This document shows positions 1 through 64,000 of a stretch of 64,000 nt of DNA, one piece after another. Position 1 is the first letter of the stretch; every line of letters begins with the position of its first letter. The notes beneath the pieces are model-generated. The model had not been told where the DNA came from and did not search any database. It was given only the letters and a program-made list of their open reading frames with translations. Source of the stretch: Candidula unifasciata (Eukaryota; Mollusca; Gastropoda; Stylommatophora; Geomitridae); NCBI GenBank assembly GCA_905116865.2, contig CAJHNH020000803.1, positions 143,501-207,500 on the forward strand. The letters run 5' to 3'. A program made the translations under genes and the position numbers.

Positions 1-2
1 AT

Positions 3-564
3 ACCACTCAGAAGGAAGAGGTTGGAAGTCAAGAGGGAAACACAACGGCATCATCACTACCTGATGGTGTTGTGGGCATTGGTTTAGTCAGTGCTGATGA
101 AAATGAGAAAGCGGAGACTGAATTAACAGATGAAGTCACGACATTAGAGCCAGATGTCACATCAGAATCACTGGATGTTGCTGCGGAAGGAGATAATGCT
201 GCAGACGTTACTGCTGGTGTTGCAGAGGACCATGAAAGCACAACAGTTCTGCCAGAGCATTCTACTGATGAAGGTCAAGAGTCTGCAGGTGAGCTCACAA
301 CAACAGGGACAGCAGAGGATAACTCAACAGCAGATGACAGCGGACTGAGTCTTGTGGTCATACATGGTATTGCCAAAGATGGAGCAAAGGATGCAGATGA
401 AGTGGAAGCAGAAGCTACAACACAAGGAACTTCAGAGACAGATGCAGAAGAAGCCAAGACGCAAGGAGTGGAGGATGTTGAGGTTGTGACGGTATCGGGA
501 AAGACAACAAAGAGGATTCCTTCTTTGGAAGAGCTGGAGGCTCTGTACACTGATTCAGACACGG
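3..564 (+). CDS. Membrane protein gene, acidic ectodomain exon (5' partial)
   Basis: The frame is open from base 3 and enters from outside the window, so the true start is unknown. The 187 residues visible are very rich in Thr, Glu, Asp, Ser and Ala, with no cysteine and no predicted hydrophobic segment: a mucin-like or disordered extracellular stretch with many potential O-glycosylation sites. The exon ends in the middle of a codon (phase 1) at a strong donor, ACGG|GTGAGT at 564/565; reading on gives only 8 more codons before a stop. Downstream exons in compatible order encode a transmembrane helix and a cytoplasmic tail, so I infer this is the ectodomain of a type I single-pass surface protein. 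The family is not recognised. Confidence is high that this is coding, low on function. Confidence 0.8.
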
Positions 565-729
565 GTGAGTTTTCTGTCTGTTCTTTCTGAAATTAATATG
601 TGTTACAGTGGTGATGATGATGATGATGTTGATGACGATAATGATGTTGAGAGGGATACTAATGATGATGATGGTGGTGGTGGTGGTTACAACGATGATG
701 CTGCTGACAGTAGCAATGAAAATTGGGCT
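565..729 (+). repeat. GAT-rich low-complexity start of intron 1
   Basis: Imperfect GAT/GGT triplets directly after the first donor. Similar GAT-rich DNA recurs at 8520-8690. No coding signal. Confidence 0.6.
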
Positions 730-871
730 CTCATTTAAATAACGATCGCTAGCTGGAAAGCTGACGGTCGCTTAGTGGGAGTTCACTCCCTTGGTTGCAG
801 TGCAAATACGGACCGTAAAGCGGGAACGAAACAAATGACATACTTACCTATCATCATACGGTTGCATAGGG

Positions 872-972
872 TGTAGGGTTAGGTTTAGGGTTAGGGGTAG
901 GGTTAGGGTTAGAGTTAGGGTTAGGGGTAGGGTTAGGGTTTGGGTTAGGGTTAGGGTTAGGGTAGGGTTAGA
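872..972 (+). repeat. Interstitial telomere-like (TTAGGG)n, imperfect
   Basis: Mixed TTAGGG, TTAGGGG and TAGGG units form the left arm of the foldback element at 730-1545. Confidence 0.9.
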
Positions 973-1194
973 TGTGAAAATTGTGACGCAGGAGTTCCAC
1001 ATAATGGCTGACAATCTGATGCTTGTGGGAGTGGCGCCACTGGAGTTCTCCTAAATATGACGGCAATAGCGGGTGGCTGGTGCCCAATTGATGGCGAATT
1101 GTCCGTGTGAGTAGCATCCACAGTCCTTCAATTGTTTGGGTGTGTATGTCACTGTGCACGATTAGTTGGAACTCCTGCATGAAAATTGTCACAT

Positions 1195-1247
1195 CTAACC
1201 CTAACCCTAACCCTACCCCTACCCCTAACCCTAACCCTACTCCTAAC
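1195..1247 (-). repeat. Interstitial telomere-like repeat, inverted arm
   Basis: CCCTAA and CCCTAC units form the opposite arm to 872-972, so the two telomere-like tracts face each other inside the foldback element. Confidence 0.9.
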
Positions 1248-1559
1248 CACGCAAATTTGTAGGTCATGAAGGCATACAGATCTGCAGGAGTCACATCCAT
1301 GGCAACTAATAGCACCATCATATAAAGATATATTTACTAAAAAAACAAAACACAGATGACCCCGAGGAGTCAAATAAACACCCAGATCTGGGGGAAGCAC
1401 CCAAGCATTGGCAGCCCTGATGTTGACCTCACTGTCTGTTTTGATTCGTGACTTGTCCGCTCTGTGTTTGCAATGCAGCCAAGGGAGTGAACTCCCACTA
1501 AGCGACCGTCGGCTTTCCAGCTAGCGATCGGTATTTAAAGGAGAGTCGAAAATTGGGCT

Positions 1560-2352
1560 GCTGCTGCTGCAGTTGATTATGATGATGACGATGCTGATGA
1601 ATAGGAACCAGAATATGTTCTGAGAAGTAAAGACAATCAACAGGCTACGGATCACATCATGTATCCAGTGCCATTTGGTCTAAAACAAAATGAGTCTAGA
1701 CAATATATTCAATATGCCCTAGAAATAAAAAATTAAAAAACAATTTTAAAAAAAAAGTCTTCCACTTGTTTTACAGCTCTGGATCAATCAACTCAAGCTC
1801 GTAAAAAATTGGTACAGAGTACAATGGGGCTTCAAATGAAAACTATAAAAGTCTTATAGAAATTACAATAGCCAAGCCATTGTCTTGTAACCGGTCAATA
1901 TTGTTGTTAAGGATGTCAGCACTGTTAAGCACATGACATAATGGTGCAGATGAACAAGTTTACATCATAATGTCAGTTTGAAGGAGGTTGCCCCACTTTT
2001 GACCAGAGAGGATCAGCGTTCTTTTATCCATTTTTGTTTTGTTTTGGATCAGTCAAGGGATGAAACCTATTGAAATTCATTGGCAAATGTAGGTCCATAA
2101 TGGGGATGTGTGCGTGTCATTTCAACAAGGGAGCAAATGGACAGTGTTGCCACTTTTCTTTGACAAAAAACATCCAAAACGAAGTAAAAAAATATCTAAA
2201 CACATCTAAATTTGCGTAGAAAACATCTTAAAAAACATCCAAATGGAAAGAGTCACAAATAACATAGCAATTGATGTGACTTACCCTATAGAATCATGTC
2301 CTCATCTTTACTGAAGTCTGCCTCACAAGATCCACAGGATAAACTTAGATTG
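1560..2352. other. Intron sequence, no feature seen
   Basis: AT-rich intronic DNA between the foldback element and the first repeat A copy. Frames are short and no repeat or domain is recognisable. Confidence 0.5.
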
Positions 2353-2612
2353 CCCCCGTGTGGGTTCCGGGGCCCCATTGATGGGAAAACAAGAATAGAC
2401 CCACTGCCTCCCTAAAAGCATGTCGTAAGAGTCAGAGTGCATCTGCCGGAGAGGCAATGAACCAAAAGTCTGTATTCAAGAGAATGAGATCCGTAAAACT
2501 GATGCACACGCAACACTCAGGTTCTGGAGCAGGACTGCAGTTCAGTAGTGGACGAGCAACCAGAACTTTCCGCCAGAGTGTACAGCTGGTGAACGCGAAG
2601 AAGAAGAAGAAA
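2353..2612 (+). repeat. Repeat A (about 270 bp, (GAA)n tail), near full length
   Basis: It starts CCCCCGTGTGGGTTCCGGGG and ends GGTGAACGCGAAGAAGAAG. Homologous blocks appear at least ten more times in the window on both strands. The polar simple-repeat tail is that of a short retroposon (SINE-like), but I see no convincing A/B-box pair. It lacks the GTCGACTAATTGGG segment seen in the fuller copy at 25357-25648. Confidence 0.75.
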
Positions 2613-3149
2613 TGAAATGTCCCTCACTGTTGCATTTGAAAAACTGGTGAACAATCCAGAAATATGCACATGCATTAAATGCATAATTCAGTTGATGGAG
2701 GCACCAAAGCCAACAATAACCACCAAAAATGCAGTTTGTCGTTGATGGAAGTAATCAGGCACAATAAGTTGGTTACTTATTGTTAGAAAAGGTATTTCTC
2801 CAGCTTACACGCAAACCGGCTACCAGTCATATTAAATACCATGACACAACCGCTGCACAAATGAAAGTCATTCCACAGAAAAAACATAGCTCACATGGCT
2901 GCAACCAAGCACTAAACTCAGTAGCTCAAGTAGCAAAACCATAGACTACCATCCCTATGTAAAAATTGCATTAGCAAAGCGCTGTCGGAAGCAAAAATAG
3001 TTTTGAAGCTTAACATTTTACCATGACTTTCCTGGATTTTGGCCGGAAGTCCGAAAAATTGCATACATACGCATACACAAACTTACACACAAGGAGGTGT
3101 TGATACTGACACAACATACAGAGGTCTATACATTCATAAATATAACACC

Positions 3150-3186
<37 letters not shown>

Positions 3187-3277
3187 TACATAACTGACAT
3201 ATCACACAGAGAGACATGACATACACAGAGACAAAACACCCAGACACCACACACAGAGACACAAAACTCTCAGACGT
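2613..3277. other. Intron sequence with short (AT)n
   Basis: AT-rich, with a perfect (AT)n at 3155-3184 followed by CA/AGACA-rich DNA. A GACTTCCGGCC-type motif near 3040 resembles the end of the insertion at 21097-21553. No coding signal. Confidence 0.5.
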
Positions 3278-3463
3278 GCACTTCCAGTCTTAGGTCTCTT
3301 TCCAGAACCTGGGTGTTGCATGCACATTCGTTTCACAGATCTAGCTTATTTGTATGCAGACTTTTAGTTCCACTATTAGTCAATTCCTTGGACATGCTTG
3401 TTGGGCAGGCAATGGGTCTTTTCATGTTTTCCCCCACAATAAGACCCCAGAACCCACATGGGT
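3278..3463 (-). repeat. Repeat A, partial
   Basis: Opposite orientation to the copy at 2353. It retains the CCAGAACCTGGGTGTTGCAT block, the TCACAGATCT block and the terminal CCAGAACCCACATGGG. The (TTC)n end is missing. Confidence 0.65.
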
Positions 3464-3828
3464 TTTTGTATCTCCCTTGATACTCAAAGCAAAAGCGTCA
3501 GTAAAGAAAACGAAGAAAATAACACTCAACACACTAATGGAGTATCTGTTAGCAGACTAGTTTACTTATCTTGTGCATTAAAGAAATGAACTGCTCTAAA
3601 TGGAAAGCAATTTTGTTCTTCAGGCTCTGGTGAAATCTACAAGACTGAAAATATTTACTGGAATGGTGAGTTATCCAGTCAAGATCTCTTGCATTTTCAG
3701 CATGGACAATTTTTCCACTCTTCTCTTTTCGAATGCACATAAAAAAAAAACAGTACATTTACTTTGTGGAAGTGTTGATAGCTCACATATATTGTCAGTA
3801 GATAATATATTTTAATTTCATTCCACAG

Positions 3829-3895
3829 AAACCACAACAAAAGATGAATTTTCTGAAGCAGAAATATACCTCTCCGTGGTGAACAGAAGATTGCG
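3829..3895 (+). CDS. Membrane protein gene, short juxtadomain exon
   Basis: A 67-nt exon with a good acceptor (pyrimidine-rich stretch ending TTCCACAG at 3828) and a donor GTATGA at 3896. It enters in phase 1, matching the donor at 564, and reads ETTTKDEFSEAEIYLSVVNR followed by RLR. It leaves in phase 2. The composition shifts from acidic, Thr-rich to a mixed sequence that could begin a folded juxtamembrane module, but it is too short to assign. The phase-2 exit does not fit the best acceptor of the transmembrane exon (phase 0 at 6705). It would fit an upstream AG at 6679, or there is another exon in between that I cannot see. Confidence 0.6.
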
Positions 3896-3989
3896 GTATG
3901 AAATGAATTTATGTTTTATTTCTTTGATTGGTTATATACTTATTTGATTGAACTGTTTTTAATGATTCGTTCGGTGTCTCTTTGGTATT

Positions 3990-4374
3990 TGAAATTCTTG
4001 CCTCCTGAGATATACTAGTCGTCCCCTTGTGGGATGCAATTTTCTTCTTTGAAGCCCCACCCTGGCTTCTGCCAGGGGCCCCTGAAAATAGCCGGGGCAT
4101 AGATATGGCCTAGCCATAGATATGGCCAAATGGCTGAAATGGGTTTCTGATTTCCTCTCCACGGGTGATCCTCATCCGCATGGTGGCACATTTTGTCACC
4201 CGGTGTTTATGGCTTGTGTGATGTCCTGGTTGGGTACAACTACCTACTTACCTACCTGCCTCCTGAGATTGATCCTCATCCGCATGGTGGCACTTTTTGT
4301 CACCGGGTGTTTATGGCTTGTGTGATGTCCAGGTGGGGTACAACTACCTACTTACCTACCTGCCTCCTGAGATT
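3990..4374 (+). repeat. Repeat C with an internal 104-bp tandem duplication
   Basis: GAAGCCCCACCCTGGCTTCTG followed by GATCCTCATCCGCATGGTGG marks a repeat also found at 22495-22715 and, inverted, at 51715-51880. Here the block 4167-4270 is duplicated as 4271-4374, nearly identical. Function and class are unknown. Confidence 0.7.
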
Positions 4375-4379
4375 GCTTG

Positions 4380-4640
4380 CCTCCGGGAGGCCATCAACAA
4401 AACAAGAATGGATAGGGTCATGAATACTAGCATTAGAGAAAGGGCTAGGACAAGACCATGCCTAAATTACAGTGAGAGACTGAATGAAGTGGTTTAGCCA
4501 TCTAGTCAGAATGTAGCCAGAGCAAAATGTATATGAAACTTCTACAGAAAACATCCTGGTGGAAGGCAGCAAAAGACCAAGGAAAACATGTATAGACAGT
4601 GTAGCCAATTCTTGCAGAAATCAGAATAAAACCATGACTT
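4380..4640 (+). pseudogene. RTE-like LINE fragment, reverse transcriptase C-terminal end
   Basis: In-frame pieces resemble the extreme C terminus of RTE-type endonuclease-reverse transcriptases: TRMDRVMNTSIRERARTRP, then KWFSHLVRM, then KRPRKTCIDSV, with stops and frame changes between. The 48-nt block around AGCCATCTAGTCAGAATG is repeated at 63709-63770. It is a dead fragment. Confidence 0.55.
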
Positions 4641-4735
4641 ATGCAACATGAGAAGTGTAAGGCAAAAACAGAAAACCACAACACTTGCATTCAAAGTTAA
4701 GTTAAACACTTGCCTTTTCTTATCTTCTTCTTTTA

Positions 4736-4896
<161 letters not shown>

Positions 4897-5502
4897 CTGC
4901 TGTTATTATTTGCAATGCCTATTTTTTTTTTTTTTTAGTTTTTTTAAAATCAAGGTTTGCTTCTTTTTTTAACACTTTGTTTTTATGTTTTTCAATTTTC
5001 TTTTCTATCTATAAGTGCACGCTAGTGTTTTTGTCAATTTTGCCTTATGTTCTATTTTTGTTTTCCATGATCACTTCTTTGTTCTTTTACATTTAGTTCA
5101 CTGCATGTTTTCACATCGCCCTTCTTTGCCTGCAAACCTTGCTTTTTATTTTTGTTATTTTTAACTGTTTTGCTTCTTTGTAATGTTTAAATTTCATTTC
5201 CAGGTCAGTTTTGGAACGTTTCTTTCTTTCTGTTGTTAAATAAAGCATTTTGCTTTTGTGTTTACTGTTTTGCTTGTTTTATATTTTAATTTTGTTCATA
5301 AACTGGGCCTCTGTGATATTGATTCTTTTTCACTTTGCTTTTTTTTTGCTTAGGCAGTGTACTTTTCTCTATGTAAAGTTACAACGTATGACAAATTCAA
5401 CAGATTATTATAATTTGTGAGTCACCTTTCTTCGTTTAGTTTCCTGAATGTTCTTAATTAAAAACAAAAATCTTACTGACTTTATCTACCCTCCAATCGT
5501 TT

Positions 5503-5667
5503 CTTCTCCTTCTTTTGCGTGTTTACCAGTAAACCCTCAATGGAAAGTTCTGGTTGTTTATCCACTTTTGGCTTTTTGTCTTGTTCCAGTTTCTGCATTT
5601 TGCATCCACATTCATTTCACAGATCTGGCTTATCTGTATTCTGACTCTTGATTCAGAACCCACACAG
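5503..5667 (-). repeat. Repeat A, internally deleted
   Basis: It contains the TTCTGGTTGTTTATCCACTT, TTTCACAGATCTGGCTTA and CAGAACCCACACAGG blocks. The middle (AGGCAGATGCACTC) is missing. Confidence 0.6.
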
Positions 5668-5872
5668 GTAAAATTACAGTTCCGCAAATTATCATAATTT
5701 TTAATAATTGGAAATCAATGTCACCTTTCTTTGGTCAGTTTCTTAGTTATTCATAAAAATACAAAATCTGATTGACATTGTGTACACTATAATTCTCTGA
5801 AAGTACTCTTAAAATATTTTGAGCTTGACAACCTATACTCCTACATACAATTAATGCATAAGATATGCAATA

Positions 5873-6163
5873 TTCTTCTTCTTCTTCTTCGCATTCACTA
5901 GCTGTAAACTTTGGTGTAAAGTCCTGATTGTTCATCCACTTCTGGACTTCAGTCCTATTCCAGAACCTGAGTGTTGCGTGTACATCCATTTTACAGACCT
6001 GACTCATTTGTATGCAGACTGCTGGTTCCTTGCCTCTCAGGCAGATGCACTCGGACTTCAAAGGAAGCTCCCAATTAGTCGACTCTTACGACATGCTTTT
6101 GGGCAGGCAGTGGGTCTGTTCTTGTTTTTCCTATAATAGGGCCTCGGAACCCACACGGAGAAT
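5873..6163 (-). repeat. Repeat A, near full length
   Basis: It starts with (TTC)n, then the TTCTGGACTTCAGTCCTATT, CAGGCAGATGCACTCGGACT and CTCTTACGACATGCTTTTGG blocks, and ends GCCTCGGAACCCACACGG. Confidence 0.8.
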
Positions 6164-6369
6164 AAGATATGCAATTTTGAATAAGCTGGCATAAGTGATA
6201 AGCAGAAATATATATATATATTTAAAACATAAAGATCATTCTGTATATCCCAGTTATAACCCAAATAAATTTAACACCCCAACACCCATCACCGATTGGT
6301 CAATAAAAATATATGGTCTAGCCCTATATGCCCTATACACCTAAAGGTGTGGAAAAAGAACCTTTACTA

Positions 6370-6560
6370 TTTACTTTTACTTACTGCATAGGGGATGAGG
6401 GCAGGGGCCGACCACACAAAAGTGGGCATAGGATATATGTGACAACTTGAATATGAGGCAAGAGAGCTGGCTATAGGCAGAGTTTCTTTCAGGCAGACCA
6501 TGACGAGAATGGGGTTCTGCAAAGTACCTGGTATATGATAATTTGTTTTACTTTTAGGGA
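6370..6560 (+). pseudogene. RTE-like LINE 3' end fragment
   Basis: GGGCAGGGGCCGACCACAC followed by AGTGGGCATAGGATATATGT matches the C-terminal coding end seen in clearer form on the - strand at 63265-63480 (GRGRPTRRWAQDIS). It is followed by the CAGACC...TGACGAGAATG block of the same end. Stops interrupt it. Confidence 0.55.
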
Positions 6561-6704
6561 GATTCTCATTAAAATTAACTCTTCTGGTACCAATGAACAT
6601 ATGATCTGTTGATTTATATCTAATTTAAATGTCCTTTGATAAGAAAGGAGTTAACATTTAACAGATTTTTAACAAGCAGAACTAACTCTGTTTACTGTCG
6701 TCAG

Positions 6705-6845
6705 GAAAATGATGAAGAGTATAAGGACAACCAAAGTACGGCCATTATTGTTGGTGTTACGGTCGGGGGTGTTGCCCTGTTTGCCTTGGCTTTCTTTGCA
6801 TCCCGCTACTACAAGAAGAGGCGTGGTCACTTCAAAGAAATGAAG
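6705..6845 (+). CDS. Membrane protein gene, transmembrane exon
   Basis: The 47 codons from 6705 hold an acidic juxtamembrane segment (ENDEEYKDNQ), a hydrophobic helix of about 22 residues starting at STAIIVGVTVGGVALF, and a basic stop-transfer cluster (YYKKRRGH). The order acidic, helix, basic indicates type I topology with the C terminus in the cytosol. The acceptor is CTGTTTACTGTCGTCAG (ends 6704) and the donor is AAG|GTTTGG at 6846; the exit is phase 0, which matches the next exon. If the alternative acceptor at 6679 is used, the exon gains 25 nt (T-N-S-V-Y-C-R-Q) and its phase then agrees with the exon at 3829-3895. A helix plus basic anchor with compatible flanking exons makes this a confident coding exon. 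Confidence 0.8.
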
Positions 6846-7234
6846 GTTTGGTTGTTTTACTTATTTTAGTTCATTTGATGCCATATTAAACTTTTCTGAG
6901 ATTCTCTGGCTCATTCTATACTATATTACAACACACTGAGGCTCTCTGGCTCGTTCTATACTATTTTACAATACACTGAGATTCTCTGGCATGTTCTATA
7001 CTATATTACAATACACTGAGATTCTCTGGCTTGTTCTATACTATATTACAATACACTGAGATTCTCTTGTATGTTCTTTACTATATTTCAATACACCAAC
7101 ATTCTCTTGCTTGTTCTTTACTATATTACAATACAATTAGATTCTCTGGCACGTTCTATACTATATTACAATACACTGAGATTCTCTGGCTCATTCTTTA
7201 CTATATTACAATACTATATTACAATACTATATTA

Positions 7235-7822
7235 CATACTATGAAACAATACAGGAGGACAGTGACGCTTACCAGACAATCACATCAAGCATGACCATGG
7301 AAATAGCTGCTGTTTCTAGAGCATTAGCATGGGTCTTCAAGCAAACTGCCAAACAGGCAGTAATTGTATCAGACTTCATGAATACGCTTCAGAAGATAGC
7401 AACAGACGGAATGCGCTCTGAATGGGTAGAAAGCATTTGAAAACCACACCTAACCTCCCTCACCTGGATCTACACACTTGGTTATGCGGGCGTAAATGGA
7501 AATGAGCGAGTGGACCGGCTGGCAAGCATTGCAATAAGTCATGTGGGAAGAAGCATGGACAGAGCAGATATTGTCAACACGGTACGGACTGGGCTAGTGG
7601 ATAATGAGGAATCTCTGACACTAAAACGATCGCATGACATGGGAGTAAAGCATGGTGAAGCATGTTTATGCCATCTTCGAGGCTGAGATAGGAGACAAAA
7701 TAACCAGCTTCTCATGGGAACAATTAGTAGAAGTATTTTGGAGTGGCTGCTGCATCAGAGGACTGAGCATGCATGGTAATGCCCAATTTGCAGTGATGTT
7801 GATTGTGATAACATAACATAAT
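7235..7822 (+). pseudogene. LINE RNase H domain fragment
   Basis: Conceptual reading gives MTMEIAAVSRALAWVFKQ (catalytic Glu), AVIVSDFMNTLQKI (catalytic Asp), a nonsense codon at 7438-7440, then GVNGNERVDRLASIA, which matches the GNxxAD motif of retrotransposon RNase H with Val for Ala. The first Asp motif is absent (5' truncated). Late residues GTISRSILEWLLHQR resemble the end of the copy at 60085-60860, so both belong to one family. Non-functional. Confidence 0.7.
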
Positions 7823-8107
7823 ATCTCTGGCTCGTTATATACTATATTACAATACACTGAGATTATGTGGCTCTTTCTATACTATATTACAATACACTGA
7901 GATTTTGTGGCTCTTTCTATACCATATTACAATACACTGAGATTTTGTGGCTCTTTCTATACCATATTACAATACACTGAGATTTTGTGGCTCTTTCTAT
8001 ACCATATTACAATACACTGAGATTTTGTGGCTCTTTCTATACTATATTACAATACATTGAGATTCCCTGGCGTGTTCTAAACCACATTACATTGAGATTC
8101 TCTTGTT

Positions 8108-8261
8108 CAGGCATGTCAAACTAAAGGTCCACTAAGGGTCATATGGGTTGCATTTGTGTTACCAGGAGGGCCAACACAACAGCTAATTGAAGTCATTTTA
8201 TAAAAACGATTGCTTGCAAAGGGCCGCATGCAGCCAGCAAACAGTATGTTTGACATGCCTG
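8108..8261. mobile_element. hAT-like MITE, 154 bp
   Basis: The ends are inverted: CAGGCATGTCAAACTA and TATGTTTGACATGCCTG. An 8-bp flanking duplication with one mismatch (CTCTTGTT at 8100-8107, CTTTTGTT at 8262-8269) and the CAGG...CCTG termini fit the hAT superfamily. No ORF. Confidence 0.75.
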
Positions 8262-8768
8262 CTTTTGTTTTTTCTATATATAAACATAAATTGAGAATCT
8301 CTCGTTCAGTCTATACCATATTAAAATAGAGATTCTCTGGTTTGATGAATATTCTCTGCGATAAATAGTTTTTTCTGGATTTATCTTAGATTGCCTGCCT
8401 CATTGTAAACCATGTTAAAATACACTGAGCTTCTCTAGCTTATTTTGTATGATTTCATTTATCACACACCAGACAATGAGTGCAGCAAATTACTTTTACT
8501 TTCTTTGACTCAGTTTATTTAATGGTGCTGACAATGATGACAGGGATGAGGGTAATGATGATGATGAAGTTGATGCTTGTAATGATGATGATAGTAGTGA
8601 TGTTTATTGGTTAGAGATTATAATAATAACAATGATGATGAAGCTGGCTAATGATGATGATGATCACGATGATGATAATGATATGCTTTGTTTTTATATT
8701 TTAATAAACTCAAATATTTTTAATTTTATTTTTATTTATATTTTTTATTTTATTTATTAAACAAACAG

Positions 8769-9039
8769 AAAGTAAACAGCAACAAAGATGGTGAAGATCT
8801 GGAATTTGAACCTTTGAAAAGCAGAGGAAATAACATTTATGATGACCCGGAAATTCCTCCCACAAACGGGATTTACCGACCAAGAGGGAAAGCGAGCCCT
8901 CAATTTCCGTTAAAGAGCCAGAGGGAAGAGAAAGTGGATGCAGCAGATCTTTACGCTGTTCCGGAGAAGAGCAAAAGAGCACCCTTACTAGGAGCATCTC
9001 CACCAATAGAAGAGCTATCACAGTCACCATCAGCTCAAG
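8769..9039 (+). CDS. Membrane protein gene, cytoplasmic tail exon 1
   Basis: The acceptor is at 8768 (T/A-rich tract ending AAACAG); the donor is CAAG|GTAGGA at 9040. It enters in phase 0 and leaves in phase 1, and both neighbours match. The 90 residues are hydrophilic and proline-rich. They carry three tyrosines in likely signalling contexts: IYDDP, IYRPRG and LYAVP. YDDP and YAVP fit the YxxP pattern that Crk or Abl-type SH2 domains bind when phosphorylated (general SH2 knowledge; binding here is inferred). Nothing resembles an enzyme domain. This is the membrane-proximal half of the cytosolic tail. Confidence 0.8.
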
Positions 9040-9218
9040 GTAGGAACAAACATCTCAAAATTTCCATCTGAAAACTGGATAAAAAATGTTCTTGTTTCTA
9101 CAAATCTTATTCTGGATTTGTTTTTAGAATAGCAGTTGGCACATTACGTTGTGGTTTACAGAAAGGCTGCGGAGCCTGGGCTTTTGGCCCAACTGTCAGA
9201 TATGATCAAACAACCTCC

Positions 9219-9250
9219 CACCCCCCCCCCCCCCCCCCCACCCCCACCCC
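9219..9250 (+). repeat. Poly-C tract
   Basis: A run of about 25 C, with CCCCACC variants, directly before an inverted RTE fragment. Similar homopolymer G/C runs occur at 12625, 15592, 29826, 35211, 39231, 49066, 49120, 49872, 50780 and 51400. Confidence 0.85.
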
Positions 9251-9254
9251 ACCT

Positions 9255-9460
9255 CCCATGCATTTTCATACCTTAATGTCTCTTACATCTTGTGTCCATC
9301 TTCATGCTGGTTGGCCCCTGCACCTTTGTCCTGTACCGCGCTTTCTGCTTTTAATCTTTCCGTTCTACTGTCGAGCTTGTTATGGCCAACATATTTCAAT
9401 TTCTGGGGCAAGATGCTGTTTACTAGCAAATCTTCCTTGATGTTCAGATCTTTTAGTATC
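9255..9460 (-). pseudogene. RTE-like LINE fragment
   Basis: The reverse complement reads in pieces LNIKEDLLVNSILPQK, then RLKAESA, then GAGANQHEDGHKM. These correspond to the DLNIKEDW...SRKLKYFGHIK stretch and the GRGRP...WAQDI end of the copies at 55415 and 63265. Degenerate. Confidence 0.55.
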
Positions 9461-10079
9461 TCAGTATTTCTTTTCTTCTTTGTCCATGGTATTCTGGATT
9501 ATTGCATGATCAGAAATATCCTTGATATCTTCCTCTTCTTCACTTCCTACTACCACTATAAGAAAGATCCATGGTTTGAGTTCTTATTCTGCCCGCCACG
9601 ATCATCAACACTGTTTAGAGTACCTCTTATGTTATCTTTCCACCTTGTCCTTGATATACCCCAGGATCTATATGTCTCTCTGGTTTCTTTAGTACCAGAG
9701 AGGTACCAAGGAAAGTAAAGGATGCCACCATGGTGCTGACCACATCATTTACTCAGTTCCAGTCTTCTTCTTCTTCTGCTCTCTACTCCTGAAATACCTC
9801 GCGGCATCAGGGCAGGAAGAGCTCTCTGGGACGGGCCCTTTCATTCGCTTTGAATTAACAACTTTTCAGTGTCTTAGATATTTCTGCAGTCTAACAGCGT
9901 ATGCCAGATATGTCATTGGTTTGTCAAGAGTCCTTCACTTTGATTACTAATGTGACTTTGCTTTTTTATGTACCTAATATTTTTCTTATATTACTAGCTT
10001 ATGTGTAACAAATTAATCCTAATTAATTTCTAATTTGCATCAATATTATTCAAAATTATTAATATCTATCATCTTTTGA
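9461..10079. other. Intron DNA with small retroelement scraps
   Basis: A short piece resembling the tRNA-SINE tail (GGAAAGTAAAGG, then TGCTGACCACATCA) lies at 9710-9750. The rest is AT-rich with no coding signal. Confidence 0.4.
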
Positions 10080-10335
10080 TCTTCCTGTGTGGGTTCCAAG
10101 GCCTCAGTGTGGGGAAAACAAAAATAGAGCCCATCGAGCAGGTTGTAGCAATCAACGTATTGTGGGCTTTCTTTGAAGTCAGAGTGCATTTGTCTGAGAG
10201 ACAAGGAACCAACAGTCTGCATACAGATGAGTCAGATCTGTAAAATGGATGTGCATGCAACACTCAGGTTCTATAAAAGACCAAAGTCCAAGGGTGAATG
10301 AACAACCAGAACTCTCTGCCAAAGCTGCAGTTCAT
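10080..10335 (+). repeat. Repeat A
   Basis: It starts TGTGTGGGTTCCAAGGCCTC and runs through AGTCAGAGTGCATTTGTC and ACACTCAGGTTCT to AACCAGAACTCTCTGCC. The (GAA)n tail is replaced by other sequence. Confidence 0.7.
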
Positions 10336-10376
10336 TGCTCATTTTTCATTTCTGAGATCCTCTTCACTGCACATCG

Positions 10377-10431
10377 CACATCCGACATCCGACATCCGAC
10401 ATCCGGACATCCGACATCGGACATCGGACAT
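10377..10431 (+). repeat. Short 8-9 bp tandem repeat
   Basis: ACATCCG and ACATCGG units repeated about seven times. Confidence 0.8.
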
Positions 10432-10522
10432 GACCATAAGTGCTCTGATCTCCTCCTGCTTGTGTCTTTAAATATTCCTAGGCTAACAACTCCCAATCTG
10501 TTCTGTTTGATGTAACGACGGG

Positions 10523-12487
10523 TGGCTTCTGTGGGAATTTCCTGTCCTGCCGTTCTAATCGTACACCCAGGGCATGCAGACATTCAGTGGATCAAAGACT
10601 TTCTTTTCCAATGCAGAGACAGATTCAGAATTGATGGACACATCGGCAAACTGGCAAAACTAAGAAAAGGAGTTCCCCAGGGCAGTGCGATAGCACCAAC
10701 TCTGTTCCTGGTTTACATAAATGATATCACAGCAACCTGCCACCAGCACGTTTCTAATACCCTACATGTCGATGACTTTGCAGTTTGGACAGCCTCCGAA
10801 TACACTACCACAGCCTCATATCTGTTACAGAAAAGTGTGGAAAATGTAGAAGCCTGGACCGAAAAGTGGGGTCTAAAGCTAAATAAATCCAAAAGCACAG
10901 CATCACTTTTCTCTCTCTCCCCCAAAAAAAGAAAAAAGAAAAAGTTTGATAAAAAACCAGCTCATTCCACAGACTGACACTCCTACCTTTCTTGGCGTTA
11001 CACTTGATTTGCGACTAACTTGGAAGTCACATGTAGAAGCAGTACAGGGGAAAGCATTGAAGAAGCTTGCAGTGATGAAAACATTAGCGGGTACCACATG
11101 GGGCGCTAACTCCAGAATCCTAAAATAAGTATATACTGGAGCAGTCAGGCCAGTCATGGAATATGCCTCCACTGTATGGGCTGCAGCAGCCAAGACAACA
11201 ATGGGAAAACTGGACAAGGTTCAGAATATGGGATTAAGGATTCTTCTTGGAGCCATGAAAACCACCCCCATCAGAGAGATAGAGAGGATAGCAGATACTG
11301 AACCACTCAAACTCAGAAGACAATACAAAGCTCTTTTACAGTATGAGAAATTAAAAAGACTTCAAAGTCACCCACTGCATTTTAAATTTCAAGAGAGAAC
11401 AAAAAACAGACTGAAGCATCAGAGCCCCAACCACCTTGCTAGAGAACTGAACAGACAGCACCAAGATCTGCTTGAAAGAGATGTAGCTCTGTGCGAAAAA
11501 CTTAAGCCAGAACCATGGACAAGCAAGCCAGAGAAGGCAAATGTAGTCCTAAAGGTACCAGGGATCACTTCAAAAGATGCCCAGACGGAGACACAACAGA
11601 GAACCTTGGCTCTTGCTATGCTTGATGCGAAGTATCCAAACACCACTTGGACTCGGGTTTTCACCAACGGCTCTGCTATATCTGCAGTCAGAAAGGGAGT
11701 TTGTGGAAAATACATTAAACCCCCTAGCAGTAGAGCAGAAACTCTCTCTCTCTCTCTACCAGCAGGTGACATCTGCACTAACTTCAGAGCTGAGGCAACT
11801 GCCCTCCTTTCTGCAGTCCAACATCTCATCACTCAAGAACACAGAAGGCAAAAAATTGTTATACTTAGTGACTCATTGTCTGTTCTCCAAGCACTATCAA
11901 GCAAAAAGCAAGACAAACTAATTGCAGATCTAAGGACCAACATTGGCTTACTGTCCAAGGAAGCAGAACTGGTCTTGCAGTGAATACCAGCCCACTGTGG
12001 TATTAAAGGAAATAAGAGAGCAGATGAGTTGGCAAAAGCTGGGAGTAATCTTCCACAACCTCATCCACCACACAGCTACAAGGAAACCAAAACAGCGCTA
12101 AAGCAATCTTTCAAGTGGGAGTGGAGAAGGCAGAATGGAGATTACAGACCAGAGAGTGACAGCATAAACAAACTCAACAGGAAAGAACAAACATCAATTT
12201 TTAGACTTCGGACTGGACACTGTGGTCTTCGAGCACACCTGTACAGGATAGGCATAAAAGAATCTGCTGCCTGTGATTGTGGAGCAGAAAGACAGACCCC
12301 TGAGCACATACTGCAGTACTATCCTTACCTCTCCCAGCAAAGACTATGGATCTGGCCCAGGGGATCCACATTGCGAGAAGCTATGGAGGACTGGTGGCGA
12401 CCTTAAACGCACAATCCTATTTTTGACCCAGATGGGAGTCAATGTTTAGCATGACTGATGTCGAACGCAGAAAAAGAAGAAGAAGTA
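10523..12487 (+). pseudogene. 5'-truncated Jockey/I-like LINE: reverse transcriptase plus RNase H
   Basis: The first conserved block, LRKGVPQGSAIAPTLFLVYI, is the RT palm; the usual [YF]xDD active site reads HVDDFAV. After a frame change at about 10920-10980 comes TFLGVTLDLRLTWKSHV (thumb). Nonsense codons lie at 11126-11128 and 11981-11983. The RNase H region has TNGSA (normally TDGSA, so the first catalytic Asp is lost), FRAEATALL, ILSDSLSVLQAL and GNKRADELAK. A C-terminal CDCGAERQTPEHIL is typical of these elements. The element ends GTCGAACGCAGAAAAAGAAG, a (GAA)n tail. It is a dead insertion in an intron of the membrane protein gene, same strand. Confidence 0.88.
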
Positions 12488-13083
12488 AAAAATCATCTTC
12501 CATGAAACTGAAAACCTCACATTTAGTCCTTCATATGGCACTTATGGTCTCTCCTTTCCACTGATAGTCACACTGTCAGCCAGAGCATCTGTTCTCTCAT
12601 TGCCTTTCACACCAGCATTTCCTGGGGGGGGGGGGGGGAATTAAGGTGATTGCAAAATGCTACGTGCTGTATCAGATGGAGCCATTGTTTCCTTATGCAG
12701 CCGGTGAAAACAAAGAAGAAGAAGACACAGTTGATCACAATTTATATTAATTGTCATGCTTTCTTCTAAGTCACAAAGTATAAAAGTCTTTCTTTTCCTC
12801 TCATCTCTGTTTTGCCTTTCAGCATCAGGTTTACAAAAGGCATTTGGTACCAGCTTTATTATAAAATAATAATATTACCCTTGAAGTCATGGAGTGTATC
12901 GATGGAACCACTAGTAAACAGAATCTGCCATCTTTCTCTATCTTTCACTTGATGAATAAGTGTATGATAACATAGTCCTGTCCATTTCTTGATGTTGCAA
13001 GCCTTCGTGTATAATGTAAAGATGTTGATATTCACAGCCTCAGATATTTCATTTATCCATCCTATTTTCCGCTTTGTGCTCAT
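12488..13083. other. Intron DNA, no feature seen
   Basis: It holds a poly-G run at 12625-12640 and a short AAGAAGAAGAAG near 12715 after GCAGCCGGTGAAAACA, perhaps a repeat tail. No coding signal. Confidence 0.4.
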
Positions 13084-13300
13084 CAGCTGTAAACTTCAGC
13101 AGAAAGTTCCAGTTGTTTGTCCACTTCTGGGACTCAATTCTTTTTCAAGAACATGAGTTTTCTATTCACGTCTATTTTACAGATCTGGCTAATTTATATG
13201 CAGACTGCTAGTTCCTCGCCTCTCCTCTTTAAAGTAAACCCTTAATTAGTCTACTCTTAGGACATGCTTGTTGGGGCTTCAGAACACACATGGGAATGTC
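13084..13300 (-). repeat. Repeat A, diverged
   Basis: CAGCTGTAAACTTC, TTTTACAGATCTGGCTAAT, CAGACTGCTAGTTCCTCGCC and GACATGCTTGTTGGGGCTTC in repeat A order. Confidence 0.65.
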
Positions 13301-13419
13301 CATCATATACAAGTTAAAGCACACACACACAAACACGCACACACGCACGAATGCACCCACACATACATAAAATGCATACATGTAATCACTTGGCTAACAC
13401 GCAAAAATGTTCGCCTACT

Positions 13420-13617
13420 CTATTCATCATCATCATCCTAATACCACCACCACTACTACCATCAACATCAAGATCATCATTATCCCTAGCATCATCATCA
13501 TCATCATCAACATCATTATCATCATCATCATCTTTGTCTTCTTCTTCTTCTTCTCATCTTCTTCTTCTTCTTCCTCTTCTTTTTCTTCCTCTTTGCTTCT
13601 TCTTCTTCTTCTTGAGT
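13420..13617 (+). repeat. (ATC)n / (TTC)n low-complexity tract
   Basis: CATCATCAT triplets change to CTTCTTCTT triplets. The long apparent reading frames here are triplet-repeat artefacts. Confidence 0.9.
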
Positions 13618-15099
13618 AAACTGAGTAAAGACAACTTTTCAAATCAAATCTAATTGCCCACATTTCATAGACACTGTACTCTCAGATAGTTATATTCGGC
13701 ATAAGTCTCTGTGAGTTGCAGATCTTTCCTTGAGTGGGGAATAAGCTATCAATATAATCACTACGCATCGCTGCACATATGAAATAATTTCCAAGCAATC
13801 TGTGTACGTGTGTCAATTACTGTATATTCTATTTTACAGGGGTACAGAAATTATTAGTCAAACAAAGATCAAAGAAATTTGCCGCTTTAAGAAAACAGCA
13901 GCATTTGCCTAATTGTAAATTATAGAATCATAAGGACATGGGAAATCTAAGGCCACCTGCAAAAATGTGTGTTGATCCGTACAGGAGTTTCGGGATATTT
14001 GTTAAAGTGTGAAATGCACTATAATTGTGCATGCTATTGCAAGTGTAATTCACATCTTATTTACACATCATTTGTGTGTCTGTTGTCTTCTTTTAATCAA
14101 AGCATTATGGGTGTACATAAAATGAAAACTGCATGTTTGTTTTTGGTTTTTTTCCTTCTTATTTTTTTTTTTTAAGCCACACTCAAATGCACGAAAAAAA
14201 TTTAATAATAAAGCCATATTTATTTGCCTGACATTTTCATAACTGCTTCATTTAATGCATGAAATATTCATAAATGCTTTATTAAATGCATGAAATGTTG
14301 ATAAAAACTAAACTAAATGCATGAATTTTTCATAACAACACTCTTAGTGCTTGAAATTGTATAATCACCATTAATAATTCATAGTATTTACATAGCTACA
14401 CATATTGCATGAAGTATTCCTTGTTCATCATTAAAGATGCATGACTACAGAGTCACATCAACATACAATGAAGTACAAAAACTTAATAAATTCCACTAAA
14501 ATGTAAATGGTCTCTCTCGATACATTGTTTATTTAATCGCTGGAAGTTCACGAGTCACCTGACTTACCAGTGTAACTTAAAATTTATAAGGAATTCGTTC
14601 TGTTTACATTCGAATGACTGTTCATTTTGATTGTTCTAGCTTCAGCTAGTCTCAGTATTCACTTGTTCAGTATGTGATAAATCAGTATGTGATAAATCAG
14701 TATGTGATCACAAGGAAAGCAGTGTCCTTGTCAATTACATGTCTAGAGTCAAACAGATGATGTTCTGTAGAAGAGTTGGATTATTTACTCTTGTTTGGCC
14801 TTGTTTGCCTTGTTTGATCACTCAGCTGTGTAAGCAGCTATTTGGGTATTTGTTCTGATACTCTATTTTCAAGTTGTCTCTCCATTGACCAATGTAAGTC
14901 AAATGGCACTTGAATGTAAATTGACAAATACAGTTGCATTTGGTGTATGGGAGCAATGACAATGCTTTCAAAGTTATTTACCACACAGATACATGCATAA
15001 AAATCTGTATTTTCAGTTGTTCAAAGGCTGTTTTTTTTTTTTTTCAAACTAATGGCATTAAACATCCATTCTTATTTGTCTTGCTGTATTATATTTTTT
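13618..15099. other. AT-rich intron with degenerate tandem motifs
   Basis: At 14225-14420 a degenerate unit of about 45 bp containing AAATGCATGAAATNTTCATAA recurs about four times. At 14665-14712, AAATCAGTATGTGAT recurs three times. No coding signal. Confidence 0.5.
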
Positions 15100-15107
15100 G
15101 TGTAGAG

Positions 15108-15293
15108 CAGTTTTTCCAAACTTTTCTTGGTTGTGGCACTTTTTTCCAATTAAAATTTTTCTACAGCGCCCTAACCTAAGTCAAAGTATGACTATTCGTG
15201 TCTTGGTTAAATTAATTATGAAGCTTTTACAATATTTTGCAGCGCTCCTGTGAAGAGGTCACAGCTTCCAGGGGTGCCTCGTCGTACAGTTTG
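15108..15293. mobile_element. Possible hAT-like MITE
   Basis: The left end CAGTTTTTCCAAACTTTTC and right end CGTACAGTTTG are only partly inverted. The flanks GTGTAGAG (15100-15107) and GTGTAGAT (15294-15301) look like an 8-bp target duplication. The right terminus seems shortened. Confidence 0.45.
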
Positions 15294-15739
15294 GTGTAGA
15301 TAATTTTTTTTTTTTCAGTAGCAGTATCACAATTTAGTAAAATGTATTTACATTAACAATGAATATGAAAGAATATAGTTTGCTTCTGTTGAACGTTTCT
15401 CTGCATGCATAATACTAACCTCTAATGTATCTCTCTCCGCAGGCAAATGAGGAGTCCAATTATTTCCCCAAAATCTGCTTTTTCTTGCCTACTTGTTTTT
15501 CTTTTGTTTTGTTTGCATTTCAGTTGTTTAAAATTGCGTTCTACATATGTTGTAATTCTTTGGTTTAATAATTATGATTTTTTTTGGAGGGGAGGGGGGG
15601 GGGGAATGTTTGCATTTCAGTTTTTTTAAGTTACTTGTAGATATTATGTATATTTTTGTACAAATATCTTGTTTTTGTTGTCTGTTGCTGTCACCATCTT
15701 GTCTAATTCTTACTTCTTGTGTCTGCATTGTCCAATCAG

Positions 15740-16134
15740 AACCTTTAATATCGGGGGTGGAGAAACTGAAGTACATTGATGACTCCACGGACGATGAATA
15801 CGTAAACACAGTCCGGACCAGTCTTCTTCCCTCCCGCTCTCCTGCATCAAGGCTCAGTAATGTTGTGGAGGAAACCCCGCCTACAAGCCCATCAATCACT
15901 CAGCAATACCGCCCAAATTGGTCTGCCAACCAATCAAAGTCTGGAGGTTCTAGCAGCTACACAAATGGCTCCACTCCAAAACACCCTCATTCATCTGTGT
16001 CCAGTCAAGGATCACTTACCAATGATGTCATGAGTGTGATGTCCAATCAGATCCAGCCAACAACTGACAATAGAAACAAAGTTGGAAGGGCTCACAGAAA
16101 ACAGGTCGCAAGCGATGAAGACATTGAATGCTGA
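15740..16134 (+). CDS. Membrane protein gene, cytoplasmic tail terminal exon
   Basis: It enters in phase 1 after the acceptor TGTCCAATCAG (ends 15739), agreeing with the donor at 9040, and ends at TGA (16132-16134). It encodes about 131 residues, Ser/Thr/Asn-rich and probably disordered, beginning EPLISGVEKLKYIDDSTDDE. The next residues, EYVNTV, fit the YxN pattern recognised by Grb2-type SH2 domains, so with the preceding exon the tail has at least four candidate tyrosine docking sites. The C terminus, DEDIEC, is not a typical PDZ ligand. A polyadenylation signal follows within 80 nt. The low-complexity tail suggests a scaffold for signalling adaptors rather than a catalytic domain. Confidence 0.8.
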
Positions 16135-16206
16135 AGAAGCTGAGTAAAATACGAAGAATATACAATGTTCATTGAATCTGAGTGCTTGAAAACTTGAATA
16201 ACTTTA

Positions 16207-16216
16207 AATAAATAAA
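16207..16216 (+). terminator. Polyadenylation signal of the membrane protein gene
   Basis: Two overlapping AATAAA hexamers lie 73-82 nt after the TGA at 16134. This gives a short 3' UTR of roughly 100 nt and places the end of the gene near 16.23 kb. Confidence 0.6.
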
Positions 16217-16230
16217 TGTTATAATGCATA

Positions 16231-16754
16231 TAAAATTAGTCGATGGCCTGTTTTTAGTCAGTGAATCACTGTTGTCTTTTCAATTATGGCAATAATTGAT
16301 GTTTAATATGCTCTGTCTCTTGCATGATTGTACACTTTCTCTGACTGTGGTTCTTCCATTTTATCCTCCAACATGTCTCAGTGTATACTATTTGCTCACC
16401 TGTCTTCAGTGTTTCCTTTCATTTTGGCTGTCTTATGACTGTATTTAATGTTGCCAAAATATGTTATTTGTTTCTCGTTATATTTCTTCCAGCAACTCAT
16501 TTTTTTTTATTCCCAGTATCTCCAAATCTTCCATATTTACTCATTTTTATTTCCATGAAATATGCCCCTGTATTGTTTTGTAGATACACATATCCATTAC
16601 CTTATCTAATTTTTTAATTACCTGTTAATTCTACGAATATGGATTATTGAAATAATTAAAAATCTGTTCTCCAACTCTTTTGGTTCTAGCGAACAGTTAA
16701 ATCAGGTATAAATAAATCCAAGATGCATTCTTTGGTACTGGAGTTAAGAAACTT
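16231..16754. other. AT-rich intergenic DNA, nothing seen
   Basis: Sequence downstream of the membrane protein gene. Short frames only. Confidence 0.5.
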
Positions 16755-17030
16755 CTTCTTTTTCACATTCACTGGTGGTAAATCCCAAAAGTTCTGGTTC
16801 TTCATTCACGTCTGGACACCAGTCCTTTTCCAGAACCTGAGTGTTGCATGAATTCCTGTCTCACAGATCTGACTCATTTGCGAGCAGACTTTTAATTATT
16901 TGCCTCTCAGGCAGATGCCCTGACTTTAAAAGAAGCTCCAATTAGTCAACTCTCAAGACATGGCTTTGGGTGGGCGGTGGGTCTGTTCTTGATTTCCCTC
17001 ACAATGGGGCCCTGGAATCCACATGAGGAT
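16755..17030 (-). repeat. Repeat A, near full length
   Basis: (TTC)n start, TTCTGGTTCTTCATTCACGTC, CCAGAACCTGAGTGTTGCAT, CTCAGGCAGATGCCCTGACT and GGGCCCTGGAATCCACATG blocks. Confidence 0.75.
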
Positions 17031-17959
17031 TATAAAATTATAACATCAAGCAGTTAGAAATGTTACTGAGTCTCTGTAGATGTGTATGTATACAAAATTG
17101 GTTGTATTTCATGGAAATAAAAACGATTAAAACAAAGATTCTGAAGAAACTAGTAATAAAAAAGAAAATTGCTGACAAAAATCATAAAGAGGCAAATGAG
17201 ACATTTCAGCCATATTAACAAACATTACACAAATATAAAAACCATACTAGATGAAAGTTGAAGACACGAGAGCAAGAGGTAGACAGTGATACAGGTAGGA
17301 GAGTAAGATCAATACACAGGGTGAACAATAGTCTCAAGAATGTACATCCAAAGTGTTAGAGATTTATTGCAGCCAACCTTCTATGCACAGATGGTCCCTG
17401 ATTGACTGAACAGCTAGCATTGAGAGTTATTCAAGTATATGACTGTACAAGACACTCATAGTTATACTGTTTTATATTTTTGTTTTACACATCATTCAAG
17501 CATGATTGTAGAGGAACTCATTTTCCATCAGAAAGCTACAAATAAAGTCGCTTGGTTCTACTTTCAGGCATTTGGCTTGTCATTAAACTTATTCAACTTA
17601 TATAATGCCTAATTATGTAAGTGTCTCAGCTAAATTATTTTCTTGTTTTAAAATTTCATTGTAATGGATTAATTGCAGTGGCATGCTGTGTTTTATTATT
17701 CTCATTCCTTGCACATATGACAAATCTGGCCTGTTTATGTGTAGTGTAATTAGAATAAAATGTTAAATAACTAATATATTCTTTCAAATGTGTTGATTAG
17801 CACTTATAGACATGCGCACTTATAGACATGCGAGAAAGAAGTAGTGATGATTGTCTGGTTGGTTGTAAATCTTGTGTATAGATAAGTGTCTTAGCCCTGA
17901 CCCAGAGAAAGCATGTTTTCTGACTTTTAGTGGTTTATGATGACATGACGTCTTTGGGC
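17031..17959. other. Intergenic DNA, possible LINE scraps
   Basis: Around 17160-17400 there are RT-end-like words (AGACATTTCAGCCATATTAA, ACATTACACAAATATAAAAA), too degraded to assign. The rest is AT-rich. Confidence 0.35.
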
Positions 17960-18371
17960 AATGGCAATTAGGCGTAAATAACAGCTTTAATACTGGCTGC
18001 AAGTGTACTTTGTGTTAACATGGTTGATATAATTATACATTATTATTTACATTGTGTGGTGAAAGTCTATCCGAAAAGGTGTGGTGACCAGTGAGGCATC
18101 TAGAAAAAGGACAGCAGAATAGCGAAGACAGGCCAGAATGGTCAAACATGTCCTTTATGTACAGACACTGTTTTCTGTCCTCATTGTTTTAGATCTTTTT
18201 GGGCCCATATTGGGCTTGTAAGACAGTACTGGACTTAATGACAATCAACTTTAATTTACAACAGATGAAAGAAAGACGGTCTTCAGCACTTGTGATTGAC
18301 GAACAACGATATTTGATTATATTAACCACAAAATGTAAACATTTTGAGAGATTGTCTGGGGTTAAAATCCA

Positions 18372-18435
<64 letters not shown>

Positions 18436-18610
18436 TGTGTGTGTGTGAGTATCATTGTGAAGTCATAGTCGATTAATGTGGCTGTGTAACAAAACTAATA
18501 TTTTTCATGGTCGAAGGGAAGGAAAGCAGTCATTTCCTTGCTCCGTTTGTATTCAGTAATTACTTCCCTTCATCACAAAAATCACCTTTGCACAAAATAA
18601 AGACTTTTTA
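17960..18610 (+). repeat. Repeat E, copy 1, interrupted
   Basis: GCGTAAATAACAGCTTTAAT, then TACTGGCTGCAAGTGTACTT, and after an interruption TTTTTCATGGTCGAAGGGAA, then GGAAAGCAGTCATTTCCTT. The same blocks in the same order recur at 25040-25360. A long (TG)n (18374-18448) lies inside. Class unknown. Confidence 0.55.
18374..18448 (+). repeat. (TG)n microsatellite
   Basis: About 36 nearly perfect TG units with one TTTG interruption. Confidence 0.95.
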
Positions 18611-19659
18611 GAGACTTGGGGGCCATGATGATGCAACTGCTTACAATCTTTCCTGTTTGCTTGGTGGTCATGGGTTTCAACCCCATGATTTTTATAAAAA
18701 CTGACCGAAATTTCTTCTGCTGCATCTTTTCTTCCGCTAGTTTCTTAGAGTAGAAGTTGCATTTCTTTTCATTTATATTTTGAGTCATTTTTAAGATTGT
18801 TACGAGCCAAAAAGGTTAAGTCTGATACTTTTGACATACAGATTGTCTCTGGCTTCATAATACTTTACCTTGGACTGCAGGATGCCTCAATACAAGTGTG
18901 TTATAGGGTTAAACAAGGTTTCTGGAAGTTGCTTGTGTTTGATTCTCAACCTTGAGATGTTTACCATACAGACTGCTAACCTGAAAAGGAATTTTTTTTT
19001 TAAATGATAGGAGTTTTATACATCTATTGCAGTCAAGTTTGGGATGACTCTTCTTCCAGCTTTACACCAAGGTACCATTTCTACAGCTGCACAGTTCTCT
19101 TTCTCCTACCTAGACCCATAAACCACAGGCTCTGAAAGTAGTCAATACTGGAATTTCACATCTGTGAAAAAAAAAAAGGCATATTAGTATTTAATTGTGC
19201 GGTTTGTGCCCTAAAAGATCGCAGTCTGCAGAATTACAACTTCAGGGATGAGAATCCAGCATGTGCAGTTGTTGGTAAGCCCCCATTCAATCGGAAGGCT
19301 ATATTTGAGCCGCCAGTGGTCATGAAGTAATTGAAACTCCTCACCCCAGCATGTTTAATTCTAGAATTTGATGAAATCAAGATTCAGTCACAAATTTTTT
19401 TTTTTTTAATATAAATTTTTTTTGGTGTGTGGTCATAATTGTTATATTATTTCTAATAGCTATAAGCAGCGTTAGTGTAATGTGAAAAATAAACCAATCA
19501 TAATTTTACAATAAATGATCGACCCTTTTTTTTTAATGCATAATGAAAATACTGCACCAAGCATTAGCTAAAATTCACATCTTTGTAAAGTTCATCTGAG
19601 TAACCTCCCTTCTAAATTTCAAATTAAATTTAACACTAAGCACATAATCAAAAATTTTA
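18611..19659. other. Intergenic DNA, no gene
   Basis: A tRNA-like motif GGTCATGGGTTTCAACCCC near 18664-18682 resembles a B box but has no clear partner. The rest is AT-rich. Confidence 0.4.
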
Positions 19660-19800
19660 AACTAAAGTTCTGGAACAAGAGGTGGGCGAACAACCAAAAC
19701 TTTCAGCTGGAATTTACAGGCAGTGAATGCTAAGGAGTAGAAGATGATGATGAAGAAGAAGAAAAGAAGGAGAAGGAGAATAAGAAGAAGAAAAAAGAAA
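19660..19800 (+). repeat. Repeat A, 3' half only
   Basis: AAGTTCTGGAACAAGAGGTGG, then CGAACAACCAAAACTTTCAGC, ending in GAAGAAGAAG: a 5'-truncated copy, as expected for a retroposed repeat. Confidence 0.65.
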
Positions 19801-20139
19801 TTTCAAACACAACTTTACTTCAAAATATTAATTTCTTATTATATATTGCAAGGCCTAATTTGTCTCAATTATTTTGATTATCATCAAGAAATGTATCATT
19901 TGTTATGCTTCATATCTAGTCACATCATATGGAATATGACTGAACTTCATTGCTACTTTTCTCAGATACAAATCTAATCAAAATTAAAACTACTAGGTAG
20001 AACAGGAGAGAAAGAAACGGAAATCTACCTGAGACAATATAAGAAGATACACAGGATTAAGAGGAGAATTTACAACCCCAGGTGAACAAATTTAGTTAAG
20101 TTAAGTTAAATTAAGAACAGACATCTCAAAACTTATGAC

Positions 20140-20290
20140 AATCCCATAAGTGCTCCCTCCCAATTGTTAGCAGCCAGTACAGAGTTCTAATTACAGGAGT
20201 AGCAGCAGCAGTCTGATTGTATGGCCGTCATGCCCTTTCTCTGAGTGACAATCACATGACCTTGTTATTTTTTCCAAACTGTAATAATAC
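20140..20290 (-). repeat. Repeat D, partial
   Basis: CCCATAAGTGCTCC, then ACAGGAGTAGCAGCAGCAGT and CTGATTGTAT correspond, inverted, to 56470-56580 and, in the same orientation, to 28365-28520. Confidence 0.55.
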
Positions 20291-20409
20291 CACTATAGCA
20301 GTGCACTTTCACTCACTCCCAAAGAGCAACCAAATCTGGCTTGTCATGTGTCAATATTCCACCAGGTAGTGCAGAACCATAATATAACTAGAATGTCTGT
20401 GCACTTGAA

Positions 20410-20730
20410 CCAACAGAAACATAGAAATAAAGGCAGGATAAGGCTTGCACCGACCCAACCTCACAAAAACACATGGGGACGAGAGCTAGAGAGGGAGGTT
20501 ATACAGATAGGGAGGGCAAGAGGTAAGCGGCATGCAATAGCAACAAATAGGATGACCTGGGGTGAGTTGGTTGAGAGCGTATGCTCCACTGGTGATAAAG
20601 GGTAGAAGAATACCATGGAGCAAAAAGAAACAAAATATTGATCATAAAAGACTTGAACATCAAAGAAGGTTGGTTGGAAAACAGCATCTTGGATATAAGT
20701 GACACCTTAGGTGGGAAACACAAGGTGGGG
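20410..20730 (+). pseudogene. RTE-like LINE 3' fragment
   Basis: GGATGACCTGGGGTGAGTTGG and the following block read as LINE C-terminal words. Then LIIKDLNIKEGWLENSILDI matches DLNIKEDWLINSIL of the copy at 55415-56000. Frame broken. Confidence 0.6.
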
Positions 20731-20883
20731 GATAAGATGAGAAAACATTTTTTTCCCTCTTCAGGAAAGTGAAAATTTGCAAAGGATCTCTTACATGATG
20801 ATAATGAGATCTCAGGGCGAAAGACTTAAAAAAAAAGAAATTACTTCCACACACTTGAAGACCTCATACAAAGAGATAACACA

Positions 20884-21085
20884 ACTTTCTGAAAATCAAC
20901 TTTTTGTTTAACATGTGAAAGTGAAATATATCACATGACTGAAAATCAACTTTTTGTTTAACATGGGAAAGTGAAATATATCACATGACTGAAAATCAAC
21001 TTTTTGTTTAACATGTGGAAAGTGAAATATATCACATGACTGAAAATCAACTTTTTGTTTAACATGTGGAAGTGAAATATATCAC
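20884..21085 (+). repeat. 50-bp tandem repeat, four copies
   Basis: The unit is TGAAAATCAACTTTTTGTTT followed by AACATGTGAAAGTG and AAATATATCACATGAC, four times with single-base differences. Confidence 0.9.
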
Positions 21086-21096
21086 ATGATGAACTG

Positions 21097-21553
21097 GTAG
21101 TCTGGTAGTCTGGTAGTTTTAGTTTCAGCTTCATAGCAAACGGGTCACCCCATCTTTGCTCCGCTCCTGTGCCAACAAAAAACACACAGAATGTTTATCA
21201 CAGTATTAGAATTGCAGTTCATCATTGATGGTAGCAGAAGTCGCCAACAGATCAGCAGTTGCCCACACGATCAATTTTAATCACATATGGGCACCACAAC
21301 ACTGCATGACAGGCATTGCACCATTTTCTGAATCTACAATTCACACCAACACGTTGGTCACAGTCGAAAAAACATTCCAAATGCAATCCGCAGCTCACAG
21401 GGTCACGCCATGCATTCAACTCAGACGCTGGGCGACGAAACTATATCCAGTCTACAAATGGAGCAAAAATGCATCGGCCACTGTCCGGCAGAAGCAAAAA
21501 ATTTGCCTCCGTTTCGAACAGTGCCGCTGCCCAACGTCCATTTTGACCGGAAG
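21097..21553 (-). mobile_element. Insertion bounded by 15-bp direct repeats
   Basis: TCACATGATGAACTG occurs at 21082-21096 and again at 21554-21568, exactly flanking 457 bp. The left copy lies at the end of the 50-bp tandem array, so the array was the target. On the - strand the insert begins CTTCCGGTCAAAATGG and ends with (ACTACCAG)n. A 15-bp duplication fits target-primed retroposition; the source is unknown and no intact ORF is seen. Confidence 0.55.
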
Positions 21554-21955
21554 TCACATGATGAACTGTTCAGACTATTGCATTTATTAATGTTGGTCTG
21601 TGCACTGACTATAAAATATCAATTTCTGAAATTGTTTCTGCAAAAATGAAGATTATAATTATAGTAAAATAAACAACATTCACATTGTAAAAAACTGATC
21701 TATCTCAAAACTTATCCTTATTTTCATCATAACTTTTATCACAAGTATTAATTTAATATTATAGGTGAGTAAGCAGCCTTTAAAGTAGTAATAAGTGAAT
21801 CATTTCCAAACAATTGTCATTATTTTTATCTTTACATTGTTCATTATTCATTGCTAGTCATAACTTTTCAAGTTGTCAAAGTTGTTTTTGAGACAATTAT
21901 AAGGTGTTTTTTTTTTCTAAAGGAAGAAGGATAAGAAAGAAAAGGGAAATGATTA

Positions 21956-22071
<116 letters not shown>

Positions 22072-22494
22072 GCAGAAGTTAATGTGTCATTTATTAAGCG
22101 CTGTTATTTCAGGATTATGGAAAACTGGATTATGTTTCAACCTTATTATCTATATCTAACATATTGGATAGAGTTAAAGCTGGTCAACTAGAAATCATAA
22201 ATATAAAAAAATAACAAACTTTAAGTGAATGTGTACAACAATATTGTATATTTTCATATTAATGAAATGTACGAGAATTCACAAACTTTAACAGTGTATC
22301 TGATTTCCTTACAACCGCGACCCATAGTGATGTAATCAATTAGTGTTTACGACGACCATAGGAGGGACAATCCATTGTTTGTGTACGCTCACATAATACT
22401 AATATTCTTTCATATTTAATATTGTCTGACTCTAACGCTAACCCTAACCTTATTCTCAAACTGCCAAGTTACAATAGTGTTTACTTACATTAGA

Positions 22495-22715
22495 TTACAT
22501 TCCATACAGAAGCTAAATAGAATCATTGTACACCCTGTGGGATACAATTTTTCGTTATTTTGAAGCCCCACCCTTGCTGTTGCCAGGGGCCGCAATATAG
22601 CCTGATGGTTAAATGCGGTTTCTGGGACTTCTTCATGGGTGATCCTCATCCGCATGGTGGCACTTTGTGTCACTGGGTATTTATCGCTGTGTGTGATGTC
22701 CTGGTGGGGTAAAAT
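22495..22715 (+). repeat. Repeat C
   Basis: GAAGCCCCACCCTTGCTGTT, then GTGATCCTCATCCGCATGGT, then ACTTTGTGTCACTGGGTATT match the copy at 3990-4374. Confidence 0.7.
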
Positions 22716-23030
22716 TTACTTACTACTCACTATTCCCAGGGTTGTCTTTTTTTGCCAAGAATATTTCACCAGGAAAGTTAATTTTGTCTGTGAGGTTATA
22801 AGGCAAGATACAATACTGAAAAATGGGACAGAATTTTGTCAGTATTTCACAAGTCATATGAACTTTTTATGGCTTTCATTATGTATTTTTAAGTGTAGTT
22901 TTATACTTTTTATAGTTCATGATTTCAAAATGATGCCTTTGAATGGGATGCCTATTTGGCTGCTTATTTTATACAAGAGTTAACTGTTTTTCATACTCCT
23001 TCATCATTTTTTATACTTGTGATAGCAATT

Positions 23031-25039
<2,009 letters not shown>

Positions 25040-25356
25040 GCAACCATGCCTATATAACAGCTTTGCTACTGGCTGTAACTGCAAAGTGTGTCGACATTTT
25101 GTGGGGTTTGACTCTGTAGAAAAAAAAAAAAAAATCTTAAATATTATAAGGTGTTTTTTTTTTTAAGTTCATATTATAAGACATCATATTGCTGCTCTAC
25201 GGCTAAGTCAACAAAAGCATTTTTATCATGGTTAAAGGGAAAGAAAGCAGTTAACTTTTGTTCCCTTTGTATTTATTGATTCATTCCCTTACTTTGGAAA
25301 ATTATTCACGCATAAAAGTGATTAAAATATGAATTATGTGAGTAGAAAATTAAAGT
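25040..25356 (+). repeat. Repeat E, copy 2
   Basis: ATATAACAGCTTTGCTACTG, then TTTTTATCATGGTTAAAGGG and AAAGAAAGCAGTTAACTTTT align with 17970-18600. Repeat A follows directly. Confidence 0.55.
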
Positions 25357-25648
25357 CTTTCTTCTTCTTCTTCTTTGCGTTCACCAGCTGTACACTGGCG
25401 GAAAGTTCTGGTTGCTCGTCCACTACTGAACTGCAGTCCTGCTCCAGAACCTGAGTGTTTGTGCATCAGTTTTACAGATCTCATTCTCTTGAATACAGAC
25501 TGTTGGTTCCTTGCCTCTCCGGCAGATGCACTCCGACTTCAAAGGAAGCTCCCCAATTAGTCGACTCTTACGACATGCTTTTGAGGAGGCAGTGGGTCTA
25601 TTCTTGTTTTACCCACAATGGGGCCCCGGAACCCACACGGGGGATTAA
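25357..25648 (-). repeat. Repeat A, best-preserved copy
   Basis: Complete order: (TTC)n, TTCACCAGCTGTACACTGGC, GAAAGTTCTGGTTGCTCGTC, CCAGAACCTGAGTGTTTGTG, TTTTACAGATCTCATTCTCT, GGCAGATGCACTCCGACTTC, AATTAGTCGACTCTTACGAC, ending GCCCCGGAACCCACACGGG. It can serve as the reference copy in this window. Confidence 0.85.
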
Positions 25649-26229
25649 AGTCTTTAATTTCTCATTAGTTGTAGGAAAATTTTTTGGGAATTGAGACACT
25701 TTAATTTTTTAAAATGCAAATCTGTCATAGTTTACAATTTGTGTACTGAAAATTTGCTTCTGTACACAGTTTGTGCATATACATTTTCAGGTGTGTGTAT
25801 ATATATATACACTTTGAGGTTTCAATCAAATGTCAAAACTTTTCCACATATAGCAGCTATTCTGTTATGACAAATATTGTTGTTTTAATTCACTTTCAGA
25901 ATTTATAGCTGTCTAACTGCCCTGATCTTGGGCATTTTTTCAAAGACAAAAATGCTTTTGTAAATTGCTTTATAATTATCATTCTTGACAGCTTGACTGA
26001 TTATTAATTTTGTCATTTAATTAAATTCTGATTCTCTGCAAATATAACTGATTATCTGTAAAAATTTTGTTATTTGAAGGAATAAGGAATTAAATGTTTA
26101 CAATTTTACCCTGCTAAATAATCTCTGAGTTTTGTACTGTTTCTTTTATGCGTAAAATTGTTTTTTTGACTTTTTTTTCGGGGAGTCGGGGGTGGGACGA
26201 CTTTGGGAGCAAGTGCACAGTGCGGAGGC
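25649..26229. other. AT-rich intergenic DNA, nothing seen
   Basis: Short (TA)n at 25797-25810; no coding or repeat signal otherwise. Confidence 0.45.
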
Positions 26230-26423
26230 ACAAAGAGATCATTGCGGTCTGAGGAGAAAGGCACTGCCAGGAGTTACCAGGCGATCTCACCTACGTTTAA
26301 CAGGAAAGGTGAAATTAATAATTAATTATAAAACAGGTTACTGGTGCCATTGGAATTGGAACTCTTTTGTTTGATGCTGAATATTGTTGTTTGGCTGCTT
26401 ATGAGAGTGTCCCGAGTAGCTGC
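26230..26423 (+). repeat. Repeat D
   Basis: GGTTACTGGTGCCATTGGAA, then GAGAGTGTCCCGAGTAGCTG match 56495-56585 (TGTTACTGGTATCGTCGGAA, GGAAGTGTCCCGAGTACTG). The repeat abuts the 17-bp minisatellite. Upstream words (RLWEQVHSAEAQRDH) look like a LINE C terminus, so repeat D may be a LINE 3' end. Confidence 0.6.
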
Positions 26424-27541
26424 ATACAGCTATACACGTTATACAGCTATACACGTTATACAGCTATACACGTTATACAGCTATACACGTTATACAGCTA
26501 TACACGTTATACAGCTATACACGTTATACAGCTATACAGGTTATACAGCTATACAGGTTATACAGCTATACAGGTTATACAGCTATACACGTTATACAGC
26601 TATACACGTTATACAGCTATACACGTTATACAGCTATACACGTTATACAGCTATACACGTTATACAGCTATACACGTTATACAGCTATACACGTTATACA
26701 GCTATACACGTTATACAGCTATACACGTTATACAGCTATACACGTTATACAGCTATATACAGCTATTATACAGCTATACACGTTATACAGCTATACAGGT
26801 TATACAGCTATACAGGTTATACAGCTATACACGTTATTACAGCTATACAGTTATACAGCTATACAAGTTTATACAGCTATACAGGTTATACAGCTATACA
26901 CGTTATACAGCTATACACGTTATACAGCTATACACGTTATACAGCACGTTATACAGCTATACACGTTATACAGCTATACACGTTATACAGCTATACACGT
27001 TATACAGCTATACACGTTATACAGCTATACACGTTATACAGCTATACACGTTATACAGCTATACACGTTATACAGCTATGCACGTTATACAGCTATACAG
27101 GTTATACAGCTATACAGGTTATACAGCTATACACGTTATACAGCTATGCACGTTATATACAGCTATGCACGTTACAGCTATGCACGTTATACAGCTATGC
27201 ACGTTATACAGCTATACAGGTTATACAGCTATGCACGTTATACAGCTATATATACACATAACACGTTTATACACAGCTATACACGTTATACAGCTATACA
27301 CGTTATACAGCTATACACGTTATACAGCTATACACGTTATACAGCTATGCACGTTATACAGCTATGCACGTTATACAGCTATGCACGTTATACAGCTATG
27401 CACGTTATACAGCTATGCACGTTATACAGCTATGCACGTTATACAGCTATACAGGTTATACAGCTATACAGGTTATACAGCTATACACGTTATACAGCTA
27501 TACACGTTATACAGCTATACACGTTATACAGCTATACAGGT
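26424..27541 (+). repeat. 17-bp minisatellite, about 65 copies
   Basis: The unit is ATACAGCTATACACGTT. Variants CAGGTT (C to G) and ATGCAC (A to G) occur in runs of adjacent copies, which indicates spread by local duplication. A few copies are shortened or longer (26755-26875, 26935-26950, 27150-27185, 27240-27280). Because 17 is not a multiple of 3 and the unit has no stop in these phases, frames of 132-414 codons appear, cycling as a 17-residue Tyr/Leu/Ile/Thr-rich repeat. I do not regard them as genes. Confidence 0.95.
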
Positions 27542-27999
27542 TGAAAAAAAAACAAAGACTGGACAAAACAGTAGTGTTTCAGGACGTACTACCAGACATG
27601 CCGTGTATTAGATTTGAGTTTGAAACTTTTTAAATGATAATCATAGGCAAACAGAAGAAATGAACCCAGTGAGATATCTCACGAAACGATGTCTAATTCA
27701 GACAAGAAGTAGTACTAGTAAATTTCACAATATAACCATAACAGATGAGAAAATTACCACTGCGGTTAGAAAGCCTTCATCAGTGTTTTACAACAAATGT
27801 GCAATGATACGAATGCAAATAAAAATACATAAAAAAGAAAACGTTCAGCCTAATCTGAAGCTTGTCACTGACAAATTAACAAACGTACCACCACATACTG
27901 TGTGTGTGTTGTGTTGTGTGGGTGATATGTGTGTGTGTGTTGTATGTGTATTTTCATAATAATCTCAAGATGTCTCCAGGATTCTAGGACTATCCATAG
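27542..27999. other. Intergenic DNA with a short unassigned frame
   Basis: A 99-codon frame at 27660-27959 ends in GT-repeat DNA and has no recognisable domain; I judge it non-coding. Confidence 0.4.
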
Positions 28000-28280
28000 A
28001 CCAGGAAGAAAAAAAAATATTGACATTCTAAAAGATCTGACCATTAATAAAGAATATGGGTCATAAAAAACATCTGGTCTCGGAAACTAAAAAACAATTC
28101 TTTTCTTCTAACTCAGCCTATCTTGGGGGATCTGAGATTTCATGGGGAGACCCCAGGAACCACAAAATCTCAGTCCCAGAGATGGAGTGAACTAAAAGAA
28201 AAGTGCCTAAAATACTTTGGCCATTTTAAAGATCTTGCTAGATTGTAAAGAACAGCAGTGCAGAGATTGGTAAAAGGGAA
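28000..28280 (+). pseudogene. RTE-like LINE fragment, degraded
   Basis: ATTGACATTCTAAAAGATCTG reads IDILKDL, and CTAAAATACTTTGGCCATTT reads LKYFGHF: the same two words as in the copy at 55415-56000, here separated by unrelated sequence. Confidence 0.55.
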
Positions 28281-28364
28281 CTGGGTGAAACATAGAGATG
28301 GGTACACAACCTAACAGACACTAAATGCTGAATTATGAAACGACATCACAGCACTCTATCACAC

Positions 28365-28520
28365 TCCCATAAGCACTCTGTTCCTATCTTTAGCAGCAAG
28401 CAAAGAGTTCCTATTCCGATGGTACCAGTAACTGTCTGATTGTGTATCCATCTCAGATTCCCTGAGTGTTGAGCAACAGCCAGATCCCCTGGTAACTCCT
28501 CACAGCATCATTCCAAGACT
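28365..28520 (-). repeat. Repeat D, partial
   Basis: The reverse complement contains CAGACAGTTACTGGTACCAT and CGGAATAGGAAC, matching 56485-56525. Confidence 0.55.
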
Positions 28521-28644
28521 GTAATGATCTCCTTGTGCCTCTATGGATTTTGTACTTTATAACATAAAGACAATCTGGCAGGAAAACTGTTTATTTCAGG
28601 CAGGCTGTATGATGGGAGTAACATCCTGAGACAGGACATGCTAC

Positions 28645-28925
28645 ATTATAAGTAAAGTAAAAAGTAAAGATCCCTTTTCATGCCTTTAGGCGAAAAGGGC
28701 AGATGGGAAGACCATCGACACCAGATGGATAATGTGGTCAGCTTTACGCCGGCCATCTTTACTTCCCCAGGACAGCCATCCTTGTACACATTTTAGGCTA
28801 GGTCAACATGCGACACCCGATAAAAATCCACCCAGCCAGCAGTGGGTTTCGATCGTGGTACGTTGGAACTTCGAATTGGACTCACAACGCCTTAGCCACG
28901 GACGCCACTGCTACATAATGAAGAC
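28645..28925 (-). mobile_element. tRNA-derived SINE (family B)
   Basis: On the - strand it starts GCAGTGGCGTCCGTGGCTAA (A box TGGCTAAGGCG), then ACGATCGAAACCCACTGC (B-box-like). The body shares GGAAGTAAAG and AGCTGACCACATTA with the copy at 40470, and both end CTAAAGGCATGAAAAGGG. Confidence 0.75.
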
Positions 28926-29514
28926 CTGTTTTTGCTGGTCAGCTTTGTTATAGTACAATGTATTTCATTAAGTATTTCGAGTTTATCGGCCAATTCGCTT
29001 TATAATTTGTGAAAAAGGTTGGTTTATTATTGACCTGACCTCCGAGGTCACCAGGCTGAAGTTGGTATGGGGAAAATGTTCTTGAAAGTAAAGTTCACCA
29101 GGTAATTACCTTACCCATCAAGCATTTTGATTTATTAAAAAAAGATAGATCTAACACTAATTCATTTAGTATTTTATTGCTCCAGGTGTCAAATAGTTGT
29201 AAGGTTCTGCTTCTTGGTTTTATGACAGCCTCACCTCGAGGGGTACTTGAGAATAATCACTGGAGCTCTAGAATCTGTGCTCCGTGCTTGATATCATCTT
29301 TGGGTGGCAACGTAGAGAGTGGGAAGAGGAGAACACTAGGCATAACATGCAGTTGTAGAGTTTCTTTTATGTTAGCTTTCTATCTTATTTTTCCTCTTGC
29401 AGAGTATGCCTTGAATAGTATGGCATCACAAACGAGTCAGTCTGTGTGCGAATTGGTTCTGTGCTTTTTCTTTAATGAGGTCATATTATCATTATGGATA
29501 CCATAGACAAAAGA

Positions 29515-29790
29515 AGAATAAATAGACATTTTAAATGATCTGATCATAAAGGAAGATCAGCTAAAAAAAACAGCATCATTGAAAGCTGAAATACTTTGGT
29601 CATATCAAGCACCACGGCAGAGTGGGAAAAAAAAAAAATAGGAGGCATGGAACAGGATAATGGGGGAGGGGGGCAGAGGCTGACTAACACGAAGATGGGC
29701 ATGGGATATAAGTGAGCTGGTGAGATGTTTCTTTTATGCAGACCCTGATAAGAGCGATATTCTGTAAAGGACCTGCTAGATGATAATCTA
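29515..29790 (+). pseudogene. RTE-like LINE 3' fragment
   Basis: IDILNDLIIKEDQLKKTAS, then AAATACTTTGGTCATATCAA (KYFGHIK in the parent), GGCAGAGGCTGACTAACACG and GGGCATGGGATATAAGTG match the C-terminal end at 63265-63480. Frameshifts throughout. Confidence 0.65.
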
Positions 29791-30339
29791 ACACCATATG
29801 TACACATTCATCTGACGTGAGATATGGGGGGGGGGGGGGGAATTTTCCTTCACATATTTTTAGAATTTGATACCCTTGAAATACTGTGTTGTGACCTGGT
29901 CCATGACTCACGTCTGTTAAAAGCTGCCACAGGAAATATACATGGTCTCAGAACTGCTATACAAAGTTTGCTGGCGTACAGATGCAGACGTACATATTTA
30001 CACTAGCAGACATTGCAAACTGAACAAACATACAATTAGAAAAATGAAGTTATCCCACGGCGCTTCACTGCTAAAAAAATAAGTTACTGAAATGAAGAAT
30101 TGTCAGTTTTGACATTCACAATCTGTAATTTAATGACTGCACTTAAAAAAGCCTAAGCATTCAACCCCAAGTCAATTGACAGCCATTGATACGTTTTGAG
30201 GCTACTAATAAAAATATCTGGATAAATATGCATTTTTTCCCCCTTCTTTTGTTCGCTTGAAATAAGTTGTCTATATCAGCAATTATCTTGTATAAATTTC
30301 ACTGTCAGTTCATTCAGTGGTCCATAGAGTTTACGTTCC

Positions 30340-31060
30340 ACTGTTCTTTCTGGCCAAAAGGTTTACCTTAATGTGTTAAATTCAGTACAGTCCTGGAGTA
30401 CATGCTCTGCTGTCTGTTGCACCTTTCCACAGGTGCACATGGCTGATACGCCTATCTTGAATTTTGTGTACATGTGGTTACGTAATCGGTTGTGCCCTGT
30501 TCTGAGGCGGAAGATAATGACTTGTTCTGGTCTGTTCATAATAAAATAGTCGTCTTGTGCTGGGGCTGGTGGTTTCCTGATCGATTTAATGATTTTATTT
30601 TGGTGGTATGACTAGTACATCTGGCTTCACTTCTGTCGCACCTTCCCCTGCCAGTTGATCAGCTTTCTCATTTCCAGGCACTCTACAATGAGACGGTATC
30701 CACTGCATTATAACTCTTTGGTGAAGGCAGAGTTGTGTCAGCAGTGTTTGCAATTCTGGTAGTTTCCTAGACTGCTTCAAGTACTGATTCAGCATCTGTC
30801 AGCATTACCACATACTGTGAGCCAAGATTGGTATTTAGCCATTTGTTGCCATCTTGATAGCTTGAGTTTCTGCATCATAGTTACGGCAGTACTTCCCGGT
30901 TGGTACGCTGGACTTATCACCATCTGGGAATTCTATGTACACTCCAGCACCACCATTTCTTTGTGCGGACCCATCTGTACAGACAATTTTTTTTTTTTTT
31001 TTAAACAGGAAAGCGCCATTCGACAATAATTTTTTTTTAAACAATATACTTATCACGGTC
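30340..31060 (-). pseudogene. LINE RNase H region (Jockey/I-like), second family
   Basis: On the - strand it begins with VCTDGSAQRNGGAGVYIEF (first catalytic Asp kept), then NYDAETQAIKMA (Glu), MLTDAESVLEAV (Asp), WIPSHCRVPGNEKADQLAG (last Asp) and the downstream VIIFRLRTGHNRLRNHMY and CTCGKVQQTAEHVL motifs. All four active-site acids are visible, but frames are broken (near 30795-30835) and a T-rich insert lies at 30985-31045. The RT domain is missing. It differs clearly from the copy at 10523-12487. Confidence 0.8.
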
Positions 31061-31264
31061 AGACATTGCAAAGTGTACAAGTACTATGAATACAAAATTG
31101 GAACACAAAATTGTTATCAAGGCTGTTTTAATGCTGGCATAAACAATAGGGTCACAAACATTTCCAATGATCAAATTTGATTGTCTCTAAGTTAAAAATA
31201 AAAATACAAAATCAGTAAAAGTTTTCTATTAACCTGAATATAATAAAAAATAAAACGTCAAAAA

Positions 31265-31450
31265 AGACAATCTCGTGACTTTTCTCCCTCACTTTGCTCC
31301 ATTACAATGTACTCTAGTTCTCATGACATGACCAAAGAATGTAGATCGTCTCCTTCTGATGTGGAAAATCTGTTCTCTTTGAAAGTCAATTTCTCTCAAG
31401 ACAATATCCAGAGTGTTATCATTCATCTATAAAGCCATGTCTCAGCTGCC
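31265..31450 (-). pseudogene. RTE-like RT fragment
   Basis: On the - strand: NDNTLDIVLREIDFQREQ, then HIRRRRSTFFGHVMRTRV, which corresponds to the RKRQxxFxGHVMRR word of RTE C termini. A related arrangement is seen at 59100-59780. Confidence 0.6.
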
Positions 31451-31518
31451 TCCACATAAATTTTCACCAATCAACTAACCTTCAGTTCAGTTACTAACAA
31501 GCTCTTGATAACATTATG

Positions 31519-32135
31519 TTATTAGTGTGTGTTAAAATTACGAACAACATCTAACATCGAGAAAAATACAAACTAATTTTAAAATTCTAATCCACGTTGA
31601 CTGTTGCCATTTTCATTTGCTTATATCATAAGGGATGGCTGGTACTGTCCTCAACTCAGCAGTCAGCAAGAAATGTTACAGGGTAGACTTTTAGCAAGGG
31701 CCTCCTAAAAACCTGATGATGGTAATTCTATCTATACACAATCTTGCTTTTCAGTCATTTCTGACACAGATGGTCTTCCATGCCAAGATTCTCAGTCAGT
31801 ACAAAATTCTCTTCTATCTACCTCTTTTTCCTGTAACTATCATGATGCAGTCCAGCTCTTCTCATTTAACCTTCCATGATTCACTTTCATATATCAGAAC
31901 TGGAAGTATACAGCTCTTTAGATTATAATTAGTGTGTAAAATTTAAAATTAAAATTACGAACAACATCTAACATCAAAAAAGATAAAAATAGTCATAAAA
32001 ATTACATCCTCATTAACTGTAACTGTTTTTATCCACTTGTCATCTCATCGGAATGTTGGTATTATCCTCAACTCGGTCACCGTCAGCAAAAATGTTACAG
32101 GGCAGACTTTTAGCATCAAAGGCACCTATTGCTGC
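31519..32135 (+). repeat. Repeat F, two direct copies
   Basis: 31519-31712 and 31927-32135 share TTACGAACAACATCTAACATC, CCTCAACTC and ATGTTACAGGGYAGACTTTT in the same order (about 200 bp each). Between them lies a short RTE-like piece (31720-31925). Confidence 0.65.
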
Positions 32136-33585
32136 AGCACTAAACACTGACAAAAAGGAAATACTATATTTAATTTAGCATTCAAAGACAACAACAATAG
32201 TGGTGCAATTTAGCATCGGATGAGGCAAATAGAAATGGGAGTGGGTGCACTGAAACTATGTGTTTTATAGACTGATGGTTTAGGAATGAAGCAAATCTGA
32301 TTCCAAATATCATGCCCACAAACAGAGCGGCCACTTGGGCACATCAGAAATAGAGCAACAGGCAGATTCTACAATTGAGGAAGAAACTAAAAGGCAAAGA
32401 CAAAAACTGCTCACACAAGAGGGTTTCTAAACTTTGTAATAAGGAGAGTACTATGCTTTTGTTTGTTATTCATATTAGGCTAGGTTTTTATTTGTAAACT
32501 ACTCCTACTTTACTTTTAAAAACTTATTTAAACTTCCTGTCTGCTGTCTACATTTGACTCTCTAGCCTAAAACTGACTAGTTTATTTTATTCAAAATTCA
32601 TAGGATGGAATTATATAGAAAATAAAGTTTGAAGGAATACTATAACAATTTCTAAGGATGTAATTAGCTAAATGTTAACACAGCTATAATTAACTAGAAT
32701 ACTATAACAAATTCTAAGATTGGAATTAGCTAAAATATTATAAATTCTTATGATAGATTATAGGCACGGAGCTAGCTAGAATAATGCTACAAATTGTTCG
32801 GGTGAAATTAACTTGAATTTTACATCAAAAACCACAAACAGAATTAACAGCTAGAATTGGGTTTCAAATTCTTGCGGTGACACTAAATAAACAAATCTGG
32901 GGTGGAATTAGATTGTTCTGCTCTAGTCAGTTCTTATTGCATAGTTATGAAATTAGCTACAATGCTACATAAATTCTCAGAATATGTTAGAAGTTTACAA
33001 AAAACAAATTCTAAAGATCACATTAGCTAGAAAACTAAACTAGACCAAAGCAAATACAAAGGATGAGATTTGCATACTGAAACGAAAGTTTTATGAAAGA
33101 ATGCTATAATAAAGTGGCATAATATTAAAATTAACGAGAACACTATAACATTTAAAGACACTGGAATCTAACTGGAATATAACCAATTTCTTGGAAAGAA
33201 GAAGCTAAGGTACCACCTGTCTGAAACTGACAAAATTAAGTAAAAATATGTAGTGGGAAAAGAGTGTGAAAAGAACATTTGGGGTGTGTACATGTGGAAT
33301 GAGACAAGACAATTTACCTACATGGCTTCTGATATCTGCACAGGAACACCAAGCACCTAGTTTTCACTAGAAGTGAAAGGGGGTTGTTTCTGTTAACAAA
33401 TAAATAAATGGATTAAAAAAGCTACAAGACTTTTTTTTAATTATGCATTTTCTGCACAACTGTGGCTTGCTGCAGCAGATGTGTGTGTCGCCAATAGCAT
33501 CTTTATACTGTACATAGTAAAAATCCTGCTCCATGGAGATGTGAACTGTAGACCTTTGGATCCACAGGTGAGCATCTAACTGTTA
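32136..33585. repeat. AT-rich DNA with degenerate tandem motif
   Basis: From about 32620 to 33190 a diverged unit of about 50 bp (AATTAGCTAGAATACTATAAC, AAATTCTAAGGATG) recurs many times. No gene seen. Confidence 0.5.
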
Positions 33586-33720
33586 AGTGGTTGAGGTGAT
33601 AGAGTATTGCGATCTTCCCGCACAGGTTTGAAACTGCTGTTGACGGTTTGGTTATTGTACATCCGAAAGCCATTAGCATTTTTCAGTCACCCATAGTGGA
33701 ATTCAATCCCAGATGCACCA
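33586..33720 (+). mobile_element. Possible tRNA-derived SINE fragment
   Basis: AGTGGTTGAGGTGATAGAGT looks like a diverged A box, and CACAGGTTTGAAACTGC, 34 nt on, like a B box. No body shared with family B is obvious. Confidence 0.4.
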
Positions 33721-33999
33721 AGAACTGTTGAATGCGTTCACTAATTTCTTGGCCACTCAACTGCAAAGTTACTTATTACATATCACTATATACAACTTGG
33801 AACAACATAATTACATTCAACATCCGAAACAAAAATAAACTCCCGGAACGCCTGTTCCATAATTACATTACTGGCCATTAAGACAGGATTTCTTTAACTG
33901 TAAAAAAAAAAAAATGGTACAGTATAACCAGGCTGAAACATTTAGAGGCCCTTCAGCAGTTTAGAATTACAAGTGCTACACTTTGATAGAATGTGATCA

Positions 34000-34379
34000 G
34001 GTTACCCTCCTATAAACAGCCACATATTATGGCGGCCAAAAACAGCGCCTCAGTCACATGTAAATTGCAGACTTCCAGCGACTATACCGCCACTGCCGAC
34101 AGTATCTCCCGAGGCGCGGAGCAGGGATATACTAGATTGCTGGGACTCACCAGCAAAGCTGCAGGAGATGCAGAAGCTGCTGCTCGTAAGTCCCAGCCAT
34201 CTAGTTTTAGCCCAGCTCCACGCCGTAACATACAGCACGGGAGATACTCTCGGCGGTGGCGGTATAGTCGCCGGTCTCGGATTTAAGTCACCAGAAGTCC
34301 GCAATTTACATGTGACTGATGCCATCTCAGGTTGTGTTTTTAGCTGCCATAATATGTGGCGGTTATTCGGAGGATAGCT
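34000..34379. mobile_element. Palindromic MITE, copy 1
   Basis: The whole element is an imperfect palindrome: GCCACATATTATGGC near both ends, CAGTCACATGTAAATTGC at 34051 and its reverse complement at 34299, and a centre near 34175. Flanks TGTGATC (33992-33998 and 34380-34386) look like a target duplication. A sister copy lies at 45753-46125. No ORF, so non-autonomous. Confidence 0.75.
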
Positions 34380-34389
34380 TGTGATCCTG

Positions 34390-36080
34390 TTTTCGCTGTC
34401 CAGATCTCTTACAAATAGACATTCCTGTTAGATTAACTCACAGGGAGTAGGTAACTTTATAACTGTCCATTTCTATTATGTAACTGATGAAGTCTTTCTA
34501 GCCGCAGTGTTTGTGGATAGTTTGTGACTGTGATAATGTGAATTCGGCAAGTTTTAGTTATTTCAGTTGATATATTTTCATAGTACTTTAATAGTATGTA
34601 TTTGTTATGACTTAAGACTTCTGGTCTTGACTTGATAAAATCTTTAGGTTTCATCTGACACACGAAATTGTGGATTTGACAAAAGATGAAATATTCAATT
34701 TATTCAGTATCCTGTGTTTTAAATTTGTATAAGCAAAACTTATAAGGATTAGGATTCTAAACTAATACGCATTAAATTGTAAAAGTCTACATAAGGATAC
34801 CAAAGTAATCTACATATAGGATTGAAAAATAATCTAAGCATTTTAAGATAATCTACATCAGGTATTTAAACTATTAATATGACTATCTTATGTGGGCTTA
34901 ATTTATAAACAGAATATAAACATTTACAATATTAACAGAGTACATAAATTTCAGCTACTGACAGAAATATAAAATACATGAGCTAGGAGCAGGAATATCA
35001 ACATTTCAGCAATTGACAGGGCTATCATAGATTAAGGTTATTAACCCTTTCAGTTCCAAGCAAGAATTTCTTGAACTCTACATTATAAGGATTTGCCAAA
35101 AGTATTTGCGTGGGTCTGAACTGGTTACAACAACACCATTATGGGATCAAAGAAATTAGGAACAGAATGTTACAGATGAAAGAGGCAGCAAAGAACTTAT
35201 AAAATATTAAGGGGGGGGGGGGGGGGTCAATATGGCCATGATAAACATTATTGGCCTGGGGGTAGATTTTGGAAGATGACAAGAAGTTAACCTCTGCGAA
35301 GGTGAACACAAGATGAAAACACTGGCTAGGAGCAAACAAAAATGGCTGCAGAACTGTCTAGAGATCTTTGGGTTTGTCGTGAGAGAGCAAGGTTTTAAAA
35401 CAAAAATGATGATGACAAAGACACACAGGCCCCAATAAATGCATGGTGATTTGCTTGGAGCTAAATAATATATACAGATTTTTAATAAGTACTGTAAGAT
35501 TCTAATGGGAAACTTAGTATATAGTTTTTTAAAAAGTAGTCAGTCACAACATGCATACATGAAACAATTTTGTACATTGTATAAGCATTAAACAACCATC
35601 CCCTTTGGCATATTCTGAGATTCAGTCATGTTTTTGCATATGCTTCAAGGTTGGTGTGATGTTAGGCAAAAATTGTAAAGCCAGACTGAAACAACATGCT
35701 TTAAATTTTGTTAGAGAACACTAAAAAAATCTGGCTACTTGTATGGTCACAATCATTGCATATTTAATTTCTTTGAAAATCTGATGCAATGGTGATTTAT
35801 TTATAGTTGGCTTTCCATTACCAACTCTGCATCTGCTGCAAAATCTATCAATGCAAGCATAATTTAAATCTAAAAATCAGACAAAGAAACTATTTGACAT
35901 ATAGTCCCCATCAAGCACCCCTTTTTATGTATATTTTATGCTAGTATGATAAGATGGCTTCTTCTATATCTCTAGTTGTGCATGTATTATAACAGTGAAT
36001 AATATTCTTACATTATCACAGTAGGGCATTCATTCTTATATTCTAAATTTCCACAGATCTTTTTACTGTGATCTACATAC
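34390..36080. other. Gap between the convergent genes, nothing coding
   Basis: AT-rich sequence with one poly-G run (35211-35226). This includes the expected 3' flank of the Nanos-like gene. Confidence 0.5.
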
Positions 36081-36086
36081 TTTAAT
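36081..36086 (-). terminator. Candidate polyadenylation signal (ATTAAA), Nanos-like gene
   Basis: ATTAAA on the - strand about 55 nt after the stop codon. A canonical AATAAA lies further on at 35801-35796. Either could be used; neither is proven. Confidence 0.3.
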
Positions 36087-36139
36087 GAAAAAAAAAAGGT
36101 TTCTTAAACCACATTTAACAAAATGTTTTTAAACCATGC

Positions 36140-37129
36140 CTAATAAATGTTCCCCATATACTTTCGGCCGTGGCTGTAACGCACATATCCATTCCCACAG
36201 TTCTTATGTACTGAGTGTTTTGTGCGTGTGACAAAGGTGGATAATGGGCAGTATGAGAGTGTGTGAGCATTAGAGCCTGTAGCCCCGCAGAGTGGGCAAG
36301 TATATGCTCGGAGTGTGGGACAAATAACCACTCCAGTTATGTCCTTACAACAGTGGGATTTGTAAAACTCTTCCCTCTCTCCGTTACTTTTGCAAAATGT
36401 GCAGATGGGAGTAGTAATTAAGCTTGTCAGTGGAACTGGTGATGCCTGTGGTATGCTGAGTGTGATGTTTGGAGTTCTGATTGCAGAAAGTGGAGGTATT
36501 AATGATGGAAATGGTGCTTTCAATGGAGCTCTTAGAGGGGCATCTGGTGCTCTCATGGTAGTAACTGCAGCTTGGAATGCAACATTTGGAATTTGGACTG
36601 TGCCACAGGTCTCTTTCAGCGTGGCTTTTGGAATTTTTACTGTAGCATTTGGGGCTTTGGGTGTGGTTTTTCTGGCTCTAAGTGCGGCTTTTAGATTTGT
36701 GTTTGTGGTTTGTGAGCTTTTGAGTGTGCCTAGGGAGGTTTTGAGTGTGGGAACTGGGACTTCAAGTGTGGTTTCAGGTATGGAGAAGACGCTTGCTGGA
36801 GTTTGGAATGTGATGCTTGTAGTTTTATAAAAGTCACTTTGAATCAAAGGTATGGCATTGGAAGAAGCTTTCTTTGGTTTATCTCGAATTGTGGCCAAAC
36901 ATTGCATGATCATCTGTTTTGATAGCTGGCTGCTATGTTTTGTGGCTTGTGAAATGTCAACTTTTGGTATTTCAGTAGAACATGCAATGGGACTACCTAG
37001 AATCTCATCAGAATCACTTGGCCCCATGGGTGCATAAATTACCTCCACATTTGTAGTCTCTGCCTTTTTCGAAGCCTTAATGCGCCTGAGCATTGCTCGT
37101 GTGAGTGGAAAAAGCTCAACTGGTTCTGG
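36140..37129 (-). CDS. nanos: Nanos-like gene, terminal exon with zinc finger
   Basis: The acceptor is TTTCATCCACAG (ends 37130), entry phase 0, stop TAG at 36142-36140, 329 residues. Residues about 1183-1424 are a Pro/Thr/Ala/Lys-rich linker with loose 8-10 residue periodicity (for example [15 protein letters not shown]). Residues about 1425-1476 are the zinc finger: CTFC, His 13 residues on, C in VVICP, then CPLC, His in NAHT and C in SYCP. The spacing is C-x2-C-x12-H-x10-C-x7-C-x2-C-x7-H-x4-C, exactly that of Nanos. A basic, Tyr-rich tail of 35 residues follows. The predicted role is sequence-assisted mRNA binding and repression in the cytoplasm of germ-line cells, by homology. Confidence 0.9.
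36248..36403 (-). other. nanos: Nanos-type zinc finger (domain)
   Basis: Two CCHC knuckles; all eight zinc ligands are present. The signature stretch [13 protein letters not shown] is close to the invariant core of the family. Confidence 0.93.
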
Positions 37130-37239
37130 CTGTGGATGAAAGTTTAAAACAGATGTGAAATTTGTCAACAAAAGATAAGAGAAACTGCAAATGCGTACAG
37201 GGAGAGCTTGATGTCTGAGATAAAGATGGAAGACTGATG

Positions 37240-38660
37240 GCTGAGGTAAAGTGGGACATGTCTGCGGTAAAGAAAGGACATGTCTGAGGTAAAGAAAGGA
37301 CATGTCTGAGGTAAAGAAAGGACATGTCTGTTTAAAGAAAGAACATGTCTGAGGTAAAGATGGGATATGTCTGAGGTAAAGATGGGACATGTCTGAGTTA
37401 AATATAGGACACGTCTGAGGTAAATATAGGACACATCTGAGGTAAAGATGGGATATGTCTGAGGTAAAGATGGGACATGTCTGAGGTAAAGATGGGATAT
37501 GTCTGAGGTAAAGATGGGACATGTCTGAGTTAAATATAGGACACGTCTGAGGTAAATATAGGACACATCTGAGGTAAAGATGGGACACAGTCTGAGGTAA
37601 AGATAGGACATGTCTGAGGTAAAGATGAGACATGTCTGAGGTAAAGATAGGACATGTCTGAGGTAAAGATAGGACATGTTTAAGGTAAAGATAGGACATG
37701 TCTGAGGTAAAGATGGGACATGTCTGAGGTAAATATAGGACACATCTAAGGTAAAGATAGGACATGTCTGAGGTAAAGATAGGACATGTATGAGGTAAAG
37801 ATAGGACACAATCTGAGGTAAAGATGGGACACAGTCTGAGGTAAAGATGGGACATGTCTGAGGTAAAGATAGGACATGTCTGATGTAAAGATAGGACATG
37901 TTTAAGGTAAAGATAGGACATGTCTGAGGTAAAGATGGGACATGTCTGAGGTAAAGATAGGACATGTCTGAGGTAAAGATAGGACATGTCTGATGTAAAG
38001 ATAGGACATGTTTAAGGTAAAGATAGGACATGTCTGAGGTAAAGATGGGACATGTCTGAGGTAAATATAGGACACATCTAAGGTAAAGATGGGACATGTC
38101 TGAGGTAAAGATAGGACATGTATGAGGTAAGGATAGGATATGTTTAAGGTAAAGATAGGACATGTCTGAAGTAAAGATAGGACATGTCTGAAGTAAAGAT
38201 AGGACATGTTTAAGGTAAAGATAGGACATGTCTGAGGTAAAGATGACATGTCTGAGGTAAAGATAGGACATGTCTGAGGTAAAGATAGGACATGTCTAAG
38301 GTAAAGATGAGACATGTCTGAGGTAAAGATGAGACATGTCTGAGGTAAAGATAGGACATGTCTGAGGTAAAGATAGGACATGTCTGAGGTAAAGATGGGA
38401 CATGTCTGAGGTAAAGATAGGACATGTCTGAGGTAAAGATGGGACATGTCTGAGGTAAAGATAAGACATTTCTGAGGTGAAGATGGGACATGTCTGAGGT
38501 GAAGATGGGACATGTCTGAGGTAAAGATAGGACATGTCTGAGGTAAAGATGGGACATGTCTGAGGTAAAGATGGGACATGTCTGAGATAAAAATGAGACA
38601 TGTCTGAGGTAAAGATAAGACATTTCTGAGGTGAAGATGGGAGTCTTGATGTAAACAATA
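37240..38660 (-). repeat. 22-bp minisatellite in the last intron, about 64 copies
   Basis: The + strand unit is AGGACATGTCTGAGGTAAAG plus AT. On the gene (-) strand each unit reads CTATCTTTACCTCAG|ACATGT, a pyrimidine-rich tract plus CAG. Variants (TGTTTAAGG, ACACATCTGAGG, CACAGTCTGAGG) recur in blocks, showing segmental duplication. Frames of 120-615 codons across it on the - strand (66-bp, 22-residue periodicity) are repeat artefacts; the largest only happens to run into the Nanos exon. Confidence 0.95.
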
Positions 38661-38904
38661 AGAGGGAAGTGTGATGTTGGATGCAGAGAGGGAAGTCTGA
38701 TGTCCAAGCTAAAGAGTAAGGTCTGATATCTCAACATTAAAATGGGAGTCAGGTGTAGGGTGTAAAGAGGGAAATTTGATGTTCAAGACAACCACAGATT
38801 ACATTAAAAAAATAGAAATGCCACATGTTAGGTACATTACAAAAGTCTTCCCAAAAGGTCAACACAGCCTAAAAAGTGTATGTGCAAATATCATGAGAAG
38901 TGAC

Positions 38905-39055
38905 AAAGTTTTACGACATGCCTGTTAGCAGGCCCAGTGGGTCTATTCTCAGGGGGCCCAGTGGGTCTATTCTCAGGGAGCCCAGTGGGTCTATTCTCTT
39001 TGCACTTCTCCCTCCCTCCACAACTGTGGCTCTGGAACCCACATAGTTCAAGCTG
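38905..39055 (-). repeat. Repeat A fragment with a 24-bp triplication
   Basis: ACGACATGCCTGTTAGCAGG, then GCCCAGTGGGTCTATTCTC three times in a row (38935-38999), then TGTGGCTCTGGAACCCACAT. Confidence 0.7.
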
Positions 39056-39491
39056 TGAAAAGCTGCTGTCTTGTTGGTGTGCATACTATTATTTGTCAAT
39101 ACTGAAAGCAATGTCTTCACTACTTATGTTTAAGGGCAGCCTCAAGATTTATTAGTTGCATACCTAGGGAAGGTTAGAGAATTTTTCTTTTATTATAGCG
39201 ATGGTTTGGGCCTGGATCTTCTAAATAAGAACCCCCCCCCCTCCCCTCCCCAGAGATTAGGTATATTTAAAAGCTGTTCATAAAAGAATTTCAAATAATT
39301 TTACTTGTTTACTGATTAAGAAGCTCAAAAGGTGGGGAGGGTGATGATGGGCGCACGGGACCACAGGACGTTACAGCAGCAGCCTTTATTAACAACAAAA
39401 CAAAAATACATTGCGGGAGACAGGACAAGACTCATCAAGCTAAAGAGCTAAAACTCCTTCTGATTTACCAGCCAAACTAAAACAAACTAAC

Positions 39492-39649
39492 CTCAGGTAC
39501 TCGCAAAAGCTTGTCAAAATACTCATTGTCATCCTCCATAAGTGAAGCATGATATATGCGCGCTTTCATGGCTAATGATGCTGCCTCATTATTAGCGTCA
39601 TTAAACAGACTGTCATGATAGTGAAAAAGTGCACGGTTCCATGTCTCAC
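39492..39649 (-). CDS. nanos: Nanos-like gene, exon 5
   Basis: 158 nt. The acceptor is GTTTGGCTTTCAG (ends 39650), the donor GAG|GTTAGT at 39491. It enters in phase 1 and leaves in phase 0, as its neighbours require. The 53 residues (SETWNRALFHYHDSLFNDAN, then NEAASLAMKARIYHASLMED and the end DNEYFDKLLRVPE) are non-repetitive and probably helical, with alternating hydrophobic and charged positions, unlike the arrays upstream. I do not recognise a named domain. The complex composition and perfect phase fit argue for a conserved segment just before the linker and zinc finger. Confidence 0.75.
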
Positions 39650-39934
39650 CTGAAAGCCAAACAACCAGTTTTCTTTTTACAGCATTACACTTTTACTAGC
39701 ACTGCTAGCGGGACAAAACAGAAAGAAACTTACACACCAATAAGTGACAAGACTCAGTGATCCAAAGTGGCAATCTGAAACCAGAATGTGTTGACAGCAT
39801 CCAGAGGTGCCAACATAATCTCTTGGCTGTATATACACCAGGGTGAAATGAAATGAAAGAGCCGACATGCTGGTCTGCAGTAGTTAGTGGAGAAAGACGT
39901 ATAGACAAAGATACTACTTTTAAGTCTATGCCCT

Positions 39935-40110
39935 GGGGCTATGGTAGTCATGTCTATCCACATCCTTCTGTCTCATGCACTTTCAACCAGCTTTGACACA
40001 GATAATCCTCCATACCATTATGTTAAACTACCCAGCATCTGTTCTCTCAGTCTCCTTCTGCCTCTCCTCCCCTCCAGCTTTCCCACTGCCAGGAAGGCAC
40101 TCCATGTATT
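39935..40110 (-). pseudogene. Small LINE-like fragment in intron 4
   Basis: CATGTCTATCCACATCCTTC, TGTCTCATGCACTTTCAACC and CTTTGACACAGATAATCCTC match the 85-bp units at 59115-59375. Confidence 0.5.
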
Positions 40111-40469
40111 CCCAAAAATAAAGCAAACATACCAAATGCTCTGCATTCCAGAGACAAGACGAGCTACTCAGATGATGAAACTCTTTGTAGAAAATGTGTA
40201 TTAAAATAGCACAAGCAAGCAGAATCTAATTGCTGGGCAAAGCAGATGTCTCAGTCATTTTCTACTGGGTACAGTGAGCTTTGGAGACGCTAATGGCTGC
40301 ATCAAGACCATAAATGGGTCAGATCGATGTCAATGCATGTTACAAGTAACTGTCACTAGTCAATGAATCATAGTTTTACTATACACTCAAAGAATCATAC
40401 TGTGGAAAGAATGCATTAGCATTAAACTACTTACACATGCAAAGGATTCATATGTTTAGTAGACTAAAA

Positions 40470-40863
<394 letters not shown>

Positions 40864-40924
40864 AAGAATGATACTTTGAGATTTTAGGTACAAAGAATAT
40901 ATCTAGGCATGTACACTCAAATTA

Positions 40925-41720
40925 ATACTTTGGAAATATCCACATAAAGAATCTTTTCTCTAGAAATAAAAAACTCAAAATCCACATAAAGAATCTCTAG
41001 AAATAAAAAACTCAAAATCCACACAAAGAATATTTCTCTAGAAATAAAAAAACTCAATATCCACATAACGAATCTCTCTAGAAATAAAAAACTCATTATC
41101 CACATAACGAATCTCTCTAGAAATAAAAAAACTCAATATCCACATAAAGAATCTCTCTACAAATAAAAAACTAATTATCCACATCAAGAATCTCTCTAGA
41201 AATAAAAAACTCAATATCCACATAAAGAATCTTTCTCTAGAAAAAAACAACTCAATATCCACATGAAGAATCTTTCTAGAAATAAAAAGAACTCAATATC
41301 CACATAAAGAACCTATCTCTAGAAATAAAAATCTCAATATCAACATAAAGAATTCTCTAGAAATAAAAAACTCAAAATCCACAAAGAATTCTCTAGAAAT
41401 AAAAACTCAATATCCACATAAAGAATTCTCTAGAAATAAAAAAAAATTATCCACATAAAGAATTTTTCTCTACAAATAAAAAACTTAATATCCACATGAA
41501 GAACCTATCTCTAGAAATAAAAATCTCAATATCAACATAAAGAATTCTCTAGAAAAAAAAAAAACTCAATATCCACATAAAGAATTCTCTAGAAATAAAA
41601 AGAACTCATTATCCACATAAAGAATTTCTCTACAAATAAAAAACTTAATATCCACATGAAGAATCTCTCTAGAAATATTTTTAAAAAAAAACTCAATATC
41701 CACATAAAGAATCTTTCTCT
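40925..41720 (-). repeat. About 40-bp minisatellite in intron 4
   Basis: The + strand unit is AATAAAAAACTCAATATCC followed by ACATAAAGAATCTCTCTAGA, about 19 copies with length variation in the A run and CT run. Confidence 0.9.
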
Positions 41721-42111
41721 GGGAATATATACTAAGAGTTAAGACTCTAAATGACAACAATCCAACTGCCTTTTTAAAAACAAACGCTGAAAGAAAACAA
41801 CAAACTATGACTTTTTAGGGTGGTGGGGGAAAGGTGGAATGAACTATGTCACTTTCTGTCTAATGTTGCATCATGAAAGTAAATGGGGAGGGGGGAGGGC
41901 GGGAGAGTTACATCACTTTTTTTTCATGGAGGGGTTAAGTGGCAGGGTTGGGGTGGTGGAAATTATCTTACATGTTTCAATGAATAATACAAAAAGGGGT
42001 AAGGGGGAAGAAAACCTTGTATTTTGTAACATGATGATAAATAAGGGAGAGAGTGTGAACCACTCTTCACTCATTGCTTATAATATGACAAGTTGTATAC
42101 AATTTACTTAC

Positions 42112-43110
42112 TTTCTTGTTCCTTTTTGGCTTTGAGCTCGGCCATGTCAAGGGCAAAGTAATCAACACCCTGATAGCTGGCTCCCTCCTCACGGACTGCT
42201 CCAAGGGTGGCCTGCTCTTTGTGGAGATCGGACTGATACTGCACACTGAATGGTTCATAGAGTCCTGGCATTGTACCCTGTGAATTGGGTGTCTGCATGC
42301 TTTTCACTCTCATGCAACTCCACTCCATGGGTATGTAAGATGGTACATCCATTCTTTGCTCATTCGGGTATGTTGACACTCTCGGCTCCTTTATGGCAGA
42401 GGTATAGAAGAGTTCACAATTACTTGCCCTATTGGTTGATCCATGTAATCTTGACATATTAGTTGATGATCCAAGTACTCTTGACCCAGTGGTGGATCCA
42501 AGGACTCTTGACCAAGTGGTAGATCCATATATGTCTGACCCAGTGGTGGATCCAAGTACCGTAGACCCAGTAGTGGATCCAAGTACTCTAGACCCAGTGG
42601 TGGATCCAAGTACCATAGACCCAGTGGTGGATCCAAGTACTGTAGACCCAGTGGTGGATCCAAGTACTGTAGACCCAGTGGTGGATCCAAGTACCGCAGA
42701 CCCAGTGGTGGATCCAAGTAATCTTGACCCAGTGGTGGACAGAAGTAATCTTGACCCAGTGGTGGATCCATTTATAGCTGACCCAGTGGTGGATCCATTT
42801 GCATCTGACCCAATGGTGGAACCAAGTACTTTTGACCAAGTGGTGGATCCATATATGTGTGACCCAGTGGTGGACCCAAGTATGTTTGACCGATTGGTCC
42901 ATTCAGGTAATCTAGACTTTCTGATGGGTCTGCAATCTATTGGCTCATTTAAGGTCACAATGCCTGTCTGCTCACTGGGGAGGTCAATAGATTCACCCTC
43001 ATTGCGAAGGGGTCCAAGCAGATTGGTCAATCTATCAATTTTTCTACTCGTATTAGCCAATCGAGAACTGATGTCTTGATTTCCAGAGGGTCTCTGGTCA
43101 TTCATTAGTC
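42112..43110 (-). CDS. nanos: Nanos-like gene, exon 4 (GSTTGS nonapeptides)
   Basis: 999 nt, phase 1 in and out. The acceptor region reads TTTTGTCAGGCAG; only the second AG (exon from 43110) keeps the frame. The donor is GAAA|GTAAGTAAA at 42111. The exon starts LMNDQRPSGNQD, passes a charged segment, then has about 16 nine-residue repeats of the form GSTTGSxVL (variants GSTTWSKVL, GSTIGSDAN), and ends with about 115 unique residues (SAIKEPRVSTYPNEQRMD to MAELKAKKEQE). Ser/Thr/Gly-rich repeats are likely disordered. The 27-bp units are nearly identical in the middle, pointing to recent homogenisation. Confidence 0.8.
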
Positions 43111-43231
43111 CTGCCTGACAAAAGTTAAAATCAGACCCCCCGTGTATAAGTGTGGGCCAAAATATTCCTTGGGAGTCTATGATTTCAGAAGTTCTGTTCT
43201 CAGTTGGGGAGTCCTAGGGTTCTTTTCATAC

Positions 43232-45445
43232 GGGGTCCAGTGGTTTTCTGCTTTTCTGAGGCTCCAGAATCCAACTGCTCTTCGATGGGTCCAAAAAAGG
43301 ACCCAAAGTTGCTATCTATTTTTGTGTAACACTCTTTTGCTGTGGCAGAGAAACTCTCTTCTATCATGGGGTCATACATTAATCCAAAGATGTTCTGTTG
43401 AGTAATGGGGTCAAACATGTGTCCAACGGTTCTCTCCTTTTTGGGGAGTCCAGAAGCACTATCGAAAGCAGTCTGCTCTGTGAGGGGGTCAGGGCCACTC
43501 TGCACTTTGGTGGACCCAGAAGCACTCTGCACTTTGGTGGACCCAGAAGCACTCTGCACTTTGGTGGACCCAGAAGCACTCTGCACTTTGGTGGACCCAG
43601 AAGCACTCTGCACTTTGGTGGACCCAGAAGCACTCTGCACGTCGGTGGACCCAGAAGCACTCTGCACGTCGGTGGACCCAGAAGCACTCTGCACGTCGGT
43701 GGACCCAGAAGCACTCTGCACGTCGGTGGACCCAGAAGCACTCTGCACGTCGGTGGACCCAGAAGCACTCTGCACGTCGGTGGACCCAGAAGCACTCTGC
43801 ACGTCGGTGGACCCAGAAGCACTCTGCACGTCGGTGGACCCATGAGCACTTAGCTTTTTAGAGGCTCCGATGATGATTGGCACCTTGGGGACTCCAGTGT
43901 CAATTGGTTCTCTGACAACACCAGTGCCAATTTGCTCATCAAGGACTTCAGTGCCAATTTGCTCATCAAGGGCTTCAGCGCCAATTAGCTCATCAAGGGC
44001 TTCAGTGCCAATTTGCTCATCAAGGGCTTCAGTGCCAATTTGCTCATCAAGGGCTTCAGTGCCAATTTGCTCATCAAGGGCTTCAGTGCCAATTTGCTCA
44101 TCAAGGGCTTCAGTGCCAATTTGCTCATCAAGGGCTTCAGTGCCAATTTGCTCATCAAGGGCTTCAGTGCCAATTTGCTCATCAAGGGCTTCAGTGCCAA
44201 TTTGCTCATCAAGGGCTTCAGTGGAACTCTCCTCTTCAGTAGCACCAGTTTCAGATGGCTCTTTGAGGGCACCACTGCCATTCAGCTCTTCAGGGGCTCC
44301 AGTGTCAACTTGTTCTTTTGTGGCAACATCGTTAATTGGCTCTTGGGGAGCTCTAGTGTCACTTGGCTCTTTGGTGGCACCATTGTCACTTGACTCTTTT
44401 GCGGCACCATTGTCATTTGGCTCTTTGGCGGCAACATTGTCATTTGGCTCTTTGGCAGCACCATTCTCATTTGGCTCTTTAGCTGCACCAGTGTCATTTG
44501 AATCTTTTGTAGAAAAATTGTTACTTGGCTCTTTGGGAGCTCTAGTATCAGTTGGCTCTTTGGAAGCTCCAGTGTCAAATGGCTCTTTAGCAATATCAGT
44601 GTCATGTTCCTCTTTGGGGGCTCCAGTATCACACTCTTCTTTGGAGGGTCCAATGGGTATCTGCTCACTGAAGGGACTAATAGTGGCTTTTTCACTGATG
44701 GGCTCATTCTGTTTCTGTTCATGAGTGGGTTGTGAGTTGCTCGGCTCACTAGTGTTTCCTAAATCCTTGCTGGCAGAATCAAGCTGTTCATTGGTGAGTT
44801 CATGGACTTTATGCAGATTTCTGAGCCACAAAGGGAGGCATTCATTGGTGGGTTTTAAATTGTTGTCTTCATTAGTGGATTTAAAATCTCCTTGCTCATT
44901 TGTACATTTTAAAACTCCCAGCTCAGTGACAGGTTTAACATCCTGCTTGTTAGGGGACTTAAGATTTCCCTGTTCATTGGTACATTTAAAATCTTCCTGC
45001 TCATTGGTGCACTTAAAATCTCCCTGATCACTGGTACATTTTAAATTTCGGTGTTCATTGGTACACTTAAAATCTCCCTGTTCATTGGTGCATTTAAAAT
45101 CTCTCTGCTCACTGGTATATTTAAAATCTTCCTGTTCATTGGTGCATTCAATATTTCCCTGCTTGTTGGTTGATTCAAATGGCTTCTGTTCACTAGTTGA
45201 TTTAAAGTCTTTGTTCTCACTGGTGCTTTTAATGTCTTTCTGTTGATTGGTTGATTTAGAGTTTTTCCTTTTCGCATGTCGAAATACTCTTTGCTCATTA
45301 GTGGGTGCAACATTACGTTCACTGGTGAGTATAATGTGGTTCTGTTCATTGCTGGGTGGGTAATTGCTGGGTGGGTCATTGCTAGGTGGGTCATTGCTGG
45401 ATGGGAACAGACAATATTCAGCCTGTTCTCTGAAGGCACAAGGAT
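43232..45445 (-). CDS. nanos: Nanos-like gene, exon 3 (giant nonapeptide array)
   Basis: 2,214 nt open throughout. The acceptor is TTTATTCACTCACAG (ends 45446), the donor CCCC|GTATGA at 43231, phase 1 in and out. After DPCAFREQAEYCLFPSS come about 15 units like CTNEQGDFK, then a block like DTGAPKEPS (about 15, including NGAAKEPND), about 11 of EALDEQIGT, and 13 of GSTDVQSAS / GSTKVQSAS. All are nine residues (27 bp) and stay in one register: a polar residue plus E, then Q or P, recurs at matching positions. The last 80 residues are non-repetitive. An exon of more than 700 codons without a stop, in low-GC surroundings, is strong coding evidence. Confidence 0.82.
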
Positions 45446-45752
45446 CTGTGAGTGAATAAAGATAATTAAAAATGTAACTAAGAAAGTGGGAAAGTAGCTA
45501 AGAAAATGGGAAAGTAGATTAAGTGGGAAAGTAGATAAAGTGGGAAATAAGATATAGTGGAAAAGTAGATATGGGAAAGTAGATACAAAGAGTAGGAAGA
45601 AAATTTGACAGTGAGTTAGGTTTTAAGGGCTGAACAATGGATCAGCATCATGGCACATGGCTAGTAAGGCTAGTAGTTAGTTAGCAGAGTAAGTAGATGG
45701 TTACATAGATAGTAATGGGAAGGTGTGTGGGCAGAAGGACTGGAAAGTAGGT
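45446..45752. other. Start of intron 2, simple AT/AG-rich DNA
   Basis: Loose repeats of GGGAAAGTAGATAAG type at 45485-45600. Nothing else seen. Confidence 0.5.
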
Positions 45753-46125
45753 AGCCTCAGTCAGGTGTCAATTGCGCACTTCCAGGGGCTATTACGCCAG
45801 CGCCGAAATGCAAACTTCCGCCACCGCCAAGAGTATCCCCCATGCTGAGTGGATTGGGGCTTAACTAGATGGTTAGGACTCACGAGCAAATAAAATGAAG
45901 GAAGCTGCAGGAGATGCGGTAGCTGCTGCTCGTGAGTCCCAGCCATCTAAGTTTAGCCCCAATCCATGCCGCGCTAGGGGCGTGGGGGATACTCTCAGTG
46001 GTGGCGGAAGTTTCCGTAAGTGCGCAATTTAAGACGGAAGTGTGCAATTGACACGTGACTGAGGCCCTGTTAGGGTATATTTTCCGGCTCGATAATTTAG
46101 TACTGTTTTTTCTGAGGATAGCCGT
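45753..46125. mobile_element. Palindromic MITE, copy 2
   Basis: It shares TGCAGGAGATGCGGTAGCTGC, TGAGTCCCAGCCATCTAAG and GGGATACTCTC with the copy at 34000-34379. The arms GCCTCAGTCAGGTGTCAATTG and CAATTGACACGTGACTGAGG are inverted. The outer left end is missing. Confidence 0.7.
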
Positions 46126-46189
46126 AAATTGATAGTGTCATATATATATATATATATATTAATAGCTGAAATCACAGAAGACCAACAAC

Positions 46190-46601
46190 TATTAGACATT
46201 GTGGTACTAGAGAGTGCAAAAATAGGAGTTTCTTTGTAATGTCAAGAAAACACACAATGGTTATATCAAGGAAGAAAACCCCAAAATGTGACATAGCAAC
46301 ATAGGGGAAAGAGCTTAACCAAGTTAATAAATTCAAGTATCTGGGGACATTCGTAACATCAGACGGACAGAAATTAGAGCAGATTTGTCCAGGCAAAGAA
46401 AGACAGCTTTTTAAAAGATGATAGTTTCCTCGATAATAAATCATTAAACATCAGAATACAAGCACTGAAATGTTATATCGAGCCTAGTCTGTTGTATGCT
46501 AGGGAATCTTGGAATGTAAGCAAACAGTTTGGAGGAAACTGAGATGAGGTTCTTGAAAAGAATGTTGTGAATAGCTTGGGATGCCAGAATAACAATGACT
46601 G
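46190..46601 (+). pseudogene. RTE-like reverse transcriptase C-terminal fragment
   Basis: Conceptual pieces: MSRKHTMVISRKKTPKCDI, FKYLGTFVTSDGQKLE, KSLNIRIQALKCYIEPSL, then LLYARESWN and LEETEMRFLKRML. These are the characteristic order of an RTE-clade endonuclease-RT C terminus. Frameshifts and stops throughout. It lies in intron 2, antisense to the Nanos-like gene. Confidence 0.78.
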
Positions 46602-47113
46602 CCTGGAAGTGGCTAAAGAGAGTAGAACATTATATACCACAGTGAGAAGGAGACAAAGGTCTTTGATCATGTGATGAAAAAATAAGCCTGGAAATGGCTA
46701 AAGAGAGTAGAACATTATATACCACAGTGAAAAGGAGACAAAGGTCTTTGATCATGTGATGAAAAAATAAGCCTGGAAATGGCTAAAGAGAGTAGAACAT
46801 TATATACCACAGTGAGAAGGAGACAAAGGCCTTTGATCATGTGATGAAAAAATAAGCCTGGAAATGGCTAAAGAGAGTAGAACATTATATACCACAGTGA
46901 GAAGGAGACAAAGGCCTTTGATCATGTGATGAAAAAATAAGCCTGGAAATGGCTAAAGAGAGTAGAACATTATATACCACAGTGAGAAGGAGACAAAGGC
47001 CTTTGATCATGTGATGAAAAAAATAAGCCTGGAAATGGCTAAAGAGAGTAGAACATTATATACCACAGTGAGAAGGAGACAAAGGTCTTTGATCATGTGA
47101 TGAAAAAATAAGC
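46602..47113 (+). repeat. 85-bp tandem repeat derived from LINE coding DNA, six copies
   Basis: The unit starts CCTGGAAATGGCTAAAGAGA. Copies begin at 46602, 46687, 46772, 46857, 46942 and 47028. In one frame it reads LEMAKESRTLYTTVRRRQRS and then FDHVMKK, the next segment of the RTE protein. Since 85 is not divisible by 3, each copy shifts frame. Confidence 0.92.
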
Positions 47114-47445
47114 CTGGAAAATATTATGATGACTGGAAAGATCACTAGCAGAAGATGCAGAGGAAGACAAAAAAAATTGATGAAACAATTGATGAAAAAA
47201 ATAAGCCTGGAAAATATTTTGATGACCGGAAAGATCACTAGCAGACGATGCAGAGGAAGACGAAACAAATTGATGAAAAAAAAAGCCTGGAAAATATTAT
47301 GATGACTGGAAAGATCACCAGCAGAAGATGCAGAGGAAGACGAAACAAATTGATGGAAAAAAAAGCCTGGAAAATATTATGATGACTGGAAAGATCACCA
47401 GCAGAAGATGCAGAAGACCCCAAAAAAAAATGATGGTGCATGGCT
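47114..47445 (+). repeat. About 80-bp tandem repeat from the next LINE segment, four copies
   Basis: The unit contains CCTGGAAAATATTATGATGA and CAGCAGAAGATGCAGAGGAA and reads SLENIMMTGKITSRRCRGR, the segment that follows FDHVMKK in the RTE protein. It continues to about 47520 (WQGEIERIDPKHQRQLI). Confidence 0.9.
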
Positions 47446-47548
47446 TTAGAGAGTGGCAAGGAGAAATAGAGAGAATTGATCCAAAACACCAAAGACAATT
47501 GATATCCGGAGATGCATAAACTTCTATACCAACTGGCAAGACATTTGA

Positions 47549-47672
<124 letters not shown>

Positions 47673-48718
47673 AGCACAGATCAATTCTACAGAATTATAT
47701 GCATACATTTACAAAATTACATTGACCATGCAGCGTGGAGGGAGCCAATCAGAAAGGGTATGAGAATAAAGACAATTATTGCAGACAGAATGAGAGCTGA
47801 GCTTCTGCGAAGAAACACAAACACAAATGATGGTAACAGTTAATGAAATCCCACGCTTTAAGTGTGCAAGACCTTATTTGACGCTTGCACGTTTTGTTAG
47901 TCACACTCGCAATGAACTGAGTCCCATGTCACCTGGTACCATAATATAACACTATCATCTAGAATGACGGAAAGGTAACAAAAACTACAATAAACAAAAG
48001 ATAGTTTACTCTATATAGCAATCTACACAAATATAGACGATACAAATGGCTAACCATACAAAATCCAGCCAAAAATTGGAGGAGGCGGAAAACGGATTGC
48101 ACGACGCCAAGGTCGCAGATATTCAGAATGACCTGCATGAAATGCCCCATGGTACTCAATAGACCAAGGAGCAGCCTGTGTGGTCATCTCACAGAGACTC
48201 TCGGTAGGCTGCGTCCAGAGTTAAAAGTTAAAAACAGGGAACCGGTCAAATGGGGAGAACAGAAACTAATGCCGATCCTATCTTCAAAGTCCAGTATGGG
48301 CTTTTCTACTCAGGTGGGACAGGGACACCGGAAAATGCCATTGCAGAATTGTAGCGGCCACAGACTCTTAGAGTGTCGTATTTTATTGCTTTTAACTTTA
48401 TTTTATGTTTGTAAAGACTTTTATTTATAGTTTTATAAATTTTCCTAAACTCTTAAAAGTTAGAAAGCATATTTGTTCAACAGGTATTGCGAATGGATAT
48501 TGTGTAATTTGATCTTGTCCTCCCTAAAATTTGAGACACATAGAATCTCCCAATCGCCAGTTGTAGGTCAGCTTAGCCGCTCACGGGTTTGGAAACGGCC
48601 GTAAATTCACGGGGTACAGCTTAAACACGGAGAACTGGACTTCATCCAAATCTCAGGGCTGTTTCGTTTAAATTCTAATTATAACTCAATTTCATTCTGT
48701 TCTTAACCAGTGATGCTA

Positions 48719-48720
<2 letters not shown>
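47673..48720. other. Intron 2 DNA, no feature assigned
   Basis: Mixed composition with short frames; none has a recognisable motif. Confidence 0.4.

Positions 48721-48721
<1 letters not shown>

Positions 48722-48788
<67 letters not shown>
48722..48788 (+). repeat. (CT)n microsatellite
   Basis: About 33 CT units. Confidence 0.95.
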
Positions 48789-48889
48789 GTCGTTTCTTTA
48801 TTTGAGATAGCAATTACAGTAATTTCTTCTAAACCAGTTGGTTAGTAAGTTCGTTTTCTTATTAAAGGTGTGGTAATCTTTCTCTTCTT

Positions 48890-49010
48890 GTCATTCTGTG
48901 TTGCTTTCTCTGTCCTGTTCTGTTGTATGGCAGTGAATTTTGGAATGTGAGCAGACAAGTTAAAAAGAGATTGGAGGCAACTGAGATGTGCTTCTTGATA
49001 ATTACGTTGT
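48890..49010 (+). pseudogene. RTE-like RT fragment, short
   Basis: VLLYGSEFWNVSRQVKKRLE then ATEMCFL corresponds to the LLYxxESWN...EATEMWFL word of RTE elements. Confidence 0.65.
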
Positions 49011-49154
49011 TAATAAAAAATATTATTTGCAAATAAAGCTTCTATCCATTGTGTGTGTGTGTGTGTGGGGGGGGGGGGTTATGGCGTTCTTTACCACTAG
49101 GGGTCGCGTTAGCGGGGAGGGGGGGGGGGTTATGGCGTTCCTTCTTTACCTACT

Positions 49155-49315
49155 AGGGGTCGCGTTAGCGCAGTCGATATAAGACTCGCGTTCTAATCCA
49201 GCTGCAACTCGCTGCAGCCCACAGTCGGTGTTCGAAAAAGGGCGGTCAACGTGATTCACACAGCCTCAAGGAAATGGGTACCAGAGTTAACACTGGGGTA
49301 AATGGAGGAACGTCG
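49155..49315 (+). mobile_element. tRNA-derived SINE-like element
   Basis: A-box-like GCGTTAGCGCAGTCGATATA and B-box-like GTCGGTGTTCGAAAAAG, then CAGCCTCAAGGAAATGGGTACC, as in family B bodies. A related G-run/CGCGTTAGCG segment is duplicated just upstream (49066-49130). Confidence 0.6.
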
Positions 49316-49678
49316 CTGTAGCTACGGAGTTACGTGCAGACGGCGACACAGGCAGACAGTTTCTTATCAGCTGTCCGTACTGGTGGTAGAGCACTTATGG
49401 TTTATAATCATGTACAATGGCGCTGGTTCACATCTCCAGACTTTACCTTTTACAACTAGATCCCGGTGCAGCTATGTGTACTTGCAAACAGCAAAGATTT
49501 CACCACGAACTGGTCATCGCGAAAACGACTTGGAATGGCGTTCCCATCAAGCACTGTGATGCATTTATTACCTAAACTTTTTTTTTTTTTTATGGGCAGA
49601 GACGGAATAAAATACTCCTCACTGAGACTGTAGGTCATGATGACGAAGATGACGATGACAGAAACAAACGAATCTTAC

Positions 49679-49780
49679 CTTTTGGTCGACATGAAGACTC
49701 TACGCGGTTGGCTCCAGGTGAAATCAGAGACGAAGAACAGTTGATTCGCTGCTCCAACGTCCGCCCGAACAAGGCACGTC
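49679..49780 (-). CDS. nanos: Nanos-like gene, exon 2
   Basis: 102 nt. The acceptor is CTGACTTTCTCTATAG (ends 49781), the donor AAAAG|GTAAGA at 49678; phase 1 in and out. It encodes RALFGRTLEQRINCSSSLIS followed by PGANRVESSCRPK: basic, with Ser, no repeat. The first residues continue the N-terminal segment from exon 1. Perfect splice sites on both sides and phase agreement with exons 1 and 3 support it; only homology or cDNA could prove it. Confidence 0.65.
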
Positions 49781-50089
49781 CTATAGAGAAAGTCAGTTGG
49801 GTATAGCTAACGTGGCATGTTCAATAAAAATGATAAACAGGGGAGTGGTACTTACAGTATACATAACACTTGGGGGGGGGGGGGGGGGGGTTGGAATAAC
49901 AGAAAGACCGCGAAACATCGCTACATTTAAATGTATGAGTCGCATACTTTACATTTTATGAGGGAAAAGTGACATAGATACATACATATATAGGAAAAGG
50001 ATCAAAGGTAGAATGTTAAAATATTAAACAGAAAGGGAGTGCAAAACAGAGCCCGTAACTATGGAATCAATCTCCTTCCTATCGTCACA

Positions 50090-50290
50090 GGTTGTCAACT
50101 CAAGTGGACAGTTCTGGTTTTTATTAGCCTACTTTGGTGCCGTTCCACACTACAACTTTTATGCGCACTTCCATTTTACATATCTGGCTTATTTGTATGC
50201 AGACTGTTGGTTTTACGACATGCTTATTATTACGACTTTTACGACATGCTTATTAGTGGATCTACTTATTGCCTTAATGAGTCTGCAGGA
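50090..50290 (-). repeat. Repeat A, degraded
   Basis: GTTCTGGTTTTTATTAGCC, CATTTTACATATCTGGCTTA, ATGCAGACTGTTGGTTTTACG, and a duplicated TTTACGACATGCTTATTA. Confidence 0.55.
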
Positions 50291-50809
50291 CGCAGTCAGT
50301 AAAAATTAGGAAGAACAAAGAAACAACGAAACAAAGACAACACATTATAGAAGTGAGACGAGAGAAGCGGGTGACTGTTATAATGACTACGGTCAACCGT
50401 CGCGGCAACGAAGGGAACTGACGTCTTGTTCGCGTAGCTAGCGACAGCGGCGATCGGTGAAAGTCTTGGTCTTTTGATGTCGGCGTGAGAGTGAGCGCCA
50501 GGTAAGAGGAAATAACCTTGAAAATTAACATAACTTAACCCTCGACCTTATTTTAACTATTTATAAATTTAAGTACGTGTTTTTTGTCATAAGTAGCTTA
50601 TACATGTACCGATACACATTTTTTAAATATTATAATACGGGAATTTAATTACAGATCAAGAATATATTATGATCAAAACATATTTGCAAACTGTTTTTCT
50701 TTTTGGTGAATCTATTTTCGGTTCTTTCTTCTTTTTATTTTAATCATCTTTTGTTATGTTGGGGCGGAAAAGAAGGAAGGGGGGGGGGGGGGGTCCTTGC
50801 ATTTGAGGG

Positions 50810-51385
50810 GGCCGGAAAGCCTCACACTGTAATCAAGGGGGTGTAAGTTCCTTGCACTATAATCAAGGGGGTGTAAGTTCCTTGCACTATAATTAAGGGG
50901 GTGTAAGGGCCTTACAGTATAATCAAGGAGGTGAGAGTTTCTTGCAATATAATCAAGGGGGTGTGAGGGTCTTGAACTATAATCAAGGGGGCATGAAGGC
51001 CTTGCAATATAATCAAGGGGGCGTGAGGGACTTGCATTACAATCAAGGGGCGTGAGGGACTTGCATTAAAATCAAAGGGGTCTGAGGGCCTTTCACTATA
51101 ATCAGGTGGTGTGAGGGCATTGCAGTATAATCAAGGGGATGTGAGGGCCTTGCAGTATAATTAAGGGGGTGTGAGGGCCTTGCAGTATAGTTAGGGGGAA
51201 TGAGGGACTTGCAATATATTCAGGGGTGGGGGAGTCTTGCAATATACTTTCAAGGGAGACATGAGGTCCTTGCAATATACTCAATGGGCATGGGGGCCTT
51301 GCAGTATACTCAATGAGCATGGGGGCTTTGCAATATACTCAATGAGAGCGTGGCAATATATACTATGGGGGCGTGACAATATAAT
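50810..51385 (+). repeat. 30-bp G-rich minisatellite in intron 1
   Basis: The unit is TATAATCAAGGGGGTGTGAG followed by GGCCTTGCA, about 18 copies with decreasing similarity to the right. Strong G/C strand asymmetry. Confidence 0.9.
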
Positions 51386-51599
51386 TAAAAAGAAGAGGGG
51401 GGGGGGGTGCGTGACCTAAAAAAAAGGTTGGAGACCGCTAAGCCAGAGAAAGTTAAACTTTGGACAAGATGACAAAATGACAGGATGACAAAATGACAGA
51501 ATGACAAAAGACAGAATGACAAACTCAAAGAAGGAGAAATCGACAGAATGAACGGAGATAGAAGAGAACCATAACATCACTCTTTTTTAATAAACTAAT

Positions 51600-52015
51600 C
51601 CTCTTCACCAACTGTAAACTCTGACGGAAAGTTCTGGTTGTTCGTCCACTTCTGGACACTAGGTTCATGCACATGTGTTTCACAGATCTGAGGTATTATC
51701 ATTCAGACTGAATAAATGAAATCCAGCCACCCCAGGACACCCATCACGCGATAAACACCCGGTGACACAAAGTATCATCACAATGAGTATCATCCGGACA
51801 GAGGTTCCCAGAAACTCACGTTCAACCCTTAGGTTATAATCGAGGGCACCCGACTACAGCCGGGTTGGGGATCTGCAGACTGTTGGTTCCTTGCCTCTCA
51901 GACAGATTTACTGCGACTTTCAAGGAAGCTCCCATTTAGTCGACAGGCTTTTTGGGTAGCCATTGGGTCTATTTTCGTTTTTCCCACAATTAGGCCCCAA
52001 AACCCACACAGGGAT
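51600..52015 (-). repeat. Repeat A interrupted by inverted repeat C
   Basis: Repeat A left part 51600-51711 (CAACTGTAAACTCTGACGGA, TTTCACAGATCTGAGG) and right part 51877-52012 (GCAGACTGTTGGTTCCTTGC ... CCCAAAACCCACACAGGG). Between them, 51715-51880 is repeat C on the opposite strand (reverse complement has GTTTCTGGGAACCTCTGTCC and TTTGTGTCACCGGGTGTTTA). Repeat C therefore inserted after repeat A. Confidence 0.75.
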
Positions 52016-52189
52016 GCTAAACTAATGAATGCTGGTGCATTGCACGCAAAGAGTTCATTTGGTTCTTAATTTATAACGTGAAATCCCCGTGGGAAATCCA
52101 CAGCTGACCTGACAGTCCATTACTTCAAGGGGTGCAAGTGTGCTGTTGTTTGGTTTTTTTTTTTTTTTTTGAGTGTTCATCTAGTGTCT

Positions 52190-52232
52190 TCTAATCCTAA
52201 CCCTAACCCTACCCCTAACCCTAACCCTAAAC
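52190..52232 (-). repeat. Interstitial telomere-like (CCCTAA)n
   Basis: CCTAACCCTAACCCTACCCC and further units. It is followed by unrelated intron DNA, not by the foldback element of 730-1545. Confidence 0.85.
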
Positions 52233-52379
52233 TTGGCGTAGATAAATCGCGAGAAACTACAACCTGAAAATCCTAGAAGTTATTGGAATTGTCTGTTGTG
52301 AGGTAGTCGTGACGTCAGGGGTAAGTTATAAATTAAGTACCGTTCATTTTATACCTTTGAAATGCTAATTTGGAAGCGA

Positions 52380-52685
52380 CCATGGTCTAGCGGCTAGACG
52401 ATCGCCTGCAGATCGGAAGGTGGTGGGTTAGGTTCCTGACGAGGGCCAGGTTGTTGTTTTTTTTTAATGATATTAAAACACTTTAATTGACAGAATGAAA
52501 ATTTTGGGCAGTCGCCGTGGTGTAGTGGTCAGACGGTCGCCTGCGAATCCGTAGGCCATGGGTTCAATTCCGCATCGAGGTAGACTTTTGTAATAATTGT
52601 GGATCCCAGGTCTACCCAGCCTCAAATAGGTACCCAGTAAAGTCATAGGAAGTAAAGGCGACCGGCCTGATGCTGACCACATCAC
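52380..52685 (+). mobile_element. Two tRNA-derived SINE heads, the second nearly complete
   Basis: The first (52380-52460) has A box TGGTCTAGCGGCTAGACG and B box GTGGGTTAGGTTCCTG. The second (52505-52685) has TGGTGTAGTGGTCAGACGG and ATGGGTTCAATTCCGC, then ACCCAGCCTCAAATAGGTAC and GGAAGTAAAGGCGACCGG, then TGCTGACCACATCACC. The latter body is family B. Confidence 0.8.
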
Positions 52686-52794
52686 CAATTTAGTTCATAT
52701 TGGTCTAACAATAATATAAGTCTCCCCCTACATGCCCAGTAGTACGCTAGAAGACATGAAGTGTCCATTTCTTCCTTCCTTCTTGCAGAGTCAA

Positions 52795-53010
52795 CAACAA
52801 GATTATGGAAACGATTATAAATTTCAAGATTACGGAAAATACACCAGATTTCGGAAAAGATTATAAATTTCAAGATGACAGAAAATGAACCAGATTACGG
52901 ACAAGATTATAAATTTCAAGATGACAGAAAATGAACCAGATTACCGACAAGATTATAAATTTCAAGATGACAGAAAATGAACCAGATTACGGAAAAGATT
53001 ATAATAAATC
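52795..53010 (+). repeat. About 46-bp tandem repeat in intron 1
   Basis: ACAAGATTATAAATTTCAAG plus ATGACAGAAAATGAACCAG units, four copies; degenerate relatives continue to about 53430. Confidence 0.85.
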
Positions 53011-53638
53011 TCAGAACCTGGAAAAGATAAATGTATTCCGTGATATTTTATATAAAGTGAATTAATGATTATACTAGCAAGTCTGTAAAGAGGGAGAAAT
53101 TGCACTGGCGACAAATACGACATAGAAGACATGTTTCACGAAAAAGAGCAAAAATATTAAAGGTCTTAAGAAGAAAGAACATTTCGATTTGAAGTCACAA
53201 AAAGCAGTCAAAAAAAACAGTAATAGAAGTTTTGAAAACACCACAACTAGGTGAAATGTTGGAAGTTTCAGTAACAATATTGCGAAAGATAAGTAAATCT
53301 CAAAAGAACAAGATTACAGACAAGATTACGAATCTCAAGAACAAGATTACAGAAGAGATTACGGAATCTCAAGAATACGATTAAAAAGGATATAAATTCA
53401 AGAGAAAGATTACAGAAAAGATTATAAATGTCAAAATTTAGGTACACTACCCGATTGAAGAACAAGTTCAAAAGATTTGAAAAAAATTAACAGAAGAGGT
53501 CTGGATATAGTGGATAAGAAGAATATAGGCCTAAAGTCCAAAAATGCAGAAGTGAAATGTATGAAAAAAACGCAAATACAATAAACGGCTACTTTTTATC
53601 AAAGTGAAAATAAAACACTTAAACGAAATTGTACTTAC

Positions 53639-53711
53639 GGGCCATTGTAGCAGATATTCCAAACAGAAAATCGTTTGAAAAGTTTTCAAAAAGCTCTACG
53701 AAAAATTGCAT
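53639..53711 (-). CDS. nanos: Nanos-like gene, exon 1 (start codon exon)
   Basis: From the ATG at 53711-53709 (G at -3), 24 codons and one base run to the donor GGCCC|GTAAGT at 53638, phase 1. The residues are MQFFVELFENFSNDFLFGIS, then ATMA. FENFSNDFLFGIS resembles the NOT1-interacting motif near the N terminus of vertebrate Nanos proteins (aromatic-x-x-aromatic-x-[ND]-[DY]-[FY]-[LF]); this is an inference from memory of the family. A second in-frame ATG at 53645-53643 has a stronger context (ACAATGG) and could be the start instead, losing 22 residues. A TATA box lies about 90 nt upstream. Confidence 0.6.
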
Positions 53712-53758
53712 GTCATCACCAACTTGGTGATTTGTGAATGTCTCATTAACAAATCCAT
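53696..53758 (-). other. Upstream ORF overlapping the first Nanos-like ATG
   Basis: ATG at 53758-53756 (weak context) opens 20 codons that end at TAG (53698-53696), past the main ATG at 53711, in another frame. It would matter only if transcription starts upstream of 53758, as the TATA box predicts. Confidence 0.4.
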
Positions 53759-53799
53759 ATAGATAACCACAACAAGAATTTTTCAAACTTCCTTCACCG

Positions 53800-53806
53800 T
53801 TTTATA
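53800..53806 (-). promoter_or_regulatory. TATA box (TATAAAA) of the Nanos-like gene
   Basis: GGGTATAAAACGG on the - strand predicts a transcription start near 53775 and a leader of about 65 nt. It is the only good TATA motif close upstream of exon 1. Confidence 0.5.
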
Positions 53807-54137
53807 CCCAAATCTAATTATTTACTGAAGGCGGAGTTAACCTGACGTGGTATCGATTGGTCAGTTGGTGTCCGGTCTAGAAGTCATGTGACCGTTTAGG
53901 TGACCAACTGGCCATTGTGTAACGTGGACGTTGAAACTGACAGGTGTCAGGTAGGCTGTTAGAGGATAGTGCCTCTGTGAGTGGGGATGGTGTCTGTGGG
54001 AGGGGCTAGATGGACAGACATACAAAACGACAAATAAACGTGTTTTTTTTTTAAGGCTAAGATTTGGGCACGCAGGCAAATCTGATCAACATCATAGTCA
54101 AACAGAAATATATTAATTACAATTAATTAAAATGTTC

Positions 54138-54139
<2 letters not shown>
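53807..54139. other. Upstream flank of the Nanos-like gene
   Basis: Mixed sequence with an AGGTGACCAACTGG / GATTGGTCAGTTGG pair of short inverted words (53855-53915). No gene. Confidence 0.4.
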
Positions 54140-54227
<88 letters not shown>

Positions 54228-54241
54228 TTTATATATATATA
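54140..54241 (+). repeat. (AT)n microsatellite
   Basis: About 50 units with one AAATATT interruption near 54223. Confidence 0.95.
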
Positions 54242-54339
54242 CAAATTGTCAAACAATAGTGTTTTAATTGCAATAAAGCTACGAGAAATATACAATGTGC
54301 TTAATATATTTTTTAGGGGGGAGGGTGTAGACAGACTGA

Positions 54340-55301
<962 letters not shown>

Positions 55302-55414
55302 ACAGGTACAGGCAGGCATAAATAGATTAGATAGATAGGTTTCAATCTTTAATATGTATCTATAGATAGATTTTAATCTTTTATAGGTGTCTATAGATAG
55401 ATTTACCCTATTCC

Positions 55415-56000
55415 GGTGCTTCGCTACGCAGATGACATAGCCCTCCTTTCGAACAGCGTAAAGGGAATAGAAAATGTAATATTGTCTGTCCAGTGAAGAT
55501 CGAAATTTGTTCTTTAATTTAAAGAAAACGAAAAAAATGTCCGCAGATAAAAGTGGCTGTCTCCCAAAAGATAATAAATGGTAAAGAAATTGAAAATGTC
55601 ACAAACTTTGAATATCTAGGCTCTAAAATAAAAAGCAATGTAGACTGACGGAAATTAAAAGGTCGACGGCCTCAGACATGCACAGATTAAACAGCCTTAA
55701 AAGTCTATGGTCTAAGCACCAGCAAGGAGATCAAAATTATAATTTTGAGAGCATGCATCTTCCCTATAGCAACAGGCGGATATGAGCCATGGACTATCTC
55801 CCAGTCCTTAAGAAAGAGAATAGGGGCTTTTGAGCTAAAATGCTATAGAAAGATTCTCAGAATATCTTGGACGAAAAAGAGGAGAAATACTGACATCTTA
55901 AAAGATCTGAACATCAAGGAAGATTGGCTAATAAACAGCATCCTGTCTCGGAAGCTGAAATATTTTGGTCATATCAAGCGCCACAACGGATTTGCCATTA
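55415..56000 (+). pseudogene. RTE-like reverse transcriptase fragment with YADD
   Basis: [20 protein letters not shown] holds the RT active-site box (intact YADD). Then [60 protein letters not shown] and KEDWLINSILSRKLKYFGHI follow in order, with a frame change and stops near 55490-55650. A 118-codon stretch from 55745 is still open. It is the clearest RT sequence of this family in the window. Confidence 0.85.
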
Positions 56001-56429
56001 TTTTTACGCCCCTGTGGGTTCCAGTGCAAAGACATTCTACTTATATTTTTCTAAGGTTTTCTCAACGTATGTCCTATCCAACGCCAGCGTTTTGCTCTTG
56101 GCCTCTTAGTCCACTAGAATTTGTTTAGTTTTCTCCCAAAGCTCTACATTAGTGATTCTATCATACCATTTAATTTCTGCACAGGCACTAGTTAATGAAT
56201 GTTTGCAGTTTATTAGTAACTGTTTTAGTTCTCCATGTTTCCGCTGATTTGGCAATAAAAGGAAACATTATAAGCTTAGTTTAGTTTTAATTTCATTCAG
56301 TCTCCACAGATTTCCTAACATGTTCCTGCAGAAGTTGGATGTGTCGGCCGGAAGGCGCAGTTATAACTCTATGGTGTAAACGGGTACAATGCACTTACGG
56401 CTTTGGATGAATGCAGTAGGAGAAGACTA

Positions 56430-56650
56430 TCGCTGACTGGAAACAATAATGCTGCTGGAAGTGACTAGAGGAAAGCAAGGCGGACATACAATCAGACTGT
56501 TACTGGTATCGTCGGAACTGAAACTTTATGTTGGCTGCTGAAGATGGGGACGGCGAGCTTATGGAAGTGTCCCGAGTACTGTAATTGCGGTTCTCAACAA
56601 CCAAACTCAGCCCAGCCCTTCGGGCTGATATAAACCGACTGAGTAAAAAC
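56430..56650 (+). repeat. Repeat D, longest copy
   Basis: CAATCAGACTGTTACTGGTA, TCGTCGGAACTGAAAC, TTGGCTGCTGAAGATGGGG, GGAAGTGTCCCGAGTACTG, then CCCAGCCCTTCGGGCTGATA, which contains a GC-rich hairpin (AGCCC-TTC-GGGCT). Other copies are at 20140, 26230 and 28365. Confidence 0.6.
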
Positions 56651-56936
56651 TAAGTGTGGTACAGCAATGACTGATCCTGTTGAAACGTTATTCCTCTTGT
56701 ACACTTCCACCCCATTGTAATAACGTGTTTTATAATTACTATATTTAATTGTGTTCGTATTCCTGCTTTAATTAGATATACATGACACACTTTTATAATG
56801 AAAATTCAAACTAATGTGTTTAGAACTTGAGTTTTAATATGTGACTTTATTCCTTTGTATGCGAAAGCACAGAAAACACCGAATGTGAATATTATATTAT
56901 AGTTTTTTTAATGCGGCGGCGAAATACGGATACTTG

Positions 56937-56937
56937 T

Positions 56938-56969
<32 letters not shown>

Positions 56970-57175
56970 TCATTGTTTATCTTCTTTCTTTCTTTCTTTC
57001 TGTTGTTCGTCAGCAGTCTTTTCTTTCTTTTCTTCTTTCTCCTTCTTTCTTTCTTTCTTTCTTTGTATGTATGAGGACAGATATCTTATGTAGTAAATCA
57101 CTCTCATTAAACATCAGAAAACGAGTTTCTTTCTTTCTTTCTTTCTTTCTTTCTTTTCTTTTTCTTTCTTTCTTT

Positions 57176-57207
<32 letters not shown>

Positions 57208-57209
57208 TT

Positions 57210-57245
<36 letters not shown>

Positions 57246-57361
57246 TTCTTTCTTTTGTCTTTCTCTTCTTTCTTCTTCTTTCTTCTTCTTCTTCTTCTTC
57301 TTCTTCTTCTTCTTCTTCTTCTTCTTCTTCTTCTTCTTCTTCTTCTTCTTCTTCTTCTTCT
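56937..57361 (+). repeat. (TTTC)n and (TTC)n tracts
   Basis: Imperfect TTTC at 56937-56973, 57027-57064 and 57126-57275, then TTC to 57361. Arg/Lys- or Ser/Phe-rich frames here are artefacts. Confidence 0.95.
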
Positions 57362-57694
57362 CACACTCTTTCAAATCCACTCCATTTGCACTCCATTTTC
57401 TTTTCTTTTTTTCACTTAAACGATTTTTAGCAACATATTGGTGGATTTTTTCGAGGTTAAGGGCTACTTGAAATGCACTGTTTACCTACAGTTCTAAACA
57501 AATAATGGGCGTTAATCGTCAGTCTTATTTTAAAAGTCGCTTTAAATTTCAACGCAGACGCCATCGCCTCACTAAAGCAAAGGTCAATGAGACTGACTAG
57601 GTGACTGACATCCGTGTTCAATTGTTTCATCTATCAGACGACGGCGCCATATTGTGAGAACTGTGCTACGGCTATCAGTTCGCAGACGTGAAAC

Positions 57695-57840
57695 GTCTAT
57701 GTGAAAGTAAAAAGTAAAGGTCCTTGTTCAACACCATTCGGGCGCATTTGCCGTCTAGGGCTAGACTCAACAACACTTTCGATCCGTAGCTGAGCGTCTA
57801 GCCTCTACACCACGTGTGGCATCTTGATTCCACTTAAGAT
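57695..57840 (-). mobile_element. tRNA-derived SINE (family B), head
   Basis: On the - strand: ACGTGGTGTAGAGGCTAGAC (A box), then CTACGGATCGAAAGTG (B-box-like), then AGTCTAGCCCTAGACG and GGACCTTTACTTT at the far end. Confidence 0.65.
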
Positions 57841-57849
57841 CTTATGTGT

Positions 57850-58260
57850 GGGGCGCCTCCGTGGGTAGTTGTTATGGCTGCCTTAGTACTAGATGGCCGA
57901 ACCGTTGTATTTCCTGTTTCTCAGTGAATTGGCTGCATGATGTTTTTCTTACCGTCTGATAATATCATTTCTAACCTTATCTCTGATGGTTAATTTTGGG
58001 ACTTTTCTCAGGCGTCTCATTTCACAGGTATTAATTTTACTTCGGTTAGCTTTTGATAATGTCCATGTCTGACACTGGTAGCACAGTGTTGGTATGAATA
58101 TGCTGTTTATAATCTGTTTCTTGGCGCTCACACTTATGTTTGGATGTCTTAAATACTGTGTCATTTAGTACATAAGTGCACTGGCTCGTTCATATCTTAT
58201 TTCTAGTTGCCGATCTATTCCCCCGTCCTCTGAAAATATACTTCCTAGAGATTTAATTTT
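57850..58260 (-). pseudogene. LINE reverse transcriptase fragment
   Basis: On the - strand: SLGSIFSEDGGIDRQLEIRY, ERASAL, then RHPNISVSAKKQIINSIFIP, TLCYQCQTWTLSKANRSKIN and TCEMRRLRKVPKLTIRDKVR. This is an RTE-like RT C-terminal region of a subfamily different from 55415. One 71-codon frame is intact. Confidence 0.75.
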
Positions 58261-59099
58261 TTTAACTGATTCAGGAAAGATAATAGAAAATATGCTCTAA
58301 AAATTATATTAAAAACATATATGGGATACACTTGCATAAATTATGGTTTTTTTTTTTTTTTTTTTATTATGAGTGTGTACGTGGCTTTTAGGGCATGTTT
58401 AGATGTGGTTTCCATTGATACACAGCTATTCTCTTACTGCAGCCTTTGAAAAAAGTGCGGTATGGATTAATGCTATACAATGCATCATTGTGTTCAGTGT
58501 ATCGGGGCTGCACACTATGTACCCCCATCACTGGCATGGTAAGGATGGGTGAGGCACTGTGCCACTGGGTGTGTTTCTGCTATACTTGTCCATGTTTTAC
58601 CTGGTTTGATGAAATTTGTAGTTAGTTATAACATTTACCTGTTCAACCTTACAGAAGGGTGTCATTCTTCTTCTTCTTCTTCCATTTCTTCTTCTTCTTC
58701 CTCCTCCTCCTCTTCTCCTTCTTCTTCCCACTAAACCCTAACAAATAGACAACAAAAATAAAACAACACTGACTCCGTAGACCAGTGTTGTAGCAACTAC
58801 TTCAGCTCTCAACAATGAATGTTGACAATAGTTACAACGAATTAAAAACAGCTTGCAGCTATAGAAACCTTTGCTAAGATTATGTAGATCCAACACCAAT
58901 AATTCAATTCTGGCACATTAGTTCTGGATGTTTAATACGCTGTCACATACGTGACTATGATAATGATAGTTTCGTTCGTCACTTAAAAAGCCAGAATAGC
59001 ATAGCACCAACAGGAGTATAACTACAAGAATATATTAGAAACCCCTACCCAACACGCGACATTTATGATATGAAGACAGAAAACGTCCATCAATTGAGC
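58261..59099. other. Intergenic DNA, no gene
   Basis: T-run at 58348-58365 and (TTC)n at 58665-58730. Nothing coding is seen. Confidence 0.5.
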
Positions 59100-59780
59100 T
59101 TTCTGGTTTTCTTCTTATAGTCCATGCCGTAGAGCGTTGGTATTCATGTCTGTCAACAACCTTCTGTCTCTTGTATTTTCAATAAGTTCTGGCAAAGACG
59201 AGCTTCCATAGTCCATGCCGTGGCGTTAGTTGTTATGTATATTCACATCCTTCTGTCTCGTGTATTTTCAATAAGTTCTGGCACAGACGATCGATCTTTC
59301 ATAGTCCATGCAGTGTGGCTTTGGTTGTTACGCATATTCACAACCTTCTGAATCGTGTACTTTCAGTCAATTGTGACTTACATGGTGCTCTATGACATGA
59401 CTCTCTGGGTCCCCTATGCCCATCTTTCCCTCTAATTTCCTAATGTCGCGATGTGCGTCAGTTTTCTCCTTCTCATGACATGATTAAATGGGTAATCAAT
59501 TCTCCTCACGTGTCAGTTTCTTTCAATAGTTTTTTTTTTTTTAAATTTGTTATCGTCCAGGGTGTTCTCAATAATATTTTAATTTTTGTTTAAACGTTCC
59601 CATCACCTCCACACACTTTTTTTTTTCCTCTTCTTTTCAATGATTCGTTTCGGTAAAACGAGATGAGATTTATAAAGCTGAGAATTCTCTGTCTCACCTC
59701 AACTGGCAAAGAAAGATTACAAAGAATACTCTTCACTTTACTAAAAGCTGCCTTTGCTTGAGCTGTTCAACATTTCTTTT
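59100..59780 (-). pseudogene. RTE-like RT fragment with 85-bp triplication
   Basis: On the - strand: AQAKAAFSKVKSILCNLSLP, VEVRQRIL, ENTLDDNK, then MRREKTDAHRDI. The distal part 59115-59375 is three tandem copies of an approximately 85-bp unit (CAACCTTCTGTCTCTTGTAT, TTTCAATAAGTTCTGGC). Confidence 0.65.
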
Positions 59781-60019
59781 CTTTCTAATCATAATTTGTG
59801 CTGTATTTAGTACTTGATGATATCAGGTCAACGGAAGTGACTCTTATATACTTCATCAAGAGATAGAAAATAATGTATAGACATGATGTCTCCAATTTCC
59901 TTTACATATTCCCCGAGCGCGTGCCTACTTCACAGTCAAGGCGGACACACAACATCCATCACATAGTCAAATCAAGAAGATAAAAGGCAGCAGGTTAAAA
60001 AGAGGCAAATCGTGGATGG

Positions 60020-60870
60020 GTCAAGCCGAGGACATTATTTTACAGGTATGTTCACTTGAGGACATATAACTCGGCGAGGAGTGGGTGCAAGTGCCTTCAG
60101 AGCGCTGTACATCTTTTTCTGTTTGCATCCAACTAGACAGAAAATGCAGAAAACAGAGTCTGGCTGCTGTGGAAGCAGAAGTTCAAGCCTTGAATTTCGA
60201 GAACGCTCTAGAGGATGATGCTATCATGTACACAGGTGGTTCTGTAAACCGCCACGTTAGAAGCTCGTGGGCTTTCACGGCTCAGTTTGGAGGGAGAGTT
60301 GTGAAGGAAGATTACGGAGCTTTTGTTGTAACTATAAGTAGTTTGACTATGGAGCTCATGGCTGTGACTAAAGCAGTAACATGGCTAGAGACACAGACTT
60401 TCACTGGGGCATGCTTTCTCAGTGACTCGATGAGTATGCTCAGGAAGATAAAGAAGGGCTGGGACCGAAGGCAGTGGTTTGCGGCTCTACAGAATTCACG
60501 GCTGACAAGGATTAGTTTCATTTTCGTGCCTGGTATGTGGGGGTACAGGGAAACAAGCAAGCTGATAGGCTTGCAGGGGAGGCTACTGCGAAAGACGGAC
60601 AAGCCATGGACCAGGCGGATATACTGAATGCTCTAAGAGAGTTAAGACGTTTGCGTGAACCGAGAAGTGTGAATCTGCAACCATGGTCAAACTGCAAGAA
60701 AAACATGTTAAACGTGGTGTCGCCAAACAAGAACACTACGTGGGTAGCCAAAAAAGAATAATAAACCCATACACAACTGGTGTCGTTAGCCGCTACACGC
60801 TGCGGGATTTCCTGAGAAGGGGATCCGAGCACTTTTGGACTGAGTAGTTGGACGTGCAATGAGGATAATC
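60020..60870 (+). pseudogene. LINE RNase H fragment, same family as 7235-7822
   Basis: A 180-codon frame (60085-60627) includes YTGGSVNRHVRSSWAF (first catalytic Asp replaced by Gly), LTMELMAVTKAV (Glu kept) and FLSDSMSMLRKI (Asp kept). The last motif, VQGNKQADRLAGEA, is in another frame (from 60543), so a frameshift lies near 60535. VVSRYTLRDFLRRGSEHFW closes the element. Confidence 0.75.
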
Positions 60871-62820
<1,950 letters not shown>

Positions 62821-63264
62821 ATACCTACATAATACTTGTCTGACTGTTCCTCCCTCTTACCTCTCTCGCCTTTGCCTATCTTTCTCTTCTTACCCCCCTC
62901 CCCAACCCCATGCGGTGATTTCTTGTACAGCTTGAGCACACCATTCTTCAAAGAGTGATATAACTTTCCAGAACCAAGCAAGGGTGGCTGACTATTTGTC
63001 CTCTCCGGGCTGTTGCCTGAACATTTGACACCCCTGCCATCAAATACTGTAAGCCTTTTCAAGATAGTAAATTGAAGATAGCCTGTTCAATCTCATCGGT
63101 AGTCACATTAAGGGCACCTAAAGCGCGTAAAGATGATGGGGAAAAAAAGAGAAAAAGAATTAAAATGATAACAACGTTTATTGTTAACATAGACCAATTT
63201 CATGGAAAAGCAAAGAACTGGCGGTCTCATTCATATATCAATAACTAAATGATTCAATACATAT
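62821..63264. other. Intergenic DNA, nothing seen
   Basis: No repeat or coding motif recognised. Confidence 0.4.
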
Positions 63265-63480
63265 TTAAATGGTTCTGGAGATCATCATCATGTAGCAGGT
63301 CCTTTGCAGAACGTCGCTCTCATCACAGTCTGCCTGGAAAAAAAAAACTCGGTCTCTCGCCAGTTCTCCCGCCTCATGTACTTTCATACTCAAGGAGTCA
63401 CTTATATCCTGTGCCCATCTTCGTGTCGGTCGGCCCCTGCCCCTCCTTCTGGAGATACTATGAATTAAAACAGGGTTGTT
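63265..63480 (-). pseudogene. RTE-like LINE 3' coding end
   Basis: On the - strand SRRRGRGRPTRRWAQDISDS, then KVHEAGELARDRVFFFQADC and DESDVL: the conserved C terminus of RTE-type elements, here without stops over about 60 codons. It ends in CATGATGATGATC. It helps identify the degraded copies at 6370, 9255 and 29515. Confidence 0.75.
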
Positions 63481-63639
63481 AAAACAAAAAACCAAATGAT
63501 TCAGTAACATCTTCATTCCCTGCTGTATGATATCAGTGTCCTACGTGAACAATTAAGAGGGTACTGGAACAGAAAATATATTTAAAATGCGTTGTGAGAT
63601 TACTAATAACACAACAAAGGGCCGGATTACGAATACCAG

Positions 63640-63800
63640 CGTTAGGTAGACAGCCTGGACAAGAATGGTCCTGAAGTATATTGGCAGACATGACATAATT
63701 CGTTACGCCATTTAGTGAGAATACAGCCAGACTAAACTGCATATGAGATTTTTATTTGACAGCAGAACACCTGGGAGGAAGGTGAGGGAAAGAAAAAGAA
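63640..63800 (+). pseudogene. RTE-like LINE fragment
   Basis: RHLVRIQP and the surrounding 48 nt (GCCATTTAGTGAGAATACAG) match 4498-4545. Stops are present. Confidence 0.5.
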
Positions 63801-64000
63801 AGAACGAACGAACAAACAAACGAACTTTTTTCTTCTTTGAAAGGTCACAATTTGGACACGCAGGCCTGTCTTAAATTTGGCGCTTCCAAACAACCATCTT
63901 TCACACAGCAGTGGTATTTTATCATTAAAGCATGGCGTGTTCATATAATAATATGCATATTATCAATGTCAAGAAAAAACACGGTAATATGTACGCGCAT

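Follow-up and report, generated by a model that had tools for sequence, protein, structure and literature searches.

A Nanos in the snail Candidula unifasciata with a linker probably swollen by in-frame coding minisatellites

The 64,000-nucleotide window of the Candidula unifasciata genome analysed here contains what is probably a single snail nanos gene, the linker of which has been swollen by in-frame coding minisatellites. Joined in one reading frame, six minus-strand exons give 1,511 codons plus a stop (Table 1), and the exon coordinates of the first-pass annotation were reproduced. In the proposed protein, an N-terminal motif is encoded at the start of exon 3 and the zinc finger and a snail-type tail by exon 6, and the linker would measure about 1,350 residues, around ten times that of the relatives, because 27-bp (nonapeptide) minisatellites expanded in frame in exons 3 and 4. 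Nanos proteins generally combine a conserved finger with divergent N-termini, and the best reading is that of a true Nanos in which the repeat-expanded linker is the new feature. The protein had been put forward as not described before, which agrees with the open-licence Nanos literature at the level of titles and abstract openings, where no giant or repeat-bearing Nanos was found.

Table 1. Features of the proposed nanos gene (positions in the window)
Feature	Position	Strand	Residues	Remarks
Proposed exon 1, doubtful	53639..53711	-	1-24	open; donor rank 26/956
Proposed exon 2	49679..49780	-	25-58	open in frame; top donor of 956; acceptor rank 38/1,055
Exon 3	43232..45445	-	59-796	Nanos-shared motif first, arrays A-D after
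FREQAEYCLFPSS	45396..45434	-	63-75	contains Y.LFP[ST]S
Array A, consensus QEDFKCTNE	44835..45269	-	118-262	27-bp period
Array B, consensus EPNDTGAPK	44232..44771	-	284-463	
Array C, EALDEQIGT	43908..44231	-	464-571	
Array D, ASGSTDVQS / ASGSTKVQS	43500..43853	-	590-707	
Exon 4	42112..43110	-	797-1130	5' boundary uncertain
Array E, GSxVLGSTT	42464..42895	-	869-1012	in exon 4
Exon 5	39492..39649	-	1130-1182	open in frame; acceptor rank 36/1,055, donor rank 13/956
Exon 6	36140..37129	-	1183-1511 + stop	linker, finger, C-terminal tail
Degenerate heptapeptide repeat	36431..36808	-	1290-1415	in exon 6
Nanos (CCHC)2 zinc finger	36248..36403	-	1425-1476	
C-terminal tail	36143..36247	-	1477-1511	similar tails in 5/5 relatives P0001-P0005

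Judged by its sequence, the exon 6 product is certainly a Nanos. The complete finger claimed for the end of the open frame matches the zf-nanos profile (PF05741) with an E-value of 8.4e-23 and 80.8 bits against a cut-off of 27, has the exact ligand spacing (C-x2-C-x12-H-x10-C-x7-C-x2-C-x7-H-x4-C) and resembles Nanos chains in the PDB (3alr, 1.2e-17; 5kl1, 5e-17). AlphaFold, given six sequences, produced a poor model of exon 6, with a mean pLDDT of 37.9, that did not support even the finger fold; the assignment is one of sequence, not of the model. Five snail proteins, namely P0001 (Bradybaena similaris BsWGS_07111), P0005 (Bulinus truncatus Btru_065206) and P0002-P0004, share 41-47 of the 52 finger residues and are putative orthologues on the strength of finger and tail. 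The likeness to P0001 takes in the finger, the tail and the linker upstream of the finger in exon 6. These relatives are only 225-269 amino acids long, compared with 1,511 residues here, and no nonapeptide arrays were seen in them. The Nanos finger binds target mRNA together with Pumilio. By likeness to other Nanos proteins, the finger found here would do the same, making the protein a putative germline mRNA repressor.

All five junctions are GT-AG, with phases 1, 1, 1, 1 and 0. Splice sites were ranked among the 956 donors and 1,055 acceptors of the locus by a weight matrix. The exon 3 acceptor has rank 32, the donor of this exon is weak (rank 212), and exons 4 and 6 have acceptors of intermediate rank (149 and 164, respectively). 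The frame of exon 4 is open upstream to 43213 and overlaps the exon 3 frame, which ends at 43200, so the 121-nt intron between them may not exist. Exon 1 and the start codon are tentative proposals from the sequence: the codon score of exon 1, which comprises 24 codons judged with a small training set, is -0.232, below the noncoding mean of -0.114, and there are 20 alternative first exons, some a few codons long, that run from an ATG to a donor that is equal, better or at most 2 bits weaker. The codon model was trained on 699 codons, exon 6 itself among them; over residues 59-118 and 798-868 it scored another sense frame above frame 0.

The nonapeptide periodicity that had been claimed for the N-terminal part is evident in four partly overlapping stretches, where the lag-9 identity is 0.417, 0.397, 0.665 and 0.682 and the maxima in 200 shuffles each are 0.129, 0.124, 0.127 and 0.205, respectively. 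The arrays are smaller than the roughly 1,000 residues first estimated, however: they sum to 145 + 432 + 144, or about 720 residues, and to at most about 790 with adjoining degenerate stretches. Ser, Thr, Glu and Gln, the residues by which the repeats had been described, account for 36-54% of single arrays and for 35% of the whole pre-finger part.

The openness of such arrays could in principle be trivial, since 27 is a multiple of three, and exons 3 and 4 might be nothing but a noncoding minisatellite region that lies within nanos or upstream of it. In keeping with this possibility, 27-bp arrays also occur elsewhere in the C. unifasciata genome, some of them open in several frames, and one of them carries nine indels, all of exactly three bases. 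In arrays C and D the units vary too little for selection to show, and arrays B and E, with pN/pS values of 0.80 (0.78 in another sense frame of B) and 0.94, show little purifying selection; the probability of finding no stop under neutrality is 0.11 for A, 0.017 for B, 0.51 for C and 0.056 for E. Against a noncoding origin, array A has a pN/pS of 0.39 in frame; its two remaining sense frames give 0.72 and 0.98, although one antisense frame reaches 0.42. There is not one stop in 1,069 codons (737 in exon 3 and 332 in exon 4), non-repeat parts included, whereas the alternative sense frames contain 11 and 110 stops in exon 3 and 10 and 22 in exon 4. The nine-residue register, read from the units, is unbroken over residues 284-715. 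Apparent frame-shifting indels, summed by hand, number 5 per 477 substitutions in the repeat exons and 43 per 293 in nine other arrays of the window, four of which have none. Together with the motif that opens exon 3 and is shared with two other Nanos proteins, these observations make the noncoding explanation very improbable.

That motif is one link between the repeat exons and Nanos. Exon 3 begins with YCLFPSS, and the pattern Y.LFP[ST]S has just two matches in 257,140 six-frame residues from the window and 11 of 16 loci: this one and one in a Nanos paralogue on contig C999 of the same genome. The paralogue resembles the query in carrying motif and Nanos finger within one open frame, but this frame has 370 residues and no nonapeptide arrays were seen in it. 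The motif also occurs in P0004 (YLLFPSS) and was not found in P0001, P0002, P0003 or P0005. It lies 118 residues from the finger in the paralogue, 139 in P0004 and 1,354 here. Shuffles of the N-termini contained the pattern in 14 (C999) and 8 (P0004) of 100,000 cases. The pattern was picked out post hoc; its local score against the exon 3 start was equalled by 4 of 1000 shuffles and against residues 1-120 by 43 of 1000, and it is common for a shuffled sequence to have some 5-mer in common with the pre-finger model (376 of 2000 shuffles). In P0004, LFPSS is followed by a weaker EYF..L...PExEP, just as their counterparts follow each other from exon 3 to exons 5/6; the match to DDNEYFDKL...PEPEP of exon 5 is weak, with 20 of 1000 shuffles as high for the region and 171 of 1000 for the whole pre-finger model. 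A MAFFT alignment of three N-termini aligned the motif for P0004 and not for P0005. When the P0004 N-terminus was compared with exons 1-5, the top match was a low-complexity stretch rather than the motif (49 of 1000 shuffles).

From the sequence, the repeat exons probably belong to nanos, as had been proposed: besides the motif, exon 3 has no early start codon (its first Met comes no earlier than residue 735), and the donors of exons 2, 4 and 5 are good. We infer a joint transcript from these features, and the in-frame chain of exons, the tail common to the relatives, the stop-free frame with its register kept and the presence of a heptapeptide repeat in the finger exon itself, with a lag-7 signal in P0002 and P0003 too, likewise favour one gene. 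The chief competitor, still unlikely, is a pair of genes, in which a short Nanos of about 320-355 amino acids would start at Met 1157 or Met 1167 in exon 5 or at Met 1195 in exon 6, and exons 1-4 would form a separate low-complexity gene upstream. P0001-P0003 do start near the equivalent of exon 6, and the absence of the motif from four of the five relatives and the weak exon 3 donor count against a single gene, as do the 27-bp arrays elsewhere. A stop lies just past the exon 4 donor in the frame of exon 4, and no relative of the stretch from the exon 4 tail to the start of exon 6 was found among 73 candidates at E ≤ 10; nor did residues 1015-1511 match proteins of 831-2644 amino acids (best 7,985 candidates scored). 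The Bradybaena protein P0001, annotated at 269 amino acids with BRAKER3 and RNA-seq on soft-masked sequence (PMC12042801), also counts against one gene: its first 46 residues showed no similarity to the whole model, for which 468 of 500 shuffles did as well, or to exon 5 plus the exon 6 start (430 of 500). Three AATAAA hexamers between exons 5 and 6 are a further point against one gene, whereas an ATTAAA 54 bp beyond the Nanos stop favours it. On the other hand, exon 3 starts with a motif that recurs in two Nanos proteins, and the exon 4 donor is the third best of the locus. Between exons 4 and 5 there is no AATAAA or ATTAAA (shuffle mean 2.03), which argues faintly for one gene, as 64 of 500 shuffles also have none and 128 of 500 lack them in the non-repeat part of the interval. 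P0002 and P0003 may be partial, their contigs measuring 1,014 and 1,287 bases. A single nanos gene with long and short isoforms, produced by alternative promoters or splicing, would accommodate motif and short relatives alike, the short form being the conserved one and the repeat exons optional. This arrangement is quite improbable, and a start in exon 5 would lose the shared motif.

If this is indeed one gene, coding minisatellites can lengthen the linker in a germline regulator about tenfold, presumably with its function kept. It would also be a warning that genes with such repeats can be broken up by repeat masking, so that short annotated relatives may be truncated. The three motif-to-finger distances would form a natural series suited to testing how linker length or repeat valency affects repressor recruitment, target choice and germ-granule entry.

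The N-terminal part might recruit a repressor such as CCR4-NOT. Human NANOS1-3 likewise carry a short aromatic-bearing N-terminal motif before a C-terminal finger, which there is the CNOT1-interacting motif (NIM). The NIM has been reported from some molluscs (PMC4003280). Its positions F1, W4, D6, Y7 and L10 are nearly invariant. FREQAEYCLF of the query keeps F1 and Y7 and has similar residues at E6 and F10; the strict pattern F..W.DY..L had no match in the query protein, P0001, P0004 or P0005. The linker, Ser/Thr-rich and acidic in exon 3, could act as a flexible, fast-changing spacer or as a multivalent platform. A bolder and improbable version sees in this Nanos a germline repressor of 1,500 residues whose roughly 80 nonapeptides, some acidic and rich in Ser/Thr and others able to stack as a solenoid, serve as a fast-evolving multivalent scaffold between a repressor-recruiting N-terminus and an RNA-binding finger; the RNA-binding protein would then be its own granule scaffold.

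The disorder expected for the repeats is only partly supported. Modelled alone, exon 3 has a mean pLDDT of 47.2, and 557 of its 737 residues fall under 50. The near-perfect ASGSTDVQS array, however, came out as short strands stacked in a regular ladder, at a pLDDT of about 77-92. Such ladders from perfect repeats may be modelling artefacts. Foldseek returned 48 matches to the exon 3 model at E ≤ 10 and none at E ≤ 0.001, and no fold is therefore claimed.

The degenerate 21-bp (heptapeptide) repeat of exon 6 would be a further component of the linker. Residues 1285-1412 have a lag-7 identity of 0.24, matched by none of 1000 shuffles. Among the relatives, shuffles were as high in 658 of 1000 cases for P0005, 193 for P0001 (15 when scored by BLOSUM, with a lag-14 peak of 0.232 taken without a shuffle control), 39 for P0004, 21 for P0003 and 2 for P0002.

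The protein encoded on contig CAJHNH020000803.1 (C803:143501-207500; the genome searched comprises 1.34 Gb in 7,176 contigs) is, judged by its zinc finger sequence, a real Nanos, and the repeat exons probably belong to the same gene. The first-pass annotation had joined six exons in frame and called the finger perfect, and both statements hold. All five junctions are GT-AG with agreeing phases, giving 1,511 codons and a stop, and the finger has the exact ligand spacing, a zf-nanos match and similarity to solved Nanos finger structures. zf-nanos is the sole Pfam match and lies in residues 1131-1511 (pieces scanned: 1-500, 700-1130 and 1131-1511). As a protein query, exons 5-6 gave five matches among 3,916 candidates, all Nanos-like, from two snails, Bradybaena similaris and Bulinus truncatus, and from three further assemblies; the finger is identical to that of Bradybaena at 47 of 52 positions. 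Within this genome, contig C999 carries a further Nanos locus, and C4121 has two finger parts that look as if split by an intron.

The repeats in the N-terminal part are real 27-bp arrays, with lag-9 residue identities (identical residues nine apart) of 0.40-0.68, where shuffling gives 0.205 at most. They span about 720 to 790 residues, short of the roughly 1,000 originally proposed. Read from the units, the nine-residue register runs from residue 284 to 715 without a slip, across the change from KEPxDTGA to ALDEQIGTE to STDVQSASG. The finger exon, which is certainly Nanos, has a heptapeptide repeat of its own (lag-7 identity reached by 0 of 1000 shuffles), so repeat growth is not confined to the debated exons. 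The lag-7 signal is weaker in two Nanos-like relatives, P0002 (2/1000 shuffles) and P0003 (21/1000), and the Bradybaena protein, P0001, shows a raw peak at lag 14.

Neither repeat exon has a stop in its frame: exon 3 runs through 737 codons, where the other two sense frames have 11 and 110 stops, and exon 4 through 332, where they have 10 and 22. Copies of array A differ more at silent sites (pN/pS 0.39, against 0.72 and 0.98 in the other sense frames); one antisense frame, at 0.42, comes close to the coding frame. For arrays B and E the ratio is close to neutral (0.80 and 0.94). Indels that shift the frame number an apparent five per 477 substitutions in the repeat exons and 43 per 293 in nine other window arrays, all counts summed; four of the nine have none. 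The 63-copy array on C779, where no gene is known, urges caution in reading open frames and three-base indels as signs of coding: several of its reading frames are open, on either strand, and all nine of its indels are three bases long.

Scored with a splice weight matrix, the donors rank 1 (exon 2), 3 (exon 4), 13 (exon 5), 26 (exon 1) and 212 (exon 3) among 956. The frame of exon 4 is open upstream to 43213 and that of exon 3 ends at 43200; since they overlap, the intron could instead be a one-base length difference, near a C-run, within one uninterrupted exon. Exon 3 has no Met ahead of residue 735, so that ATG-started translation of its arrays requires an upstream exon; the proposed exon 1 has a codon score below that of noncoding DNA, and 20 alternative first exons are possible. 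Against a single long gene, the Bradybaena protein is annotated at 269 aa, by BRAKER3 with RNA-seq on soft-masked sequence according to PMC12042801, and its first 46 residues have no match in the C803 gene model. No relatives of residues 1015-1511 were found among the best 7,985 candidates scored (proteins of 831-2644 aa), nor any of the stretch from the exon 4 tail to the exon 6 start at E <= 10 among 73 candidates. No comparable giant or repeat-bearing Nanos appeared among the titles and abstract openings of the open-licence Nanos papers listed.

A short motif shared with two Nanos proteins supports placing exon 3 in nanos. This exon begins with DPCAFREQAEYCLFPSS; the Nanos-like protein P0004 carries LEQTRDYLLFPSS close to its N-terminal end, and DSLLYSLFPTS, a match found later, is in the C999 paralogue. 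A six-frame scan of 257,140 residues, covering the window together with 11 of 16 loci, gives two hits for the pattern Y.LFP[ST]S, one in exon 3 and one in C999; the other four of five relatives (P0001, P0002, P0003, P0005) do not have it. Among 100,000 shuffled versions of each sequence, 14 for the C999 N terminus and 8 for P0004 include the pattern, figures that are too favourable because the motif was first spotted between the exon 3 protein and P0004.

PMC4003280 describes repression of mRNAs bound by the Nanos finger and recruitment of CCR4-NOT by vertebrate Nanos through the CNOT1-interacting motif (NIM). The exon 3 motif is only loosely similar to a NIM, retaining F1 and Y7 and lacking the strict pattern, so that a similar contact with CCR4-NOT would be a guess. 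Ahead of the finger the protein is rich in Ser/Thr and has few aromatics (4.6%); exon 3 has an acidic composition (136 D+E against 64 K+R). The predicted structure of exon 3, made with no relatives in the input, is mostly below pLDDT 50 and has no PDB match at E <= 0.001; array D is modelled as a repeated strand at pLDDT of about 77-92. A spacer is the modest reading of this linker, and a scaffold the bold one.

Coordinates of repeats, Nanos loci and neighbouring features (window, or locus where named)
Feature	Location	Strand	Remark
Degenerate heptapeptide (21-bp) repeat	36431-36808	-	directly ahead of finger; fainter in two or three of the five relatives
22-bp satellite, 65 copies	37211-38642		directly upstream of exon 6; finger exon's frame open into it up to 38011
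Nanos locus, C999	L002 607-1719		370-residue open frame with Nanos finger
Nanos finger parts, C4121	L015 about 7608; L016 about 716		about 3 kb apart
27-bp array, C779	L009 1016-2698		
27-bp array NTFYSIPLA, C706	L011 770-1815		in frame with gene-like stretch downstream
Open frames	10516-12406	+	presumably resembling non-LTR reverse transcriptase with RNase H part
Gene-like open frames	8724-9071; 15556-16134	+	
Interstitial TTAGGG/CCCTAA telomere-like repeats	867-971; 1195-1248; 52191-52230		short

The two gene-like open frames are possibly a plus-strand neighbour convergent with nanos.
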